A DNA stretch of 64,000 bases from Bradyrhizobium sp. CCBAU 53338 (lineage in GTDB: Bacteria; Pseudomonadota; Alphaproteobacteria; Rhizobiales; Xanthobacteraceae), in assembly GCF_015291665.1 (NCBI RefSeq), contig NZ_CP030048.1, forward strand, positions 682,001-746,000, in the 5' to 3' direction. The position numbers were made by a program, and so were the translations under genes. Within the stretch, counting starts at the first letter, position 1. Each line of letters begins with the position of its first letter. Of the stretch, positions 1 through 64,000 are shown piece after piece. Under the pieces are notes generated by a model, which made no database searches, had not been told where the DNA came from, and was given only the letters and a program-made list of their open reading frames with translations.

Positions 1-618
1 GCCCTTGGGCCGGCCGGTCGAACCGGAAGAGTACATCCAGAACGCCATCTCGTTGCGATGGGTCGCCGCCTCCGTCAGTTCCGCTGAAAATTGCGGCAGC
101 CACTCCGTGGCAGCTATCGCCTTCGGCGCGGCGTGATCGCCGACCGCTCCATTGACCACGATCAGCGTGCGCAACTGCGTGTCCTTGCAGGCCTCGGCAT
201 TGAAGCGCGCGCAGAACTCGGCATCCGCCACTGCAACGGCTGCGCCGGAATCGGCGAGATAGAATTGCAGCAGGTCCGGCGGCGTCAGCGTGTTGATCAG
301 GAGCGGCACGAAGCCGGCACGCACGGCGCCAAAAAAGGCGGCCGGATAGGCCGGCGTGTCGTCGAGGAACAGCAGCACGCGGTCGCCGCGCTTCAGGCCG
401 AGCGAGGCAAAGCCGTTGCCCCAGCGGCAAGCATCAGCGCACAGCTCGGCATAAGTCCGCGCGCCGGCCGGGCCAATCAGCGCCAGCTTGTCGCCACGGC
501 CCTTGGCGAGATTGTCGAACAGCACGCGGCTGGCATTGTAGGCTTGCGGAACGGCAAAGCCGATCTCACGGACGCCCGCGCAGTCCGCGGGCACCTCGTC
601 GCGAATCTCGTTGCTCAT
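1..618 (-). CDS. Benzoate-CoA ligase family protein (AMP-forming), N-terminal part
   Basis: Adenylate-forming acyl/aryl-CoA ligase that would activate an aromatic acid to its CoA thioester. Reading the complement from ATG at 616-618 gives 206 codons that run off the left window edge in frame. Near the edge the AMP-binding P-loop YSSGSTGRPKG is readable, preceded by the usual N-terminal ANL fold with a motif LKRGDRVLLFLDDTPAYPAA. The C-terminal half is outside the window. Its start overlaps the stop of the upstream monooxygenase by 4 bp (ATGA at 615-618), so the two are co-transcribed and probably translationally coupled. The likely substrate is benzoate or a hydroxy/amino benzoate; which one cannot be told. 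Confidence 0.85.
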   Translation of the reverse strand, partial: MSNEIRDEVPADCAGVREIGFAVPQAYNASRVLFDNLAKGRGDKLALIGPAGARTYAELCADACRWGNGFASLGLKRGDRVLLFLDDTPAYPAAFFGAVRAGFVPLLINTLTPPDLLQFYLADSGAAVAVADAEFCARFNAEACKDTQLRTLIVVNGAVGDHAAPKAIAATEWLPQFSAELTEAATHRNEMAFWMYSSGSTGRPKG

Positions 619-1772
619 GCCGTCGCCTCGTCGACCGCATCTCCGTCGGTGTTCTTCTCGGCCTCGTAGCGGGCCATGAAGGCCGGCGACATCGCGCGCA
701 GCCGGGAATCGTCGATGCGGCCGGAGCGGGTGATGTAGCTGTAGGCAAAGTCCATCAGGCCAAGCTGCATGTGCTGGGCGAAATGCTCGTACCAGAAGGC
801 ACTGGTGCGCGCGGCATTGACCAGCTTCTGCACCACGGGCTTGCGCGCGGCCTGGTAGCGATGCAGCGCGGTCGCCAGATGGGCATCCGATTCCAGCGCC
901 TTGACCAGCGCGATGGCGTCCTCGATCGCGAGCCGCGTGCCGGAACCGATCGAGAAATGCGCCGAGTGCAGCGCGTCCCCGATCAGCACCATGTTCTTGA
1001 ACGACCAATGCTCGTTCCAGACCCACGGGAAGTTGCGCCAGACCGACTTGTTGGAAACCAGGCAGTGGCCGCCGAGCGTGTCGGCAAACACCTCCTCGCA
1101 GACGCCCTTGGACTGTTCGACGTCCTTGTAGGCGAAGCCATAGGCCTGCCAGGTTGCGTGATCGCACTCGACCAGGAAGGTGCTCATGTTCGGCGAATAG
1201 CGGTAGTGATGCGCGTTGAAGGCGCCGCGGTCGGTCCTCACAAAGGTCTGCGACAGCGTGTCGAAGCGCTTCGAGGTTCCGTACCAGACGAATTTGTTGG
1301 AGGAATAGGACAGCGACGTGCCGAAATCGCCCTCATAGGCGCGGCGCACCAGCGAGTTGAGGCCGTCGGCGGCGACGATCAGATCGTGGCCGTTGAGCTG
1401 GTCGATCGCCTGGATCTGGGTGTCGAAGCGAGGGGTGACGCCAACATCGAGTGCGCGCTGCTGTAGGAACTGCAACAGCTCGAGCCGACCGATCGAGGAG
1501 AAGCCGACGCCGTCGATGGCGACGCTGTCGCCACAATGGTTCAGCGTGATGTTTTCCCAGCTTTCCATGTGCGGAGCGATCGCATCGACCGTCTCCGGGT
1601 CGTCCGCGCGCAAGAATTCCAGGGCCTGGTCGGAGAACACGACGCCAAAGCCCCAGGTCGTGTCGGCCGGGTTCTGTTCGAACAGGTCGACTTGATCCTC
1701 GGGGTGACGCTTCTTCCAGAGATAGGCGAAGTAGAGCCCGCCGGGCCCCCCGCCAATCACGGCGATCCGCAA
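615..1772 (-). CDS. FAD-dependent aryl-CoA monooxygenase (anthraniloyl/salicylyl-CoA hydroxylase type)
   Basis: Flavoprotein hydroxylase of the PHBH fold, 385 aa. Residues 7-12 form the dinucleotide-binding GGGPGG, and the second FAD motif VLIGDALHSAHFSIGSG lies near residue 275. The sequence resembles the N-terminal monooxygenase half of 2-aminobenzoyl-CoA monooxygenase/reductase and salicylyl-CoA 5-hydroxylase, without a C-terminal old-yellow-enzyme domain. The start is TTG at 1770-1772 behind GGAGG at 6 nt. It overlaps the CoA ligase by 4 bp, so a pathway of CoA activation followed by ring hydroxylation of an aromatic acid is inferred. The exact substrate is not resolved. Confidence 0.78.
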   Translation of the reverse strand: MRIAVIGGGPGGLYFAYLWKKRHPEDQVDLFEQNPADTTWGFGVVFSDQALEFLRADDPETVDAIAPHMESWENITLNHCGDSVAIDGVGFSSIGRLELLQFLQQRALDVGVTPRFDTQIQAIDQLNGHDLIVAADGLNSLVRRAYEGDFGTSLSYSSNKFVWYGTSKRFDTLSQTFVRTDRGAFNAHHYRYSPNMSTFLVECDHATWQAYGFAYKDVEQSKGVCEEVFADTLGGHCLVSNKSVWRNFPWVWNEHWSFKNMVLIGDALHSAHFSIGSGTRLAIEDAIALVKALESDAHLATALHRYQAARKPVVQKLVNAARTSAFWYEHFAQHMQLGLMDFAYSYITRSGRIDDSRLRAMSPAFMARYEAEKNTDGDAVDEATA

Positions 1773-1792
1773 ATCCTGCCTCCCTAATTGAC

Positions 1793-1820
1793 AGTATACT
1801 TACTATCTCAGGGTAGACTA
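1793..1820 (-). promoter_or_regulatory. Possible promoter/operator of the aryl-CoA operon
   Basis: Just upstream of the TTG start is the 8-bp perfect palindrome AGTATACT (1793-1800), which read on the minus strand contains a TATACT -10-like box about 23 nt before the start codon. A -35 box is not convincing. A palindrome over a -10 box fits repression by a MarR/TetR-type regulator, but no such gene is in view. Confidence 0.3.
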
Positions 1821-1962
1821 ATGGGCTCCGGTCTCCCACGCCAGCGGAATTATCGCCAAGGCGAGGTGCGCCGCAGCACGGCTGCGGGCACCCGTTTTGC
1901 GCGCGCCCGAAACCGTCAGCTGGGAATCATAGCCAAACCGCGCCGGATTGACCACCCGCGCG

Positions 1963-2178
1963 TCAGACGCAGCGCTTCACGTAGACCCCGTTCACCAGAA
2001 CCCTGGTGCAGCGAACCACCGGGGCCGGGTGCCGGACCACGACGGCGCCATTCGGTCCGGCGCAACCGGCGCGGTAGACGCCGCGGGCGCACACCACCGC
2101 GTTGGCATCGGAGGACGCGAAAGTCATGGTCGCCGCGAAGGCGAGCAGTGCGGACGCGGTAAGCAGAAATGCACGCAT
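1963..2178 (-). CDS. Small secreted Cys-containing protein
   Basis: A 71-aa protein with a clear Sec signal peptide (residues 1 to about 26, hydrophobic core LLTASALLAFAATM) and a mature part of about 45 residues with four cysteines (30, 39, 57, 70) and repeated V/A-rich turns, probably disulfide-bonded in the periplasm. The ATG at 2176-2178 follows GGGAGAAACG. A longer reading upstream is possible but would bury the signal peptide. I know such small secreted proteins only as uncharacterised in Bradyrhizobium-like genomes. Function unknown. Confidence 0.7.
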   Translation of the reverse strand: MRAFLLTASALLAFAATMTFASSDANAVVCARGVYRAGCAGPNGAVVVRHPAPVVRCTRVLVNGVYVKRCV

Positions 2179-2296
2179 GTCGTTTCTCCCGGTCTTGTCG
2201 TGATTGAAATCGCTTGTCGGCAAAGGATTAGTCGCAACAGGCGCGCGAAAATTCATGCGCCGCCTGATGTCGATGACGCCGCGAACTGTCGCGGCC

Positions 2297-3148
2297 CTAT
2301 CGCGCCGCGAACGGTGCAAGCACCTCTTTACAGCCCGGCGACAGCGAGGCCGCATTGCTGGCGATGCATTGCACGATGCGGCCGCCACCCGGCGCCACGC
2401 CGGCACAGAGCGAGCGGATATCGGCGCCGCAGGCGGAGCGCACGATGAACAGCTCCTCGCGCGGTCGCAGCGGCCGCAGCACGATCACGGCGGGCGCAGC
2501 GGCCGGTGCTGCTGCGGCAGCCGGTGCGGCTCCCGCCGTCGGCGCTGCGGTTGCCGTTGCGCCGCCGCTACCAGCCGCAGCGGTCACCGCCTTCGCGCAA
2601 GCCGCCGAAACCTTGGCCTTGTTCTTCTCGAGGCATTCGAGCGCGGGAGCGCCGCCCGGCGGTACGCTGGCGCAAACCTTGGGATAATCGGCGCGGCACG
2701 CGCTCTTGACCGTAGCGACCTGCGCGCTGCTCGGTTGCTTGGCCGCCGCCGCTTTCGGAGCGGTTTCGGCGACCGGCTTTGCCGCGGGTTGGGGCGCCGG
2801 CGCGGCTTCGGTCTTTGCTGGTTCGGACTTGGCAGGCTCGGACTTGGCAGGCTCAGACTTGGCAGGCTCAGCTTCAGTCTTGGGTGCCGCCGCCGGCTCG
2901 ACGGCGCGAACGGCCGTCTGGCATCCCGCCGACAGGCTCGACATATGACCCTGCAAACATTGATACGCTTCGACGCCGCCCGGCGTCACGCTCGCGCAAT
3001 GCGCCATGAAATCCGAGCGGCACGCGGAGCGGATGGCGCTCTTCTGGGCCTCGGTCGGCGTTTGTGCGAACGCGCTTGTTGCAGTTGCGAAGAGTATCGC
3101 GGCGAGCAGCGCGCGGCGCGTTGATGCATGTTTCAACGTGTTGAACAT
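2297..3148 (-). CDS. Secreted protein with three cysteine-rich repeats
   Basis: 283 aa with an N-terminal signal peptide (to about residue 29, ending SAFAQ). It has three copies of a roughly 45-residue repeat, each with the pattern (V/I)xSACxxDxxxxCaxVxPGGxxxxxCLxxxxxxLSxxCxxAV. They lie near residues 36-80, 143-187 and 233-277 and match the 'cysteine rich repeat' family. The linker after repeat 1 carries tandem EPAKS units, and another linker is Ala/Pro rich. A periplasmic or cell-surface structural role is plausible; the function is unknown. Confidence 0.75.
   Translation of the reverse strand: MFNTLKHASTRRALLAAILFATATSAFAQTPTEAQKSAIRSACRSDFMAHCASVTPGGVEAYQCLQGHMSSLSAGCQTAVRAVEPAAAPKTEAEPAKSEPAKSEPAKSEPAKTEAAPAPQPAAKPVAETAPKAAAAKQPSSAQVATVKSACRADYPKVCASVPPGGAPALECLEKNKAKVSAACAKAVTAAAGSGGATATAAPTAGAAPAAAAAPAAAPAVIVLRPLRPREELFIVRSACGADIRSLCAGVAPGGGRIVQCIASNAASLSPGCKEVLAPFAAR
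2825..2869. repeat. 15-bp tandem repeat, three units
   Basis: Three head-to-tail copies of GGACTTGGCAGGCTC with single-base changes, encoding the EPAKS units in the linker of the Cys-rich repeat protein on the minus strand. The copy number may vary between strains. Confidence 0.85.
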
Positions 3149-3299
3149 CTGAGTGAATTCCCGCCCTGTCGGTATGCCGACGCATTATTAAAAGTGATGC
3201 AAACAAATCGTCGCGGTAATGCCGCGTGCGGCATCATTGGCCGCCGCGGCCTCTACCGCAAGTAGATAATGCTGGTTGAATTGCGACGTAACTACGTCG

Positions 3300-4301
3300 T
3301 CACAGCTTGACCATCCGCTTGCCGCGGTTCTCGCCGGCCAGCAATCCGATCAGCGCGTTGGGCGTGTTCTGCAATCCGTCGATGATGTCTTCCTGCACCT
3401 TCAGTTTGCCGGACTTGACCCAGGCCTGGAGATCGGCGAGCGCGCGCTGGCTGTCCGTCATGTAGTCCATCACGATGAAGCCCTGCATCACCAGGCGCTT
3501 CACCACGATCAGGCCAGGCACGCCGCGCGGGCCGTGGGCCGACGGCGCGCCGTCATATTGCGAGATCGCTCCGCAGCAGGCGATGCGGCCGTAATTGTTC
3601 ATCTGCGGAATACAGGCTTCGAGAATGTCGCCGCCGACATTGTCGAAGTAGACGTCGATGCCACCAGGTGCCGCCGCGCGCAGCGCCTTGAACACCGCGC
3701 CGTCCTTGTAATCGACCGCGGCATCGAAGCCGAGCTCGGAGGTCAGCCAGTGGCACTTGTCCGCGCCGCCGGCGATGCCGACCACGCGACATCCCTTGAT
3801 CTTGGCGATCTGTCCGACGATCGAGCCGACCGAGCCCGCTGCGGCAGAGACCACCACCGTCTCGCCCTGTTTCGGCTTGCCGACCTCGAGCAGGCCGAAA
3901 TAGGCGGTGAGGCCGGCGATGCCAAACACGCTGAGAAGATGCGTCATCGGTTCGAGCTTCGGCATTTTCGTGAGATGCTTCGCCGGCACTGCGGCAAACT
4001 CCTGCCAGCCGGTGTCACCGAATACGATGTCGCCGGGCGCAAGCTCCGGCGCCTTCGAACTCATGACCTCGGCAATGGCGCCGCCCGCCATCACGCTGTT
4101 GGCTTCGACGGCCGAGCGATAGGTCGCGCCATGCATCCAGGCGCGGTTGGCGGCATCGAGCGAGATGTAACGCACGCGCAGCAAGGCCTCGCCGTCCTTC
4201 GGTTCCGGCAGCGTGCTCTCGACCATCTTGAAGTGCTCGGGGCCGAGCTTGCCGCTCGGTTTCTCAACCAGGAGAATTTGGCGATTGACGTTTCCTGTCA
4301 T
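3300..4301 (-). CDS. NADP-dependent oxidoreductase, CurA-like MDR family
   Basis: 333-aa zinc-independent medium-chain reductase. The N-terminal substrate domain is followed by a Rossmann domain with the nucleotide motif VSAAAGSVGSIVGQIAK (around residues 150-168) and the family signature DVYFDNVGGDILEA. The length and motifs fit the NADPH-dependent curcumin/prostaglandin/alkenal reductases (CurA/PTGR type), which reduce the C=C bond of enones. The ATG at 4299-4301 follows GAGAGGGA. No operon partner is visible; the substrate is unknown. Confidence 0.85.
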   Translation of the reverse strand: MTGNVNRQILLVEKPSGKLGPEHFKMVESTLPEPKDGEALLRVRYISLDAANRAWMHGATYRSAVEANSVMAGGAIAEVMSSKAPELAPGDIVFGDTGWQEFAAVPAKHLTKMPKLEPMTHLLSVFGIAGLTAYFGLLEVGKPKQGETVVVSAAAGSVGSIVGQIAKIKGCRVVGIAGGADKCHWLTSELGFDAAVDYKDGAVFKALRAAAPGGIDVYFDNVGGDILEACIPQMNNYGRIACCGAISQYDGAPSAHGPRGVPGLIVVKRLVMQGFIVMDYMTDSQRALADLQAWVKSGKLKVQEDIIDGLQNTPNALIGLLAGENRGKRMVKL

Positions 4302-4513
4302 GGCGTTCCCTCTCTCATTGCTTGACGTTTATTGAAGCAGCTGCCGCAAACAAAACGTGCAAGCCGCATTCGTTGTGCGCTGCGTGAAGGCTAGATCGCT
4401 GCATTCCGTTTCGCAACGGGAACATCCCGACATTGCGAGCGCACGCAAAGCGTGTTGCGCCGCTGTCATATCTGCGACATCATGAAGCGGCCGGTGGTGT
4501 GGGGGTCTTTTCA

Positions 4514-5809
4514 ATGTCGAATAGGTTTACGCAATACATTCTGGCCGCGATGGTGCTCGGCATCATCATGGGCTCCGCGATTTACAACTTCTTGCCCGAT
4601 ACGCGGGGCGACTGGGCCTCCTCCATCAATCTGATCGCCGTGATCTTCCTGCGCCTGATCAAGATGATCATCGCGCCGCTGGTGTTCGCGACCCTGGTCG
4701 GCGGCATCGCCCACATGGGTTCTGGCTCCAAGCTCGGGCGCATTTTTGCCAAGACGATGGGCTGGTTCGTCAGCGCCTCCTTCGTCTCGCTGATGCTCGG
4801 CCTCGTGATGGTCAATCTGCTGCAACCCGGCGCCAATTTCCCCGGCACGCTGCCCGACAAGGCGCAGTCGACCGGGCTGCCGGTTTCCGCCTTCTCGATC
4901 GAGAAGTTCCTGACCCATCTGATTCCGACCTCGATCGCGGACGCGATGGCGCAGAACGAGATCCTTCAGATCGTGATCTTCGCTGTATTCTTCTCGGTTG
5001 CGATGGGTGCGCTGCCGGAACGTTCCAAGCAGATCCTGTCGCTGATCGACGACCTCGGCCACATCATGCTGAAGGTGACGAGCTATGTGATGATGTTCGC
5101 GCCGTTTGCGGTGTGGGCCGCAATCACCGCGACGGTCGCCAAGAACGGCCTGCTGGTGCTCTGGAAGCTCATCGTGTTCATGGGCGGCTTCTATCTCTCG
5201 CTGTTCATCCTCTGGGGCATCCTGGTGGCGGTCGGTTTCATCGTGATCGGGCCGCGCTACAGCCATCTGCTTCGGTTGATCCGTGAGCCGCTGATGATCG
5301 CGTTCTCCACGGCGAGCTCCGAAGCGGCCTACCCGAAGACGCTCGAAGGCCTCAACCGCTTTGGCGCCTCGTCGCGAATCTCGAGTTTCGTGCTGCCGCT
5401 CGGCTATTCCTTCAACCTCGACGGCACGATGATGTATTGCACCTTCGCCAGTATCTTCATCGCGCAGAGCTACCACATCGACATGCCTCTCGGTACGCAG
5501 CTCGCGATGCTCGCGACCTTGATGATCACCTCGAAGGGCGTCGCCGGCGTGCCGCGCGCCTCCCTCGTCGTGATTGCCTCGACGCTGTCGCAGTTCAACA
5601 TTCCCGAGGCGGGATTGCTGATGATCATGGGCATCGACACCTTCCTCGACATGGGCCGCAGCGCCACCAACGTGATCGGCAATACGCTGGCGACCTCGGT
5701 TGTGGCGAAGTGGGAAGGCGAGCTCGGGCCCGAGCATGCGATGGGTCCGGGCGATGCCGTGCCCGACGACATGGTGCCGGGTGAAGTGCCGGCGATGGCC
5801 GGCCATTGA
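4514..5809 (+). CDS. Dicarboxylate/amino acid:cation symporter (DAACS/SLC1 family)
   Basis: 431-aa inner-membrane secondary transporter with the family signatures AFSTASSEAAYPKTLEGL (the serine-rich HP1 hairpin) and GYSFNLDGTMMYCTFASIFIAQ (TM7), plus late TRSATNVIGNTLATSVVA-like residues read here as GRSATNVIGNTLAT. It imports C4-dicarboxylates or acidic amino acids with H+/Na+. The internal ATG at 4514 was chosen because the protein then starts at TM1. Twelve bases downstream lies a family-3 amino-acid binding protein, which suggests acidic amino acids as cargo. Confidence 0.9.
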   Translation: MSNRFTQYILAAMVLGIIMGSAIYNFLPDTRGDWASSINLIAVIFLRLIKMIIAPLVFATLVGGIAHMGSGSKLGRIFAKTMGWFVSASFVSLMLGLVMVNLLQPGANFPGTLPDKAQSTGLPVSAFSIEKFLTHLIPTSIADAMAQNEILQIVIFAVFFSVAMGALPERSKQILSLIDDLGHIMLKVTSYVMMFAPFAVWAAITATVAKNGLLVLWKLIVFMGGFYLSLFILWGILVAVGFIVIGPRYSHLLRLIREPLMIAFSTASSEAAYPKTLEGLNRFGASSRISSFVLPLGYSFNLDGTMMYCTFASIFIAQSYHIDMPLGTQLAMLATLMITSKGVAGVPRASLVVIASTLSQFNIPEAGLLMIMGIDTFLDMGRSATNVIGNTLATSVVAKWEGELGPEHAMGPGDAVPDDMVPGEVPAMAGH

Positions 5810-5821
5810 CGGGAGTGCGTC

Positions 5822-6742
5822 ATGCGCCCTTTGACGGCGATTTCAAGCGGCCTTTTGCTGGCAGCGTGTCTGCTGGCAACGGGGGCCTCCGCCCAGACCG
5901 GCGGCAGCGAAGGGCTTAGCCCGACGCTGTCAGCCATCAAGAACGCGCACACCGTGCGGCTCGGCTATCGCGAAAGCTCGCCGCCGTTCTCCTTCCTCGA
6001 CCAGGCTAACAGGCCGATCGGCTACAGCCTCGAACTCTGCGAGGCCGTGGTCGAGGAGATCGGCATCGAGGTCGACGATGCCAATCTGAAGATCGACTAT
6101 GTCAAGGTCACCTCGGATGACCGCATCGACGCCGTGCTCCAGAACAAGATCGATCTGGAATGCGGCTCGACCACGGCCAATTCCGAGCGCGGCAAGCGCG
6201 TCGCCTTCTCGCCGCTGATGTTCGTCGCCGGCACCAAGCTGATGGTGCCGAAGGCGTCCAGCGTCCAGTCGTTGATCGACTTGAAGGGCAAGACCGTCGT
6301 GGTGACGAAAGGCACGACCAACGAGCAGGCGATCCAGGCGGCGGACAAGAAGCTCTCGCTGGGCCTGAACATCGTCGTCGGCGCCGATCACGAGCAGTCC
6401 TACCAGATGCTGGTCGATGGCAAGGCCGATGCGTTCGCGACCGACGATATTCTCCTCTCGGGCCTGATCGTGCGCCACAAGGCGCAGGACAAGTTTCGCG
6501 TCACCGGTGACTATCTGTCCTACGATCCCTACGGCATCATGTTCCGCAAGGGGGACCCGCAACTGGCGGCGGTGGTCGAGCGTGCCTTCCGCAAGCTCGG
6601 CTCCAATCACGATCTCGTGCCGCTCTACAACAAATGGTTCATCGCGCGCATGCCGACCGGCGAGAAAATGAACGTGCCGATCTCGCTGCAGCTGGAGGAG
6701 GCGTTCAAGGCGATGGACGATTCCGCCAGCGCGAACAACTAG
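5822..6742 (+). CDS. Amino acid ABC-type substrate-binding protein, family 3 (Glu/Asp-like)
   Basis: 306 aa; signal peptide to about residue 25 (LLATGASAQ), then the SBP_bac_3 fold beginning VRLGYRESSPPFSFLDQANR and containing ECGSTTANSERGKRVAFSPL, typical of GltI-like glutamate/aspartate binding proteins. It starts 12 bp after the symporter stop behind GGGAG, so it is one operon with it. No ABC permease or ATPase gene is nearby. It may feed a distant ABC system, act as a sensor, or hand substrate to the symporter. Confidence 0.88.
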   Translation: MRPLTAISSGLLLAACLLATGASAQTGGSEGLSPTLSAIKNAHTVRLGYRESSPPFSFLDQANRPIGYSLELCEAVVEEIGIEVDDANLKIDYVKVTSDDRIDAVLQNKIDLECGSTTANSERGKRVAFSPLMFVAGTKLMVPKASSVQSLIDLKGKTVVVTKGTTNEQAIQAADKKLSLGLNIVVGADHEQSYQMLVDGKADAFATDDILLSGLIVRHKAQDKFRVTGDYLSYDPYGIMFRKGDPQLAAVVERAFRKLGSNHDLVPLYNKWFIARMPTGEKMNVPISLQLEEAFKAMDDSASANN

Positions 6743-6771
6743 CTGAATTTCACGCGGCGATCTCGCTGCAC

Positions 6772-6790
6772 CTTCTCCCACGGGGAGAAG
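6772..6790. repeat. Extragenic palindrome, class A
   Basis: CTTCTCCC / GGGAGAAG, 8-bp arms around a 3-nt loop, just after the binding-protein gene. It is nearly the same as the palindrome at 20353-20373, so this looks like a dispersed extragenic element that may also act as a transcript 3' hairpin. Confidence 0.55.
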
Positions 6791-6813
6791 CGATGACGCC
6801 GTGTACCTGGTGC

Positions 6814-7617
6814 TCAGCGCGCTTCGTCGAACACCCGATCCAGCGCCGCATCATACGTCGCCTGCACAAGCTCCGGGTGCAGCTTCCCGAGCGCTTCCAT
6901 CATCACCCCGGAATTGATCTCGAGCACGCGCCAGGTGCCATCGACCAGAACCACGTCGATCGACGCGAAGCGGATGCCGATGGCGCTCGCGGCTTCGATC
7001 GCGAGCTTCACGCACGCCGTGCGAACCGTGCCTTGCTTCAGCAACACCGGTTTGGCGCCAGCATCGAGATTGTGCCGCCAATCCGTGCCGCGCTGCTTGC
7101 TGTAGACGACGCGGGGCGCATCATCGAGCAGGATCACACGGACCTCGTTCTCGATCGCGACATAGGGCGAGATCACGAGCCCGGTGCTCATCGAAAAGAC
7201 CTCGCCAATCGCGTGGTCGAGCTCTGCCTCCGTCGTCACCTTGAACACCGAGCGCCCCGAGGTACCCTCGTTGGGCTTCGCCACCACGCCTTGCGGATTC
7301 TCTCGAAGCAGCTCGACCATCCCATCTCGCCAGTTGGGGCCGGCAACCTTCTCGCCCAGCTTCGGGTTGAGGAGGAGATGATGGGGAATGCAGGGCACGC
7401 GTGCGAGCGACAGGACCTCGGCGGTTGCCGATTTGTCGTTGGCAAGGCGGTGCGCGATCGCGCTGTTCAGGCCGATGTCGTAACCGAAGGCGAAGCGGCG
7501 CATCTCCCCGCGGCGCATCGCGATCAGCCAGCCGCCCGAGCGGACATCGACGTCGATGCCGTGGCGCGCGCCATAGCTCCTGATCGCCTGGACGAAGATC
7601 CGTTCGCTGCTTGCCAT
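6814..7617 (-). CDS. ATP-grasp domain protein (RimK-like)
   Basis: 267 aa with an ATP-grasp core: the nucleotide lysine region GVVAKPNEGTSGRSVFKV, the adenine-hinge region ISPYVAIENEVRVILLDD, and the metal-binding end WRVLEINSGVMMEAL. These enzymes make carboxylate-amine bonds through acyl-phosphates (RimK, cyanophycin synthetase C-domain, peptide ligases). There is no N-terminal partner domain and no obvious substrate gene next to it. Divergent from fpr. Substrate unknown. Confidence 0.75.
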   Translation of the reverse strand: MASSERIFVQAIRSYGARHGIDVDVRSGGWLIAMRRGEMRRFAFGYDIGLNSAIAHRLANDKSATAEVLSLARVPCIPHHLLLNPKLGEKVAGPNWRDGMVELLRENPQGVVAKPNEGTSGRSVFKVTTEAELDHAIGEVFSMSTGLVISPYVAIENEVRVILLDDAPRVVYSKQRGTDWRHNLDAGAKPVLLKQGTVRTACVKLAIEAASAIGIRFASIDVVLVDGTWRVLEINSGVMMEALGKLHPELVQATYDAALDRVFDEAR

Positions 7618-7989
7618 GTCTTGATCGTTCCAGGCGCCAAAAGCCGCAAAAATGCGGGAAATGGCGCCAAAGCCGGGTGAAAGTCAGAGCTATTCTTAAT
7701 GAAATTCTCGCGAGCACGACGGAAATTAAGTGCTGCTTTCGCGGCCAAAAAGGAAAAGATATTGCCCCCTTCGCGTGCCGGACAGCAGATCCGTTAATGA
7801 CGTGACCATTTCCGCCGCAAATGCCGGTTTGACCGGCATCAATTGCATCCGGAACGAGGTTGATTATTGGTCGTAATGGCGTAGATCACTCACGCGAAAT
7901 CCTCCGCCACGGCAATGGTGTCCGCCCGTTTTCAGGGCCGGGCAATGCTTTTGCCCGAAAACCCGCAGACATTCGGAATATCGAAAATC
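7618..7989. other. Intergenic region between divergent ATP-grasp gene and fpr
   Basis: 372 bp without a convincing gene. It holds a perfect 8-bp inverted repeat ATGCCGGT-TTG-ACCGGCAT at 7821-7839, placed about 150 bp before fpr, that could be an operator or a small hairpin. An in-frame extension of fpr to 7915 exists but adds residues not found in this family. Confidence 0.5.
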
Positions 7990-8763
7990 ATGAGCGCGTT
8001 TTACCGAGAGAAGGTTCTTTCCGTCCAGCATTGGACCGACACGCTGTTCAGCTTCCGCGCTACGCGCGACACCGGCTTCCGCTTCCAGAACGGCCAGTTC
8101 GCCATGATCGGCCTCGAGGTCGACGGCCGTCCGCTGCTGCGGGCCTACAGCATGGCCAGCGCCAACCACGAGGAAGAGCTCGAGTTCTTCTCGATCAAGG
8201 TGCAGGACGGTCCGCTGACCTCGCGCCTGCAGAAGATCAAGGAGGGCGACACCATCCTGGTCGGCCGCAAGGCGACCGGCACGCTGATCACCGACAATTT
8301 GATCCCCGGCAAGCGGCTGATGCTGCTTTCGACCGGTACCGGCCTTGCGCCCTTCGCCAGCCTGATCAAGGACCCCGAGGTCTATGAGCAGTTCGAGAGC
8401 ATCGTGCTGGTGCACGGCTGCCGCCAGGTGTCCGAGCTCGCCTATGGCGAGAAGCTCGTCGCCAGTCTGCGCGAGGACGAGCTGTTCGGCGAGCTGCTCG
8501 CCGACAAGCTGATCTATTATCCGACCGTGACGCGCGAGCCGTTCCGCAACCGCGGCCGCATTACCGACCTCATCAACTCCGAGCAGATCTTCAACGACAT
8601 CGGGCAGGGTCCCCTCAACATCGAGACCGACCGCGTCATGATGTGCGGCAGCCCGGCGATGCTCGAAGAGTTGAAGGTGATGTTCGAGAGCCGCGACTTC
8701 GTCGAAGGCTCCGGCAACAGGCCCGGCCATTTCGTGATCGAGAAGGCGTTCGTCGAGCGCTGA
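7990..8763 (+). CDS. fpr: Ferredoxin--NADP+ reductase
   Basis: 257-aa cytoplasmic FAD enzyme that exchanges electrons between NADPH and ferredoxin/flavodoxin. The FAD signature RAYSMASAN lies near residue 54. The NADP domain has LLSTGTGLAPFASLIKD and VMMCGSPAML, and the protein ends in the short tail FVIEKAFVER typical of the bacterial FPR subclass. ATG at 7990 was chosen because it gives the family length. In alphaproteobacteria this enzyme serves oxidative-stress defence and reductant supply. Confidence 0.93.
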   Translation: MSAFYREKVLSVQHWTDTLFSFRATRDTGFRFQNGQFAMIGLEVDGRPLLRAYSMASANHEEELEFFSIKVQDGPLTSRLQKIKEGDTILVGRKATGTLITDNLIPGKRLMLLSTGTGLAPFASLIKDPEVYEQFESIVLVHGCRQVSELAYGEKLVASLREDELFGELLADKLIYYPTVTREPFRNRGRITDLINSEQIFNDIGQGPLNIETDRVMMCGSPAMLEELKVMFESRDFVEGSGNRPGHFVIEKAFVER

Positions 8764-8775
8764 TTGGCTCTCGGT

Positions 8776-8801
8776 GTCGTCCTGGCTTTCGCCAGGACGA
8801 C
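8776..8801. repeat. Extragenic palindrome, class B
   Basis: GTCGTCCTGGC-TTTC-GCCAGGACGAC, perfect 11-bp arms and a 4-nt loop, 12 bp after the fpr stop. A related shorter copy lies at 61082-61099 in the other orientation. It is likely a dispersed REP-like element; with no T-run it is at best a weak intrinsic terminator. Confidence 0.65.
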
Positions 8802-8988
8802 GGCGGTGGGCACAGCGTCTCGCCCGGCTAGCAGCTCCTCCGCATCCCCGCTCTCTGCTGCACTGCAGCAGCCCAGCCCATCGGGCTGATTGATTTGCCT
8901 CATCCAAATTCGCTAGCCTGAAACAAGCGCTGCGTCATATCCGTATGACAGGCGTGGGCGTATCGTACTGCCCGATGCTGGCGAGAGG

Positions 8989-10701
8989 ATGGGAATCGTG
9001 GCCGACGACACCAAGACGCAGGAATCCTACAACGGTCCATCTCCCAAGCGCCTGCCGCTGGCCGAAGAGGGAATCCTGGAAACCCTTCTGCTTCCCTTCT
9101 CGCCACGCTTCATCATCCTGACGATCTGCGCGGTCGTCACCGCGCTGCTGATCGGAATTGGCATCGCGGACCGCAAGATCTTCGGCATCCTGCTGATCCC
9201 GATCGCCATCTTCGGGGCCCTGACGGCGCTCGGCGTCCGCGATCTCATGCAGAAGAGCCACGCGGTGCTGCGCAACTACCCGATCTCGGCGCATATCCGT
9301 TTCCTGCTCGAAGAGATCCGCCCGGAGATGCGGCAGTATTTCTTCGAGAGCGAGAAGGACGGCATGCCGTTCTCGCGCGACACCCGCGCAGTGGTCTATC
9401 AGCGCGCCAAGATGCAGCTCGACAAGCGTCCGTTCGGTACCCAGGAGGACGTCTATCGCGAGGGCTATGAGTGGATGCATCACTCGGTGTCGCCGAAGGC
9501 GCATGCCGAGGAGAAGTTTCGTGTCACCATCGGCGGGCCTGACTGCGCAAAACCCTATTCGGCTTCGGTGTTCAACATCTCGGCGATGAGCTTTGGCGCG
9601 CTCAGCCCGAATGCGGTGCGCGCGCTCAATGCCGGCGCCAGGAAGGGCGGCTTCGCCCATGACACCGGCGAGGGTGGCGTCAGCCCCTATCATCGCGAGA
9701 TGGGCGGCGACATCATCTGGGAGATCGGCTCGGGCTATTTCGGTTGCCGTCATCTCGACGGCACATTTGATCCCGAAGCCTTCGCGCGCGTCGCTGGTGA
9801 CGACCAGATCAAGATGGTCGAGCTCAAGGTCAGCCAGGGCGCCAAGCCCGGCCACGGCGGCGTGCTGCCGGCGGCGAAAGTCTCGGAAGAAATCTCCAAG
9901 ATCCGCGGCGTCGCGATGGGCGAGGATTGCATTTCGCCGGCCTCGCACCGTGCCTTCTCAACGCCTGTTGGCATGATGCAGTTCATCGCGGAGATGCGAA
10001 GGCTTTCCGGCGGCAAGCCGGCGGGCTTCAAGCTCTGCATCGGTCATCCCTGGGAATTCCTGGCGATCTGCAAGGCGATGCTGGAGACCGGCATCTATCC
10101 CGACTTCATCGTGGTCGACGGCAACGAAGGCGGCACCGGTGCGGCGCCCCTCGAGTTCATGGACCATCTGGGCATGCCGATGCGCGAGGGCATCAATTTC
10201 GTCCACAACGCTCTGGTCGGCATCAATGCGCGCGATCGCATCAAGATCGGCGCCTCCGGCAAGATCGCGACCGCCTTCGACATGGCACGCGCCATGGCGA
10301 TCGGCGCGGACTGGTGCAATTCTGCGCGCGGCTTCATGTTCTCGCTCGGTTGCATCCAGTCGCTGAGCTGCCATACCGACCGCTGCCCGACCGGCGTCGC
10401 GACCCAGGATCCGACGCGGGCGCGTGCACTGTACGTGCCGCTCAAGATCGACCGCGTCCACAATTATCACCACGCCACGCTGCACTCGTTGACCGAGCTG
10501 ATCGCCGCGGCGGGCCTGACCCATCCGCAGGAGCTGCGCCCGATCCACTTCAGCCAGCGGACGTCGACGACCAAGGTGCAGTCCTTCGCGCAGCTCTATC
10601 CGGCGCTGCGTCCGGGCGAACTGCTCCAGGGCACCGAAGACCCCCGGTTCCGTGATGCCTGGCAGATGGCGCGGGCGGATACGTTTCAGCCGGCGATCTG
10701 A
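8989..10701 (+). CDS. Membrane-anchored FMN-binding glutamate synthase family protein
   Basis: 570 aa. Two hydrophobic segments near residues 35-85 come before a GltB central/FMN domain. Signatures are AMSFGALSPNAVRALNAGA, VVDGNEGGTGAAPLEFMD and a [3Fe-4S]-type cysteine cluster CIQSLSCHTDRC. It lacks the N-terminal glutaminase and the GXGXG C-terminal domain of true glutamate synthase, so ammonia channeling from glutamine is not expected. Its substrate is unknown. GAGAGG directly abuts the ATG at 8989, so GTG at 8998 may be the true start. Confidence 0.85.
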   Translation: MGIVADDTKTQESYNGPSPKRLPLAEEGILETLLLPFSPRFIILTICAVVTALLIGIGIADRKIFGILLIPIAIFGALTALGVRDLMQKSHAVLRNYPISAHIRFLLEEIRPEMRQYFFESEKDGMPFSRDTRAVVYQRAKMQLDKRPFGTQEDVYREGYEWMHHSVSPKAHAEEKFRVTIGGPDCAKPYSASVFNISAMSFGALSPNAVRALNAGARKGGFAHDTGEGGVSPYHREMGGDIIWEIGSGYFGCRHLDGTFDPEAFARVAGDDQIKMVELKVSQGAKPGHGGVLPAAKVSEEISKIRGVAMGEDCISPASHRAFSTPVGMMQFIAEMRRLSGGKPAGFKLCIGHPWEFLAICKAMLETGIYPDFIVVDGNEGGTGAAPLEFMDHLGMPMREGINFVHNALVGINARDRIKIGASGKIATAFDMARAMAIGADWCNSARGFMFSLGCIQSLSCHTDRCPTGVATQDPTRARALYVPLKIDRVHNYHHATLHSLTELIAAAGLTHPQELRPIHFSQRTSTTKVQSFAQLYPALRPGELLQGTEDPRFRDAWQMARADTFQPAI

Positions 10702-10807
10702 GGCTTGGCCCCACCGCATGATACCGCCACGCTTGGCCGCGGCATAAATTCGTCGCGAGCTGGTTGCATTTTAACCTCTGTGTCAGCTTCGGGTGTAAAT
10801 TGGCTCA

Positions 10808-11050
10808 ATGGACGAAGAACGGCGCAGCAAGACCAGGCATCGCGTGTTGAAGGCCGGAACCATCGAGTTCGGTGGCGGCGCGATCGACTGCACGGTCCGG
10901 AACTTCTCGGACACCGGCGCGGCCCTCGACGTCACCAGCCCGGTCGGGATTCCCGAGCGCTTCACCTTGAATATCAAGGCCGACGGAGCGCATCTCGCCT
11001 GCACCGTGGTGTGGCGCAAGGAAAAGCGCATCGGCGTGCGGTTCGGGTGA
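10808..11050 (+). CDS. PilZ domain protein
   Basis: 80-aa single-domain protein. It has the basic RxxxR cyclic-di-GMP motif at its N-terminus (RSKTRHR) and the second motif (D/N)xSxxG as NFSDTGAALDV. It is predicted to bind c-di-GMP in the cytoplasm and act through a partner. Monocistronic; it converges with the CNNM-type gene 6 bp downstream. Confidence 0.85.
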   Translation: MDEERRSKTRHRVLKAGTIEFGGGAIDCTVRNFSDTGAALDVTSPVGIPERFTLNIKADGAHLACTVVWRKEKRIGVRFG

Positions 11051-11056
11051 GAGGGC

Positions 11057-12355
11057 TCACCCCGTTTCCACGTCCCCCGGCCGGCTCGCCAAGATCTTGT
11101 CGATCCGCCTGCCGTCGAGATCCACCACCTCGATATGCCAGCCTGCGAAGTCGAAGGCGTCGCCGACATTGGGCAGCACGGTGAATTGCTGAAGCACGAG
11201 GCCGGCGACCGTGTTGTAACGGTGATGCGGCGGCAGCTCGATGCTGAGCAGCTCGCCGAACTCGTCGACCGGCATCCAGCCCGAGACGAGCAGTGAGTCG
11301 TCCGCTCGCCTGACATAAGCCGGCTCTGGCGGGCCTTCTTCGGAATGGAAGGCGCCGACGATCGACTCCAGGATATCCGCCGCCGTCACCACGCCTTCGA
11401 AGGCGCCATATTCGTCGTGGACGAGGCCGATATGCACCGGCGCCGCCTTCAGGATCGCGAGCACGTCGCGCGCGTCCGCGGACGCCGGGATGATCGGCGT
11501 TTCGCGCACCAGCACGCGCAGATCTGGCGTGCGCTCGCGCATATAGGCGACGAGCAGATCCTTGGCCTGGAGCACGCCGATCGGCTTGTCGCGATCGCCG
11601 TCACACACCGGAAAGCGCGAATGCGGGCTCTTGGCGATCAGCGCCTGGATCGCCTCCTGATCGTCGTTCAGGTCGATCTCGTCGACCTCCGTGCGCGGCG
11701 TCATCACGGCGCCGACCGGGCGGTCGCCGAGCCGCATCACGCCGGCGATCATCTCCTTCTCGCCGGGCTCGAGCACCCCCGCGCTCTCGGCCTCGTTGAC
11801 GAGATGATGGATCTCGTCTTCCGACACTTTCTCCTCGGCCTTGCCGCCGCGGCCGAGCAGCGTGAGGATCAGCTTGCCGGAGACGTCGAGCAAAAACACC
11901 AGCGGCAGCGAGATCCGCGCCAGCACGTGCATCGCCGGCGCGACCTTGACTGCGATGCTTTCGGGATCGCGCAGCGCCACCTGCTTCGGCACCAATTCGC
12001 CGACGATCAGGGTCGCATAGGTGATGATGGTGACGACGATGCCGACGCCGACGATGTCGGCAATGCCGGAGGACAGGCCGAGCTCGACCAGCCACTGCGT
12101 CAGTCGCTGCCCGAGCGTCGCGCCGGAGAAGGCGCCGGAGAGCACGCCGACCAGCGTGATGCCGATCTGCACCGTCGAGAGGAACTTTCCGGGATCGGCC
12201 GCCAGCGTCAGCGCGCGCTCGGCGCCGCGCACGCCTTTGGCGGCCAGCAGCGACAGCCGCGCCGGGCGCGATGAGACCACAGCGAGTTCCGACATGGACA
12301 ACAGGCCGTTGATGACGATCAGGACGACGACGATGATGAGTTCGACGGACAACAT
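11057..12355 (-). CDS. Hemolysin-family / CNNM-CorC type membrane protein
   Basis: 432 aa. The N-terminal DUF21 region has four hydrophobic segments (residues 1 to about 150). A CBS pair follows (about 205-330, with GVMTPRTEVDEIDL-like residues and VPVCDGD-like ligand region). A C-terminal CorC/HlyC domain ends in DGRRIDKILASRPG. Members take part in Mg2+/Co2+ efflux or membrane-ion homeostasis; direct haemolysis is not implied. ATG at 12353-12355. Confidence 0.88.
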   Translation of the reverse strand: MLSVELIIVVVLIVINGLLSMSELAVVSSRPARLSLLAAKGVRGAERALTLAADPGKFLSTVQIGITLVGVLSGAFSGATLGQRLTQWLVELGLSSGIADIVGVGIVVTIITYATLIVGELVPKQVALRDPESIAVKVAPAMHVLARISLPLVFLLDVSGKLILTLLGRGGKAEEKVSEDEIHHLVNEAESAGVLEPGEKEMIAGVMRLGDRPVGAVMTPRTEVDEIDLNDDQEAIQALIAKSPHSRFPVCDGDRDKPIGVLQAKDLLVAYMRERTPDLRVLVRETPIIPASADARDVLAILKAAPVHIGLVHDEYGAFEGVVTAADILESIVGAFHSEEGPPEPAYVRRADDSLLVSGWMPVDEFGELLSIELPPHHRYNTVAGLVLQQFTVLPNVGDAFDFAGWHIEVVDLDGRRIDKILASRPGDVETG

Positions 12356-12465
12356 TGTGCGCAGGCGATGGGAACACGCGATCCGGCGGACGCCGGACGA
12401 AGCCCATTATATATGAGCGTGATGCGCGTTTTGCCTGGTTCCGACCAAATTGTCGCAGGCGAGGT

Positions 12466-13779
12466 TCAGGTGCTTTCGCCGGGGTTTTCGAGACTGAACG
12501 TGTCCGATTGCTCGTCATATGCGAACAGCTCGGCATAGCGGCCCCATGAAACGATCGTCTTCAACGTCTCCTCGGCGTCTTCCTCGGACATGTAGTCTTC
12601 CAATTCATTCCGGAAGCGAGCGACGGGCGCGGTGTGGGACGTGCGCTCATCGAGCACACGCTTGATCAGGGCCATCACCGGAACATAGGTGAGCGCATGC
12701 TCGGCGAAGAGTTTCTTGCGGGCGTCGGTTTCAAGATTGGCAAACCGGTTGCCGGCTTCCGATAGCACCAGGTCGCCTTCACTCAACTGGGCGAACCGCA
12801 GCAATTGAAGGGATTCGCCGAAGTGGATGATCTCGCCCGCTTCCAGTTGGAGACTGCCGGCCAGCACAGGTAGGTCGGCGTGGCCGTTGTACGGCGGCCC
12901 GGACAACGTTTCGATCAGGCCTGAAAGGACGTTCGATGAAACATGGTGCAGAACCATGCCAATGCCGGTGCCCGGAATGCCCTCGATCGAAGCGGGCCTG
13001 GCCTCGGGACGCTGGGTCATGCGGGCATAGATGCTGTCGACCAATTGCCGGAAGACCGGATCCAGCCGATTGCGCGGATGCGGCAGATCGACCTTGATCT
13101 CGGCGGCGACCCGTCCGGGGTTCGACGAGAACACCAGGATGCGATCGCACATCAGGACCGCTTCCTCGATATTGTGCGTCACCATCAACACCGACTTGAT
13201 CGGCAATCGACCCTCGATCCAGAGATCGATCAGATCGGTGCGCAGCGTTTCGGCCGTGAGCACGTCGAGCGCCGAGAACGGTTCGTCCATCAAGAGCAGG
13301 TCGGGATGCACGACCAGCGCGCGGGCAAAGCCGACGCGCTGGCGCATGCCGCCGGACAGCTCCTTGGGAAAGGCCGATTCGAATCCATCGAGGCCGATCA
13401 GGTCGATCGCCGCGAGCGCGCGCTTGCGCCGTTCGGTCGCGTCGACGCCGAGCGCCTCCAGTCCGAGCTCGACGTTTTGCAATACCGTCAGCCAGGGAAA
13501 CAGTGCGAACGACTGAAACACCATGGCGACGCCGTTCGGCGGACCCGCGATGATCTCGCCCCGGCAGGTCGCCTGCCCCGTGGTGGGGGAGACGAGGCCG
13601 GCAATGATCCGCAGCAGCGTGGATTTGCCGGAGCCCGAGCGGCCGAGCAAGCCGACGATCTCGCCGGAGCGGATCGTCAGATCGACCTTCTCCAGCACCA
13701 GCAGCTCCTCGCCGCTGCCCTTTGGAAAGGACCGGCAGACACCGCGGATATCGATGAGCGTAGAGGGTTGATCGAGCAT
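12466..13779 (-). CDS. ABC transporter ATPase with C-terminal AAA-associated domain
   Basis: 437 aa. The N-terminal ABC ATPase is of the nitrate/sulfonate type, with Walker A GRSGSGKS, signature LSGGMRQRVGFARAL and Walker B LLLMDEPFSALD. After residue 260 a 'AAA-associated' domain of about 170 residues follows, ending in an acidic tail. The ATG at 13777-13779 follows GGAGACC, 13 bp after the permease stop. With the permease and the porin upstream it makes a three-gene transport operon. No periplasmic binding protein is present. Confidence 0.88.
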   Translation of the reverse strand: MLDQPSTLIDIRGVCRSFPKGSGEELLVLEKVDLTIRSGEIVGLLGRSGSGKSTLLRIIAGLVSPTTGQATCRGEIIAGPPNGVAMVFQSFALFPWLTVLQNVELGLEALGVDATERRKRALAAIDLIGLDGFESAFPKELSGGMRQRVGFARALVVHPDLLLMDEPFSALDVLTAETLRTDLIDLWIEGRLPIKSVLMVTHNIEEAVLMCDRILVFSSNPGRVAAEIKVDLPHPRNRLDPVFRQLVDSIYARMTQRPEARPASIEGIPGTGIGMVLHHVSSNVLSGLIETLSGPPYNGHADLPVLAGSLQLEAGEIIHFGESLQLLRFAQLSEGDLVLSEAGNRFANLETDARKKLFAEHALTYVPVMALIKRVLDERTSHTAPVARFRNELEDYMSEEDAEETLKTIVSWGRYAELFAYDEQSDTFSLENPGEST

Positions 13780-13792
13780 GATGGTCTCCTCG

Positions 13793-15526
13793 TCAGCCGA
13801 GCCGAAGGCGGCGCTCGCCGAACGCATAGAGTGGTCGCCAGACCAGACGATTAAACAGCGTCACCAGAACGCACATCGTGGCGATACCGAGAACGACGCG
13901 TGGAAAATCGCCGGCTTCGGTCGCAGATGCAATATAGGCGCCGAGCCCGGCGGCATTCAGATGGGTGTCGCCCCAGCTCGCCACCTCGGCGACGATCGAG
14001 GCGTTCCAGGAGCCGCCGGATGCGGTGATCGCGCCGGTGACGTAATAGGGAAAGATGCCGGGCAGGATGACCTTGAGCCACCACCGCCATCCGCCCAAAT
14101 GAAGGCTGCTCGCGGCCTCACGCAGATCGCTGGGAAAGGCACTGGCGCCGGCGATGACGTTGAACAGGATGTACCATTGCGTGCCCAGGATCATCAGCGG
14201 GCTCAGCCAGACATTGGGATTGAGCCTGAAGCTGACGATCGCAACGACGAAGACCGGAAAAGCGAGATTGGCGGGAAACGCGGCGAGAAACTGTGCCAGA
14301 GGCTGGATGCGTTCGGCCAGTTTGGGACGCAGCCCGATCCAGACGCCGATCGGCACCCACATGATGGTAGCAAGGCTGATCAGCACGATGACGCGCAACA
14401 GCGTGATCAGCCCGTCGCGGATCACAACCAGCACATCGCGCAGGCCAAGACTGGCCGAGAGATAGCGATAGGTCAGCCAGGCGGCGTAGACCGTGCCGGC
14501 GAGGATGACGGCAAGCCAAAGTCCGTCGATCAATCGCGACGGCCGGCCCTTGCTCTTTGTCTTTCCCCTCAGTTCAGGCAGCGAGATACGCAAGTTGGAA
14601 ATTTCACGATTGACGGCCGAGAAGGGCAGCGTGACGGCACGCAGAGCGCGTGTCCGGCGAAACAGGTCGAGCATCCACGAGGTGGGTGGCTCACCGGACG
14701 CCGTCTGCTCGAAGCGGAATTTGTCGGCCCAGGCGATGATGGGCCGGAACAGCAATTGGTCATAGGCGATGATGACGAGCAGCATGGCCAGGATCGCGTA
14801 GAAGATCGCCGGCAAATCGCGCTGCTGGATCGCCTGGGCGACGTAGGAGCCGACCCCCGGCAGGGTCACGGTGGTGTTGCCAACGGTGATCGCTTCCGAC
14901 GCGACCACGAAGAACCAGCCGCCCGACATCGACATCATCGCATTCCAGATCAGTCCCGGCATCGCGAAGGGCACGTCGAGGCGCCAGAAGCGCTGCCATC
15001 CGGACAGATGAAAGCTCTGCGTGGCCTCTTCCAGGTCCTTCGGCACGTTGCGCATCGACTGGTACATGCTGAACGTCATGTTCCAGGCCTGGCTCGTGAA
15101 GATCGCGAACACCGAGGCGAGCTCGGCGCCGAGCACCTGGCTCGGAAACAGGTTCATGAAGAAGACGACGGTGAAGGTGAGGAAGCCCAGGATCGGTACC
15201 GACTGAAGGATGTCCAGCAGCGGGATCATCACCATCTCGGCGCGCCGGCTCTTGGCGGCGATCGCGGCATAGATGAAAGTGAAGATCGTGGAGCAAACGA
15301 TCGCAAGCAGCATCCGCAGGACGGTGCGTAGCGCATAGAGCGGCAGGTTTGCCGGATCGAGCGAGACTGGCGTTCGCTCGAGCTCGGACAGGGGAGCGAC
15401 GGTCTGCTCGCCGCCATAGACGATCAGCACCATGGCGCCGATCACCAGGATCAGTGCCGCGACATCCCAGACATTGGGGAGTAGCGCCTGGCCGATCGCG
15501 GCCGTGCGGATATCTCTTGGCTTCAT
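13793..15526 (-). CDS. ABC transporter permease, two fused BPD domains
   Basis: 577 aa from the ATG at 15524-15526, which follows AAAGGCAGG. Two binding-protein-dependent permease units are in tandem, each with an EAA-loop-like segment (residues about 205-230 and 470-500, for example DLREAASSLHLGGWRWW). About ten to twelve TM helices are expected. It would form the whole membrane pore with the downstream ATPase. A TTG at 15544 could add six residues. The cargo is not known; the Fur/Mur-like promoter upstream of the operon raises a metal or metal-linked substrate as a possibility. Confidence 0.87.
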   Translation of the reverse strand: MKPRDIRTAAIGQALLPNVWDVAALILVIGAMVLIVYGGEQTVAPLSELERTPVSLDPANLPLYALRTVLRMLLAIVCSTIFTFIYAAIAAKSRRAEMVMIPLLDILQSVPILGFLTFTVVFFMNLFPSQVLGAELASVFAIFTSQAWNMTFSMYQSMRNVPKDLEEATQSFHLSGWQRFWRLDVPFAMPGLIWNAMMSMSGGWFFVVASEAITVGNTTVTLPGVGSYVAQAIQQRDLPAIFYAILAMLLVIIAYDQLLFRPIIAWADKFRFEQTASGEPPTSWMLDLFRRTRALRAVTLPFSAVNREISNLRISLPELRGKTKSKGRPSRLIDGLWLAVILAGTVYAAWLTYRYLSASLGLRDVLVVIRDGLITLLRVIVLISLATIMWVPIGVWIGLRPKLAERIQPLAQFLAAFPANLAFPVFVVAIVSFRLNPNVWLSPLMILGTQWYILFNVIAGASAFPSDLREAASSLHLGGWRWWLKVILPGIFPYYVTGAITASGGSWNASIVAEVASWGDTHLNAAGLGAYIASATEAGDFPRVVLGIATMCVLVTLFNRLVWRPLYAFGERRLRLG

Positions 15527-15555
15527 GGGCCTGCCTTTGGGCAATAATCCCGGGC

Positions 15556-17559
15556 TTAGAACTCGGCGTGCAGGCGGCCCGAGAAGATCGAGACCGGTCC
15601 ACGGTCGGCGTTATAGGCCGGGTTTGTGATCAATTGATAGTCGCCGGTCAGCGTCACGCCCTTGATCACCGAATAAGCGTAGTAGGCTTCGAGAATGCGT
15701 TCGGTGCGGTAGTTGAGCTGGCCGTCGCCGATCAGGAGGCCCGTGCCGCCGGCCGCGAGGAAATCGCGATGCGCAGCCGACAGGCCGTTGATGGCGCCGC
15801 CGATGCCGACCGTGTCGTCCGGACGCCCCCAACGGCTGCCCTTGATCGACAGGCCGCCGGAAACGCTGCGGTCGATGTCGGTGAAGGACAGGATCTGGTT
15901 CTGGCCGTCGTTCCAGCTTGCTCGCGCGAACAATCCGACGTCGTTGACGATCTGCTGCTCGAGATTGACGTAGAACCCGTATTTGAGGCGGGTGCGCTGG
16001 GTCGTGCTGACAATGTCGTTGATGTCGAGCGCAGGATTCGTCGCAGCGAGATCCACCACCTCGCGGTAGTTCGCGGTGTGACCGCTGTTGGCAAACACGC
16101 CGACGCGCAATTTGCCGGGTTGCTCGAAGATCGAGTGACGTTCCTCGAACTCGACGACCGAGCCGCCGGTCTTGAAGGTGAGTATGTCGCTGTTCGGGGC
16201 GTCCGGGACCTGGAACAAGCCGGCGCGTATCGCCCAGTTCTTGCGATTGAGCTCGACCACGGCGCCGCGGGTGTAGCCGGGCAGGTCGGCGGGGAAGTCA
16301 TAGGCGGCCGAGGCCCACATCGCCCAATTCATGAAATCGGCGCGCGGATCCTTTGCGTAGGCGTTGCCGTCGAAGAAATCGCCGACGGCGAAGCGGCCGG
16401 CGATCAGCGTGACGCGATCGATATCGCGCTTGCCTGCGAGCTGGTTCGGCGCGTCCTCGACCGCTTCCTGCTCGCCGCCAAGTCCGAACGTCTGCTTGAA
16501 GTAATAGCGTTGCGCACGGATTTTTGGGAACGGCGCACCGGCCTTCTGCGCTTCGCCGTTGGAAAAGCCGGCGAGGCCGAGGGTGCCGTTGAGGCCAAAA
16601 CCCTGCGCGAGCTCCGGGTTGAAGTAGACCTCGCCACCGTCCCAGAGTCGCGCGCCCAAGAACGCGGTCGTCGTCCATGTCGCCTGGAACTGGCCGCCGC
16701 CCGGCAGGCTCTGCGGGCTCGCATAGGGCGAATGGATCGGCCCGTAGCCTTGCGGCAGCACGGTCGTTTGGGCGTGCACGTTCCAGTCGTCGGACTCGGG
16801 CAGCTTGGGCTTGCCGACCGCCGGCATCCATGGCGTATCGCCGAACTGGTAGTTCAGGCCGAGCTTGAACAGGTGAATGCGCGGATCGACGTTGACGCTG
16901 CCGAGGCCAAAGCCGCTGAGGTCGTAGGTCTTGCGCGAGAGGTCGACATATTCGTATTCGGCCTTCGCGGTCCAATTGCCGCTGACGGCGAATTCGAGAC
17001 CCAGGCCCGCAGTCCATCCAGCCTGGTAGTGGCCGACCGGGAAAAGCGGCGTGACGCCGTCCGCGTCGTTGACGTTGATGTGCGTGTGGCCCCAGGCGAC
17101 GCCGCCGGTGACGTAAGGCATGAAGCGGTCGAAAGCATAGCCGACGCGGCCGCGCACGGTGCCGACATAGTCGATCGTGGTGTTGAAGGGCACCGGTGAG
17201 CGCGCGAGCGCAGGGCCGTCGAGAGGGCCGGTAAAGGTCGCATCCGCTTCGATGCCGAGTACGACGCGGTTTGCGAGCTGCCGATTGTAGCCGAGCTGAT
17301 AGCCGCCGCTGAGCCCGGTCGCGCTGTGCGGAAAGATCACGCCTTGCTCGGGCAATGGATTGGTGCCGGGCCCGAAGCTCGCATCGCCGTAACCGAAATG
17401 GCCGCCGACATAGAAGCCGGTCCAGTCGTAGACAGTTTTCGCGGCGCGTGCCTTCAGCGGCAGGTCGGCGGCAAGGCTGGCGCCCGGCAGCACGAGCATG
17501 CCCGAGGCGAGCGCCGCGGCCGTCCGCAGATACCTGTAACGGAGACTTCTCAACGTCAA
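15556..17559 (-). CDS. Porin: N-terminal Omp25-like barrel fused to OprB-type carbohydrate porin
   Basis: About 667 aa from TTG at 17557-17559. The signal peptide ends near LPGASLAADLP. An eight-stranded Omp barrel follows (about residues 40-225; DWTGFYVGGHFGYG to HLFKLGLNYQFG). A long OprB porin domain comes next, with repeated aromatic beta-strands and the terminal F (SIFSGRLHAEF). The start is uncertain, since an in-frame GTG at 17688 also exists. Outer-membrane passive channel. The stop is 29 bp before the ABC permease, so the three genes form an outer-plus-inner membrane import route. Regulation is addressed under the promoter. Confidence 0.85.
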   Translation of the reverse strand: MTLRSLRYRYLRTAAALASGMLVLPGASLAADLPLKARAAKTVYDWTGFYVGGHFGYGDASFGPGTNPLPEQGVIFPHSATGLSGGYQLGYNRQLANRVVLGIEADATFTGPLDGPALARSPVPFNTTIDYVGTVRGRVGYAFDRFMPYVTGGVAWGHTHINVNDADGVTPLFPVGHYQAGWTAGLGLEFAVSGNWTAKAEYEYVDLSRKTYDLSGFGLGSVNVDPRIHLFKLGLNYQFGDTPWMPAVGKPKLPESDDWNVHAQTTVLPQGYGPIHSPYASPQSLPGGGQFQATWTTTAFLGARLWDGGEVYFNPELAQGFGLNGTLGLAGFSNGEAQKAGAPFPKIRAQRYYFKQTFGLGGEQEAVEDAPNQLAGKRDIDRVTLIAGRFAVGDFFDGNAYAKDPRADFMNWAMWASAAYDFPADLPGYTRGAVVELNRKNWAIRAGLFQVPDAPNSDILTFKTGGSVVEFEERHSIFEQPGKLRVGVFANSGHTANYREVVDLAATNPALDINDIVSTTQRTRLKYGFYVNLEQQIVNDVGLFARASWNDGQNQILSFTDIDRSVSGGLSIKGSRWGRPDDTVGIGGAINGLSAAHRDFLAAGGTGLLIGDGQLNYRTERILEAYYAYSVIKGVTLTGDYQLITNPAYNADRGPVSIFSGRLHAEF

Positions 17560-17723
17560 AACTACGCCCCCAGACGCGACTCTGCCTTGGCCACCGTGAC
17601 ATCCCTGCCGATTCGCGGCGATCCTGTCATCAGGGACTTGGCTGTTCACGCGGCTGGACGAGACGAACTCGCCACAGTGCGATGTCACCCCAAGGTCTGG
17701 CCAAGCCCCTGTGCTTGTTGTGA

Positions 17724-17752
17724 ACTCTATTGCTAATAATTCGCAATAGCAA
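17724..17752 (-). promoter_or_regulatory. Promoter with embedded Fur/Mur-type palindrome
   Basis: On the minus strand a -35 TTGCTA (17747-17752) and a -10 TAGAGT (17724-17729) are separated by exactly 17 bp. The spacer holds TGCTAATAATTCGCA (17731-17745), which matches the alphaproteobacterial Fur/Mur consensus TGC-N-AAT-N-ATT-N-GCA at every fixed position. The dyad extends to CTATTGC/GCAATAG. Repressor binding would occlude RNA polymerase. The start of transcription would be near 17717. Confidence 0.65.
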
Positions 17753-17822
17753 CTAGTCCAGAATGTCGCAGAGGATGGTTCGCATCCTTATGTGACGGGA
17801 CTGCAACAACCTCCCGGCGCGG

Positions 17823-17864
17823 AAAAAAGGATGACCCCGCCCGGGGGGACAGCCGGGCGGGGTC
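17823..17864 (-). terminator. Rho-independent terminator of the 91-aa gene
   Basis: A perfect 12-bp GC-rich stem, GACCCCGCCCGG / CCGGGCGGGGTC (17833-17844 and 17853-17864), is followed in the minus-strand direction by ATCC and six T. It lies about 80 bp after the stop of the secreted protein at 17942. Confidence 0.85.
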
Positions 17865-17941
17865 GGGGGGCACGACACGGGGTGGATGAGGCGCCCGTGT
17901 CGGACGCAGGATCCACGTAAGATCGGCCTCAGAACCTCAAA

Positions 17942-18217
17942 TCAGTAGCAGGTACGAACGCGGCCGACGTACTGGCCGAAGGCGTTGTACTGGGCGACCC
18001 AGCCGCAGCGGTGGTAGCCGTAGTAATAGGGCTCGTTGCTGGCGGCGATCGCGGTGCCGACGATGGCGGCGGTGGCGATGCCGGCGCCGACACCCCAACC
18101 CCAGCCGAGCGGCTTGGCTTCGGCCTGCGAGGTGGTGGTCGCGATGCTGCCGGCGACGGCAAGGGTGGCGAGAGCGAGTGCGGCAAGCTTGGTCTTGATC
18201 GACATGTGAAACTCCAT
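17942..18217 (-). CDS. Small secreted glycine/alanine-rich protein
   Basis: 91 aa with a Sec signal peptide (cleavage near SQAEAKP, residues 28-30), a short glycine-rich hydrophobic stretch (GVGAGIATAAIVGTAIAAS) and a Tyr/Arg/Cys-rich end (C at about 67 and 90). It has its own strong terminator and lies alone, as often seen for highly expressed small envelope proteins. Function unknown. Confidence 0.75.
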   Translation of the reverse strand: MEFHMSIKTKLAALALATLAVAGSIATTTSQAEAKPLGWGWGVGAGIATAAIVGTAIAASNEPYYYGYHRCGWVAQYNAFGQYVGRVRTCY

Positions 18218-18344
18218 CCGGGTTGAGGCGGTCCGTTGTGGTCCGCGTGCCCAGTTGGACGGAGCCTTGCCGCATCAGGTTCGAAGTCGCGTCGGACGGC
18301 TCCGGAGCCGGACATTATGTCGAATGATTTCCGCGCGGTGTGAG

Positions 18345-19151
18345 CTAGCCGAGAGGGCCCTTGGCGAGCCTGTTCACGTCGAAGTTATCGACCTCGGCCA
18401 GCAGTTCGCAAAAGGCGCGCGCGCCCTGGTCGATCAGTTGTTCGCCCTTCGCAGGCACAGCCAAAGTCGCGTTGCCGACGGCGCCGCTGGCATTGAGATC
18501 CTGCGCCTGCCAGGCGAACGGCGCGGGCCGCTGCGTCGACAGCCAATGATATTGTTTTTCCAACGCGACGCTGCTGGCGGGAAAATCCGCGATCGCATCG
18601 GCGCGCACCTGCTCGGGATAGCGCGCCAGCATGATCGAGGTCTCGACGGCGCCACCGTGAATGCCGTGGCGCACTTCTTCTGGCGGGAACAGCTTGTCCG
18701 CACCTGATAGCCGCGACCACGAGGTCGTCACCACGAACAGCTTGTGATGCGCGCGAAGATCCTGCGCCACCAGCATCATCGCCGCGCTGTTGCCGCCATG
18801 ACTGGTGATGATGACGAGCTTTCTCACGCCGCGCCGCGCGATGTCCTCGCCGATCCCGGTCCAGCGCTTCAGCGCGATCTCGGTCGGCAGCGTCTGCGTG
18901 CCCGGATAGTCGATATGCTCGGTGGAGATGCCGACGGGTTCGACGGGAAGGAACGTCACGGGGGCGGGCGCGGGCAGCACTTCCCGCACGCGTGCGAGAT
19001 AGGCCTCCGCGATCAGCACGTCGGTCGCGAGCGGCAGATGCGGCCCGTGCTGCTCGGTCGCCGCGAGCGGAAGCACCGCGATCCAGCGCGATGCGTCCGC
19101 CGGACCAGTGTCGGCCCAGTGGATCTCGGTCCAGTCGCGAGGAGGTGTCAT
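18345..19151 (-). CDS. Creatininase family hydrolase
   Basis: 268 aa from the ATG at 19149-19151. Metal-binding and catalytic motifs of the creatininase/ArfB family are present: ATEQHGPHLPLATD, ITSHGGNSAAM, and HGIHGGAVETSIML. The family opens cyclic amides (creatinine, formamidopyrimidines, mycofactocin precursor). The gene is divergent from an ABC importer operon across a 138-bp spacer with a long inverted repeat, so it probably acts on the imported compound. The substrate is not predictable. Confidence 0.85.
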   Translation of the reverse strand: MTPPRDWTEIHWADTGPADASRWIAVLPLAATEQHGPHLPLATDVLIAEAYLARVREVLPAPAPVTFLPVEPVGISTEHIDYPGTQTLPTEIALKRWTGIGEDIARRGVRKLVIITSHGGNSAAMMLVAQDLRAHHKLFVVTTSWSRLSGADKLFPPEEVRHGIHGGAVETSIMLARYPEQVRADAIADFPASSVALEKQYHWLSTQRPAPFAWQAQDLNASGAVGNATLAVPAKGEQLIDQGARAFCELLAEVDNFDVNRLAKGPLG

Positions 19152-19189
19152 CAAGGTTTCTTTGCCCGGATTTGTCACGTAGTTTGGGG

Positions 19190-19230
19190 TATCAGGGGAC
19201 GCGGGCCCGGCCGGTTCGCGTCCCCTGATA
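19190..19230. repeat. 14-bp perfect inverted repeat between divergent promoters
   Basis: TATCAGGGGACGCG (19190-19203) and its exact complement (19217-19230) around a 13-nt GC-rich spacer. It sits between the creatininase gene and the ABC operon. It has no T-run, so operator or cruciform/REP function is likelier than termination. Confidence 0.75.
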
Positions 19231-19289
19231 TGTTGCGGTTTTATCGCGTTGTTTTCACATCGGCTAGAAGCGATCGACGGAGTGCGTTC

Positions 19290-20312
19290 ATGAGCCCCTC
19301 TCATCTGCGGCGAGCGTTAACGGTGGGCTTGCTGGCCTCTGTGGTGTCGATCCTGCCGGCGCGCAGCGAGACGCTGGACAAGGTCACTTTCGGCACCAAT
19401 TGGGTCGCCGAGGCCGAGCATGGCGGGTTCTTCCAGGCGGTCGCCGACGGCACCTACAAGAAATACGGGCTCGACGTCAGCATCGTTCCGGGCGGACCGA
19501 ACGAAAACAACCGGATGCTGCTGATCGCCGGCAAGATCGACTTCTTCATGGCCGCGAACACGCTGATGTCGTTCGACGCCGTCGCCAACAACGTTCCGGT
19601 GGTGACGATCGCCGCGATGTTCCAGAAGGATCCGCAGGTGCTGTTGTCGCAGCCCGACGCAAAGGTGACCAAGCTGGAGGACCTCAAGCCGCTGACGCTG
19701 TTCGTCTCCAAGGAGGGCATGACCAGCTATTTCCAGTGGCTCAAGTCCGAATACGGCTTCAGCGAGAAGAAAGTCCGGCCCTACAATTTCAATCCGCAGC
19801 CCTTCATCGCCAATCCCAAGAGCGCCATGCAGGGCTACGTCACCTCCGAGCCCTTCGCCGTGGAGAAGGCCGCCGGATTCAAGCCAAACGTCATCCTGCT
19901 CGCCGATGCCGGCTTCAACACCTATTCGACGCTGATCGAGACCCGCCGCGACATCGTCGAGAAGAAGCCGGACCTGGTGCAACGCTTCGTCGATGCCTCC
20001 ATCGTCGGCTGGTACAATTACATCTACGGCGACAACTCCGCCGGCAATGCCATGATCAAGAAGCTCAATCCGGAGATGACCGACGATCTGCTCGCCTATT
20101 CCGTTGCCAAGATGAAGGAATACGGCATCGTCGATTCCGGCGACAGCCTGAAGGCCGGCATCGGCGCCATGAGCGACGAGCGCTACACCTCCTTCTTCAA
20201 CAAGATGGTGAAGGCCGGCGTCGTGAAAGGCGATCTCGACTTCCGCAAGTCCTACACGCTGCGCTTCGTCAACAAGGGTGTCGGCGTCGAACTGCGCCCC
20301 GCCAAGCCGTAG
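19290..20312 (+). CDS. ABC transporter substrate-binding protein (NMT1/THI5-like)
   Basis: 340 aa from the ATG at 19290 behind GGAG. Signal peptide to about residue 26 (ILPARSE), then an NMT1/THI5-like binding fold beginning VTFGTNWVAEAEHGGFFQA. The family binds pyrimidine precursors, aromatic sulfonates, nitriles or similar small organics. It is the first gene of a binding protein-ATPase-permease-dehydrogenase-inhibitor operon. Confidence 0.9.
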   Translation: MSPSHLRRALTVGLLASVVSILPARSETLDKVTFGTNWVAEAEHGGFFQAVADGTYKKYGLDVSIVPGGPNENNRMLLIAGKIDFFMAANTLMSFDAVANNVPVVTIAAMFQKDPQVLLSQPDAKVTKLEDLKPLTLFVSKEGMTSYFQWLKSEYGFSEKKVRPYNFNPQPFIANPKSAMQGYVTSEPFAVEKAAGFKPNVILLADAGFNTYSTLIETRRDIVEKKPDLVQRFVDASIVGWYNYIYGDNSAGNAMIKKLNPEMTDDLLAYSVAKMKEYGIVDSGDSLKAGIGAMSDERYTSFFNKMVKAGVVKGDLDFRKSYTLRFVNKGVGVELRPAKP

Positions 20313-20352
20313 CCAATGCCGAGATTGGAGCGAGGTGCATCGGCGTTGCTTA

Positions 20353-20373
20353 CCTCTCCCCGACGGGGAGAGG
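20353..20373. repeat. Extragenic palindrome, class A
   Basis: CCTCTCCCC-GAC-GGGGAGAGG, perfect 9-bp arms, in the 89-bp gap between the binding protein and ATPase genes. It is the same class as 6772-6790. In an operon such a hairpin can protect the upstream message and raise the binding protein over the ATPase. Confidence 0.65.
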
Positions 20374-20401
20374 TGACGTGCCCCGCAACGGTCAGCGATC
20401 G

Positions 20402-21217
20402 ATGGTAGAGAACAGAACTCCGCCCACGGTCGAGGCCAGCCTGACGGCGCTCGCCGTCAGCCTGCGCGGTGTGACGAAGGTCTATGACAACGGCGTCATG
20501 GCGCTCGGCCCGCTCGATCTCGCCGTGCGCAAAGGCGAATTCATCTCGCTGCTCGGGCCCTCCGGCTGCGGCAAGTCGACGGCGCTGAGGCTGATTGCGG
20601 GGCTCAGCGCCGCATCGTCAGGCACCGTGCGGGTGTCGCGCCACGAGGGCGAGGTACAAATTGGCCACGGCATCGGCTTCGTGTTCCAGGAGCCGACCCT
20701 GATGCCCTGGGCCAATGTGCGTGAAAACGTGCGCCTGCCGCTGAAGCTGGGTGGTATCCCGAAGGCCGAAGGGCGGGCGAGGGCCGATGCCGCGCTCGCC
20801 AGCGTCGGGCTTGCCGATTTCGCCGATGCCTTCCCGCGCGAACTCTCCGGCGGCATGAAGATGCGGGTGTCGCTGGCGCGTGCGCTCGTCACCGACCCCG
20901 ATATCCTCCTGATGGATGAGCCGTTCGCGGCGCTCGACGAGATCACGCGCTTTCGCCTCAACAACGATCTGCTGGCGCTGTGGCGCGGCCTTGGCAAGAC
21001 CGTCGTCTTCGTCACCCATTCGGTGTTCGAATCCGTCTATCTGTCGCAGCGCGTCGTGGTCATGACGGCGCGGCCCGGCCGCATCCAGGCCGACATCCGC
21101 ATCGAGACGGTGGAGCCGCGCGGAGAGGAGTTTCGCACCTCGGCGGCCTATTCCGATTATTGCCGGCGCCTCTCGGCCGCGCTGGCGCCGTCCTATCGGG
21201 GGCAGTCGACGCTATGA
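20402..21217 (+). CDS. ABC transporter ATP-binding protein
   Basis: 271 aa with Walker A GPSGCGKS, Q-loop FQEPTLMPW, signature LSGGMKMRVSLARAL and Walker B LLMDEPFAALDE; nitrate/sulfonate/taurine subfamily. It energises import with the adjoining permease, whose start overlaps the stop by 4 bp (ATGA at 21214-21217). No clear ribosome site precedes the ATG at 20402, so a slightly different start is possible. Confidence 0.92.
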   Translation: MVENRTPPTVEASLTALAVSLRGVTKVYDNGVMALGPLDLAVRKGEFISLLGPSGCGKSTALRLIAGLSAASSGTVRVSRHEGEVQIGHGIGFVFQEPTLMPWANVRENVRLPLKLGGIPKAEGRARADAALASVGLADFADAFPRELSGGMKMRVSLARALVTDPDILLMDEPFAALDEITRFRLNNDLLALWRGLGKTVVFVTHSVFESVYLSQRVVVMTARPGRIQADIRIETVEPRGEEFRTSAAYSDYCRRLSAALAPSYRGQSTL

Positions 21218-22032
21218 ACGCGCAAGCTGCCGCCACTGCAAAGGCGTCCACCGCGCAGCGCGCGCTGCGCGTCGTGCTGCCCGTCATCGTGTTCGCGGCC
21301 GGCCTTGCCGCCTGGGAGCTCGTGGTCCGTATCAGGGAGATACCGCCTTACGTGCTGCCGGCGCCATCAGTGATTTTCCTGACGCTGATCAAGGACTGGG
21401 CGGTGCTGTCGCAATCGCTCGCGACCACGCTGCTGACGACGCTCGAAGGTTTTGTCGCCGCCAGCATCGGCGGCATCGCGCTGGCGCTGTTGTTCAACCA
21501 GTCGAAATGGGTGGAATTTTCGCTATTCCCCTATGCCGTCGTGCTCCAGGTGACGCCCGTCATCGCGATCGCGCCGCTGCTCCTGATCTATCTGGAGCAG
21601 CAGGCCGCGGTCGTCGTCTGCGCCTTCATCGTCGCGTTTTTTCCGGTTTTGTCGAACACCACGCTCGGGCTGAATTCGGTCGACCGCAACCTCGCGGGCC
21701 TGTTCCAGCTCTATGGCGCATCAAAGCCGCAGACCCTGCGCTTCCTGAAGCTGCCAGCAGCGCTGCCCCATATTTTGGGCGGCCTGCGCATCGCCGGCGG
21801 CCTGTCGCTGATCGGCGCGGTCGTGGCCGAAATCGCCGCGGGGACGGCGGGGGCAGGCTCGGGCCTCGCCTACAGGATCGCCGAGTCGGGCTATCGATTG
21901 AACATACCCCGCATGTTCGCGGCGCTGCTTTTGTTGTCGCTGGCCGGGATTGTCATCTATGGGGTGCTGGCGCTAATTTCCCACCTCGTTTTACGGCGCT
22001 GGCATGAGAGCGCGCTTGGAAAGGAAAACTGA
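21214..22032 (+). CDS. ABC transporter permease
   Basis: 272 aa, six predicted TM segments, with the conserved EAA-type loop (LFQLYGASKPQTLRFLKLPA, near residue 165-185) that docks on the ATPase. Starts inside the ATPase stop codon and ends by overlapping the dehydrogenase start by 1 bp. Confidence 0.92.
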   Translation: MNAQAAATAKASTAQRALRVVLPVIVFAAGLAAWELVVRIREIPPYVLPAPSVIFLTLIKDWAVLSQSLATTLLTTLEGFVAASIGGIALALLFNQSKWVEFSLFPYAVVLQVTPVIAIAPLLLIYLEQQAAVVVCAFIVAFFPVLSNTTLGLNSVDRNLAGLFQLYGASKPQTLRFLKLPAALPHILGGLRIAGGLSLIGAVVAEIAAGTAGAGSGLAYRIAESGYRLNIPRMFAALLLLSLAGIVIYGVLALISHLVLRRWHESALGKEN

Positions 22033-23021
22033 TGTCTACCGGTTCGATTTCGTCCGACAAGATCGACCTTCTGATTTATGGACCGGTCCGGCCGATCCTC
22101 GAGAACGGGTTTTCCGATCATTTCGTCGTGCACAAGGCCGAGACGCGCGGCGATCTCGAGCGGCTGACGCCGGCGATCCGCGAGAAGATCCGCGGCGTCG
22201 CGGTGACCTATCACACCGTCCGCGCCGACAAGGATTCGCTGTCGCAATTGCCCAAGATCGAGATGGTGGCGAGCTTCGGCGTCGGCTACGACCATATCGA
22301 CGCCAAATACGCCGCCGAGCACAACATCATCGTCACCAACACGCCTGACGTGCTGACCGAGGAAGTAGCCGACGTCGCGATGGGCCTGTTGATCTCGACC
22401 GTGCGTGAATTCATCAAGGCGGACCGCTACGTCCGCTCCGGCCTCTGGCAGACCCAGAACTATCCGCTCAGCGTCGGCTCGCTGCGCGACCGCAAGGTCG
22501 GCATCGTCGGCATGGGTCGGATCGGCCAGGCCATCGCACGCCGGCTCGATGCCTCGCTGGTGCCTGTTGTCTATCACTCGCGCAATCCGTCCAAGGACGT
22601 CTCCTACAAGCACTATCCTGATCTGATCGAGATGGCGAAGGCGGTCGACACGCTGATGGTGATCGTGCCGGGCGGCGCTGCTACCGAAAAGATGATCAAT
22701 GCCGAGGTGCTCAAGGCGCTCGGTCCGCGCGGCGTGCTGGTCAACGTGGCGCGCGGCTCTGTCGTCGACGAGCCCGCGCTGGTCCAGGCGCTGAAATCAG
22801 GCACCATCCTCGCCGCCGGTCTCGACGTGTTCGCCGCCGAGCCCAACGTGCCTGATGAGCTCAAGACCATGCAGAACGTGGTGCTGCTGCCGCATATCGG
22901 CTCGGCCTCCGTCGTCACGCGCAACGCCATGGACCAGCTCGTGGTCGACAATCTCAAGTCCTGGTTCTCGGGCAAGGCGCCGCTGACGCCGGTTGCGGAA
23001 ACGCCGTTCAAGGGGCGCTGA
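22032..23021 (+). CDS. D-2-hydroxyacid dehydrogenase (glyoxylate/hydroxypyruvate reductase-like)
   Basis: 329 aa; NAD(P)-binding GMGRIG at residues 160-165, catalytic Arg in NVARGSVVDE, Glu in DVFAAEP, and His in PHIGSAS. It reversibly reduces a 2-oxoacid to the D-2-hydroxyacid. Start and stop each overlap the neighbouring genes by one base (TGATG), so it is part of the transporter operon. The imported compound or its product may therefore be a 2-oxo or 2-hydroxy acid (inference). Confidence 0.9.
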   Translation: MSTGSISSDKIDLLIYGPVRPILENGFSDHFVVHKAETRGDLERLTPAIREKIRGVAVTYHTVRADKDSLSQLPKIEMVASFGVGYDHIDAKYAAEHNIIVTNTPDVLTEEVADVAMGLLISTVREFIKADRYVRSGLWQTQNYPLSVGSLRDRKVGIVGMGRIGQAIARRLDASLVPVVYHSRNPSKDVSYKHYPDLIEMAKAVDTLMVIVPGGAATEKMINAEVLKALGPRGVLVNVARGSVVDEPALVQALKSGTILAAGLDVFAAEPNVPDELKTMQNVVLLPHIGSASVVTRNAMDQLVVDNLKSWFSGKAPLTPVAETPFKGR

Positions 23022-23713
23022 TGCAAGTTCTTCGGGTCGGTGCATTCGCCGTCGCGGCCCACTTGGCCGCGATCGGCATCGCGCATGCGCAGGATGCGAC
23101 GACCCTGAAGAAGGAGATGGTCGGGCAGTGGGAGCTCTCGACCACCGAACGCAGCAAGACCTGCGTCGTCACGATGAAAGGCGACGCGACGGCGCAGGGC
23201 TTCAAGCTCGAGCTCGAGCCGGCCTGCAAGACCGCGCTGCCCTTCACCAAGGATATCGTCGCCTGGAGCGTCAAGGGTCTGGATATCGTCCGCTTGCAGG
23301 ATGCGACCGGTGAGGCCGTGATCGATTTCACCGAGGTCGAGGCTGGCATTTTCGAAGGCCTGCGGCAGGGCGAAGGCGTCTACATTCTCCAGGATCTCGC
23401 GGCGGCCCGCTCCATGGCCAAGTCGATGGACCAGATGATCGGCGACTGGGCGATGGTCCGCGGCAACGGTCAGCCGGTCTGCGGATTGACGCTGACCAAC
23501 ACGGAAGCCGAGCAGGACAATTTCCAGGTCTTCCTGAAGCCGAAATGCGATGCGGCCATTGCCCAGTTCAACCCGACGCAATGGCGGCTCGAGCACGGCC
23601 AGATCGTGCTGATGTCGAAATCGGGCGAGGTCTGGCAGTTCGAGGCGGACGACAACGCGCAATGGCGGCGGGTTCCCGATACGGCGGATCCCCTGATCAT
23701 GCTGCGCCAGTAG
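23021..23713 (+). CDS. Periplasmic AprI/Inh-type metalloprotease inhibitor, two domains
   Basis: 230 aa; signal peptide to about residue 23 (GIAHAQ), then two Inh/Omp19-like beta-barrel repeats. Each begins with a W (GQWELSTTE, GDWAMVRGN), has a disulfide-type cysteine pair and ends in a G-x-V-W/Q segment. AprI proteins block secreted serralysin-type metalloproteases. A tandem version is less usual. It is the last gene of the ABC operon, overlapping the dehydrogenase by one base. Confidence 0.75.
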   Translation: MQVLRVGAFAVAAHLAAIGIAHAQDATTLKKEMVGQWELSTTERSKTCVVTMKGDATAQGFKLELEPACKTALPFTKDIVAWSVKGLDIVRLQDATGEAVIDFTEVEAGIFEGLRQGEGVYILQDLAAARSMAKSMDQMIGDWAMVRGNGQPVCGLTLTNTEAEQDNFQVFLKPKCDAAIAQFNPTQWRLEHGQIVLMSKSGEVWQFEADDNAQWRRVPDTADPLIMLRQ

Positions 23714-23838
23714 GCGCGTCTGCGTTGCTGCAATTTTTCTGCTGCTCATGTCGATCAGGCTTTGGCTGGATCGTCATCTGGATAGCGAGCTGATCGCGCG
23801 GCCGAACCGGCCGCGTCTCGCCTTATCAGGAGTTTTGC

Positions 23839-24246
23839 ATGCGGTTCATGTACATCGTCACCTCCAGCCAGCCGATGAAGGGCCCCAGCCCAGCGCTGAT
23901 GGAGGCCATGCAGAAGATTTCCGAGCGGGAAATCAAGGCCGGCCGGATGATCGACAATGGCGGCCTGATGCCGCTCGCGACCGGCGCACGGGTGCGGATC
24001 GTCGACGGCGAGCTGAGCGTCGTGGATGGTCCCTTCATCGAGGCCAAGGAAGTGGTCGGCGGCTATGCCATTTTCGAGCTGCGCGACAAGGCGGAAGCCC
24101 TGGCCATGGCCAAGGAGTTCATGCAGCTGCACCTCGACCACATGCCGGGCTGGGACGGCACCTGCGAGTTGCGGGCCTTTGCCACGCCGGGCGTCGATGA
24201 CGCCTGCGAGGTCGATGCGAAATCAGGCGTAGCCGCCCAAGCCTGA
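23839..24246 (+). CDS. YciI family (DGPF domain) protein
   Basis: 135 aa with the family hallmark DGPFIEAKEVVGGYAIFEL near residues 58-76 and the N-terminal MRFMYIV strand of the ferredoxin-like fold. A strong TCAGGAG lies before the ATG. Next to it is an ECF42-type sigma factor, a pairing known for this family, so it is probably the target or co-factor of that sigma factor. Confidence 0.88.
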   Translation: MRFMYIVTSSQPMKGPSPALMEAMQKISEREIKAGRMIDNGGLMPLATGARVRIVDGELSVVDGPFIEAKEVVGGYAIFELRDKAEALAMAKEFMQLHLDHMPGWDGTCELRAFATPGVDDACEVDAKSGVAAQA

Positions 24247-24277
24247 TGGTCGCCACCGGCAATCAGGGTCGGCGGCG

Positions 24278-25558
24278 ATGACGGCCGCCGACATCGATCA
24301 AGCCGTCCGTGCCACGATTCATGCAACCTGGCGCGTCGTGCAGCCGCGGCTGATTGCGACGTTGTCGCGGATGCTGCGCGACGTGCCTCTTGCTGAAGAG
24401 CTGACCCAGGACGCGCTGGTCGCTGCGCTCGAAGCGTGGCCCGGCATGGGCGTGCCCGACAATCCCGGCGCCTGGCTGATGACGACCGCGAAACGCCGTG
24501 CGCTCGATCATTTGCGCCGCGGCAAGATGCTTAGCGACAAGCACGACATGCTGGCGCGGGACATGTTGCAGGAGCAGGAGACGGTGCCCGATTTCGATGC
24601 CGCGCTCGACGACGACATCGGCGATGAATTGCTGCGGTTGGTCTTCACCGCCTGTCATCCGATCCTGTCGCGCGAAGCTCGTGTGGCGCTGGCGCTGCGC
24701 ATGATCTGCGGGCTCACCACCTCCGAGATCGCGCGCGCCTATCTCGTGCCTGAGACCACGATCTCCCAGCGCATTGTCCGCGCCAAGCGGACGCTGTCGA
24801 ATTCCGGTCTCGCTTACGAGACGCCTGTTGGCGAGGCCCTGTCGGAGCGCCTCGCCTCGGTGCTGGAAGTCGTCTACCTCATCTTCAACGAGGGCTATCT
24901 CGCAGCGCGTGGCGAGGAATGGCTGCGGCCGCAGCTTTGCGACGAGGCGCAGCGCATGGGCCGCGTGCTCGCAGGCCTCGCCCCTGACGAACCCGAGGTT
25001 CACGGCCTCGTCGCGCTGATGGATCTGAATGCCTCGCGGACGCACGCGCGCACCGACGCGAACGGCGATCCCATTCTGCTGATGGACCAGGATCGCACGC
25101 TCTGGGACTGGTTGCAGATCCGGCGCGGCCTGCGCTCGCTCGAACTTGCCGTCGAACTCGGTGGCGGAGCGGGGTTTTACGCGCTTCAGGCGGCGATCGC
25201 GGCATGTCACGCCAGAGCGGAGACCGCTGCAGCGACCAACTGGCCGCGTATCGCGCAGCTCTACGCCGAACTGTCGCGGCTGGTGCCCTCGCCGGTCATC
25301 GAGCTCAATCGCGCGGTCGCGGTCGGGATGGCCGAGGGACCGCAGGCTGGCCTCGACGTGCTGGACGCAGTCGCCGGCGCACCGGCGCTGGCGGCCTATC
25401 ATCATCTGCCGGCGGTTCGCGGTGACCTCCTGCAAAAGCTTGGGCAGCTTACGGAGGCGCGGCACGCGTTCGAGGCCGCCGCGCATCTTGCGACCAACGA
25501 GCGCGAACGCGCGCTGATGCGGCGCCGCGCCGCCGCACTCGACGCCCGGACGATCTAG
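24278..25558 (+). CDS. ECF sigma factor with C-terminal TPR-like domain (ECF42 type)
   Basis: 426 aa. Sigma region 2 (about residues 15-85; ELTQDALVAALEAWPG, WLMTTAKRRALDHLRR) and region 4 (about 120-180; RMICGLTTSEIARAYLVPETTISQR) are followed by a DUF6596/TPR-like helical extension to residue 426 that replaces a separate anti-sigma factor. 31 bp downstream of the YciI gene. Its stop overlaps the stop of the convergent gene. Confidence 0.9.
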   Translation: MTAADIDQAVRATIHATWRVVQPRLIATLSRMLRDVPLAEELTQDALVAALEAWPGMGVPDNPGAWLMTTAKRRALDHLRRGKMLSDKHDMLARDMLQEQETVPDFDAALDDDIGDELLRLVFTACHPILSREARVALALRMICGLTTSEIARAYLVPETTISQRIVRAKRTLSNSGLAYETPVGEALSERLASVLEVVYLIFNEGYLAARGEEWLRPQLCDEAQRMGRVLAGLAPDEPEVHGLVALMDLNASRTHARTDANGDPILLMDQDRTLWDWLQIRRGLRSLELAVELGGGAGFYALQAAIAACHARAETAAATNWPRIAQLYAELSRLVPSPVIELNRAVAVGMAEGPQAGLDVLDAVAGAPALAAYHHLPAVRGDLLQKLGQLTEARHAFEAAAHLATNERERALMRRRAAALDARTI

Positions 25559-27036
25559 GTCGTCGGCTTGGGCGGCGGCGCGGTGCCTTGCGCCCACTTC
25601 TCCATCTTGCCGAGCACGCCCCAGGCCGTGAGCGCCAGCGAGATCGGGAGCGCGAATTGGCTCAGGCCCGGCACCGCGGACGCGATCGTCCCCAGCAGTC
25701 CGGCAAGGCCTCCCGCATTGGGGCTTGTCGTCACCGCAGAGAGCAGCGCGGTGATGAGCGAGCCGGCGATGCCCAGCGCGGTCTTCTTGCCGTCGAGCAT
25801 CTTGCCGATGGTTTCGCCGAGCGCGCCGTTGACCTGACCGAGCACGGGCTTGTTGCCGAGCAAGGCGCCGAGCAGGTCGACCACCTGCTTGAGCTGATCG
25901 GTCGGAGCGGGGTTTGTCGCCGCCGGCGTTGCGGGGGCTGTCTTGGTGATCAAGGAGAGGAGCTGTCCAAGCACATTCACCGGCGTGTTGGCCGCCGGCG
26001 TCGTGCTCACAGGAATTGTCGCTCCCGGCTGCAAGGCCTGCGTGAGGCTTTGGAGTTGGGTCAGGATCTGAGAGAGCTGGGTGGTCTGGCCCGCAGGCAG
26101 CGTCCCGATCGGCGGGATCGCGATCGGCGTTGCACCTGTTGGAGCCGCTCCGGGTTGAAGAAGCTGTGCGAGGTTCTCCAGCCGGCCCAGGATCTGGGAC
26201 AGGTCGATATTCGCCGTCTGGACCGGTTGCACCCCGGCACGCGTGATGGCGGAGATGGTGGTCCCGTCGAGCAGGCCGGTATCCTCGAGGCCGTGCTGTT
26301 GCTGAAACTGCGAGACCGCTGCCTTGGTCTTCGGTCCGCTGATGCCGTCTTCGTCGAGCGGCGGATTGGCGCCGAGCCTGTTGAGGGTCTGCTGCATCAG
26401 CAGCACCGACGACGCCACGTCCTCGTCGGGCTCGGAACGGGGAACGATCGACGGGCTGTCGCCGATCGTGATGGAAGAATCCAGCAACATCATCGCGTGC
26501 AGGATCACCGCGGTGCCGAGCTGGGAATCGGTATGGGTCGGATCGAAGACGTGGTCCGCGACGAATTTTCCCGGCCTCGCCTCCGGCGGTCCGTAGAGGG
26601 TCGAACCGCCGTAGAGATAAGGCGAGTTGACGCCCTTGGCGTGATAGCCGAGGCCGTTGAAGCATTCGAGCCGGTACAGCGTGCGCGCGATGCACCAGTC
26701 CTGCGTGCCGACGAAGTGCTGGACCCTCAGCGCGTCCACGGCGCCGTCGACGAACGAGGCGAACGGGCCGCGCCCTTTCGGGACGAGACAGGTCACGCGA
26801 TGCAGCGACTCGCCGTTGCCGAGATAGGTGTCGAAATCGAAATTGGACTCTCGATAGTGGCAGAGCGCGACGAAATACCAGGGCACACCGGTCAGCCGTT
26901 CGACCTGCTGATAGGTCGCCTTGCCGTTGATGGCCTTGCGTGCCGTTGCGTTGGCCTCGGCAAGGCGTGCCGGCCGGATCTGGAGATTGTCCCAGTTCTT
27001 CTCATATCCACTCTTCAGGCTCTCGTATGACACCAT
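25555..27036 (-). CDS. Muramidase-like protein with peptidoglycan-binding domain
   Basis: 493 aa from the ATG at 27034-27036. Residues 1 to about 190 are lysozyme-like (GVPWYFVALCHYRESNFDF, with the candidate catalytic Glu in RESNF). A peptidoglycan-binding type 1 domain follows (about 210-275; LLMQQTLNRLGANPPLDEDG to LLDGTTISAI). Then comes a long Pro/Thr/Leu-rich low-complexity region and a hydrophobic Gly/Ala/Leu C-terminus (about 400-480) that may insert in membrane. No Sec signal. Endolysin-like or a cell-wall remodelling enzyme; activity unproven. Confidence 0.7.
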   Translation of the reverse strand: MVSYESLKSGYEKNWDNLQIRPARLAEANATARKAINGKATYQQVERLTGVPWYFVALCHYRESNFDFDTYLGNGESLHRVTCLVPKGRGPFASFVDGAVDALRVQHFVGTQDWCIARTLYRLECFNGLGYHAKGVNSPYLYGGSTLYGPPEARPGKFVADHVFDPTHTDSQLGTAVILHAMMLLDSSITIGDSPSIVPRSEPDEDVASSVLLMQQTLNRLGANPPLDEDGISGPKTKAAVSQFQQQHGLEDTGLLDGTTISAITRAGVQPVQTANIDLSQILGRLENLAQLLQPGAAPTGATPIAIPPIGTLPAGQTTQLSQILTQLQSLTQALQPGATIPVSTTPAANTPVNVLGQLLSLITKTAPATPAATNPAPTDQLKQVVDLLGALLGNKPVLGQVNGALGETIGKMLDGKKTALGIAGSLITALLSAVTTSPNAGGLAGLLGTIASAVPGLSQFALPISLALTAWGVLGKMEKWAQGTAPPPKPTT

Positions 27037-27307
27037 CTCCCGCTCCCGCGAATTGATAAAATTATCGGTTCGTTTGCAAATCAGGCGTGAGCCGCATGCC
27101 GTCTTTGGCGGGTACGGACTCTGGGCGTGGCTCGGCAAATGTGGCAGGCCATGGCCGAATTGCATGTGAAATGGCTTACAAGTGCAGCGCGAAAAGGTTG
27201 TGGTCAAAGGACGCAACGGGACGACGCCTGCGCGATCGCCGCATTGCGGGAACCGGCCAGGCGGCCGTCCGTTGGCTACAGACACGGTCCGGCTCGGGAA
27301 TGCTGCA

Positions 27308-27682
27308 ATGGCCAAGCGTGTCCTCGCGATCGGCATCGAACCCGGCAATGCGGATTACAGCGCGTTCCCGCAGCTCACGCCGGCGCTCGTGCGCAACTAC
27401 ATCGAAGCGCAGCTCCTGCGTCTGCGCGGCCTCGGCTACGAGGTCACGAGCTGCCTGATCGATCTCGACGCGGCAGCTGAAGCTGCGGTGACGGCGGCGC
27501 TGCTTGACGAGCGCTTCGATTGCATCGTCATCGGTGCGGGCCTGCGTGAGCCGAAGGAGCGGCTATTGCTGTTCGAGAAGGTGCTCAACCTCGTCCACCG
27601 CCTGGCGCCGCAGGCCGCGATCTGCTTCAACACGACGCCCGCGGACACTGCGGAAGCGGTGCAGCGCTGGGCCGAGCCGTAG
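27308..27682 (+). CDS. Conserved hypothetical protein (Rossmann-like)
   Basis: 124 aa, from ATG at 27308. Alternating beta/alpha pattern (RVLAIGIEPGNAD, DCIVIGAGLREPKERLLLFEK) without a recognised nucleotide motif; cytoplasmic. I do not recognise a named family. The motif GAGLREP followed by a helix may be an active-site loop. Single gene. Confidence 0.6.
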   Translation: MAKRVLAIGIEPGNADYSAFPQLTPALVRNYIEAQLLRLRGLGYEVTSCLIDLDAAAEAAVTAALLDERFDCIVIGAGLREPKERLLLFEKVLNLVHRLAPQAAICFNTTPADTAEAVQRWAEP

Positions 27683-27827
27683 CCGCCGGCAAGCTCTTCT
27701 TTTCAAGATGTGCCCATCATGTTGCCCCCTTTGGCGCAAGCGGGGAGGGCGCCGGATTCAGGAGAATGTTCTGGCCCGGGATCGTCCCAAACGCTATGAC
27801 TGACCCGATCAGATGGGAGGAATCGGA

Positions 27828-28133
27828 ATGCTTCGACGCCTTGGAATGGCAGCGTGTTTCTCGGTAGCGATGGCCATCCCGGTCCACGACGCGATGGCGC
27901 AGGACGCCGTCGGCGGCGCCATCATCGGCGGCGTGGGCGGAGCGATTTTGGGTGGTGCGCTTGGCGGTGGCCGCGGCGCGGCCATTGGTGCGGTCGTCGG
28001 CGCGGGAACGGGTGCCGCAATCGCCGCCGAAGGCGAACGCCGCCGCTCCGGCTATTACGCCTATCAGCGCGGCTGCTACATGCAGCGCCGGGACGGCCGC
28101 TACGTGCCGGTCGATCCGCGATACTGCTACTGA
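27828..28133 (+). CDS. Secreted glycine-zipper protein
   Basis: 101 aa from the ATG at 27828, behind GGGAGG at 7 nt. Signal peptide to about residue 25 (VHDAMAQ), then a glycine-zipper segment of GxxxG repeats (GGAIIGGVGGAILGGALGG) and a Tyr/Arg-rich end with two Cys. Such proteins sit in the outer membrane or periplasm; no specific function is known. Confidence 0.75.
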   Translation: MLRRLGMAACFSVAMAIPVHDAMAQDAVGGAIIGGVGGAILGGALGGGRGAAIGAVVGAGTGAAIAAEGERRRSGYYAYQRGCYMQRRDGRYVPVDPRYCY

Positions 28134-28144
28134 GCTGTCTTTCG

Positions 28145-28163
28145 GCGCGGGCGTGGCCCGCGC
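28145..28163. terminator. Hairpin between convergent genes
   Basis: GCGCGGGC-GTG-GCCCGCGC, 8-bp perfect arms, between the stops at 28133 and 28166. It lacks a T-run but is placed where a two-way transcription stop would be expected. Confidence 0.45.
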
Positions 28164-28165
28164 AG

Positions 28166-28957
28166 TCAACTGTGTCCGGTCGGCGCTTCCGGCATGATCT
28201 GGCGCAGCGGCTCCGGTGAGATCGAGATCTGGCCGGTGAACGGACGGTCGTGCGCCGCGATCAGGAGCACCGAGGTGGCGACGCCGGTCGCGAACAGGCC
28301 CATCGCGATCGCCGATCCCAGGCGGTTGTCGCAATGAACGAAGCCGATCACCAGCAGCTCGCACAGGGCCTGGAGATAGAGGCACCACCATTTCACCGAA
28401 TTCACCGAGGCGAGGCTGACGATGATGCGCTGCCGCCGTGCGTCCAGCGCCTGCTCCAGCGCGGCCACGATCTCGCGCTGCGAGGTCTCCTGCGCCCGCC
28501 CTTGCGGCATCATCGTGACGACGAGCTTCAAGGCGTCCGCCAGCGCCGGCGGCGTCGCCTTCAGCGAGGCTTCCTGATGCGCCATCATCGGCCATTCCTC
28601 CGCCACGGCCTGACCGACATAGTCTCGCACCAATCCGCGTAATTTTGTCTCCTGCTCCGCCGGCAGGCCGGCGGCGAGCAGCACGGCGCTTCGCAGCGCG
28701 CTGGCCTCGCGACTGACAGCGGCGCCGGCGCGGTCGCTGTCGCCCCAGACCTGCGCCGCGGTGAAGGCGACGAACAGGCCAAAGATGATGCCGAGCACCG
28801 GCAGCATGCCTGGCGAGATCGCCTTCAGCGATTTTGCGCGCTCCTCGGTCGCGGCCAGCGCGACGGCGACGAACACCAGCGCTGCCAGAAAATAGGTGAA
28901 GCCGAAGATCACCAGCGCCATCATCGGCACCGGCAGATTGTGCAGCCAATCGCTCAT
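28166..28957 (-). CDS. DUF4239 (bestrophin-like) membrane protein
   Basis: 263 aa with TM segments at about 10-35, 48-68, 183-205 and 212-230 and a long cytosolic helical region between. It matches the DUF4239 family, sometimes called bestrophin-like, of unknown transport function. Confidence 0.7.
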   Translation of the reverse strand: MSDWLHNLPVPMMALVIFGFTYFLAALVFVAVALAATEERAKSLKAISPGMLPVLGIIFGLFVAFTAAQVWGDSDRAGAAVSREASALRSAVLLAAGLPAEQETKLRGLVRDYVGQAVAEEWPMMAHQEASLKATPPALADALKLVVTMMPQGRAQETSQREIVAALEQALDARRQRIIVSLASVNSVKWWCLYLQALCELLVIGFVHCDNRLGSAIAMGLFATGVATSVLLIAAHDRPFTGQISISPEPLRQIMPEAPTGHS

Positions 28958-28985
28958 GTCATCTCTTGATTTGCCAGGAAGGTCT

Positions 28986-29153
28986 TCAGATCAGCCGCAT
29001 GCCGCGCAGGCTCGCATGTCCGCTTTTGCCTACAATGATGTGGTCGTGCACGGCAATCCCCAGCGGCTTGGCGATGTCGATGATCGCCTTGGTCATCTGG
29101 ATGTCGGCCTGCGAGGGCGAGGGATCGCCGGAGGGGTGATTGTGGAGGAACCT
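28986..29153 (-). pseudogene. radC: radC, 3' fragment left of the island
   Basis: Only the last 55 or so residues of RadC remain, in the frame that ends at 28986. They hold the JAMM signature [18 protein letters not shown] and the usual C-terminus [11 protein letters not shown]. The residues before LHNHPSG do not fit RadC, so the coding similarity stops near 29150 where island DNA begins. A full RadC is about 230 aa. The gene is 5'-truncated and presumably dead. Confidence 0.85.
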
Positions 29154-29304
29154 ACAGTTTCCGTTATCACCTTGAGAAACCGAAGAGTTCTGCAACAGCA
29201 AGGTTAGCAGGGGACGTACACTGGGGACGGTACGCATTGACCATTTGTGATTATCATGCTGCCTCACGGACAAGCTTCCAGTTCTGCTTTTTGATCATGT
29301 GTAG

Positions 29305-30714
29305 TCACGAGCCCAAGAGCTGCATAGCATTTTCCAATTGCGCAGCAAGGTACGCTCGATGCTGCTTGAGCCGCACAGAGGCGTCGCCGATCGCCTGTGC
29401 AAGCAGATCGTCTGCCTCCACTAGTGCCTGGCCCCACGTTTTCCATGGTGGCCTATCTTCATCACTCGAAAGGCGACGTGCAATTGCTATGTTCGTTGCT
29501 GCGCGCTCTGCTTCGCTAAACAGATCCGGTCGTTCCACGAAGATGAGGCGCTTTGCCAGCTTGCGAAGGCGGTCATCTGCAATCGACTGCAACAAAAGGA
29601 GCCTCTCTTCCCAAGTAATGGAATGGAACCGATCCATGGTGTCCTCGTCCGCACGCGAGCAGAACCTTTCGTAAATTTGCTCCTCCACATGAGCGGAGGG
29701 TGCGCGCGGCGGGCGCGTTTGTACGAACAGCGTGCGTAGTCGCGCTCGAAGTTGCTCGTTCTCCTGGAGATAACGGACGCGTTCCTCCAGCACGTCCGAC
29801 GGTATTCCCGCAGTGCTCACGAATGATGGGGCGTCCTCGAGGCGCCGGATAATCGGTGCAGCATTAGATCGGACGCGCCGAACCGGTTTCGGCAGCTGGT
29901 TCAATCGAGCGAGAACATCCTCGTCCGGTAGGGAGGCGAACTCTACCGGATCGTGGCAGAGATCGAATACTAACAAGTCGCTTGCGATTTCGAGTGACTG
30001 ACCAATGAATGTAACTCCCCATGAGTACGCGCGGTTGGCATAGAAGTCGGTGACCGAAAACAGAGGTTCATTTGCCACGAAGTCGATAACGGCTGCCTTC
30101 TGCGTGAATTGGACCAGCGATGACCACAATTCGGGCGCTCGTTCGAACACGAGTCGACACAAGTGCAATGTTGCCTCGGAATCTCCAAGTGCATCATGGG
30201 TGCTTGCGTGATTGAAGCCGTTCGCCGATGCTAACTTTTCGAGCTTGAATACCGAGTTTCCATTTTCATCGAGCGGTATAGACAACGTGCCCGGTGCAAA
30301 GATCGCTGCTGCTTGCATAAAGCGCAAAGCATCGGCTCGGCAATTGCCGGTTGTGTTTGTGAGGTAGGGGCCGTGGAGTGTCTGATAAAGAGTCTGGCGC
30401 AGGAGATGCTCGTCGAAAGAGAGCGAGTTGTATCCAATGAAGATTGAGGGCCTCCACGACCGAAACTTTCCGTAGATGGCGCGCGCCATTGCATAGTGAG
30501 AAGGGAGTTGTGGGTTCGTGAGAATATCGACCGTGAGCCCAGTTACTCGCATCGCGCCGGGTGACGGGACAACGTATGGAAGGAGGCGGGATCGAATCTC
30601 AAACCGGTCCAGCTCGCCAAGGTCACTGTCGGTCCTAATAGCCGCCAGTTGGAGAATTTGATCGAACGCAACGTTCGTGCCCGTAGTCTCCGTGTCGTAG
30701 AACACAAAACTCAT
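29305..30714 (-). CDS. Exodeoxyribonuclease I-like DEDDh exonuclease
   Basis: 469 aa. ExoI-like motifs are DTETTG (residues 7-12; metal-binding D and E), GYNSLSFDEHLLRQTLY near residue 94, and the DEDDh motif III THDALGDSEATLHLCRLV near 172. The C-terminal half has the ExoI-like helical region with RYLQENEQLRARL. SbcB degrades single-stranded DNA 3'-5'. Third gene of an operon after XRE and ImmA, 21 bp gap. Likely a defence or DNA-processing nuclease of the island rather than the housekeeping SbcB. Confidence 0.82.
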   Translation of the reverse strand: MSFVFYDTETTGTNVAFDQILQLAAIRTDSDLGELDRFEIRSRLLPYVVPSPGAMRVTGLTVDILTNPQLPSHYAMARAIYGKFRSWRPSIFIGYNSLSFDEHLLRQTLYQTLHGPYLTNTTGNCRADALRFMQAAAIFAPGTLSIPLDENGNSVFKLEKLASANGFNHASTHDALGDSEATLHLCRLVFERAPELWSSLVQFTQKAAVIDFVANEPLFSVTDFYANRAYSWGVTFIGQSLEIASDLLVFDLCHDPVEFASLPDEDVLARLNQLPKPVRRVRSNAAPIIRRLEDAPSFVSTAGIPSDVLEERVRYLQENEQLRARLRTLFVQTRPPRAPSAHVEEQIYERFCSRADEDTMDRFHSITWEERLLLLQSIADDRLRKLAKRLIFVERPDLFSEAERAATNIAIARRLSSDEDRPPWKTWGQALVEADDLLAQAIGDASVRLKQHRAYLAAQLENAMQLLGS

Positions 30715-30735
30715 CGGGTTGATCCGGTCGTACTA

Positions 30736-31287
30736 CTATCCAGAAAACGAAGAAAATAGCGCGCTTAATCTATTTCCCATTGCCTCTTTAGACACTCTGA
30801 ATTGCTTGGCGAGCTTCTCGATGCGAGTGCTGTCGTCCACGTCGAAGGTTTTGCGTAGTTCGGTTTCAAGAAAGGCGCGGGGCATAAGCAATTCAGCAGC
30901 GAATCTATTCGCTTGAATTTCGACGTCATCGGTTCCGAGGGCCGATCGTGAATCTCGATTAAGTTGTCGAATGACAACGGACGGGAATTCCTTGTCGACA
31001 TGCACCTGCGTCGTAATCATGGGGCGGTGTAATACGAGGTGTCCGCACTCATGGGCAATGGTAAAGCGCTGACGATTTGGGTGATGGAGAGCATTTACGC
31101 CGATAATAGGAACATTGTCCTTTATATAAATCATTCCCGAAATATCGTTATGAAGTGGCGAGAATCGAACAAGCGCGCCGAGCGTCCGAGCTATTTTGTC
31201 GACGGGAACAGGTGCCGTTTTTATGTTGTTACGCTGAAGAATGTCGAGCGCAGCTTGCGAGGGATTGGTTGAAGCTCGAGCGCTCAC
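30736..31287 (-). CDS. ImmA/IrrE family metallopeptidase
   Basis: 183 aa; zinc-binding HECGH at residues 79-83 inside FTIAHECGHLVLHRP, with the third-ligand glutamate region EIQANRFAAELLMP downstream. ImmA peptidases cleave or inactivate the XRE repressor encoded beside them after DNA damage. The start overlaps the XRE gene by 4 bp (ATGA at 31284-31287). Confidence 0.9.
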   Translation of the reverse strand: MSARASTNPSQAALDILQRNNIKTAPVPVDKIARTLGALVRFSPLHNDISGMIYIKDNVPIIGVNALHHPNRQRFTIAHECGHLVLHRPMITTQVHVDKEFPSVVIRQLNRDSRSALGTDDVEIQANRFAAELLMPRAFLETELRKTFDVDDSTRIEKLAKQFRVSKEAMGNRLSALFSSFSG

Positions 31288-31634
31288 TTCTTTTGCTCCT
31301 TGGTGGGGGAAGTGCGCATTGGTGCTTGTCCTGTGATGACGCGTGCCAATTGCGCTTCTTGTTCGGCAGTGAGTCCTTCTGGCATCGGAAGCCCAGTCGG
31401 CGAGGCCTGATCTTTTATGTTTGGCGGCAGTAGCTCGTGCACTTCCAGCTCAAGTGCATCCGCTATTCGATAGAGCTGATGAAGGAGCATGTTCTGCCGA
31501 CCAGACTCGATGTTGGCGACAGCACCTCGAGAGATCCCCAGACGGGCCGCTAGATCGGCCTGCGTGTACTCGAGCGTGCGGCGCCGTCGACGAATTAAAG
31601 CACCGAGTTCTTGATAAAGCCTAGGCGTGTCCAT
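31284..31634 (-). CDS. XRE-family transcriptional regulator
   Basis: 116 aa from the ATG at 31632-31634, with a HTH_3 domain near residues 10-65 (YTQADLAARLGISRGAVANIESGRQ) and a C-terminal tail after a Pro-rich joint that may be the ImmA-sensitive part. An in-frame GTG at 31658 would lie upstream of the predicted transcription start. Probable repressor of its own operon and of the divergent ubiquitin-like operon 153 bp away (inference). Confidence 0.88.
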   Translation of the reverse strand: MDTPRLYQELGALIRRRRRTLEYTQADLAARLGISRGAVANIESGRQNMLLHQLYRIADALELEVHELLPPNIKDQASPTGLPMPEGLTAEQEAQLARVITGQAPMRTSPTKEQKK

Positions 31635-31639
31635 GGGGG

Positions 31640-31668
31640 TGTGTACCCCCTTGCACACAAAGTGTCAA
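31640..31668 (-). promoter_or_regulatory. Promoter of the XRE operon, probably leaderless
   Basis: Minus-strand -35 TTGACA (31663-31668, perfect) and -10 TACACA (31640-31645) with a 17-bp spacer. The -10 ends 5 bases before the ATG at 31634, so transcription would start at or next to the start codon. An interrupted dyad GTGTG...CACAC spans the spacer and -10, a likely autoregulatory operator. Confidence 0.6.
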
Positions 31669-31715
31669 TTTTATGAGTCGAAAAGCGTGTATTAATATCA
31701 TTTCTGGTGCGTCTA

Positions 31716-31744
31716 TTGAAATCCAAACACGGGTGGATTATATG
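31716..31744 (+). promoter_or_regulatory. Promoter of the ubiquitin-like operon
   Basis: TTGAAA (31716-31721), 17-bp spacer, TATATG (31739-31744); transcription would start near 31751, giving a leader of about 37 nt before the chosen ATG at 31788. Back-to-back with the XRE promoter, about 48 bp apart. Confidence 0.55.
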
Positions 31745-31787
31745 AGCGACAGGCTCGGCGGCGGCTAGCGCAAAGATGAGGTCGAAC

Positions 31788-32054
31788 ATGCAGACTGTGA
31801 CGGAGGCGGACAAACCCGCCAAAGACGGCAAGGGTCCGAAGTACATCCTCAACATTGAGGGGAACGAGGTGCCTTGGGATAGCGACACGATCACGACCAA
31901 GGAGATCGCAAACCTGGGTGGCTGGGATATCAGCCAAGGCGTGATCGAAGTCGACCAGGACAACAACGAGCGGACGCTCGCGGCGGATGAGACCGTCACC
32001 ATCAAGCCCGGCCAGGGCTTCGGCAAAAAGCATAAGTGGAAGCGGGGTAGCTGA
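31788..32054 (+). CDS. Ubiquitin-like protein (multiubiquitin domain)
   Basis: 88 aa from the ATG at 31788, which follows GAGG; an ATG at 31776 would add four residues. One multiubiquitin-family beta-grasp domain (YILNIEGNEVPWDSDTITTK ... IEVDQDNNERTLAADETVTI) ends in KKHKWKRGS, so a Gly is followed by a single Ser. In Ubl systems a C-terminal Gly must be exposed for activation. The adjacent JAMM peptidase could trim the Ser. Its stop overlaps the E2-like start by one base. Presumed modifier conjugated to targets. Confidence 0.85.
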   Translation: MQTVTEADKPAKDGKGPKYILNIEGNEVPWDSDTITTKEIANLGGWDISQGVIEVDQDNNERTLAADETVTIKPGQGFGKKHKWKRGS

Positions 32055-32458
32055 TGCGCCCGCGAATTCAGGAAGAACTGACGCTTCTGCGCCAGTTCTA
32101 TCCCGACGTGCAGCACGCGGCGCCGGCCGGCGACGACTGGTTCTTTCTTCCCCAATATGCGCTGCCGCCGGGGTGGCGTCTTGGGGAGCAGGAGGTCTCC
32201 GCCTCTGCACTCTGCTTTTCCGTCAGCGGCGGCTACCCTACAGCATTGCCATACGCGTTCCTATTGCCAGATGGGATCAATTTCGGCGGAGTGGTGCCGG
32301 CTAACACCACCACATCGGCGAACTCACCGTTTAGCGGCGCCTGGCTGCAGTTTTCATGGTCGCCCGAGACTTGGTTTCCACAATCGGACGCCCGAAAGGG
32401 TTCGAATTTGCTGGTGTGGGTGCGGAGCTTCCAGCACCGGCTGAAGGAGGGGGCATGA
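32054..32458 (+). CDS. E2/UBC-like conjugating protein (Prok-E2_E type)
   Basis: 134 aa with an E2-like beta-meander: LCFSVSGGYPTALPYAFLLP aligns with the usual strand followed by YPxxxP, then a W-rich end (FSWSPETWFP). The only cysteine is at residue 54, before the YP motif and not after it where the thioester cysteine of eukaryotic E2 lies. Function as Ubl carrier is inferred from context and fold. Overlaps the Ubl gene by 1 bp and the JAMM gene by 4 bp. Confidence 0.75.
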   Translation: MRPRIQEELTLLRQFYPDVQHAAPAGDDWFFLPQYALPPGWRLGEQEVSASALCFSVSGGYPTALPYAFLLPDGINFGGVVPANTTTSANSPFSGAWLQFSWSPETWFPQSDARKGSNLLVWVRSFQHRLKEGA

Positions 32459-32967
32459 AAACTACACTTAAGTTGCCGACGGGCGTCTTCGAGGATATCA
32501 GGGCTCATCTGCTGCCGCGCGGCAGCATCCAGGAGCAGGCCGCGTTTCTCTTCGTGAACCCGCAGGTGGCGTGCGACGCGAGGTTCGAACTCCTCGAGTA
32601 CCAGAAGCTTGGTCCAGCCGACTTCGACGTGCAGGAGAGTGACTACCTTGAGCTCCGTGACGAAACACGCGGCCGCTTAATCAAGCGGGCGCACGATCTC
32701 AAGGCGTCGCTGGTGGAGCTCCATTCGCACCCGGGTCCTTGGCCTGCCGGCTTCTCGATGTCAGACCGCCGAGGGCTACGTGAGACCGTTCCACACATGT
32801 GGTGGCGCCTGTCCAGACGCCCGTACTTAGCAATCGTTGTCGCTCCAAGTGGATTCGATGCCCTCGTGTGGCTCGATAATCCGAAGATGCCGCGCGCGCT
32901 CGACGAACTCGTCGCCGGCACCACCATCATGAAGCCGACGAATAACTCGCTCGAAGGTTGGCAATGA
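32455..32967 (+). CDS. JAMM/Mov34-type deubiquitinase-like peptidase
   Basis: 170 aa. JAMM zinc site: Glu27 (EQAAFLFV), His90 and His92 in ELHSHPG, Ser101 and Asp104 in FSMSDRRG. These enzymes cut isopeptide bonds or trim Ubl C-termini. ATG at 32455 overlaps the E2 stop (ATGA), and the stop overlaps the E1 start by 4 bp. Probable roles are maturation of the Ubl (removal of the last Ser) and deconjugation. Confidence 0.87.
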   Translation: MKTTLKLPTGVFEDIRAHLLPRGSIQEQAAFLFVNPQVACDARFELLEYQKLGPADFDVQESDYLELRDETRGRLIKRAHDLKASLVELHSHPGPWPAGFSMSDRRGLRETVPHMWWRLSRRPYLAIVVAPSGFDALVWLDNPKMPRALDELVAGTTIMKPTNNSLEGWQ

Positions 32968-33836
32968 AGAATCTGCCGGAAAGGTATGACCGCAACATTC
33001 GGCTCTTCGGCGAAGAGGGGCAGCGGAAACTCCTAACAACGAAGGTGTTGATTGCCGGCGTCGGTGGCCTCGGCAGTCCTCTGGTGCAACACCTCGCACT
33101 TCTCGGAGTCGGGGGGATAGGTCTTGTCGATGATGAAGAGCTTGACGAGACCAATCGGAACCGCTTCGTCGGCGCTCGCCATGACGATCCGGTGCCTGGG
33201 AGCCTAAAGGTACTCCTGAGCAAGCGGCTTGCCAACGAGATCGATCCAACGATCAAAATCACAGAGATTCCCGACGGTCTTGTATCCGAGAAGGCCTTCG
33301 CCGCCGTCAAGGCCGTAGACGTCGTGTTCGGGTGTTTCGACGAAGACGGGCCTCGCGCGATTCTTAATGAGTTGTGTGCCGCGTATCGCAAGAACTACAT
33401 CGATCTCGCGTCTGACATACCAGAGCCCGGAGTGTATGGCGGCCGCGTCTGCACCTCGTGGGATGGTGATGGTTGTCTATTCTGCATGGGCGAGCTCGAT
33501 GGCCGCGCTGTGCAAGAGTATCTGCAAACCGATGCCGAGCGACAGATACGAGACCGCATCTACGGCGTTGACCAGAACGTACTCGCAGGGAAAGGACCTT
33601 CGGTGTCTCCGATCAACGGAGTGGTTGCCTCTCTCGCAGCGGTGGAGTTCATGGCTGCAGTCACGGGACTTCGAGAGCCAAAGAAATTGCTGAATTATTC
33701 GGGACATCTTGGGACGGTGAACGTTAGGCGGGAGCAGGCGCCTGATTGCTACATCTGCAAAAGCCTTCGCGGCCAGGCTGAGGCTGCAGACGTCGAGCGC
33801 TATCTGCGAATGCCGCATCTGCGCAGGCGGCGCTGA
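32964..33836 (+). CDS. ThiF/E1-like Ubl-activating enzyme
   Basis: 290 aa. Nucleotide-binding GVGGLGS (32-38), catalytic Arg/Asn region DETNRNRF (61-68), aspartate-containing VFGCFDEDG, and two CxxC pairs CLFC (171-174) and CYIC (262-265) that form the usual zinc site. It should adenylate the Ubl C-terminus with ATP. In the crossover loop, where ThiF/MoeB-type E1s often carry the thioester cysteine, the sequence reads AGKGPSVSPINGV with no Cys. Last gene of the four-gene operon. Confidence 0.87.
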   Translation: MKNLPERYDRNIRLFGEEGQRKLLTTKVLIAGVGGLGSPLVQHLALLGVGGIGLVDDEELDETNRNRFVGARHDDPVPGSLKVLLSKRLANEIDPTIKITEIPDGLVSEKAFAAVKAVDVVFGCFDEDGPRAILNELCAAYRKNYIDLASDIPEPGVYGGRVCTSWDGDGCLFCMGELDGRAVQEYLQTDAERQIRDRIYGVDQNVLAGKGPSVSPINGVVASLAAVEFMAAVTGLREPKKLLNYSGHLGTVNVRREQAPDCYICKSLRGQAEAADVERYLRMPHLRRRR

Positions 33837-34024
33837 TCCACTCCCTTGGGGCCCATGTTTGAGTCACGCGGGAGCCTAAGGACTGAAGGACCGAACAGTA
33901 TGCGCTGCCCCGTAAGAACTTTCATTGCGCTTGAATCGGTATTTTGACTTGATCGAAAGGCTACTTTTTTAGTCTGGGGCGAAGCAAACAGCTGTCAGAC
34001 GTGGGCAGTTGCCCAGTCGGGCGG

Positions 34025-36082
34025 TCATTTGCGTCTCGACAGCGTCGCGATCCACGCCGTTGTCACGCCCTTCGGATTGATGCCCGTTCCGGCGATCACC
34101 GTCCCATCGCCCGAAACTCCATCAGCGCCCACCAGTTTCCAGCCGGTGAATGAGACCCCGGCGGCGGTTAGCAACTCTTCTATCGACTTCATGCCGTCGC
34201 TGGCCGTCCAGCGGAAGGCCCTTCCGCCGCTCGTGCCGACCACGACGGTGCCGTCCGCGTTGACACGAGCAGCGGTGCCGGATTTTTCGCCGAGAAGGTT
34301 ACCGAGGCTGACCATGCCGTCTGCTTGCGTCCAGCGAAAAGCTTCAGAATTTCCACCGGGAAATTTACTTGAGCCGACCACAGTTGAGCCGTCGCTACTC
34401 ACACCAGCGGCATAGCTGGAACTAGCTCCCGGCAAGAAGCCAAGTCCAATCATGCCAGTCTGCTGCGTCCAGCGGAAGGCCTCGCAATTCTCTAGACAGC
34501 TTTGACCTACAACCACCTTGCCGTCTTTGCTCACGGCATATGCGCCGCTGGAGTCGCTTCCCGGCAAAAATCCGAGTGCGGTCCAACCTGTCGCGTCGGT
34601 GTAGATGGCGGCTTGATTCTTACCGGCTTGCTTGTTCACGCACGGGGTTAGAGAACCGACAATGACTGTGCCATTCGCGTCTACATCGTAGGCCATGCTA
34701 CTGCCGTTTGCGGGCAAACGGACCATGCCTTCGGCGGCAGTCCAGCGCCAAGGCTCATTAGGAGAGCAATTCCCGCCGTAGCCGACGTAACCGACCACAA
34801 CAGAGCCGTCGACGTTCACCCCCAAGGCCTCCGTAACCTCTGTACGGCCGCGGGGAGGACCAATATAGACCATACCATTTTCTGCCGACCAACGCATAGC
34901 GCCGACGGGATAGTTGTTTGGAGCTATTTCCTTACTTCCTATGCCTCCGACTACCACTTTTCCGTCGCTGCTGATTTTGTGAACTCCGCTAGTTGCGAAC
35001 CCTTCAACAACTCCTAGGCTCTGAAAGCTTCCTTTTCCTTTCGGATTAACGATAGCAAGTCCAGCCCATACTGCTACGATGGCTGCCACTGATCCCAGGA
35101 TCGACCAAATGAACCGCTTGCGTCGTTTCAGTTTTTGCTGGCGATCTTTAACAATTGCGGCTTTTGCTGCCCTCGCTCGTGACTGAAGTTCCCCAAGCTT
35201 GATGAGTTCATCCTCTTTAAGGAGCTTCTGTGCGATCAGAAACTTCAGTGCGGCGACCCGACCTTGAAGAACAAGGAAGTCCTTTTCAACCTCGCCGAGA
35301 TTAAAATCGATCGTTCCGATTGGGGCGGTATCTATGAGGACCGTTTGATTACGATATTTCTGAAGCAAGTCGGGATCGTTTCGTTCGATCCAAATTGACA
35401 ACAAATCTGCGAGCACCGATGTGGGCTTGATCGGAGGTGGCTTCTCCGGTCCGAGGTACAGCGCTACGAAGAAAGGATCTGGAGCGCCGTTGGTTCGCTC
35501 ACGCTCTTGATTAAGGAAGATCTGAACCGGGTAGTTAGCGAGGAGTCCGCCGTCGTAAACGCGACGGTTGTCCATCCATTGCGGTTGAAAGAAGTAGGGT
35601 ATCGACATACTGCAACGAACCGCATTGTACACAGTGATGTCGTCGTGTTGCCCCCAAGAGTCGAACGTGACCTCGCCACGTCTTTGCGTTGATGCGTAGA
35701 CGACCGCCCTTTTCGGTAGGTCGTGCATTAAGACCTCGTTATGCCTCTCAAGGCGTTCAAACAGCAGGTCTCTCACCCAGTTTATGAGGGTATGGGCAGG
35801 GTGAATGCCGCGCGACCACCAGAATTGAAATGGAAGCTTCCAATAGGTGCCGTCGAGGAAATCGCGAAATCTCTTTTCCCGCAGGTTTCGTTCGAGGTCG
35901 GTCGCGCTTGCCCCGGCAGCTAACAAAGCAGCGCCGATTGCGCCTGCCGAAGTTCCTACGAAGGTATCAAACTGGTAGCAGCGTTCTAGTTCTTGGACAG
36001 CACCGGCAAACGCCAGCCCCTTGACCCCGCCGCCCTTCATTATGAGGACTGCCGTGGCTGTCCTGGTGCAATCATTTGGCAT
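34025..36082 (-). CDS. Patatin-like phospholipase fused to a membrane segment and HAF beta-propeller
   Basis: 685 aa. Patatin domain, residues 10 to about 255: oxyanion GGGVKG (17-22), nucleophile GTSAG with Ser45, and DGG with Asp177. A charged helix (about 290-322) precedes one TM segment (324-345). Then come seven HAF-type repeats of the form VSxDGxVVVG ... AFRWTxxxGM (from about 365 to 680), a number that fits a seven-bladed propeller. The catalytic domain should face the cytosol and the propeller the periplasm. Patatins act as membrane-degrading effectors in several phage-defence systems. This architecture is new to me. Confidence 0.82.
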   Translation of the reverse strand: MPNDCTRTATAVLIMKGGGVKGLAFAGAVQELERCYQFDTFVGTSAGAIGAALLAAGASATDLERNLREKRFRDFLDGTYWKLPFQFWWSRGIHPAHTLINWVRDLLFERLERHNEVLMHDLPKRAVVYASTQRRGEVTFDSWGQHDDITVYNAVRCSMSIPYFFQPQWMDNRRVYDGGLLANYPVQIFLNQERERTNGAPDPFFVALYLGPEKPPPIKPTSVLADLLSIWIERNDPDLLQKYRNQTVLIDTAPIGTIDFNLGEVEKDFLVLQGRVAALKFLIAQKLLKEDELIKLGELQSRARAAKAAIVKDRQQKLKRRKRFIWSILGSVAAIVAVWAGLAIVNPKGKGSFQSLGVVEGFATSGVHKISSDGKVVVGGIGSKEIAPNNYPVGAMRWSAENGMVYIGPPRGRTEVTEALGVNVDGSVVVGYVGYGGNCSPNEPWRWTAAEGMVRLPANGSSMAYDVDANGTVIVGSLTPCVNKQAGKNQAAIYTDATGWTALGFLPGSDSSGAYAVSKDGKVVVGQSCLENCEAFRWTQQTGMIGLGFLPGASSSYAAGVSSDGSTVVGSSKFPGGNSEAFRWTQADGMVSLGNLLGEKSGTAARVNADGTVVVGTSGGRAFRWTASDGMKSIEELLTAAGVSFTGWKLVGADGVSGDGTVIAGTGINPKGVTTAWIATLSRRK

Positions 36083-36288
36083 GGCCCTACGGCCTCAAGC
36101 TGCAAAACGTCTATAATGCACAGATCGCCGCAATCAACTAGGCCTTCATCCTTAGGCACCAACGAACCCATGAGGCTAACATGGCCCTGTCCTCATGGCC
36201 GGAAGGCGCCGAAAGTTGTATTTTAAGAGCCATACCACCTCGACAGCAGAGTGTTAGCCGTGCAAACTCTCCGTTTTGGGGAGGGGCT

Positions 36289-37269
36289 ATGCTCGATAGA
36301 AGAGTCTTTCTGGCGACGGCGGGGGCAACGCTAATTGCAGCTCCCACGGCATCGCTCGGCCAAACGACACCCAACAAAAGACTCCGGATTGTCGTGGTAG
36401 CCAACCGTTATCATGAGGCAGACGGGCTCACCGTCGCTCTTTGCAATCAGATGGCCCATAGCACCAGCCTCAGTTTTCCGCATGACGTCGTTTGGCCGCG
36501 CACCTTTCCGCCAGATCCTAACCTCAGCTCGAAGCCGCGCTGCCTGATCGACGTAAAAAAGCAGCCATCGGACACGGACCCTTCGGCAAGTATGGAGATT
36601 TGGTGCATTGACGATATTGCGAATGTAAAGGGAGACAGCGGTGCGAAAGTAGCCGCGATGAAAACAATTACGGACTTCGGCCCCGCGCCGGATGGGGTTA
36701 TTGCCTTTGGTACCGGCGGGTATCCCGGTGATGTGTCCTACGATGGGTGTGCCACGATAGGAGGGACGATCTTCATGCACGACGCGTCAAATGGTGCGCC
36801 TGGCAGTTGGTCTTGGCCGGGCTACATGGACACTCTTGTTCCAAGCAAGATTGCCGGGTCCTTCTTCTCAAGCGTGGCTGCTGATCAAAAAATGCTCGAT
36901 GCGATCAGCCTCGAAATGATCAAACCTAAAAACAATCCTGCTAAGGTTCTTGAACTCCTTATCGCACCCGATGCCGTCGCCGTCTGCTCAGTCAACGAAC
37001 CTCCTCCGTATTGCGACGCCGACAAGAACTCGATAGCAATAGCCCAGCAGAAGGGAGCAACGAACATAACTTCTGTTGAAACGACGCACGGGGTCATACG
37101 CTCCATGTGGGATGCACCGTTCATGTACGTCACGGCGATCCCAAACCGCGTTTGCAAATTCGACGAGGAAGCCCGGGGCATTTATGCCCAAGAGTTTCCC
37201 TCCTCGCACAATGCGGGCATCGCATTGAAATACGTGATCCCGTCTTTCGTCAGCGCCATCGCACAGTGA
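36289..37269 (+). CDS. Tat-exported nucleoside phosphorylase-like protein
   Basis: 326 aa from the ATG at 36289 behind GGGGAGGGG. The N-terminus DRRVFLATAGATLIAAP is a twin-arginine signal. The mature part looks like the phosphorylase/nucleosidase fold: FGTGGYPGDVSYDGCATIGG and SVETTHGVIRSMWDAPFMYV, recalling the Glu-containing motif that binds ribose in MTA/SAH nucleosidases and purine nucleoside phosphorylases. The match was made by eye and is weak. Divergent from the patatin gene. Confidence 0.5.
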   Translation: MLDRRVFLATAGATLIAAPTASLGQTTPNKRLRIVVVANRYHEADGLTVALCNQMAHSTSLSFPHDVVWPRTFPPDPNLSSKPRCLIDVKKQPSDTDPSASMEIWCIDDIANVKGDSGAKVAAMKTITDFGPAPDGVIAFGTGGYPGDVSYDGCATIGGTIFMHDASNGAPGSWSWPGYMDTLVPSKIAGSFFSSVAADQKMLDAISLEMIKPKNNPAKVLELLIAPDAVAVCSVNEPPPYCDADKNSIAIAQQKGATNITSVETTHGVIRSMWDAPFMYVTAIPNRVCKFDEEARGIYAQEFPSSHNAGIALKYVIPSFVSAIAQ

Positions 37270-37321
37270 ACGGTTTTCCGCCGCTGCAATTGGCCGGCGG
37301 CGCGGACGCCGGCCATTGCAA

Positions 37322-37483
37322 TCACGGCTCGGAACTCTGCGGTTCGTCCGCTACTTGTCCGTTCGCTTTTCGGCGGCCTCGTCTCGGTTTCTCGCTTTCG
37401 CCGATAAGCTGTGCAAGTTCGTTATCGACGCGCTCCTTAGCTTCGATTAGTTCTTTGATGCGCTGAAATTTGGAATTCAGCAT
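37322..37483 (-). CDS. Small basic coiled-coil protein, downstream of AlpA
   Basis: 53 aa read from the complement, from ATG at 37481-37483 to TGA at 37322. Residues 1-35 are a charged helix with heptads (FQRIKELIEAKERVDNELAQ), then a very basic stretch PRRGRRK and an acidic end. The ATG follows AAAGGA at 7 nt, 3 bp after the AlpA stop, so it is the last gene of that operon. Possibly DNA-binding; unknown. Confidence 0.6.
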   Translation of the reverse strand: MLNSKFQRIKELIEAKERVDNELAQLIGESEKPRRGRRKANGQVADEPQSSEP

Positions 37484-37486
37484 TGA

Positions 37487-37723
37487 TCATCCTTTCCCAT
37501 TTTTCTGATCGACGTCGATAGCCGGAGATCGGCAAGTCACTGTGTGGGCTTTATCCCAAGCGTCGAGAGCGTCGATAGGATAAAGTATTGCTCGTCCGAT
37601 CCGGACGAACGGAAAGCCGATACGTGCGGCTCGCCAGTTGCGGAGAGTGCCGACACTTATCTCTCCTCGATAACGCTCCGAGACTTCCTCTGGAGTGAGA
37701 TATTTTTTATCGCTCATGGTCAT
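37487..37723 (-). CDS. AlpA/excisionase-family HTH protein
   Basis: 78 aa with a MerR-like winged HTH (LTPEEVSERYRGEISVGTLR, then NWRAARIGFPFVRIGRAILYP) typical of AlpA and excisionases, which bend DNA at attachment sites or switch on integrases. Its ATG overlaps the stop of the recombinase-like gene by 4 bp. Confidence 0.82.
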   Translation of the reverse strand: MTMSDKKYLTPEEVSERYRGEISVGTLRNWRAARIGFPFVRIGRAILYPIDALDAWDKAHTVTCRSPAIDVDQKNGKG

Positions 37724-38517
37724 TGCTCGCCTGAGCGTTTGAGAGCCGCACGTCGCCGACGATGAAGATAGTGCAGTGTGCGGAAGGAGACGTGTACGCC
37801 AGAGCGTTTGACCGTCCCCGCAAATGCAGTCTTGAGGCGGCCGCCGCGGCTACCAGTCACCCGATATGGACGGCCATCGTCGCAGCGGAAAACCCGACCA
37901 TCGCGATGTGGAAGTCGCGCTAGCATCTCAGCGGTTTTCGCGCCGAACGAGACTCCTCGGATCGTCCCATCCTCTCTCTTTAGTTGAGCTATTCTGTGTG
38001 CAAGGTTTACGGCGGTCCAATCGAGCGTCAGTATTTCGTACTCGGAAGCATCAGTATCCAGCTTGAATTTGATGATTCTTTTTAGGCTGGGTCCTGCAAG
38101 CCCCATGAAGACCCTTAGCTCGTGAAGCGACGGTACCTGTACAGCTGGACGTTCACACCTCAAAGGACGCTTAATTCGGAATGATCTGCACCATCCGAGG
38201 CTAGCGGCGAACTTCAATGTTGCGCTGATCACCGTGTGAATTTGTCGCCCTTGCGTAGCGGGACCAACATCAGGCTTTAGCACGCTGGCGACATGATCGA
38301 TCCATGCCTGATCAATCTCCTTGAGAGGTTTATCGTTGCAAATGCCTCGTAGCTCGGCCGTCACGTATCTGGCTTCACCACCGGCTGCTAGATACGCATC
38401 CAGGGCCGGGCCGAAAGTGACCGGAAAGTCTTCTCGAGTTTCAGAACCGGCGTTTAGGTTAGAAGTCCTTTCTGTGGTAACATGTTCTTCGCAGCTCACG
38501 GATTCCATGGCTTTCAT
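37720..38517 (-). CDS. Degenerate tyrosine recombinase-like protein
   Basis: 265 aa. N-terminal SAM-like core-binding region (about 35-120), then a catalytic-domain-like part. The first catalytic Arg region reads DASEYEILTLDW where Arg is expected. The HxLRH box reads TLHYLHRRRRA. The protein stops before the HxxTxxxY end, so the nucleophile Tyr is missing. It cannot be an active integrase as read: either a remnant or a DNA-binding derivative. It is still translationally coupled to AlpA. ATG at 38508 is an alternative start. Confidence 0.6.
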   Translation of the reverse strand: MKAMESVSCEEHVTTERTSNLNAGSETREDFPVTFGPALDAYLAAGGEARYVTAELRGICNDKPLKEIDQAWIDHVASVLKPDVGPATQGRQIHTVISATLKFAASLGWCRSFRIKRPLRCERPAVQVPSLHELRVFMGLAGPSLKRIIKFKLDTDASEYEILTLDWTAVNLAHRIAQLKREDGTIRGVSFGAKTAEMLARLPHRDGRVFRCDDGRPYRVTGSRGGRLKTAFAGTVKRSGVHVSFRTLHYLHRRRRAALKRSGEQ

Positions 38518-39154
38518 CCTGTGTCATGGAGCGTGAGCGCCAACTGAGCCGTCGTTTATCGTCGGCTCGCTTTTTTGGTGTGGCGGACACGCTCGCTGCC
38601 TCGCCGCGACTCGCAGTCGGCGGCAGGCTCCCAACGATTTTTGCGATGTGGAACGGCCGATTTGTTCCAGCCAAGCAGGCCGAAATCGGCAGCATTGAAA
38701 GAAAGGACCCCATCCCAAAGGGACGTGCACAGATGATCCTAGCTTCCGGCATGCCATGCCCATGCTGCGAGCAGTCTCATGTGCTGCACGCAGGTGTAGT
38801 CGTTGGGGTTGACATTGCGAAGAGAATATAAGTTGGCGAAAATTCGTCAAATAAAAAAGCCGTCCAATAGCTCCGTCGTACGAAAGAGAGGAGAGCAACC
38901 TATTCGCGATCTCGCGACCTGACGTGCTCCGCTCTACCTCTATTAATCATGATTTGCTCAACTTCTTAGCAGCGGCATCAGACCTAATCCGCGAGCGTCA
39001 AGCATTTGATCGTGAGGCGAACCTTGGGCAGCCCTGTCGAGGTTGCGCTCCTGGCGTCAACAATAGTCGTCCGTCCTAAGCGCAACCGTCTTTGCATCAC
39101 CTTGAAGAGTCCTCGATCGTTGGCGCATCGCCATCATATTGAGGAGTTATCGCA
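38518..39154. other. Island spacer of 637 bp
   Basis: No gene I can support. A 101-codon plus-strand frame (38526-38831) has no ribosome site and contains the hairpin/T-run at 38546-38576. The last 20 bp carry a good GAGGAG for the gene at 39155. The rest shows nothing clear. Confidence 0.5.
38546..38576 (+). terminator. Possible intrinsic terminator
   Basis: GAGCCG...CGGCTC stem (38546-38551 and 38563-38568, extended by CG/CG) followed by GC and six T on the plus strand. No plus-strand gene ends close by. It may stop antisense or small-RNA transcription entering the recombinase-like operon. Confidence 0.4.
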
Positions 39155-39547
39155 ATGCCTGAGGAATTTCATCTCTTACTTCCCGGGCTCGTCGCGAGGA
39201 CAGGAGTGGTCTACTCTTACTATGACGAACCCCCAATTATCCTCTTCCTCCGGGATCTGATCGGATTCGTTCTCAGCCCTGGCACGATGCTGATCGTATT
39301 CGTCTTACTGGTCTATTTGTTAGTGGTCTCGATAATCAACGCATCCAACTCGGCACCTCAAACATTTTCGACTGAGCACTACGTGCAGGATGCTGAGGCG
39401 TATCGCGCAAGGTCACGCGAGTTGGATGCTGAGACCACGCAGATCGATAACTACATCCGCGAAATGCGAGAGCGTGCGGAGCGCGATGAACTTCCTGAAG
39501 TTATTGCGCACGAAAAGCGAAAGTCCCAACTGCGGGATCGGAGCTGA
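39155..39547 (+). CDS. Single-pass membrane protein with coiled coil
   Basis: 130 aa. One TM segment near residues 43-63 (TMLIVFVLLVYLLVVSII), then a charged coiled coil (about 80-125, YRARSRELDAETTQIDNYIR). Strong GAGGAG ribosome site. The coiled-coil segment resembles one in the next gene (both contain an A/Q-K-A-x-xD-x-YIR-like stretch and a LPEVIA/LPEIIA motif), so the two may be related or interact. Two bases separate the genes. First gene of the ATPase operon; unknown function. Confidence 0.65.
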   Translation: MPEEFHLLLPGLVARTGVVYSYYDEPPIILFLRDLIGFVLSPGTMLIVFVLLVYLLVVSIINASNSAPQTFSTEHYVQDAEAYRARSRELDAETTQIDNYIREMRERAERDELPEVIAHEKRKSQLRDRS

Positions 39548-39549
39548 TC

Positions 39550-40227
39550 ATGAGCAAAATTGAAATCATTCCGCCGAATCGTACAATCCCGCGACCGCGG
39601 ACGGAGGCGAGCGCGCTCGTCGTAGTTCCGCCCGTCAACCCGGGCGGTGTCGTTGGCTCCAAAGCCACGAGATGGCACGCCGATAATCAGACACGGGCTT
39701 TTACGGCTTTAAGTGAGCGCACCCGAGCGGAAGCGGATCTTTTTGATGCTCAGGCGAAAGCTGTCGATAGTTACATAAGGCGACAGCAGGCGGGCGCGCG
39801 TCTCTTGGAGCTTCCAGAAATTATTGCGGCCGATCGCTATCGTCGTAGAGCGGCAAGGGAGGAAGAAATGCGCGAACTCAATCATGAATGTGACCTAGCG
39901 AGGATGCGGCGTTCAGCGGAGCTAGCGCGCGCGGAGACATCACTCGAAGATGCCAATCAGGCTCTGCGAGCACAGCGGGAGCATGGCTTCAGCGCCTATG
40001 AGATCGAATGGCAAAAACGACAGTGCGAACGACTTGATATCGAGCTCAGTGCCGAGGAGCGCCGAGAAATTCTTCGAGAACATCGCACTGCGCGTGAGGG
40101 TAGCCGACCGGAGCAAGTCAGCTCAGATGAAATCACCAATGCACTTCTCGACGCTCGCAGGCAAATGCGGGCGAGTGGGCTGAATACCACGCAAATTGAC
40201 ACGCTTCTGGCCACCAGACTAAAGTAG
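39550..40227 (+). CDS. Coiled-coil protein of the ATPase operon
   Basis: 225 aa, mostly charged alpha helix after a Pro-rich N-terminus (about 1-35). It contains VDSYIRRQQAGARLLELPEI near 75, similar to YIREMRERAERDELPEV in the preceding membrane protein. No signal peptide or TM. Probable cytoplasmic scaffold that meets the membrane protein and the ATPase encoded 9 bp downstream. Not recognised. Confidence 0.65.
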   Translation: MSKIEIIPPNRTIPRPRTEASALVVVPPVNPGGVVGSKATRWHADNQTRAFTALSERTRAEADLFDAQAKAVDSYIRRQQAGARLLELPEIIAADRYRRRAAREEEMRELNHECDLARMRRSAELARAETSLEDANQALRAQREHGFSAYEIEWQKRQCERLDIELSAEERREILREHRTAREGSRPEQVSSDEITNALLDARRQMRASGLNTTQIDTLLATRLK

Positions 40228-40236
40228 GCCAGTTCG

Positions 40237-42351
40237 GTGAGTAGGATAACGGACCGGGCACGAGAGAGACGGCTGGTGATCCGGAGGGAAATTAGCGAAC
40301 TGTTCCCTCATATTTTGCCGCCCGCGCTATCGCAAAGGGCTGTCGACCGGACCGCTCTCGTGCTTGGTCGAGATCAGCAAGGTGAAGTGCTGGAAGTGCC
40401 TCTCCGGTCACGGCTTGAACATACCCACCTCGTGGGTACGACGGGATCAGGTAAATCAAAATTCTTGGAGCCCTGCGTCGAACAAGACATCGCCGATGGG
40501 AACGGCGTTTGTGTAATTGACCCCCATGGGGGGCATCCGGACAGCATCTATCGTTCGTTGATCTCATGGCTTCACCAATCCGGATATGCCAAGTCACGGA
40601 CTGTGCATCTGGTTGATCCCGATGCGACCTCGCATACCGTCGGTTTCAATCCGTTGGAGCGACCTGATGCGGATACCGACTTGTCGGTGATCGCCGGCGT
40701 GACCTTAGAAGCCTTTTCTAAAGCATGGGGCGGGGAGGATACGACGGGAAAGCCGACCATCGAGCGCGTCCTTTCGGTCACCTTCACAGTCCTCGCGGAG
40801 CTCGGTCTCACCTTGGCGGAAGCGCCGCTCCTATTTGACCGTGATGATCGCTATGGGTTCAGAGCTTGGGCAGCAAAAACGGTTTGCGATCGATACGCGC
40901 GTGACGAGCTGCTCCGGTTGCACGAATTATCACTGGACAGGAAACGGGCACGGGATTTCGATGTCGAGGTTATCGGCCCGATCAACCGTATTGCGCGATT
41001 TCTCCGTCCTCATGCCGTTAGTGCGATGGTAGGGCAGAGCGAACGAACCATCGACTTCCGAGCTGCAATGGACGAAGGGCACGTTATCCTGTGCAATTTG
41101 TCCGGAGGATCACGCGTATACGAGCATGATGCTGATCTGTTAGGCCGGCTACTCACGCGCGCGATCTTCTTCCATGCCAGACGGCGAAAGTCTCCCGAGC
41201 GTCCCTTCATTTTTTACATTGACGAATGCCATCGCTTCCTATCAGGCGACCTCGAAAACATACTTGCCGAAGTCCGCAAGTACGGCATTGGCGTCGTGCT
41301 CTCGCATCAGTGGTTGGAGCAGCTCAAAGTGCAGAGCGATAACATGCTGGCCGCCGTCCGAAACGCAACCAATCTCAAGATTGTTTTCCGCGTGAAGGAT
41401 CCGCGCGAAGCAGAAGATCTTGCTGAGATGGTGATGCCGCTTGACCTGGAGGTGCCGATTAGGGGACTGATCAAACCCGTGTTGGTGGGCCATGAGTTGG
41501 TGCATCTGAAAGGCCAAAGCACGACAGATCAAGAATCGATATCGGAGACATGCTCTTGGTCGACGGGAATAACTATCGGAGAATCGCATTCATACTCGGA
41601 AGGTCACTCTGATGGCTTTTCAGAGGGCACGAGCTCGGGCGAGAGCTTCGGAACAACGACTTCAAGTAGCTTCGCTGCATCTGAAACGGCCGGGATAGCT
41701 GTGAATAAGAGCCAAAGCCGCGACAGAGTGCCGGATGGTCGCCTCTTTCCCATTATCACTGAGGTGCACGATACTGACGGTGTGGCCCAATCTGACGCGC
41801 AGAGCCTGACACAGAGCTCTAGCGAGGGGATGAGCCGCGTGTCCACGCAAGGCCATTCGTCCACGCGCAGCACGTCGACAAATTCATCTGAAACGCATGC
41901 CACATCCATTGCCAGGCAGTATTCGAGATCGGTAGGGATAGGTAATTCGCGCGGGCGCTCCTACGCGCAAGGTCAGCAGGAAGCATTCAAGCCCATTCTG
42001 CGCGACCTTCCATCGGCGATGCATAGCAAAGAAAACGTTCTCTACATGGCCGCCACGGCGTTGCGAGGTCTTACCACCGGCCGCGCGTTTGTTAGCTTCG
42101 TGGGGTCGGACGGCATGAGAACGGCTTTGTTAACCGTCCCGCATGTGCATAGCTGCGCTCTATCTAACGAGGAGTTCGAAAGGCTGCGGGGCGAGATGCT
42201 TGATGCAAGTCCGTCTGCGCTCCCAGCGGAAGAGGCGCAAGCGAGCGTTGAGGCGCGCGAGCGGTCGCTGATCGAGCGCATCGAGCTGGAGCGCATCGCC
42301 GAAGAGCCCACGACGTTCCGCGTCAAGAAGGAACGTAGTCCAAAATCGTAA
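40237..42351 (+). CDS. TraG/VirD4- or HerA-like DNA-pumping ATPase
   Basis: 704 aa, GTG start. Walker A GTTGSGKS (67-74), Walker B FIFYIDE (324-330) followed by CHRFLSG, and a sensor-like segment VVLSHQWLEQL (353-363). This is the pattern of type IV coupling proteins/TraM-recognition ATPases. No N-terminal TM is seen, so it may be tethered through the membrane coiled-coil protein encoded upstream. Residues about 430-590 form a Ser/Thr/Gly-rich low-complexity region, unusual for such ATPases. It probably moves DNA, for conjugal transfer or defence. Confidence 0.8.
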   Translation: MSRITDRARERRLVIRREISELFPHILPPALSQRAVDRTALVLGRDQQGEVLEVPLRSRLEHTHLVGTTGSGKSKFLEPCVEQDIADGNGVCVIDPHGGHPDSIYRSLISWLHQSGYAKSRTVHLVDPDATSHTVGFNPLERPDADTDLSVIAGVTLEAFSKAWGGEDTTGKPTIERVLSVTFTVLAELGLTLAEAPLLFDRDDRYGFRAWAAKTVCDRYARDELLRLHELSLDRKRARDFDVEVIGPINRIARFLRPHAVSAMVGQSERTIDFRAAMDEGHVILCNLSGGSRVYEHDADLLGRLLTRAIFFHARRRKSPERPFIFYIDECHRFLSGDLENILAEVRKYGIGVVLSHQWLEQLKVQSDNMLAAVRNATNLKIVFRVKDPREAEDLAEMVMPLDLEVPIRGLIKPVLVGHELVHLKGQSTTDQESISETCSWSTGITIGESHSYSEGHSDGFSEGTSSGESFGTTTSSSFAASETAGIAVNKSQSRDRVPDGRLFPIITEVHDTDGVAQSDAQSLTQSSSEGMSRVSTQGHSSTRSTSTNSSETHATSIARQYSRSVGIGNSRGRSYAQGQQEAFKPILRDLPSAMHSKENVLYMAATALRGLTTGRAFVSFVGSDGMRTALLTVPHVHSCALSNEEFERLRGEMLDASPSALPAEEAQASVEARERSLIERIELERIAEEPTTFRVKKERSPKS

Positions 42352-42381
42352 CGAACCGCCGTTTTACATGGTGAAAGCTGC

Positions 42382-42464
42382 GGCAGTCGCTCAAAGCGTG
42401 TCAAGGATCGCAGACCGCCTTCGGCGGCGGCCTGCGGCCGCCCCTGACACGCACCGCGACTGCC
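42382..42464. repeat. 83-bp nested dyad between ATPase and replication-relaxation genes
   Basis: Outer arms GGCAGTCGC / GCGACTGCC (42382-42390, 42456-42464, perfect); second arms GCGTGTCA / TGACACGC (42396-42403, 42445-42452, perfect); inner CGCAG / CTGCG (42409-42413, 42432-42436); apical CCGCC-TTC-GGCGG (42415-42427). All are nested in order, giving one long stem with small bulges. No T-run follows. Candidate oriT-like site, replication start or structured RNA. Confidence 0.7.
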
Positions 42465-42476
42465 TTTCTGGCTTCC

Positions 42477-43442
42477 ATGCAAACGACGCAGCAAACCGGT
42501 GGTCAGCAAAAAAACATGACTAGGAATCGGAGGCAATTCTTTGAGCGGCCAGAGATGCCTCGGCCAATGCGCATTACGGCTAGAGACATCGCGCTCCTGC
42601 GCAACATCGCTCGTTTCCGCCTTGTCTCAACCGCTGACTTGGCGCTCCTTGATGGAGGCAGTGCTCAGAACGTGTCTCGATCGCTCCTGGCGCTTTGGGA
42701 GAATGGATATGTCGAACGGCCTGAGGCTCAAGTCACAAGCCGAATGCTTTACGAGGGGTCACGGCCAACGATATACGGTTTGAGCCGGAAGGGCGCCCAC
42801 CTATTGCGTTCGGGCGGCCTAGAGGTGCCGCGGCGATTGCTCGACGGGATCGATAAAGAGCGTGGGGCAGGCTGGCGCTTCGTCCAGCACACTGTCGAAG
42901 TTGCCAGTTTCTTGATCGCGCTCGTAGTTGCCGTGCGGAAGCGGTCAGACCTGCGTTTGTTGAGTCAGGGCGAACTTCTAGGAAATCGCGGAAAGAAGCT
43001 ACCTCGCCAAGTCAAACTTGAGGTCTGCATCCGTCTCGACGGCGTGCTGACGCGCAACGCGGTCGTTCCTGATGCGCTATTTGGACTTCAGTACGACGAT
43101 GGGACTGAGTCCTACTTCATGCTTGAGATCGATAGAGGGGAGATGCCTGTCGAGCGGTATCGCGACATCACACGCACATATTTTTCCAAGAAGTTGAACA
43201 CCTACTGGGAAGCGTATCGGCGGCGATGTCACGTGACCGAGCTGGGGCTGGAAAGTTTTCGGGTGCTCACCGTTACGACAACTCGGGAGCGCGTCGAGCG
43301 GATGATTGCTGCTGTTGGAAGAATGACTCAGGGCAGAGGATCAAACGTGTTTCTCTTTGCTGATCAACAGATGCTCTCTGCGGCCGGCAGTCCGCTCGCA
43401 GTTCAGTGGATCAGTGGCAAAGGAGAGAGCGTCGAATTGTAA
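42477..43442 (+). CDS. Replication-relaxation family protein
   Basis: 321 aa. Winged-helix N-terminal region (RDIALLRNIARFRLVSTADLAL, then a second helix SRSLLALWENGYVERPEA) and a C-terminal nuclease-like alpha/beta region (VVPDALFGLQYDDGTESYFM, LEIDRGEMPVERYR) as in the Replic_Relax family (MobC-like). Family members are encoded next to TraG-like ATPases on integrative elements and help open oriT or initiate replication. The D...EID residues recall the metal site of restriction-like nucleases. An ATG at 42516 is an alternative start. Confidence 0.75.
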   Translation: MQTTQQTGGQQKNMTRNRRQFFERPEMPRPMRITARDIALLRNIARFRLVSTADLALLDGGSAQNVSRSLLALWENGYVERPEAQVTSRMLYEGSRPTIYGLSRKGAHLLRSGGLEVPRRLLDGIDKERGAGWRFVQHTVEVASFLIALVVAVRKRSDLRLLSQGELLGNRGKKLPRQVKLEVCIRLDGVLTRNAVVPDALFGLQYDDGTESYFMLEIDRGEMPVERYRDITRTYFSKKLNTYWEAYRRRCHVTELGLESFRVLTVTTTRERVERMIAAVGRMTQGRGSNVFLFADQQMLSAAGSPLAVQWISGKGESVEL

Positions 43443-43600
43443 ACGGGCTCCTGCAGTATCGTTCCCATTCTGTTCTTATCGGGTAAAAGGAAGATGGCGA
43501 TCGCCTCTGAGGCCGCACCGCCAACCGAGAGTTTCTTTCTCAACCAGCCTTGAGCATCGGCGGGAGGAGGAAACAGGATAGTTGGCTGAGAGAGAAGCAA

Positions 43601-43768
43601 ATGGGGAATAAGCGTGCGGAGAAAAGAGGTGAGATCGTCCGGTATTTGGAGGATGCGCTCGCGTTGGCCGATGAAATCGACGAAGGGGAGACCGGCTACC
43701 TGATCGAGCGAGCGCTTGACGAGGCGCGCTCGCAGCAGTCCGTGCCTTCCAGAAACCGATCGGGTTAG
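43601..43768 (+). CDS. Small charged helical protein
   Basis: 55 aa from the ATG at 43601 after AGAGAAG. A helix with an acidic face (EIVRYLEDALALADEIDEGE, then TGYLIERALDEAR). It might be an antitoxin-like or regulatory protein of the mobilisation genes. Not recognised. Confidence 0.5.
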   Translation: MGNKRAEKRGEIVRYLEDALALADEIDEGETGYLIERALDEARSQQSVPSRNRSG

Positions 43769-43909
43769 TATCCTGCAACGGCAACGCGGGCGAACTATCA
43801 AACCTGATCAGTCTCGTATCGAAGCTTCGGGACCTGCTTGCTGGGTAGCTTCCCGATGATGCAGTGATCGACTGAGGAAGGGGACGAGCGCGAAGAGCGG
43901 GTCGCCACT

Positions 43910-44341
43910 TTAGGAAGAGCCAGTTGTCGTAAAGCCGTCCAGTTTCCTGCGGATGGACCGAGCTGATGACAGGGCGTTCAGCCTTCGCAATGGGATATCC
44001 ACTCCGTCGACGCTCAATTCTGTCCGCAGCCCCCAAGAGGATTGGAAATAAAAGAAGTAGCGAAGCCCGAAAAAGCCAAGCTGCCATCCCGTAGTGAGCA
44101 CGTCCGAGAGCACAATCGCTTTACCCGCAAGCTGTCCGGAAAGTTGCCGTAGCGGTATTGCTTGGCCTCCGAAATAGAACGACCAGGGCGGGATTTGACA
44201 CAATGTGTAGCGCAAGCCATATTCTTCGGCCAAAGCCCCAAATAAGCGTTGGCGGTGACGCTCGAGGAGAGCGTAAATTATCGGTGAAATCAGTAGTATC
44301 GCTCCAATCGTGGCCCACATGAATTTGGCGTATATGTCCAC
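43910..44341 (-). CDS. Membrane protein of unknown function
   Basis: 143 aa from GTG at 44339-44341, with one TM segment near residues 10-30 (MWATIGAILLISPIIYALL) and a cytosolic part with aromatic strands. A perfect TATAAT (44348-44353) ends 6 bp before the GTG, suggesting a leaderless message; the -35 is weak. ATG at 44320 or a longer form from 44365 are alternatives. Divergent from the 852-aa exported protein, whose frame starts 66 bp away. Confidence 0.5.
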   Translation of the reverse strand: MDIYAKFMWATIGAILLISPIIYALLERHRQRLFGALAEEYGLRYTLCQIPPWSFYFGGQAIPLRQLSGQLAGKAIVLSDVLTTGWQLGFFGLRYFFYFQSSWGLRTELSVDGVDIPLRRLNALSSARSIRRKLDGFTTTGSS

Positions 44342-44407
44342 GGGCTCATTATAGCACTTAAGCATAATTGTTTGACCGCACCTGATTGTTTGAAGGGTGG
44401 CAGGTAG

Positions 44408-46966
44408 ATGCGAACAGAGAGTCACCTCAGGAAATTTCTGCTGAGCTCGATCATCGCCGCGACGACGTGTTTATCGAGCGCTCAATTTTCTAGATCGCAA
44501 ACCGTCGCGGGATCGACGGAAGCAGTTCTTTCTCCGTCTGATCAGGCTGCAATGCAGGCTGCGCGACGCGTGGCGGATAAATTGATGGCCCTGAACGCGG
44601 CCGGCCTGAAGAACGCCGCCACCGATCCCGACCTCAAGCAATCGATTGATGATCTCAAACGCTACGTGACAACATCAGGCGCCTACTTTTTGAAGGCGCA
44701 GCACGCCGGCGTTGATCCGGTGAACGCAATGGTGATCGCCGGGGTCGCGGGAGAGCTTTCTCAATTCAAGCCGGATTATGACGCGCTCCTGAAGAGCTAT
44801 CGTGATCGCAGCGCGACGGAAGCCATGGATCTTGCCGCCGGCAAATTGGGTGAGCACCTCGGTGCGAAAATCTCGGAAAGGGTGTCGGGGAAAGAGATCG
44901 AAAGTGTCACATCAGTCGCCGAGGGTATGGCGAAGGATGCTATCAAGAAATCGTTCTCAGCGAAGACAGCTGGACCGATCGTAGAGACTGCGGCGAAGGT
45001 TGGGGCCCGAAAGGCGACGCCAATACTTGTTCCAACGATCGCTCAGGACGCGGCGAAGGTTGGCGCTCGGTTTATCATGGCGTACGAGGCGGGCGTCCTG
45101 GACACAGTCGCACCGCGGGGTTTCCGTCCGCTCCTCGAAAAGAACGCGACAACGCGCGTGTGGTTGGATCAGGTCACCGCTGCATTGCAGACGGATCAAG
45201 CTAAGCAGCTGAGCGCAAACTCAGGCCTTGGAGTGGGCGGAGGAAGTGGGTCGAAGGGCAACTCGACTAGCAGCATTACTTCGTTGTCTCCTGCGACAAG
45301 TGCAGCAATCCAAAAGGAGGCGGTCGGCCCGAGGGCATCCAATCCCGCCTCTATCCCCAGCCACCAAATGGCGAGCAACGCCAGAACGACAATCGAACCA
45401 TCTTCAGTATCGCCAACGTCGCGCCCGGGAGGGGTCTCCATATCGCGGGCGGCGGCGGAGCGCATGCCGCTTGGCGTCTCCCTCGACGCTGCAGCGGTTT
45501 CAGATGGAAAAATCATTCTATCCGGTCATGCTGCTCAGGCTGGAATGGATGCCGCATTATTTTTGAGCGTTCTTCGCGCGGCGTGTACTGATCACGATCC
45601 GTACTTCAGTCTCGATCCCGATGATGGTGCTTTGTGGAGCCAACAAGGTGAGCGTGCCTCCGACGAGTTTTGGAATCGGATCAAAGCGGATTTTCCAGCT
45701 CGTCTAGAGCGCAAGAGGGAACCAGCCGGCATCGAATTGCAGACGATATCTGCGTTAAGAGACTATCCCGTACTTTGGAAGGAGCTCTCGGCGGGATATC
45801 CAAATTTTCGGTCGAAGCTAGTTTTTCAACCGCTGTGGCTCAAAGAGACCCGCTTGGGCGAAGTGCTATACAAGGCTGATGTTCTGCTAAAGGAGCTTTC
45901 CTCTGGTGTTTCGATCCTTCGTCCGGGAGAGCTTCGCGCCCGACGCATTCCCGGGTATTTGGCATCCGATACAGAATCGGCGGCAAGGGGGTTGCTCGAA
46001 CTTGACAGTGACCAGAAGAGTAAGCGCCCAGAATGGCGTGGAAGTCGACTTTGGTTCGACATTGTTGCTCCTCAGTCGTCGAGCGAAACATTTGAGCCAC
46101 AGGCGTCGTTACCTAACGATGCTTCCGTGCGCTCACTTTTCCTTTCGCGCGGATTGCTTCGCTCGCAGACTGAGAAAATCCAAAACGCTTCCTACGTCGT
46201 GCAGCACGGAAACGTGTTTGATCTTTCGCAGGTCACCCCCCAGATGTTCGTTCGGGTACACGACCCAGCATCTAACAAGGATCTGTCCGACCACGATCCC
46301 CGGCTAGATGGATTGGCGAGCGATGTTACGAAACGGTTCGACACTTATGCGGATGCGTACGAAGAACTCGCAATTCTGCGGGATGTAGTTCGTTCGTATG
46401 TGGCGGCCGTTAAGATCGTAGATGCAAACCAGTCGCTATGCCGCGCTCTACAGGAGCAGCCACTTTTGCCAGCTGAGAGGGTGGCAGTTGAGCTCCCACA
46501 ATACCATCCCAGCGAGCTATTTTTGACCGTTGGCTTCTACTGGAGCACCACGAAACGCGGGCGCGAGGGGCGATCGATCCGCTCCGCTTCTGTAAACGGC
46601 GGTGTTTCTATTGCCGGACAGCAATTCGCCGATACTGCGATGCGTGTCGGCGAAACGGCCATCACCAAGACTGTCATGTCCGCGATTAATGGGGGTATGA
46701 CCATCGCCAGTGATCCCGATCGAAAGTTCATTTCACTCTCTATTAGCGATATTTCGGGTGCTCAGGTTCGCCTCGCATCGAACACGAACGACGTGATGGC
46801 TGGCCGAGGTCTCGACGACTATCCGATCGAAAATGAGCCCAAGGCTGCGAAGCAGCGTCCCTTTGAACGCAGCAACAACATGGTTGTCTGGATAGGGTTG
46901 GGAATTTTAGCCTGCGCATTTGTGATCTCTTACCGGTCGCGGCGCGGAAGTTTGCGAGGCCGCTGA
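44408..46966 (+). CDS. Large exported protein with C-terminal membrane anchor
   Basis: 852 aa. Sec signal (about 1-30), then a helical Ala/Lys-rich region (about 40-260), a Ser/Thr/Pro-rich linker (about 275-360), and a large globular part (about 380-780) with LFLTVGFYWSTTKRGREGR. It ends in one TM helix (VVWIGLGILACAFVIS) plus a basic tail RSRRGSLRGR, as in type-I anchored proteins. No family was recognised. Followed by two more envelope genes on the same strand, 5 bp and then 147 bp apart, so a shared envelope machine is likely. Confidence 0.65.
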   Translation: MRTESHLRKFLLSSIIAATTCLSSAQFSRSQTVAGSTEAVLSPSDQAAMQAARRVADKLMALNAAGLKNAATDPDLKQSIDDLKRYVTTSGAYFLKAQHAGVDPVNAMVIAGVAGELSQFKPDYDALLKSYRDRSATEAMDLAAGKLGEHLGAKISERVSGKEIESVTSVAEGMAKDAIKKSFSAKTAGPIVETAAKVGARKATPILVPTIAQDAAKVGARFIMAYEAGVLDTVAPRGFRPLLEKNATTRVWLDQVTAALQTDQAKQLSANSGLGVGGGSGSKGNSTSSITSLSPATSAAIQKEAVGPRASNPASIPSHQMASNARTTIEPSSVSPTSRPGGVSISRAAAERMPLGVSLDAAAVSDGKIILSGHAAQAGMDAALFLSVLRAACTDHDPYFSLDPDDGALWSQQGERASDEFWNRIKADFPARLERKREPAGIELQTISALRDYPVLWKELSAGYPNFRSKLVFQPLWLKETRLGEVLYKADVLLKELSSGVSILRPGELRARRIPGYLASDTESAARGLLELDSDQKSKRPEWRGSRLWFDIVAPQSSSETFEPQASLPNDASVRSLFLSRGLLRSQTEKIQNASYVVQHGNVFDLSQVTPQMFVRVHDPASNKDLSDHDPRLDGLASDVTKRFDTYADAYEELAILRDVVRSYVAAVKIVDANQSLCRALQEQPLLPAERVAVELPQYHPSELFLTVGFYWSTTKRGREGRSIRSASVNGGVSIAGQQFADTAMRVGETAITKTVMSAINGGMTIASDPDRKFISLSISDISGAQVRLASNTNDVMAGRGLDDYPIENEPKAAKQRPFERSNNMVVWIGLGILACAFVISYRSRRGSLRGR

Positions 46967-46971
46967 CGACG

Positions 46972-47976
46972 ATGGACAGGGGAAGGGTTGAACTCATTCG
47001 ATGCAAATGCGGGCAGCTGAGCGCCGGCCGGTTCAATTGCGGCAATTGCGGCGGACAACTACCTTCCTCTACCACCGACAAATCTGAAAGGAGCAATCCT
47101 GGAGAGCCCTTGCTGTCGGGTCGTGCGGACAGACCGGCACGCATGAGGGCAGCGGGAACGATCGCCTTTACAATTGTTGCGATTGTCGGAGCGATCGCGC
47201 TGGTCGACTTTGTCAGCTTTGTCAGCAACAACGCTGCTCGGCAATCCAAGAGTATCGAACCGCACCGTACACCGTCAATGGCAACAGCGACGACTACAAA
47301 ACGCATGTCGCCGGCCGAAATTCTCGAAAACGCGAGAATTGAGAGCTTAATACCGGTACCTCCAACTTACCAAGAAGCTCTCCCCGTAAGGGTCCCCCCG
47401 CGGATAGAGTCCATATTCAAGATTGAGCCGCCAGCCGAGGCTTCAAAAGTGAAGAAGTCGAGCCCCGTGATATCGCGCTCCGAGCTGGCTCCGGCGCCTG
47501 CGCAGAGTTCAGTTCCGTCGCAGGAAAAGAATGTCGTGGCTCCTGTTGGTAGACAGCTGCCACCGACCGGAGACTTAGTGCCAAGGCGCAGCAGATACGC
47601 AATTGCGCCCTTCACGATCAAAACCAAGGACGGAGCGAACTACTTGGCCAAGTTGGTGAACGTCAGCAACGCCAATGACCAGATTTGGATTTTCGTGCGG
47701 GGAGGACAGTCGTATGAGACCAAGGTGCCTCTCGGGACCTACTCAATTCGCCTAGCAGCCGGCAGCGAGTGGTACGGGCGCAATGATCTCTTCGGCGCGG
47801 ATACGCGTTTCTTCCTTCTACGAGACAAGGGGGCGACGGGCCAGGAGAAAACCTTGACTCTGCGCTTCAGAAAAGAGGGCAATCGTATTTTGGGGACTAG
47901 TATTAGTCTTGAAGGGTCTGCCAACGGAAATCTAGAACAACAATCAATGACGCGAACTGAATTTGACGCGAATTGA
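46972..47976 (+). CDS. Zinc-ribbon membrane protein with exported C-terminal domain
   Basis: 334 aa. N-terminal zinc ribbon CKCGQLSAGRFNCGNCGG (about 11-28), one TM segment (about 60-84), a long Pro/Ser/Lys-rich linker, then a beta-rich domain (about 210-315; FTIKTKDGANYLAKLVNVS, FVRGGQSYETKVPLGTYSIR). This looks like a periplasmic carboxypeptidase-regulatory-like fold. The zinc ribbon would be cytoplasmic. Five bases after the 852-aa gene, so one operon. Unknown function. Confidence 0.65.
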   Translation: MDRGRVELIRCKCGQLSAGRFNCGNCGGQLPSSTTDKSERSNPGEPLLSGRADRPARMRAAGTIAFTIVAIVGAIALVDFVSFVSNNAARQSKSIEPHRTPSMATATTTKRMSPAEILENARIESLIPVPPTYQEALPVRVPPRIESIFKIEPPAEASKVKKSSPVISRSELAPAPAQSSVPSQEKNVVAPVGRQLPPTGDLVPRRSRYAIAPFTIKTKDGANYLAKLVNVSNANDQIWIFVRGGQSYETKVPLGTYSIRLAAGSEWYGRNDLFGADTRFFLLRDKGATGQEKTLTLRFRKEGNRILGTSISLEGSANGNLEQQSMTRTEFDAN

Positions 47977-48123
47977 CGAGAGGAGTGATGTGGACCGGTT
48001 TACCGAGTCGTATCACGAAGTAGCGGCTATCGAGTGAGCGGTGAGTGATATTACCAAGCCAATAAGCCGCGACGGGACATCCAATCGCTTGTCATTAGAG
48101 GACGATTTTAAGCGGGGGGCAGC

Positions 48124-50235
48124 ATGGATTGGAGGAGAAAGGGCGCAATGGTGTGGGCTGGGCTGTCAACGCTCCTTCTTTCTGCGTGTAATATTCAAAG
48201 CCCATACGATATTTCTAAAGATTTGCCGCAGGCATTCCCTCTGTCCTCGGGCGTATATGTTGAGGGCAAGGAGGCTCTATGGATTGCCAAGACGCCGGAT
48301 GGCTACGATCTTTTTTGGCCGAATGTATCGCCCGGAGAGCTGCTAAGGGCACGTTTGTTTCGTGCCAAGGGCTATGATGGCTTTGTAGTACAGGCCTTCG
48401 TCGAAGAACATACCCCCCAGAGCAATTACACTTACGCTCTCTTGAAGCCTTCGCAGAACGGTTTCGTCATCTATTTTGGTCCAACTCGTGCTGGATACCA
48501 GCAAATCATAGATTCAAGTTTTCTTAATGGCTCGGTTCAACGTTTTTCCGCACCCAGCCCAGACAGCTATGTCTCTCCAACAATCACTCCAACAAGGCCA
48601 CGAGACACCGTGAAGTTGCTGATCGAGCTAGTGAGCCGTCGGATCGCATTGGGAGAGGGAAGCAATTTTGCTTTCAACGGAGAAAGGTTCCTAAAAGCAG
48701 ACTATCCGAACTGTTCATCAAATTCACCCGTCTGCCGAAATAGCGAACTTCAGGCAAAAGACCGGCAGCTAATGGAGCGCTACGGGCTAGTCGCGTCGAA
48801 GGCCGATCGAGCACGTATCCAAGTGCTTAGAGCTGAGCAGCAAGCCTGGTCTAAACAGCTGAAGGCTTGCAGCAAGGATGATGATGCATGCGTAAGCCGC
48901 GCCTACGACGAACGGCTCGCGGTTCTTAACAAGCTCGCTCCTCGCAGCGCTGTTGCTGAAGTCGTAGTGCCGCCATCGCAAAACCCTGCTGAGGACTGCA
49001 ACTCAACCGACCCGCAGCGTATAATCATAGGCTGCACAGCAATAATCGAGAAGGGCGGTTTAAACGATCGCGACAAGGCGCTGGCTTACAGTCGCCGGTC
49101 TGACGCCAATATGAAAGCCAGAACGTTCGACCGGGCTATTGCCGATCGCAAGAAAGCACTTGATCTGCAGCCGGACGATCCGACATACAAGCTGCGGCTG
49201 AGCGGCGCGTATCAGGTGAGGGCGGAAGCGGTCGCAAACAGCAACCGAAATGCAGCTATTGAAGATCTTACCGAGGCGATCCGTATTGATCCGACAAATA
49301 CTGACGCAAGACTGCAGCGAAGCGCGCAGTATGCGTCTCAAGACAAGCTAGATGCTGCCATCCAGGACGCCGAAACAGCGGTAAAAGGATCCGGTGAGAG
49401 CTCGGCAAATACTGATTGGCTCTCTTCGCTCCTTGTCTGGAGGGCGGCTCAGCTGCTGCAGTCCGCCGATTTAGCGCGAGCAATAGAGCTTCTCAACAAA
49501 GCGACTCAAGTTCCGCCTAAGAAACCGGAGCTACTCGTCCTACGAGCCAACGCTTATGCAGCCAGAGGAGACTATGGCTTGGCAATTGCCGACTATTCCG
49601 ATGCGCTGTCCCTGAAGCCTGATTATGTAGACGCTCTGCTGTATCGAGGCGAGATGTACAGCCGCACCGGACAACTGACGCGGGGGCTGAGCGACTATGA
49701 TGCAGCCATAAAGTTGGACAGTAAGAACGTAAACGCGCTGCTCGCTCGTGCCGTGGCGCGGGAGATCAATGGCCAGTTCGAAGGTGCCGCGCAGGACTAT
49801 GCGCGGGTGGTGGCCCTCGATTCCAAGGATACTGTCGCGAAAGAAGGAATGGTCCGAGCCAAGCAGGAACAGGAAGCCTCTGTCCGGTTGGAAAAGCTCT
49901 CACGAGAGCAAGCCTCGATCACTGAAATCACCCCCGCGAAAAATGCAGCGCTTTCGCCAACCTTCAATTGCGACAAGGTATCCGCTCCAGATGAATTGGC
50001 GATCTGCGACAATCGGGCGCTCGCGTTCCTGGACCGCGAGCTAAGTGCCGCGTATCAGCAGCTGAAAAAGGGCCTACAGAGAAATGAAGACAATCTCCGC
50101 CTGAAGCAGGAGCAGGGAGAGTGGCTTCGACAGCGCCGGCAATGCCAGCGCAATAGCGATTGCATTGCCGAGGTATATCGTTCACGGATAGAACAGCTGC
50201 AAAGCTGGCAGCCGATGCGTGTTCAAATGGAATAA
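48124..50235 (+). CDS. Lipoprotein with LprI-like and TPR domains
   Basis: 703 aa. Lipobox LLSAC with Cys22. An N-terminal region (about 30-190) is unassigned. Then comes an LprI-like four-Cys module (about 195-280; CSSNSPVCRNSELQAKDRQL, ACSKDDDACVSRAYDERL), six or so TPR units (about 310-590; DYGLAIADYSDALSLKPDYV is a clear one), and a C-terminal LprI domain (about 612-690; NCDKVSAPDELAICDNRALA, QRNSDCIAEVYRSRIEQLQ). LprI proteins inhibit lysozyme. Probably outer-membrane anchored in the periplasm. Confidence 0.78.
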   Translation: MDWRRKGAMVWAGLSTLLLSACNIQSPYDISKDLPQAFPLSSGVYVEGKEALWIAKTPDGYDLFWPNVSPGELLRARLFRAKGYDGFVVQAFVEEHTPQSNYTYALLKPSQNGFVIYFGPTRAGYQQIIDSSFLNGSVQRFSAPSPDSYVSPTITPTRPRDTVKLLIELVSRRIALGEGSNFAFNGERFLKADYPNCSSNSPVCRNSELQAKDRQLMERYGLVASKADRARIQVLRAEQQAWSKQLKACSKDDDACVSRAYDERLAVLNKLAPRSAVAEVVVPPSQNPAEDCNSTDPQRIIIGCTAIIEKGGLNDRDKALAYSRRSDANMKARTFDRAIADRKKALDLQPDDPTYKLRLSGAYQVRAEAVANSNRNAAIEDLTEAIRIDPTNTDARLQRSAQYASQDKLDAAIQDAETAVKGSGESSANTDWLSSLLVWRAAQLLQSADLARAIELLNKATQVPPKKPELLVLRANAYAARGDYGLAIADYSDALSLKPDYVDALLYRGEMYSRTGQLTRGLSDYDAAIKLDSKNVNALLARAVAREINGQFEGAAQDYARVVALDSKDTVAKEGMVRAKQEQEASVRLEKLSREQASITEITPAKNAALSPTFNCDKVSAPDELAICDNRALAFLDRELSAAYQQLKKGLQRNEDNLRLKQEQGEWLRQRRQCQRNSDCIAEVYRSRIEQLQSWQPMRVQME

Positions 50236-50690
50236 TAATTAGAATGCGTCACTCCCGTAGAGTGGCTCCTGAATTGCCTATATTTCGCACCGAAGGCAGC
50301 AAACAACAGTACGAACGGCACCCATTGGAGTGCAGCCTCGCCCACATGGAGAATTTCGACAGGAAGCCCAATCAACATGCGCACTTCATTCTCCAGGGTG
50401 GCAAGGAAGACAATGCCTCCAAAGATTACTATGGCAAGGATCGCACCTTCCCATGCACCAGCCTCTGCACCAGCGAAATACCAGAGCGCGCAGATGGCCA
50501 GGAGTGCCAACCACCAGCAGAGCCCAACGATAATGCTGAGTGCTACAGGTACAAAGCCTGTGCCCATAGAAGAATAGAAAAAGTGATCTACGATGTAACC
50601 AAGTTTGTAGGCGAAGGCGTTGCACACGTAGTAGATGAGGATGGACCCGAAAGCTCGAAGCCACCTGAACCGAAGGATTGCTGTAGCCAC
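50223..50690 (-). CDS. Small multi-pass membrane protein
   Basis: 155 aa, GTG at 50688-50690, with about four hydrophobic segments (16-34, 44-65, 70-95, 118-135). No motif recognised. Its 3' end overlaps that of the LprI/TPR gene by 13 bp in a convergent arrangement. Confidence 0.5.
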   Translation of the reverse strand: MATAILRFRWLRAFGSILIYYVCNAFAYKLGYIVDHFFYSSMGTGFVPVALSIIVGLCWWLALLAICALWYFAGAEAGAWEGAILAIVIFGGIVFLATLENEVRMLIGLPVEILHVGEAALQWVPFVLLFAAFGAKYRQFRSHSTGVTHSNYYSI

Positions 50691-50745
50691 TGCTGCATTG
50701 TATCACCGCAGCGTATCTGAGTAGCCTTGCTCTGTGGAAAATCAC

Positions 50746-52191
50746 TTAACACTTGTTTACATCGCACCACTTTGGTGGAGGCCCTTGCATCGGCGGATCG
50801 GCCTTGCAGAAATCTTCTTGGGTCACGATTTTCCAATCATCGCATTTCGGTTTTGTCGGGATGCCGAGAGTATACTGTGGTGTACAGGTGCGGGATCGGG
50901 TGCCCCGCGTACAATAGGTTCCTCCACCTTTCATCGCGCACTGTGCCTGCCTCGCGCTTCGCTCCAGAGTCTTAAGTAGTCCCCCTCCGCAATCCTCAAA
51001 TGGCTCGACTTGTGTTATCGGAGCGTTTTTCGCGGCGTCCTCTTTTCGTTTGTTCGCATCTGCGGCTTGCTCTGCCTGACGTCTCTCCCACTCCTTACGC
51101 GCTTCCTCGTTCTTGCGGGCTTCTTCCAGCGCTCGTTGAGCTGCTGCCTTCCGCTCTTCCTCTGCACGTTGCGCCTGCGCAGCCGCAGATTCATCGGCGG
51201 TAGGACAACGACCACCGGGGAAGGTAGAACATACGGCGAAGTTCGGCGGATTAGATTGGCTTGGTGCTGGTAGGGCAATCTTTCGCTCGTCAGGCTGCAG
51301 GCGCACTATGTTGCGCCGTAGATATTCGAGTTGATCGTTCGACTTTTTGTCTTGGGGAGTTGGTGTGTTGCCGGGCGATTGCGCGCCTCCAGCTGGTTGA
51401 AGGCCACAGGCTTTGTTCGGATCCGTCCCATTTGCGATAGCTTGGATTTGTTTGACTGTGCAGCTATCGGGAGCGTGAGCCGCGCTCCGCACTCGCTCCG
51501 CATTGAGGTTGCGCTGCTGTCTCAGTTGCTCGGCCCCGCGCAGGAGCTGCTCGTTCGCTCGCCGCTGCGAAGCTGCTGCTTGCTCAAGTTGCCGTCGTGT
51601 GACGCTTTCCTGCTTTTGTAGCTCGGCTCGTTTACTATCGATGCGTCGCTGCTCGTCACGCTCTCGCTTTCTATCTTCATCGGCTAGCTTTTGGGCGCGG
51701 TCCGCTGCGAGTTGTTCCATGAGAGCCCGGTGCAGATCGGCAGCTTGCGATGACGTTACACACTGCAGCTCACCTTGCCGTATCGATCCAATATTTACGG
51801 GCGCTCTCCAACAATGCGTTCCTGCATTGCACCATTGTCCTCCCCCGCAATCGTCCGCTTCTTGCGGCATGCAGGTCAACGACGAGCTACATTTATTACC
51901 TTGGTTGCAACATTGGTTTCCGCAGCATGTAGTGCCAATCGGACAGGTGCCCCCCGAAGGGCAATAGTGTCCCTGTAGTTGCTGTGGTCTCGGCGTCATG
52001 CCGCCGCCCCCGCACTGCACACCTAGACTAGCAAGCGACCCATCAGGGCATCGGCACTCGGTGCCGCCACCTCCAGGAACAGGAACGGCCCCTACGGACT
52101 CGCAAAGTCCTGGTGGATAATACTGTGCTTGAACGTTTGCGCAGAACAAGAACAATGCAGAGCAGAAAGTGCCCGCCAATCTCCACAGCAT
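50746..52191 (-). CDS. Secreted Cys-rich protein with long coiled coils
   Basis: 481 aa. Signal peptide to about residue 22 (ANVQAQ). A disulfide-rich region (about 28-145) has dense cysteines (CCGNQCCNQGNKCSSSLTC). Two charged coiled-coil regions follow (about 150-245 and 330-400), then a second Cys-rich end (about 405-481). No catalytic motif. A structural or surface-adhesive envelope protein is plausible; not recognised. Confidence 0.65.
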   Translation of the reverse strand: MLWRLAGTFCSALFLFCANVQAQYYPPGLCESVGAVPVPGGGGTECRCPDGSLASLGVQCGGGGMTPRPQQLQGHYCPSGGTCPIGTTCCGNQCCNQGNKCSSSLTCMPQEADDCGGGQWCNAGTHCWRAPVNIGSIRQGELQCVTSSQAADLHRALMEQLAADRAQKLADEDRKRERDEQRRIDSKRAELQKQESVTRRQLEQAAASQRRANEQLLRGAEQLRQQRNLNAERVRSAAHAPDSCTVKQIQAIANGTDPNKACGLQPAGGAQSPGNTPTPQDKKSNDQLEYLRRNIVRLQPDERKIALPAPSQSNPPNFAVCSTFPGGRCPTADESAAAQAQRAEEERKAAAQRALEEARKNEEARKEWERRQAEQAADANKRKEDAAKNAPITQVEPFEDCGGGLLKTLERSARQAQCAMKGGGTYCTRGTRSRTCTPQYTLGIPTKPKCDDWKIVTQEDFCKADPPMQGPPPKWCDVNKC

Positions 52192-52319
52192 CCTCGCCCC
52201 CTCCGCGCTTAGATACCAAGCGATTTGTATACCGGTAAGAGCCCCCTGAATAGGCGGTTACCCAGCGAGGCGGCTGCCGATTACGTAGCAATTTGCGGCA
52301 GATAGAGCGGCTGCTAGGG

Positions 52320-52354
52320 GACTTTCAGCTCGCGAGGCGCGCGAGCTGAAAGTC
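52320..52354. repeat. 15-bp perfect inverted repeat between divergent genes
   Basis: GACTTTCAGCTCGCG (52320-52334), spacer AGGCG, and its exact complement (52340-52354). It lies 128 bp before both the Cys-rich gene and the gene at 52483. No T-run. Operator, recombination site or stable hairpin. Confidence 0.8.
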
Positions 52355-52482
52355 GGGCATAGTTCGTGCACTGAACGGCAGGCTTGGCACCCCATCAATC
52401 ATCAGCTTCAGATAGATACGGTAGTTCTCCGCCCCGCACTCCAGCACCTGAATTTTCGGGTCCTGGCAGCGAGGAGGAGTTC

Positions 52483-52725
52483 ATGTCCGACATTGTTCTT
52501 TCGACAAAGGGCGCAAAGCTCATGATGGTCTGCGAGGCAGAAGGCTTCGCGACCATCGACGACCTATTTGTCTTGCTAGTGGCCGACAACCTGTGCCCGG
52601 CCATCTGTATGACTGAGGGCTGCGATCACATCGATCGATTGGAGTCAGATCAGGAAGAAGGCTACTGCGAGAAGTGCAGCGGCAATACCATGGTCTCCGT
52701 GCTCGTCCTAGCCGGTCTCATTTAG
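52483..52725 (+). CDS. Small Cys-rich protein (zinc-binding-like)
   Basis: 80 aa from the ATG at 52483 behind GAGGAGGAG. The second half has paired cysteines CPAICMTEGC and GYCEKC, in a zinc-ribbon-like spacing. Cytoplasmic. 9 bp before a DUF3768 gene; I have only general recollection of such pairs in rhizobial accessory DNA. Function unknown. Confidence 0.6.
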   Translation: MSDIVLSTKGAKLMMVCEAEGFATIDDLFVLLVADNLCPAICMTEGCDHIDRLESDQEEGYCEKCSGNTMVSVLVLAGLI

Positions 52726-52734
52726 GAGGCCACT

Positions 52735-53076
52735 ATGGATGCACGGAGCAAAGAACATGTAGCTCGGATTCGAGAGCTCAACGATGCCTTCCGCCGTAGT
52801 TTCGCGGGCGGAATGGTGCTCACCACCTGCGGTGTCGAAGGCCTGCCGGAAATGGTGAAGGCGAAAGCATTACAGCTTGTCGCCGCCTTCGATCAATTCG
52901 ACGTGGGCAACGATCCTCGCGGAGAGCACGACTTCGGCAGTTTTGAGCTCTGCAATCGGACGTTCTTCTGGAAGATAGACTACTACGATGAGCGCTGCGA
53001 ATTCGGCTCGGCGGACCCGAGCGATCCCAGACAAACAACGCGTGTGCTTACGCTGATGCTTGCCAGTGAGTACTGA
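52735..53076 (+). CDS. DUF3768 protein
   Basis: 113 aa. Family hallmarks are RIRELNDAFRR near the start, NDPRGEHDFGSFEL, FFWKIDYYD and the terminus TTRVLTLMLASEY. Strong AGGAGG before the ATG. Found mainly on alphaproteobacterial plasmids and islands; function unknown. Confidence 0.85.
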   Translation: MDARSKEHVARIRELNDAFRRSFAGGMVLTTCGVEGLPEMVKAKALQLVAAFDQFDVGNDPRGEHDFGSFELCNRTFFWKIDYYDERCEFGSADPSDPRQTTRVLTLMLASEY

Positions 53077-53193
53077 TAGAGCAAGAAGCACCGCCTCCCA
53101 TCTAGACACGGCGGAATGATGCTCCAGCAGGAGGAGCACCGTCGTGGGGACCATCGGAAGGCCTGTCGGACCGTATAGGTTATACTAAGCGCT

Positions 53194-54240
53194 TTATGCG
53201 GCCAGCTTCTCGTCGCGTGGGTGCCAATTTGTTTGGTCTTCGATCCAGCGGTTGACCACCGGTTGCCCAACATTTCCATTTATCCCGTATCTCGGGTTCA
53301 ACATTTCTATCGCGGATCGGAGGGTGGAGGGAGCTACGTGGGCATATCGCATGGTGGTCATGATGCTTGCGTGCCCTAAGAGTGTCTGCACCACATTGAG
53401 TGGGACCCCGCGCGTAGCGAGATGCGACGCGAAGGTATGACGCAGAGCGTGCCATGTGATTTTGCGCAACCCCGCTCTTTGGCAAGTTTTGGCCAAACGG
53501 AGATTTAAGCGCGGACTGTTGAATGGCCTCTTGTCGTCTAAAAACACGAATCCGGACGCTTGCTTGCGTGCGTGAAGCATCTCAATAATATTGCCATCGA
53601 TTGGAATATATCTCTCCTTGTTGCTCTTTGGTGTGTCGAGGATCTTGCGAATGTCACAGTAGGAATGTCGAACAGCGATCACTCTGGTTTCCCAATCTAT
53701 GGACGACCACTGTAGCCCTTTGATCTCTCCCTGCCGCATGCCTGTGCGAAGCGTGGTTATGGTCATTTCGCGCACAATTCCATCCGCATGTTTGACCAGC
53801 AGCTCACATTCGTCTGGCGATAGATAGTCGGTTTTGGAAGGCGGACATCTTGGCCACCTCGTTCTTGGAGGTGATCCCCTCAGTTCGAGCCATTCGTACG
53901 CGCAGGACAGACATTTGTGGAGCACCGTTAGTCGATTCCTTATCGTCTTGCCCGAGATCCCCTGTGCGATTAGTTTTGCTTTGTATTGCTCCAACTGATG
54001 TGGGGTGATTTCGCCGAGCCGGATATTCCCAAAAAAGGGGATCAAGCTGAGCCGCAAAATGGCTTCCTTTGCTCGCTGCTCCGAGAACTTGTTGTTCGCT
54101 TTCACATAGTGGTCGAACCATGTTCGAGCGAAGTCGGAGAAGCCCTGATCCTTGGAATGCTCCCGAGGTCCTGTCTGCTCTCCTCTGGCTAGCCCAGACA
54201 GGTCCCTGGCGAGGCAGCGCGTGTCCCTGCGCGGTTGCAA
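53194..54240 (-). CDS. Tyrosine recombinase (site-specific integrase) at island edge
   Basis: The frame gives 348 aa from TTG at 54240. Core-binding domain about 38-120 (GFSDFARTWFDHYVKANNK), then the complete catalytic set: Arg in TTLRTGMRQGE, Lys in SNKER, HALRHTF, LLGHASIMTTMRYAHV with the Tyr nucleophile. The first 30 or so residues are read from the disrupted EamA gene and have no family look. No ATG, GTG or TTG lies in the island part ahead of the core-binding domain. So the gene is probably 5'-truncated by the junction or borrows its start from core DNA. The N-terminal arm-binding domain is missing. Confidence 0.82.
   Translation of the reverse strand: MQPRRDTRCLARDLSGLARGEQTGPREHSKDQGFSDFARTWFDHYVKANNKFSEQRAKEAILRLSLIPFFGNIRLGEITPHQLEQYKAKLIAQGISGKTIRNRLTVLHKCLSCAYEWLELRGSPPRTRWPRCPPSKTDYLSPDECELLVKHADGIVREMTITTLRTGMRQGEIKGLQWSSIDWETRVIAVRHSYCDIRKILDTPKSNKERYIPIDGNIIEMLHARKQASGFVFLDDKRPFNSPRLNLRLAKTCQRAGLRKITWHALRHTFASHLATRGVPLNVVQTLLGHASIMTTMRYAHVAPSTLRSAIEMLNPRYGINGNVGQPVVNRWIEDQTNWHPRDEKLAA
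54170..54202. repeat. Inverted repeat at the right island junction
   Basis: CCTGTCTG (54170-54177) and CAGACAGG (54195-54202), perfect 8-bp arms around 17 bp, exactly where integrase reading and EamA reading meet. This has the form of a tyrosine-recombinase core site (two inverted arms, central overlap). No copy was found at the left border. Confidence 0.5.
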
Positions 54241-54427
54241 TGAGCAGCAGCAGGATGGCCGCGAGCGTCACGCGCACCGCGACCATCGTGAACGGCGGGA
54301 TTGTTGGGATCGCCACCTTGATCAGCGTGAACGAGCTGCCCCAGATCAGCGACAGCAGCAGTAGGAGGCCGATCTCGCCGGCGAGGGTGGTTTGCGCGGA
54401 AGGTGCCTGCTCGGCCTGCGTGCTCAT
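54193..54427 (-). pseudogene. EamA/DMT transporter, 5' fragment right of the island
   Basis: From the ATG at 54425-54427 the frame gives about 78 residues of an EamA transporter: GLLLLLSLIWGSSFTLIKVA, PPFTMVAVRVTLAAILLLLI, which are TM1 and TM2. Reading then leaves the family near GPVWAS (around 54193). A full protein has ten TM segments and about 290-300 aa, so about three quarters is missing. Confidence 0.8.
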
Positions 54428-54559
54428 GCGGTCTGCTCCGGAATTTGCCGGCAGCATGATCAGGAAGCGGCGGCGCCGGCTGGCTGAATTCGGACCTGAT
54501 CGTCCGATCGAGTCCGATTTCGGCTACTCCATGCGCTGCATCGAACCTATTGTCAGGGC

Positions 54560-55156
54560 ATGACGACGGGATCAATGCAACGGCAAGCTTTGCCACCGCA
54601 TCTCGACCGGGAGACCTGCGACCGGGCGCGGCTGGCACGCGCGCGCGCCTTCGACGGCCTGTTTTTCTCCGGTGTTCGCTCGACGAAGATCTATTGCCGG
54701 CCGGTCTGTCCGGTGCGTCCGGCGCGCTCGGAGAACGTCACCTTCTACCCGACCGCAGCCGCCGCCGAACGCGCCGGCTTTCGTCCATGCCTGCGCTGCC
54801 GGCCTGAAACCGCGCCGGGCTCGCCGGCCTGGCTGGGCACGGCCACCACCGTCGCGCGCGGGATGCGGTTGATCGACGACGGCTTTCTCGATCGGGCCTC
54901 CATGGCGGAACTTGCCGAGGCTCTTGGCGTCGGGCCGCGCCATCTGCTGCGTCTGTTCCTGCGCCATGCCGGTGCGAGCCCCAGCGACATCGCGGCCACC
55001 CGGCGCGTGCAGGAAGCCAAGCGCCTGATCGACCAGACCGACATGACCCTGGCGGAGATCGCCTTCGCCGCCGGTTTTGGCAGCGTTCGTCGCTTCAACG
55101 ACGCCTTTGCCGCGACCTACAAGCGGCCGCCATCGTCGTTCCGGCGTCGGCGGTAG
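54560..55156 (+). CDS. AdaA-type regulator: Ada zinc domain plus AraC HTH
   Basis: 198 aa. Ada metal-binding domain with YCRPVCPVRPAR and FRPCLRCRPE (four Cys; the first would accept the methyl group), then an AraC HTH (about 110-195; SPSDIAATRRVQEAKRLIDQ, IAFAAGFGSVRRFNDAFAA). No methyltransferase or glycosylase domain, as in AdaA. It senses methyl-phosphotriester DNA damage and activates alkylation-repair genes. Its target is not next to it. Confidence 0.87.
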   Translation: MTTGSMQRQALPPHLDRETCDRARLARARAFDGLFFSGVRSTKIYCRPVCPVRPARSENVTFYPTAAAAERAGFRPCLRCRPETAPGSPAWLGTATTVARGMRLIDDGFLDRASMAELAEALGVGPRHLLRLFLRHAGASPSDIAATRRVQEAKRLIDQTDMTLAEIAFAAGFGSVRRFNDAFAATYKRPPSSFRRRR

Positions 55157-55338
55157 GGCGCCCCGCCTTACGGAGATAATCGGCAGCACGGTTCCAAATG
55201 GGCTGTCCCACCCCGCTCAGATGCGCGGCGTGACCAGGCGAAAAAATTTTTGCATCCACCGTTTCCTTTCCACCTCTTCGTTCGTCTCTGCGCTGAGGGC
55301 CTCAACGAGCGGCCAGCAGAGTTCAAAGGAGAACCTCG

Positions 55339-55779
55339 ATGTCAGAGATCAAATCCACGCCATCGCGTCGTGCGGTCCTCGTCACCGGCATCGGTGCCGG
55401 CGTCGTGCTCACCGCTCAAATCGTCCCGTGCCACAGCCAGACCAGGAGTTCGAACATGGAAGCTACCATCCGCACCGGCAGCGACATCACCACCCTCGTC
55501 AACGTCTTCACGGTCGAGCCTGACAACCAGGAAAAGCTGGTTCGGCTCCTGAAGGAGGGCATCGAGACCTTCTTCAGCAAACAGCCGGGCTTCATCTCGT
55601 CGAGCGTTCACGCCGGCAAGGACGGCGGACGCGCGATCAACTATTCGCAATGGAAGAGCGCGGGCGACATCGAGAGCTTCCGCAAGGACCCGAAATTCGC
55701 GCCTTACGTCCAGCGCCTTGCCGCCATAGCGAAGGCCGAGACGATCCTGTGCGAGGTCGTCGAGGTCAATCATGCCTGA
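55339..55779 (+). CDS. Exported antibiotic biosynthesis monooxygenase (ABM) domain protein
   Basis: 146 aa behind AAAGGAG. The N-terminus PSRRAVLVTGIGAGVVLTAQ is a twin-arginine-type signal. The mature part is a dimeric alpha/beta ABM barrel (ITTLVNVFTVEPDNQEKLVR, NYSQWKSAGDIESFRK). An exported ABM protein with a Tat signal is uncommon; a haem- or flavin-free oxygenase role is inferred only. Followed 65 bp later by an ECF sigma factor gene on the same strand. Confidence 0.82.
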   Translation: MSEIKSTPSRRAVLVTGIGAGVVLTAQIVPCHSQTRSSNMEATIRTGSDITTLVNVFTVEPDNQEKLVRLLKEGIETFFSKQPGFISSSVHAGKDGGRAINYSQWKSAGDIESFRKDPKFAPYVQRLAAIAKAETILCEVVEVNHA

Positions 55780-55844
55780 CCTTCGGCTGATGGCGTCGCG
55801 ATCCCGATTGACGTATCACGCCCATCGATGACGGGAGACCCTGC

Positions 55845-56762
55845 TTGGCGGATGATATGACGAGCAACGGCGCGGGGGCGGTCCGACAGACCGCCCTTGA
55901 GGCTCTCGAGCGTCTTGCGGTGGAGATGCGCCCGCAGCTGCATCGTTACTGCGCGCGCATGACGGGTTCCGTCGTCGACGGCGAGGACGTGCTTCAGGAA
56001 GCGCTGCTCAAGGCCTTCGAGGCCGCGCCGCGGACCGAGCCGCTGGACAATCCGGAAGGCTGGCTGTTTCGCATCGCCCACAATGCCGCGCTGGACTTCT
56101 TGCGCCGGCGCGCGCGCCACACCGCCGCTCACGCCGACGAAGATCCGGATATGATGGCCGCCCTGACCAGCCCCGTGACTGAACGAGAGATCGTCACCGC
56201 GAGCCTGCAGACCTTCATGCGGCTGCCGGTGGCGCAGCGGGGTGCGGTGATCCTGCGCGACGTGCTCGGCTATTCCGTCGACGAGGTCTGTGCGATCATG
56301 GGCCGCAGCGTCCCGGCCACCAAGGGCGCGCTGCAGCGCGGCCGCGTACGTCTTCGCGAGCTAGCGGAGGAACCCGGCGACGTCAGGCCTCCCGAGTTGG
56401 AGGCGGCCGAGCGCGCCCGCCTGATGCACTATGTCGAGCGCTTCAACGCGCGCGATTTCGAGTCCCTGCGCGACATGCTGGCCGACGACGTCCGGCTGGA
56501 AATGGTCAACCGGACGCGCCGGGCCGGCCGCCGCGACGTCGGGGAGTATTTCGGGCGTTATGCGCAGACCAGCCCCTGGCATTGCGTCCCTGGCTTCGTC
56601 GACCGGCGGCCTGCGATCATCATGTTCGATCCGCAGGACCCGTCGGGCCCGCCGCGCTACTTCGTGCTCCTCGATTGGGAGAACGGCAGCATCGTCAACA
56701 TCAGGGATTTCCTGTTCGCGCACTACGCGATCGAAGGCGCGGAATTGTTTACGCTGGACTGA
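55845..56762 (+). CDS. ECF sigma factor with C-terminal SnoaL-like domain
   Basis: 305 aa from TTG at 55845 (GGGAG at 8 nt); ATG at 55857 is an alternative. Region 2 (about 30-95; DGEDVLQEALLKAFEA, EGWLFRIAHNAALDFLRR), region 4 (about 125-175; LPVAQRGAVILRDVLGYSVD) and a SnoaL-like domain (about 195-300; VERFNARDFESLRDMLADDV) that probably senses a ligand. The upstream exported ABM gene is a likely target. Confidence 0.87.
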   Translation: MADDMTSNGAGAVRQTALEALERLAVEMRPQLHRYCARMTGSVVDGEDVLQEALLKAFEAAPRTEPLDNPEGWLFRIAHNAALDFLRRRARHTAAHADEDPDMMAALTSPVTEREIVTASLQTFMRLPVAQRGAVILRDVLGYSVDEVCAIMGRSVPATKGALQRGRVRLRELAEEPGDVRPPELEAAERARLMHYVERFNARDFESLRDMLADDVRLEMVNRTRRAGRRDVGEYFGRYAQTSPWHCVPGFVDRRPAIIMFDPQDPSGPPRYFVLLDWENGSIVNIRDFLFAHYAIEGAELFTLD

Positions 56763-56782
56763 CCTCGCCGAGGTGCAGCGGA

Positions 56783-57601
56783 TCAGCCGATCTGCTTCTC
56801 GCCGTGCCGCTCGGACAGCGTGAAGATCTCGACGCCGGTGGCGGTGACGCCGACGGAGTGCTCGAACTGCGCCGACAGCGAGCGGTCGCGCGTCACGGCG
56901 GTCCAGCCGTCGGACAGGATCTTCACATGCGGCTTGCCGAGATTGATCATCGGCTCGATGGTGAAGAACATGCCGGGCTTGAGCTGCACGCCCTCGCCGG
57001 GCCGGCCGATATGGATGATGTTCGGCTCGTCGTGGAACATGCGGCCGAGACCATGGCCGCAGAAATCGCGCACCACGCTCATGCCCTGCGGCTCGACGAA
57101 ACTCTGGATGGCGTGGCCGATGTCGCCGGTGGTGGCGCCGGGCTTCACCGCGGCGATGCCGCGCATCATCGCTTCATAGGTCACCTCGATCAGCCGCTCG
57201 GCCTTGCGCGCGATCGGGCCGACCGCATACATCCGGCTGGAATCGCCGTACCAGCCGTCGACGATGAAGGTGACGTCGATGTTGACTATGTCGCCTTCCT
57301 TGAGCGGACGGTCGCCGGGCATGCCGTGGCAGACCACGTGGTTGAGCGAGGTGCAGGTCGAGTAGCGATAGCCGCGATACATCAGCGTCGCCGGATAGGC
57401 GCCATGGCTGAACGCGAACTCGCGGACGAATTCGTCGATGCGATCGGTCGGCACGCCCGGTGCGACGATGTCGGTGAGCTCGTCGAGGCACTTCGCGACC
57501 AAAGCACCTGCCTTGCGCATGCCGGCAAAGGCGCTCGGCCCATGCAGCTTGATCTGTCCGGTCTTGCGCAGGGAGGTATCGGTGGCTTCGACGTAGCTCA
57601 T
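56783..57601 (-). CDS. map: Methionine aminopeptidase, type I
   Basis: 272 aa. Removes the initiator Met from nascent proteins. Metal ligands are in the conserved surroundings CTSLNHVVCHGMP, VNIDVTFIVDGWYGDSS, FCGHGLGRMFHDEP, FFTIEPMI and the last Glu in QFEHSVGVT. Length and motifs are normal, so it is an intact housekeeping gene. 127 bp from the MscS-type gene. Confidence 0.95.
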   Translation of the reverse strand: MSYVEATDTSLRKTGQIKLHGPSAFAGMRKAGALVAKCLDELTDIVAPGVPTDRIDEFVREFAFSHGAYPATLMYRGYRYSTCTSLNHVVCHGMPGDRPLKEGDIVNIDVTFIVDGWYGDSSRMYAVGPIARKAERLIEVTYEAMMRGIAAVKPGATTGDIGHAIQSFVEPQGMSVVRDFCGHGLGRMFHDEPNIIHIGRPGEGVQLKPGMFFTIEPMINLGKPHVKILSDGWTAVTRDRSLSAQFEHSVGVTATGVEIFTLSERHGEKQIG

Positions 57602-57728
57602 GCGGATATTGTCTTCTGGGCGTGGGCCCGGTCTCGGCGGGGCTGAAAGGCTTGATTTCAGGCCCTAATTTAATGATTGCAGGACTTCATGCAAGTCGAG
57701 CTTACCCGGCATGCGCTCGAAAGCGGGC

Positions 57729-59039
57729 TCAATTCGGGACTTCTACGGTGGTTTCGACCGGCAGCGCGCCGCCGCGGACCCGGATTTCGCGGACCGGGTA
57801 GGGAACCCGGATGCCCTCGCGCTTGAAGGCCTCCCACAGCGCCAGCATGACGTCGCTCTTGACGTTGTCCATGCCGTCGGGGTCCGCAAGCCAGAAGGTC
57901 AGCGAGAACTTCATGCCGGCTTCGGCGAACTCGGTCAGGATGCAGTTCGGCGGCTTGGCCTTCTGGGCGCGCGGATGGGTGGCGGCGGTCTCGATCGCGA
58001 GCTTGCAGACGAGCTTCGGATCGGCGTCGTAATTGGTGCCGAAGGGAATCTTCACCAGCGTGTTCTTGTCGGTATAGGTCCAGTTGACGACCTTTTGCGT
58101 CACCAGGTCCTCGTTCGGCACCAGGAATTCACGGCCATCCCCGGCGGCAACGGAAATATAGCGCGTTTTCATCGCGCTGATGCGGCCGGTATTGTCGCCG
58201 ATGGTGACGAGGTCGCCCGGCTTCACCGACTTGTCGGCGAGCAGGATGATTCCGGAGATGAAGTTGGCGACGATCTTCTGCAGGCCGATACCGATACCGA
58301 CGCCGACCGCGCCGGAGAACACCGCAAGCGCGGAGAGGTCGATGCCGACGGTGCCGAGTGCGATCACGATCGCGACCGCGAGCAGCCCGATGCGGATGAT
58401 CTTGATCAGCAGCACCTGGACCGACGGCGTCAGATCGGTCGTCGAGTTGATCTTGCTCTCGGCGAAATTGCTGGCGATGTTGGTGAGCCAGAGCGCGAAG
58501 ATCAGCAGCGCGCCGGCCTTGAGTACCAGCAGCGGCGTCAACCTGAGACCGCCGAGCACGATGGCGTAGGAGTCCAGCAGATCGACCGTGGTGTCGAGCT
58601 GGCCGAGGATGGACAGCGCAGCGACGAACCAGGCCGTAATCGACACCAGCCTGACGAAGAAGGCGTTGCGCAGCACCGAGGTCAGGAGCCGGATCGCGAG
58701 CCAGGCGAGCCCGAGCTTGGCGGCGACCATCAGCAGATAGCTGCGGCTGGGCCAGGTCGAATGATACATCACCACGCGCGAGACGATCACGAGCAGGGTG
58801 AACACCGCCGTCGAAGCGCTCGCGACCATCACGCGGGCGAAGTGCCGGAGCGGCAGCGGCCAGCGCAATGCCACCGAGGTCATGTCGACACGGTTGCGAA
58901 TGGCGGCGTCCGCCGCATAGGCGATCCCGGCCGCCGCCAGAATGAGCCCGAATTGGAGGTAGAACCAGGGCGAGGAGATCTCCGCCCCGACGCTGCGCGC
59001 GGTGGTCTGCACGAACTCCATGAAGTCTTTGAGGTCCAT
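57729..59039 (-). CDS. MscS-family mechanosensitive ion channel
   Basis: 436 aa from the ATG at 59037-59039. About six TM segments, then the conserved MscS core: pore helix with GAVGVGIGIGLQKIVANFIS, and the beta domain beginning ILLADKSVKPGDLVTIGDN. Opens under membrane tension to release solutes on osmotic downshift. A longer in-frame start to 59138 adds non-family residues. Confidence 0.92.
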   Translation of the reverse strand: MDLKDFMEFVQTTARSVGAEISSPWFYLQFGLILAAAGIAYAADAAIRNRVDMTSVALRWPLPLRHFARVMVASASTAVFTLLVIVSRVVMYHSTWPSRSYLLMVAAKLGLAWLAIRLLTSVLRNAFFVRLVSITAWFVAALSILGQLDTTVDLLDSYAIVLGGLRLTPLLVLKAGALLIFALWLTNIASNFAESKINSTTDLTPSVQVLLIKIIRIGLLAVAIVIALGTVGIDLSALAVFSGAVGVGIGIGLQKIVANFISGIILLADKSVKPGDLVTIGDNTGRISAMKTRYISVAAGDGREFLVPNEDLVTQKVVNWTYTDKNTLVKIPFGTNYDADPKLVCKLAIETAATHPRAQKAKPPNCILTEFAEAGMKFSLTFWLADPDGMDNVKSDVMLALWEAFKREGIRVPYPVREIRVRGGALPVETTVEVPN

Positions 59040-59263
59040 CGGGCGGGTCTCGTCAGTCTCGTCGGGAAGCAGGCGGGAGGATTTGATTCGAAAGCGCCGC
59101 AGAATCCCACAAAGGCTGCGGCCGGGCCATCGATACACCGCGAAGCGAAGCGCGTTAAGGCCGCAAAATACGGGCAGATTGCCGCGAGTGGCCGAAAATG
59201 GGTTGGCGCGCCGGTGTGGCGACGATAAGGATGCAATTCCAACGATTTGTACCCGGAAGGTGG

Positions 59264-61057
59264 ATGGCTTCCCTCGACTCCTTCAGCATCGCCATTCTGC
59301 TCGGCGCCGTCCTCGTCATGGCCGGTATCCTCTCGAGCCTGCTCGCGCTGCGCTTCGGCGCGCCCCTGCTGCTCGTCTTCCTTGCGATCGGCATGCTCGC
59401 CGGCGATTCCGGTCCCGGTCAGCTCCAGTTCAACGACGTCGGCACGACCTATCTGGTCGGCTCGGTGGCGCTGGCCCTGATCCTGTTCGACGGCGGGCTG
59501 AAGACGCGCTTTGCCAGCATCCGCACCGTGCTCGCGCCCTCATTGATGCTCGCGACCGTCGGCGTGCTCCTGACCGCATTGATCACGGCGCCGTTCGCGA
59601 AATTCGCGCTCGATCTCAACTGGGCGGAGTCGCTGCTGGTCGGCGCGGTGGTCGCCTCGACCGACGCGGCCGCCGTGTTCCTGCTGGTGCACACCCAGGG
59701 CCTGCGCCTGCGCCCGCGCGTCGGTGCGACGCTGGAAGCGGAATCCGGCACCAACGATCCCTTCGCGATCTTCCTCACGCTGATGCTGGTCGAGTACATC
59801 TCGCTGGGCTCGAGCACGCCCGGCCATGTGGTGATGGAGTTCGTCCAGGAGGCGGTGCTCGGTGCCGTCGTCGGCGTCATCGGCGGGCGTCTCGTCGTCA
59901 TCGGGCTCAACAAGGTCGCGCTGCCGCAGGGGCTGCACGCGCCGTTCGTGACCACGGCCGCGCTCGTGATCTTCGGCGGCTCGCAGATCATGCACGCCTC
60001 CGGCTTCCTCGCGGTCTATCTCGCCGGCATCATCATCGGCAACCGGCCGACGCGCGCGCACAATTCGGTGGTGGCGTTCCTGGATGCCGCGACCTGGCTG
60101 GCGCAGATCGTGATGTTCGTGCTGCTCGGCCTCCTGGTCTCGCCGAGCCGGCTGGGCTCCAGCGTGCTGCCCGCGGTTGCCGTCTCGCTGGTGCTGATGC
60201 TGGTGGCACGGCCGATCGCGGTGTTCGTGTGCCTTGCGCCGTTCCGCTTCAACTGGCGCGAAAAGATCTTCATCGCCTGGACCGGCCTGCGCGGCGCGGT
60301 CGCGATCTTCCTGGCTTCGATCCCGATGCTGGTGGGCCTGTCAAAAGCCTATCTCTATTTCGACGTCGCCTTCGTCGTCGTCATCATCTCGCTGCTGCTG
60401 CAGGGCTGGACGCTGGCGCCCGCCGCGCGCAAGCTGCACGTCGCGCTGCCGCGCACGGAGCGCGGGCCGCGCCGCATCGAACTGGATCTGCCCGGCCAGC
60501 TCGAGCAGCAGCTCGTCGGCTACGCGGTGCGGCCCAAGAGTCTGTATTTCCGCCGCGGGCTGATCCCGTCCTGGTCCAAGCCGACGCTGGTGATCCGCAA
60601 CGAGCACATCCTGACGCCGACGGAAGCCGACCCGGTCGCGCCCGGCGACTACATCTATCTGCTGGCGCCGCCCGAAAAGGCCGAGGCGCTCGACCGCTTC
60701 TTCGTCGACATGCAGCCGAGCTCGGCGCCCGATCCGCATCTGCTCGGCGACTTCATGGTGTCAGGCGAGCACACGCTCGCCGAGCTCGCCGAGATCTACG
60801 GCGTGAAGGTCGGCGAGGACGAGAGCAAGCTGACGCTCGCCGACTATTTCGACGTCCATCTCGACCGCGCGCCGAAGGAAGGCGCCGAGCTCGCGCTTGA
60901 TTCCATCGTGCTGGTCGCGCGCAGCATCTCCGGCGGCCGCGTCAACGTCGTCGGCCTGCGCCTGCCGGAAGAAGACGAGACGCCCGCGCCACTGACGCGG
61001 CGGCAGGCGCTGCGGAAGAAGCTCGCGGAGCTATGGACGTCGGTGGCTGGGGTTTAG
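59264..61057 (+). CDS. nhaP2: Potassium/proton antiporter (CvrA/NhaP2 type)
   Basis: 597 aa from the ATG at 59264 after GGAAGGTGG. CPA1-type antiporter domain to about residue 390, with ASTDAAAVFLLVH and EAESGTNDPFAIFL as the ion-binding TM5/6-like motifs, then a TrkA-C domain (about 420-490) and a CorC/HlyC-like C-terminus. Exports K+ (or Na+) in exchange for H+ and limits osmotic or alkaline stress. Divergent from the MscS gene, which also handles osmotic shock. Confidence 0.9.
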   Translation: MASLDSFSIAILLGAVLVMAGILSSLLALRFGAPLLLVFLAIGMLAGDSGPGQLQFNDVGTTYLVGSVALALILFDGGLKTRFASIRTVLAPSLMLATVGVLLTALITAPFAKFALDLNWAESLLVGAVVASTDAAAVFLLVHTQGLRLRPRVGATLEAESGTNDPFAIFLTLMLVEYISLGSSTPGHVVMEFVQEAVLGAVVGVIGGRLVVIGLNKVALPQGLHAPFVTTAALVIFGGSQIMHASGFLAVYLAGIIIGNRPTRAHNSVVAFLDAATWLAQIVMFVLLGLLVSPSRLGSSVLPAVAVSLVLMLVARPIAVFVCLAPFRFNWREKIFIAWTGLRGAVAIFLASIPMLVGLSKAYLYFDVAFVVVIISLLLQGWTLAPAARKLHVALPRTERGPRRIELDLPGQLEQQLVGYAVRPKSLYFRRGLIPSWSKPTLVIRNEHILTPTEADPVAPGDYIYLLAPPEKAEALDRFFVDMQPSSAPDPHLLGDFMVSGEHTLAELAEIYGVKVGEDESKLTLADYFDVHLDRAPKEGAELALDSIVLVARSISGGRVNVVGLRLPEEDETPAPLTRRQALRKKLAELWTSVAGV

Positions 61058-61081
61058 GGCACGTCTGTTTCCTCAATGTTG

Positions 61082-61099
61082 TCCTGGCGAAAGCCAGGA
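61082..61099. repeat. Extragenic palindrome, class B
   Basis: TCCTGGC-GAAA-GCCAGGA, a core copy of the element at 8776-8801 in reverse orientation, 24 bp after the antiporter stop. Confidence 0.6.
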
Positions 61100-61262
61100 T
61101 CCGCGGCGTCCTTACGCATGGGAACGGAACACGGATCAACCGTCATCAAATCGCCGCAACCGCCGAAGATTTGCGCGGCTTCGTGACGCCGGGTTCCGGA
61201 ACGTCTCGCGGCGTTATCCGTTCTAGCCGCGTAACGGTCAACGCACCTGACAGGAGCAATCC

Positions 61263-61523
61263 ATGCGCAAATTCATCTTGCCCGCCATCGTCGCGATCGG
61301 TCTGGGATCCGCGGCACCGGCGATGGCCTATGACACGGGCGATCAGATCTCGATGCAGGGCGCGCTCGATGTCGCCACCGACATCGGCGTCATGACCATT
61401 TCACACACAGAGTTCGCCGGCGATGAATGGCAGATCGAGGGCCGCGATCGCAGCGGCCGCTGGATGGAGGTCGACGTCGACGCGCGAACAGGAGATGTGC
61501 GGAACGTCGATCGCGGCTGGTGA
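61263..61523 (+). CDS. Small periplasmic PepSY-domain protein
   Basis: 86 aa; signal peptide to about residue 22 (SAAPAMAY), then one PepSY unit: ALDVATDIGVMTISHTEF, EWQIEGRDRSGRWMEVDVD and ARTGDVRNVDR. PepSY domains are thought to restrain proteases or bind peptides in the periplasm. GGAGC before the ATG. Confidence 0.85.
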   Translation: MRKFILPAIVAIGLGSAAPAMAYDTGDQISMQGALDVATDIGVMTISHTEFAGDEWQIEGRDRSGRWMEVDVDARTGDVRNVDRGW

Positions 61524-61565
61524 GCGAAGAGCGAAGCGGGTCGCCGAAGTGCGATCCGCTTCGCC

Positions 61566-62228
61566 TCACGTCAGCACCTTCACCCCGCCGAACGACGTCA
61601 CGCGGCCCTGCCGGAGCATCACGATCTGGGTCGCGAGCTGGCGCAATTCGGCGACGTCGTGGCTGACATAGACCATGGGGACATTGGCCTCGTCGCGCAG
61701 CCGCACCAGATAGGGCAGGATCTCGAGCTTGCGGGCCTCGTCGAGCGCACCGAGCGGTTCGTCGAGCAGCAGCAAACGCGGTTTCGACAACAGCGCGCGG
61801 CCGAGCGCGACGCGCTGACGTTCGCCCCCCGAAAGCTTTCCGGGGCGGCGATCGAGCAGCGCGCCGATGTCGAGCAGCTCGACGACGCGCGCGTGCTGCG
61901 CCGGATCGGCTGCAAGGCGGTTCATCCGCCGTCCATAGTCGAGATTTTGCGCGACGTTGAGATGCGGAAACAGCCGCGCGTCCTGGAAGACGTAGCCGAT
62001 GCGGCGGCGCCAGGTCGGCACGTGAATGCCGGCCTTGGTGTCGTCGACGGTCTCGCCGTCGATGACGATGGTGCCGCGGTCGGGCCGCAGGAGCCCTGCG
62101 ATCATGTTGATCAGCGAGGTCTTGCCGGCGCCTGAGGCGCCGAACAGGCCGGTGACGCGGCCTTCGCTCGAGAACGAGGCGTGAAGCGAGAATTCGCCGA
62201 GCTGTTTTTCGACATCGACGCGCAGCAT
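61566..62228 (-). CDS. modC: Molybdate ABC transporter ATPase
   Basis: 220 aa with Walker A GASGAGKT, Q-loop FQDARLFPHL, signature LSGGERQRVALGRAL and Walker B LLLDEPLGALD. Short relative to E. coli ModC (about 352 aa): the C-terminal TOBE/Mop molybdate-sensing domain is missing, so feedback inhibition by molybdate at this domain is not expected. Two bases after modB. Confidence 0.92.
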   Translation of the reverse strand: MLRVDVEKQLGEFSLHASFSSEGRVTGLFGASGAGKTSLINMIAGLLRPDRGTIVIDGETVDDTKAGIHVPTWRRRIGYVFQDARLFPHLNVAQNLDYGRRMNRLAADPAQHARVVELLDIGALLDRRPGKLSGGERQRVALGRALLSKPRLLLLDEPLGALDEARKLEILPYLVRLRDEANVPMVYVSHDVAELRQLATQIVMLRQGRVTSFGGVKVLT

Positions 62229-62230
62229 GG

Positions 62231-62926
62231 TCAATTCCCGTGCAGGCGCTGCGTGGCGCGGCGGGCGAACCATTCGGCTGATATCAGCGCGCCGATCGCG
62301 AGCCCGATCGAGATCATCACCAGCCGCCCCGCGGCGGCGTCGCCATCGGGCGTCTGGATCAGCGAATAGATCGCCGACGAAATCGTCTGGGTCTCGCCGG
62401 GAATGTTGGAGACGAAGGTGATGGTGGCCCCGAACTCGCCGATCGCCTTGGCGAAGCCGAGCACCATGCCGGCGAGCACGCCGGGCAGCGCCAGCGGCAG
62501 CGTCACCGTGAAGAACACCTTGAAAGGCGCGGCTCCCAGTGTTTCGGCAGCCTGCTCGAGCCGGCGATCGACCGCCTCGATCGAGAGCCGCATCGGGCGC
62601 ACCAGCAGCGGAAACGACATCACGCCGCAGGCCAGCGCCGCACCGGTCCAGCGGAAGGCGAAGACGATGCCGAGATGATCGGCGAGGAAGCTGCCGACGA
62701 GGCCGCGGCGGCCCAAAGTCAGAAGCAGCAGATAGCCGGTGACGACAGGCGGCAGCACCAGCGGCAGATGCACGACGGCATCGAGCACCGACTTGCCCCA
62801 AAAATCCTTGCGCGCGAGCAGCCATGCCAAGGCAATGCCGAATGGCGTTGCCACCAGCGTCGCGACAACGGCGACCCTGAGCGAGAGCAGGATCGCCGTC
62901 CATTCGGCGGGAGAGATGTCGAGCAT
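62231..62926 (-). CDS. modB: Molybdate ABC transporter permease
   Basis: 231 aa from the ATG at 62924-62926; about five to six TM segments and the EAA loop DRRLEQAAETLGAAPFKVFF. Forms the membrane channel for molybdate with ModC. A TTG one codon upstream is possible. 13 bp after modA. Confidence 0.93.
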   Translation of the reverse strand: MLDISPAEWTAILLSLRVAVVATLVATPFGIALAWLLARKDFWGKSVLDAVVHLPLVLPPVVTGYLLLLTLGRRGLVGSFLADHLGIVFAFRWTGAALACGVMSFPLLVRPMRLSIEAVDRRLEQAAETLGAAPFKVFFTVTLPLALPGVLAGMVLGFAKAIGEFGATITFVSNIPGETQTISSAIYSLIQTPDGDAAAGRLVMISIGLAIGALISAEWFARRATQRLHGN

Positions 62927-62939
62927 CAAGTCGTAAGTA

Positions 62940-63725
62940 TCAGGTCGTGGGGCTGATCAGGAACTTGAAACCGTACTTTTCCAGAATGGTCTTGGCCGTC
63001 GTCGAGCGCAGGAAGGCGAGATAGTCGTTGGTCCCGGGCTTTGCCGTCGAGGTCGCCGCCACCGGATAGATGATCGCGGGATGCGAATCCGCCGGGAAGG
63101 TGCCGACGATCTTCACGCCGGGCTCGACCTTGGCGTCGGTGGAATAGACGATGCCGAGCGCAGCTTCGCCGCGCGCCACCAGCGTCAGCGCGGCACGCAC
63201 GCTCTCGGCCATGGCGAATTTCGGCTCGGCGGCCTGCCAGGCGCCCAGCTTCTCCAGCGCGGCCTTGGCGTACTTTCCGACCGGCACCGACTTCACGTCG
63301 CCGGTCGCGATCTTGCCGTCGCCCGCAAGCTTGGCGAGGTCGAAACCCTGCGCGATGGTGACGTTGTCGATCTTGGAATCCTTCGGCGCGATCAGCACGA
63401 TGCTGTTGCCGAGCAGGTTCACGCGGGTCGATTCATTTATGTTTTTCTTGGAGAGCGCGTAGTCCATCCAGTCGGTATCGGCCGAGACGAACACGTCGGC
63501 CGGTGCGCCCTGCTCGATCTGTTTTGCCAATACCGAGCTCGCGGCGTAGCTCACCGAAAACTTGACGCCTGTCCTGGCGGTGTAGGCCGCGTCGACCTCG
63601 TCGAGCGCGTTCTTCATCGACGCGGCGGCGAACACCGTGATGGTCTTGTCCTCGGCGTTCGCAGGCGGAAGGCTCGTGCCCGCGAGCATGACGAAGGCGG
63701 TGAAAAGTCCGGCAAGTCGATACAT
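62940..63725 (-). CDS. modA: Molybdate-binding periplasmic protein
   Basis: 261 aa from the ATG at 63723-63725 after GGAGCG. Signal peptide to about residue 24 (PPANAED). ModA fold with ITVFAAASMKNALDEV and VSYAASSVLAKQIEQGAPAD, whose serines bind the oxyanion. Captures molybdate (or tungstate) in the periplasm for ModBC, supplying Mo-cofactor enzymes and possibly nitrogenase. First gene of modABC. Confidence 0.94.
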   Translation of the reverse strand: MYRLAGLFTAFVMLAGTSLPPANAEDKTITVFAAASMKNALDEVDAAYTARTGVKFSVSYAASSVLAKQIEQGAPADVFVSADTDWMDYALSKKNINESTRVNLLGNSIVLIAPKDSKIDNVTIAQGFDLAKLAGDGKIATGDVKSVPVGKYAKAALEKLGAWQAAEPKFAMAESVRAALTLVARGEAALGIVYSTDAKVEPGVKIVGTFPADSHPAIIYPVAATSTAKPGTNDYLAFLRSTTAKTILEKYGFKFLISPTT

Positions 63726-63909
63726 GGATGGCGCTCCGTGCGAGCCTGCGCGCGCAATTGCACGCGCAATTCTGGCTTTGGGTGAGTGAGGCGACGGGCG
63801 GAAGCGCTGTTCCACGTGGCCCCCGCAACGGCTTACGGCCGGCGGGGATATCGCAGTTCTCGAAGATAGCAGGCTGGGCCCGCAGGTCAAAGGCGACCGT
63901 TTGTCTAAC

Positions 63910-64000
63910 CTATTGGGCCGGCAGGATCGAAATCGACAGCGAATTGTTCCTGGCGCCGCTGATCTGGAGCACGACGGGCTTTTCCGAGAGTTCGTATTTC
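63910..64000 (-). CDS. C-terminal end of an unidentified protein
   Basis: Reading the complement, the frame of the last 29 codons before TAG (63910-63912) ends ISILPAQ and contains YELSEKPVVLQISGA, a beta-strand-rich end. The rest lies beyond the right edge, so no family can be named. The stop is 185 bp upstream of the modA start on the same strand. Confidence 0.4.
   Translation of the reverse strand, partial: KYELSEKPVVLQISGARNNSLSISILPAQ

Follow-up and report, generated by a model that had tools for sequence, protein, structure and literature searches.

The stretch of Bradyrhizobium DNA that we analyzed (64,000 nucleotides, hereafter the window) contains a compact operon for a ubiquitin-like protein (Ubl), an E2-like protein, a JAB/JAMM peptidase and a ThiF/E1-like adenylase. 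Sequence comparison places this operon in a distinct branch, here called the KRG branch, of the 6e/Bub class, class 6e having been predicted by Iyer et al. in 2006 (PMC1779556). We lean toward the view that the four genes specify a DNA-damage-induced, thioester-free pathway of Ubl conjugation and deconjugation belonging to this class. It is feasible that the KRG branch already falls inside the published set of Bub operons. The four genes of the operon are as follows:

31788-32054, plus strand: Ubl gene, 88 aa, with a single Multi_ubiq-type domain (Pfam Multi_ubiq E=1.1e-4)
32054-32458, plus strand: E2-like (Prok-E2_E-related) gene, 134 aa, assigned by profile comparison
32455-32967, plus strand: JAB/JAMM peptidase gene, 170 aa (Prok-JAB 24.4 bits)
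32964-33836, plus strand: ThiF/E1-like adenylase gene, 290 aa, with a single adenylation domain (Pfam ThiF E=2.8e-38)

The original prediction of a four-gene operon was confirmed at these coordinates (31788-33836), with successive overlaps of 1, 4, and 4 bp, and the order Ubl-E2-JAB-E1, with JAB and E1 as separate genes, is found in 10/10 loci (the window and nine others). In each of the four genes pN was well below pS (4/4 comparisons; pS 0.54-0.84 and pN 0.15-0.34, with synonymous sites saturated in several of the comparisons), indicating purifying selection and therefore that the operon is maintained. The recurrence of the order in 9/9 other loci, together with the low pN, argues that the four-gene arrangement did not arise by chance; the operon is real and conserved.

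The content originally proposed for the operon, namely a Ubl, an E2-like protein, a JAMM peptidase with the full EHHSD set and a ThiF-type E1, agrees with our Pfam searches and profile comparison. The JAMM residues E27, H90, H92, S101, and D104 are all present, and their five alignment columns are invariant in 10/10 loci. At the level of individual families the outcome was mixed. The ThiF assignment was clear and profile comparison (98.5% probability, E=2e-15) showed the E2 to be homologous to Prok-E2_E proteins, whereas the scores for Prok-JAB in the peptidase (curated Pfam cut-off 25) and for Multi_ubiq in the Ubl (22.7 bits, curated cut-off 24.5) fell just under their cut-offs, and the E2 matched no Pfam family at E<=1. 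None of the NCBIfam models, those for MoeB/ThiF included, reached its cut-off against the four proteins.

Bub/6e operons, which are represented by structures of Citrobacter BubA, BubB, and BubCD, share with the window operon a Multi_ubiq-type Ubl, a Prok-E2_E-type E2 without a conserved Cys, a JAB, a ThiF-type E1, mobility, and frequent CapH/CapP neighbors. Within the order, 12 of 297 genomes matched in a Prok-E2_E search, and our canonical set (n = 14) consists of the other 11 of these matches plus the loci L020, L022, and L023, of which L022 is nearly identical to L020. L020 is on the megaplasmid of our own host (C2 840000-858000; operon at 5307-9402) and encodes a Multi_ubiq Ubl with an FG-type tail, a Prok-E2_E protein, a JAB-E1 of 480 aa and a DUF6527 protein; the host consequently carries both branches.

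The differences between the branches concern architecture, company and sequence. The E1 lies in an ORF of at least 418 aa in 13/14 canonical loci (with L064 the exception), whereas JAB and E1 are separate genes in 10/10 loci of the KRG branch; Iyer et al. described JAB, or a domain X, as fused to E1 in most 6e operons (PMC1779556). A DUF6527-like neighbor was found by BLAST in 13/14 canonical loci (Pfam-checked in L020 only; exception L072), whereas none accompanies the KRG-branch operons: DUF6527 was absent from 9/10 of the KRG-branch host genomes or records, some of which are drafts, and the sole match among the ten belongs to the canonical operon on our host's own plasmid. Based on its position and Cys pattern, we infer that DUF6527 is the companion metal-binding protein Y of 6e. 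The Ubl tail is FG or TEG in canonical operons but KRG in this branch, and the canonical E2 has a His after its Ser, while the KRG-branch E2 is without it and has a 5-residue GSN insert. The KRG rows were split from the canonical rows by one branch of an E1 tree in 100% of 200 bootstrap trees, a count that excludes a very long MoeB row, the splitting branch's own support being only 84/45. One divergent Prok-E2_E locus, L072 (4340-7011), with SRP in place of SRH, a partial E1 match and no DUF6527 found, is possibly another variant. The original reading of a multiubiquitin-type operon outside Bil stands; missing from it, however, were the 6e/Bub class and the lack of a conserved catalytic Cys in E2 and E1, as were the Ubl end KRGS instead of GG and the divergent CapH/CapP-like genes.

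In the 47 aligned rows of KRG-branch E2 proteins, residues W97, S101, W102, W107, G116, and R129 are invariant and no Cys is conserved, the maximum in any column being 14/47. The Ser is thus present in 47/47 rows and a His two residues after it in 0/47, while in the insert G116 is present in 47/47 and S117 and N118 in 46/47 each. In canonical Bub E2s the motif S-x-H occurs in 12/13 rows, the exception being L072, which was omitted from alignment A4 and counted as a miss, and a profile comparison of the KRG-branch E2 with canonical Prok-E2_E aligns Ser on Ser. By our reading, S-x-H would be a defining feature of the Bub/6e E2. The best match of the E2 profile among solved structures was Citrobacter BubB, although it was weak (E=0.029). 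Since the His of the canonical proteins is missing, the KRG-branch E2 domain could be inactive; such E2-like domains were judged by Iyer et al. to be probably inactive and RWD-like (PMC1779556). With the Ser kept and the His gone, the branch offers a natural test of the roles of the E2 Ser and His in Bub.

The E1 alignment comprised 130 rows (the window, nine loci and 120 listed homologs, with two locus rows duplicating listed ones). Residues R67, K82, and D126, which we matched by eye to R73, K86, and D130 of MoeB (PMC12355090), are identical in 130/130 rows; the adenylation residues are intact by alignment, and the protein is predicted to have adenylating activity. Among solved structures, ThiF/MoeB is nearest to the E1 by sequence (E=1.4e-17). 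The E1 has two conserved CxxC pairs (171/174 and 262/265), and any Cys is found in just 8/130 rows between residues 175 and 245, which is where we would expect related enzymes to have their catalytic or persulfide Cys. Three other cysteines are frequent but not universal (C124 in 116/130 rows, C138 in 124/130, C163 in 119/130), which leaves some room for a thioester. At position 138 the remaining 6 rows have Ser, and the host's own MoeB-like protein seems, by eye, to have a Cys there too, for which reason we treat C138 as a residue of the fold; as a column that holds Cys or Ser only, it could also be a nucleophile. No conserved catalytic Cys was found in either the E2 (47 rows) or the E1 (130 rows), from which we predict a pathway that operates without thioesters. 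Oxyester intermediates are reportedly described in the Bub paper; a literature search on oxyesters returned nothing concerning Bub.

The window Ubl has the tail GFGKKHKWKRGS, ending in KRGS and not GG, and Gly87 is predicted to be the residue that is activated. Its end (32043-32054) has one additional residue beyond KRG. Among the 120 Ubl homologs listed (out of 207 in all), 115 terminate exactly in KRG and the other five have 1-5 further residues; many of the 120 carry PF14452. In the natural Ubl-E2 fusions P0033, which has one Ubl, and L004 (5338-6378), the E2 begins directly after KRG, which suggests a cleavage site, and the KRG end is likely where the JAMM peptidase cuts. The Tenderia operon has three Ubl domains fused to E2 (triple Ubl against Multi_ubiq, E=1.6e-34), and L029 and L030 encode long, apparently three-domain Ubls; the remaining loci have a single Ubl.

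Directly upstream of the operon and divergent from it are two genes resembling capH and capP:

31284-31658, minus strand: CapH-like HTH repressor (Pfam HTH_3 E=6.2e-11; PADLOC capH E=2.1e-10)
30736-31287, minus strand: CapP-like M78/IrrE-type metalloprotease with an HECGH motif (Peptidase_M78 E=6.1e-24; PADLOC capP E=8.1e-34)
31635-31787, no strand: divergent promoter/operator region, weak

The ATG at 31634 is the probable start of the capH-like gene. A palindrome at 31635-31650, GGGGGTGTGTACCCCC, is imperfectly supported, palindromes in the window being weak, and the operator palindrome is clearer in L028. As in CapH/CapP controllers, an HTH gene and an M78 gene are adjacent at an operon of immune type; the window differs in that the match of the CapP-like protein (183 aa) to the capP model is partial, covering positions 4-151 of 242. 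In published work, ssDNA activates CapP, which cleaves CapH, and CapW or CapH plus CapP are neighbors of 219 of 544 Bub operons (PMC13373217); ssDNA is also sensed by a further protease of this kind, PprI (PMC10904395).

An M78-type protease adjoins 8/10 KRG-branch operons, although not every locus counts as independent, since L017 is closely related to L018. It was over the Pfam cut-off in six (the window, L015, L016, L028, L029, and L030), whereas in L017 (Pfam sub-cut-off) and L018 (no Pfam match) it was recognized by an HExxH seen by eye together with weak BLAST similarity to its counterpart in the window. Upstream of the operon in L019 there is an HTH gene only; in L004, the two upstream proteins examined had no Pfam match and no M78 or HTH gene was found upstream. 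The host's 8.28-Mb genome has four M78 matches, from which the chance of adjacency is approximately 0.2% per locus. Elsewhere in the branch the HTH and M78 parts are fused or on the same strand, and the branch would tie Ubl tagging to a DNA-damage-type regulator via several unlike HTH/M78 arrangements.

In the pathway that we propose from these families, the CapH-like repressor would hold the divergent operon off and the CapP-like M78 protease, if activated by ssDNA, would cleave the repressor. The JAMM peptidase would trim or release the Ubl after the KRG glycine, the ThiF-like E1 would adenylate that glycine, and the Ubl would reach its targets while carried on the E2-like domain or by way of it, with no Cys thioester, the candidate routes being transfer directly from the adenylate or an oxyester at Ser101, which is invariant. 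The JAMM peptidase may also reverse the tag. Conjugation, induction, and any role of the operon in defense are in this scheme predictions from sequence. We put forward more tentatively, as a proposal that may well not hold, that these four genes form a minimal pathway dispensing with a catalytic Cys, a Ser-His pair and DUF6527, in which the KRG Ubl would be transferred by undescribed chemistry, for instance through a Ser101 oxyester aided by the GSN insert or, on a scaffold with the shape of an E2, by aminolysis directly at the Ubl-adenylate. If real, this would be a very small Ubl-tagging kit, made up of a carrier, an adenylase, an E2-shaped scaffold and a JAMM peptidase and lacking any conserved catalytic thiol.

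Strong matches to the E2 profile (E<1e-30) are sporadic in four overlapping genome samples: 4/197 relatives, 2/385 genomes of the class and 3/397 of the order, our own genome included in each, and 1/398 of the phylum, which is our own genome. Among the weaker matches (2e-9 to 8e-5), which also include G014, G016, and G790, those in the host's own C2 and in the genomes G060 and G094 are canonical operons. Named loci of the branch come from two relatives found among 18 stretches, one in a Reyranella MAG and one in a Streptosporangiaceae MAG, and from a Tenderia plasmid. A match was found in 1 of 72,556 plasmid records, from which records near our own genome were possibly excluded; the Ubl had no match among phage records, and searches of viral contigs with E2 and Ubl gave none that was confirmed. 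In protein sets, the KRG branch is not rare, the E1 having 882 relatives at E<=1e-60 (118 of the 120 listed, which are the best matches, have 280-319 aa); the E1 of Bradyrhizobium sp. UNPA324 is 89% identical.

The proposal that the operon is on an integrative island was borne out by the following feature:

29145-55237, no strand: island of ~26 kb carrying the operon (synteny with G060, lower GC, integrase and transfer genes)

Within radC, at 29144, synteny with the sister genome G060 (~86-90% identical) is lost, and it is regained at 55238; against two further genomes it is likewise lost at 29144 and regained near 56.8 kb. The GC content is 0.53-0.59 at 30-54 kb vs. 0.64-0.68 outside. Pfam identifies a TrwB/TraG-like protein, a Replic_Relax protein and, at 53197-54240, a phage integrase, which together mark a mobile element. 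No direct repeat of at least 12 bp was found between the end stretches 29100-29259 and 54150-55419. The radC of the window (28986-29144, minus strand) is the 3' part only (RadC E=2.9e-18), and an intact copy seems, by eye, to be present in G060. The break at base 29144, the left end of the island that cuts radC, was seen against five other genomes. The C2 contig is of equal length (979,291) in our own genome and in G060, whose chromosomes differ by >10% near the window; either the megaplasmid was shared recently or the assemblies were mixed up.

The lack of both a conserved Cys and the His in the E2 would also suit a module for Ubl-binding signaling without conjugation, in which the E2-like protein is an inactive binder of RWD type, as the judgment of Iyer et al. 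that such domains are probably inactive (PMC1779556) would allow, and the E1 and JAB act on the Ubl otherwise. We consider this unlikely, as the KRG end, the E1 adenylation residues and the JAMM residues are strongly conserved, a pattern that speaks for chemistry at the C terminus of the Ubl. Another alternative is a sulfur carrier like MoaD or ThiS, the E1 adenylating the Ubl only to form a thiocarboxylate for a metabolite or tRNA, in the manner of MoeB/ThiF. The E1 fold, the single adenylation domain and a Ubl with a C-terminal Gly are common to both, the nearest solved structures are those of ThiF/MoeB, and E1 residues 175-245 are without a conserved Cys. Nevertheless, the E2-like domain and JAMM peptidase are constant partners (10/10 loci), the tail is KRG and not GG, M78 regulators lie alongside and no metabolic or sulfur-transfer genes were noticed among the neighbors looked over, so that a sulfur carrier is distinctly improbable. 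Membership of the Bil (BilABCD) anti-phage systems deserves next to no weight, even though Bil shares the JAMM peptidase and an identical gene order (Ubl-E2-DUB-E1) and the triple Ubl of the KRG branch partly matches solved BilA (E=1.7e-13). BilB has a catalytic Cys in its CEHH motif, and BilD has inactive and active adenylation domains together with a Cys domain (PMC11354881), whereas the KRG branch has neither this Cys nor a two-part E1. The original statement that the window operon lies outside Bil despite the common order is upheld by these differences in E2 and E1, by which Bil membership is contradicted and was rejected.

Inducible Ubl conjugation and deconjugation, the reading we prefer, would not have to serve phage defense, and the same machinery might instead act in a general DNA-damage or stress response. 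The CapH/CapP-like control adjoining the operon and the SbcB-like exonuclease directly behind capP are consistent with such a role, and a global stress function of Bub was left open by its 2026 authors (PMC13373217). The operon's location on a mobile island, its sporadic presence in the genome samples and the defense or TA genes seen by eye beside some other loci argue in the opposite direction, and we regard a stress role as possible but doubtful.

The SbcB/exonuclease I-like gene (29305-30714, minus strand; PADLOC RTasSbcB E=8.3e-116) is 21 bp behind capP, and its product could influence the ssDNA signal by which CapP-type proteases are activated. We rejected it as a part of the operon, as no relative was found in the nine other loci, among which L028 is uninformative because its contig ends ~60 bp past the M78 gene. 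On the other side of the operon, a patatin-like phospholipase (34025-36082, minus strand), whose C-terminal part is long and repetitive, resembles the phospholipase effectors of PADLOC (E=1.9e-14). This gene is convergent with the E1 and has no blastp relative (E 0.01) in the nine other loci, of 10-18 kb, and was rejected as an effector of the operon. Of two neighbor proteins in L019, one had a partial dCTPase match and one had no match. The defense neighbors of the other loci were picked by eye and include HipA (L030) and PDC-S68 (L017); in addition, IetAS adjoins the relative operon in L018 (2698-6220) and AbiEi/AbiEii adjoins that in L029 (11119-13417).
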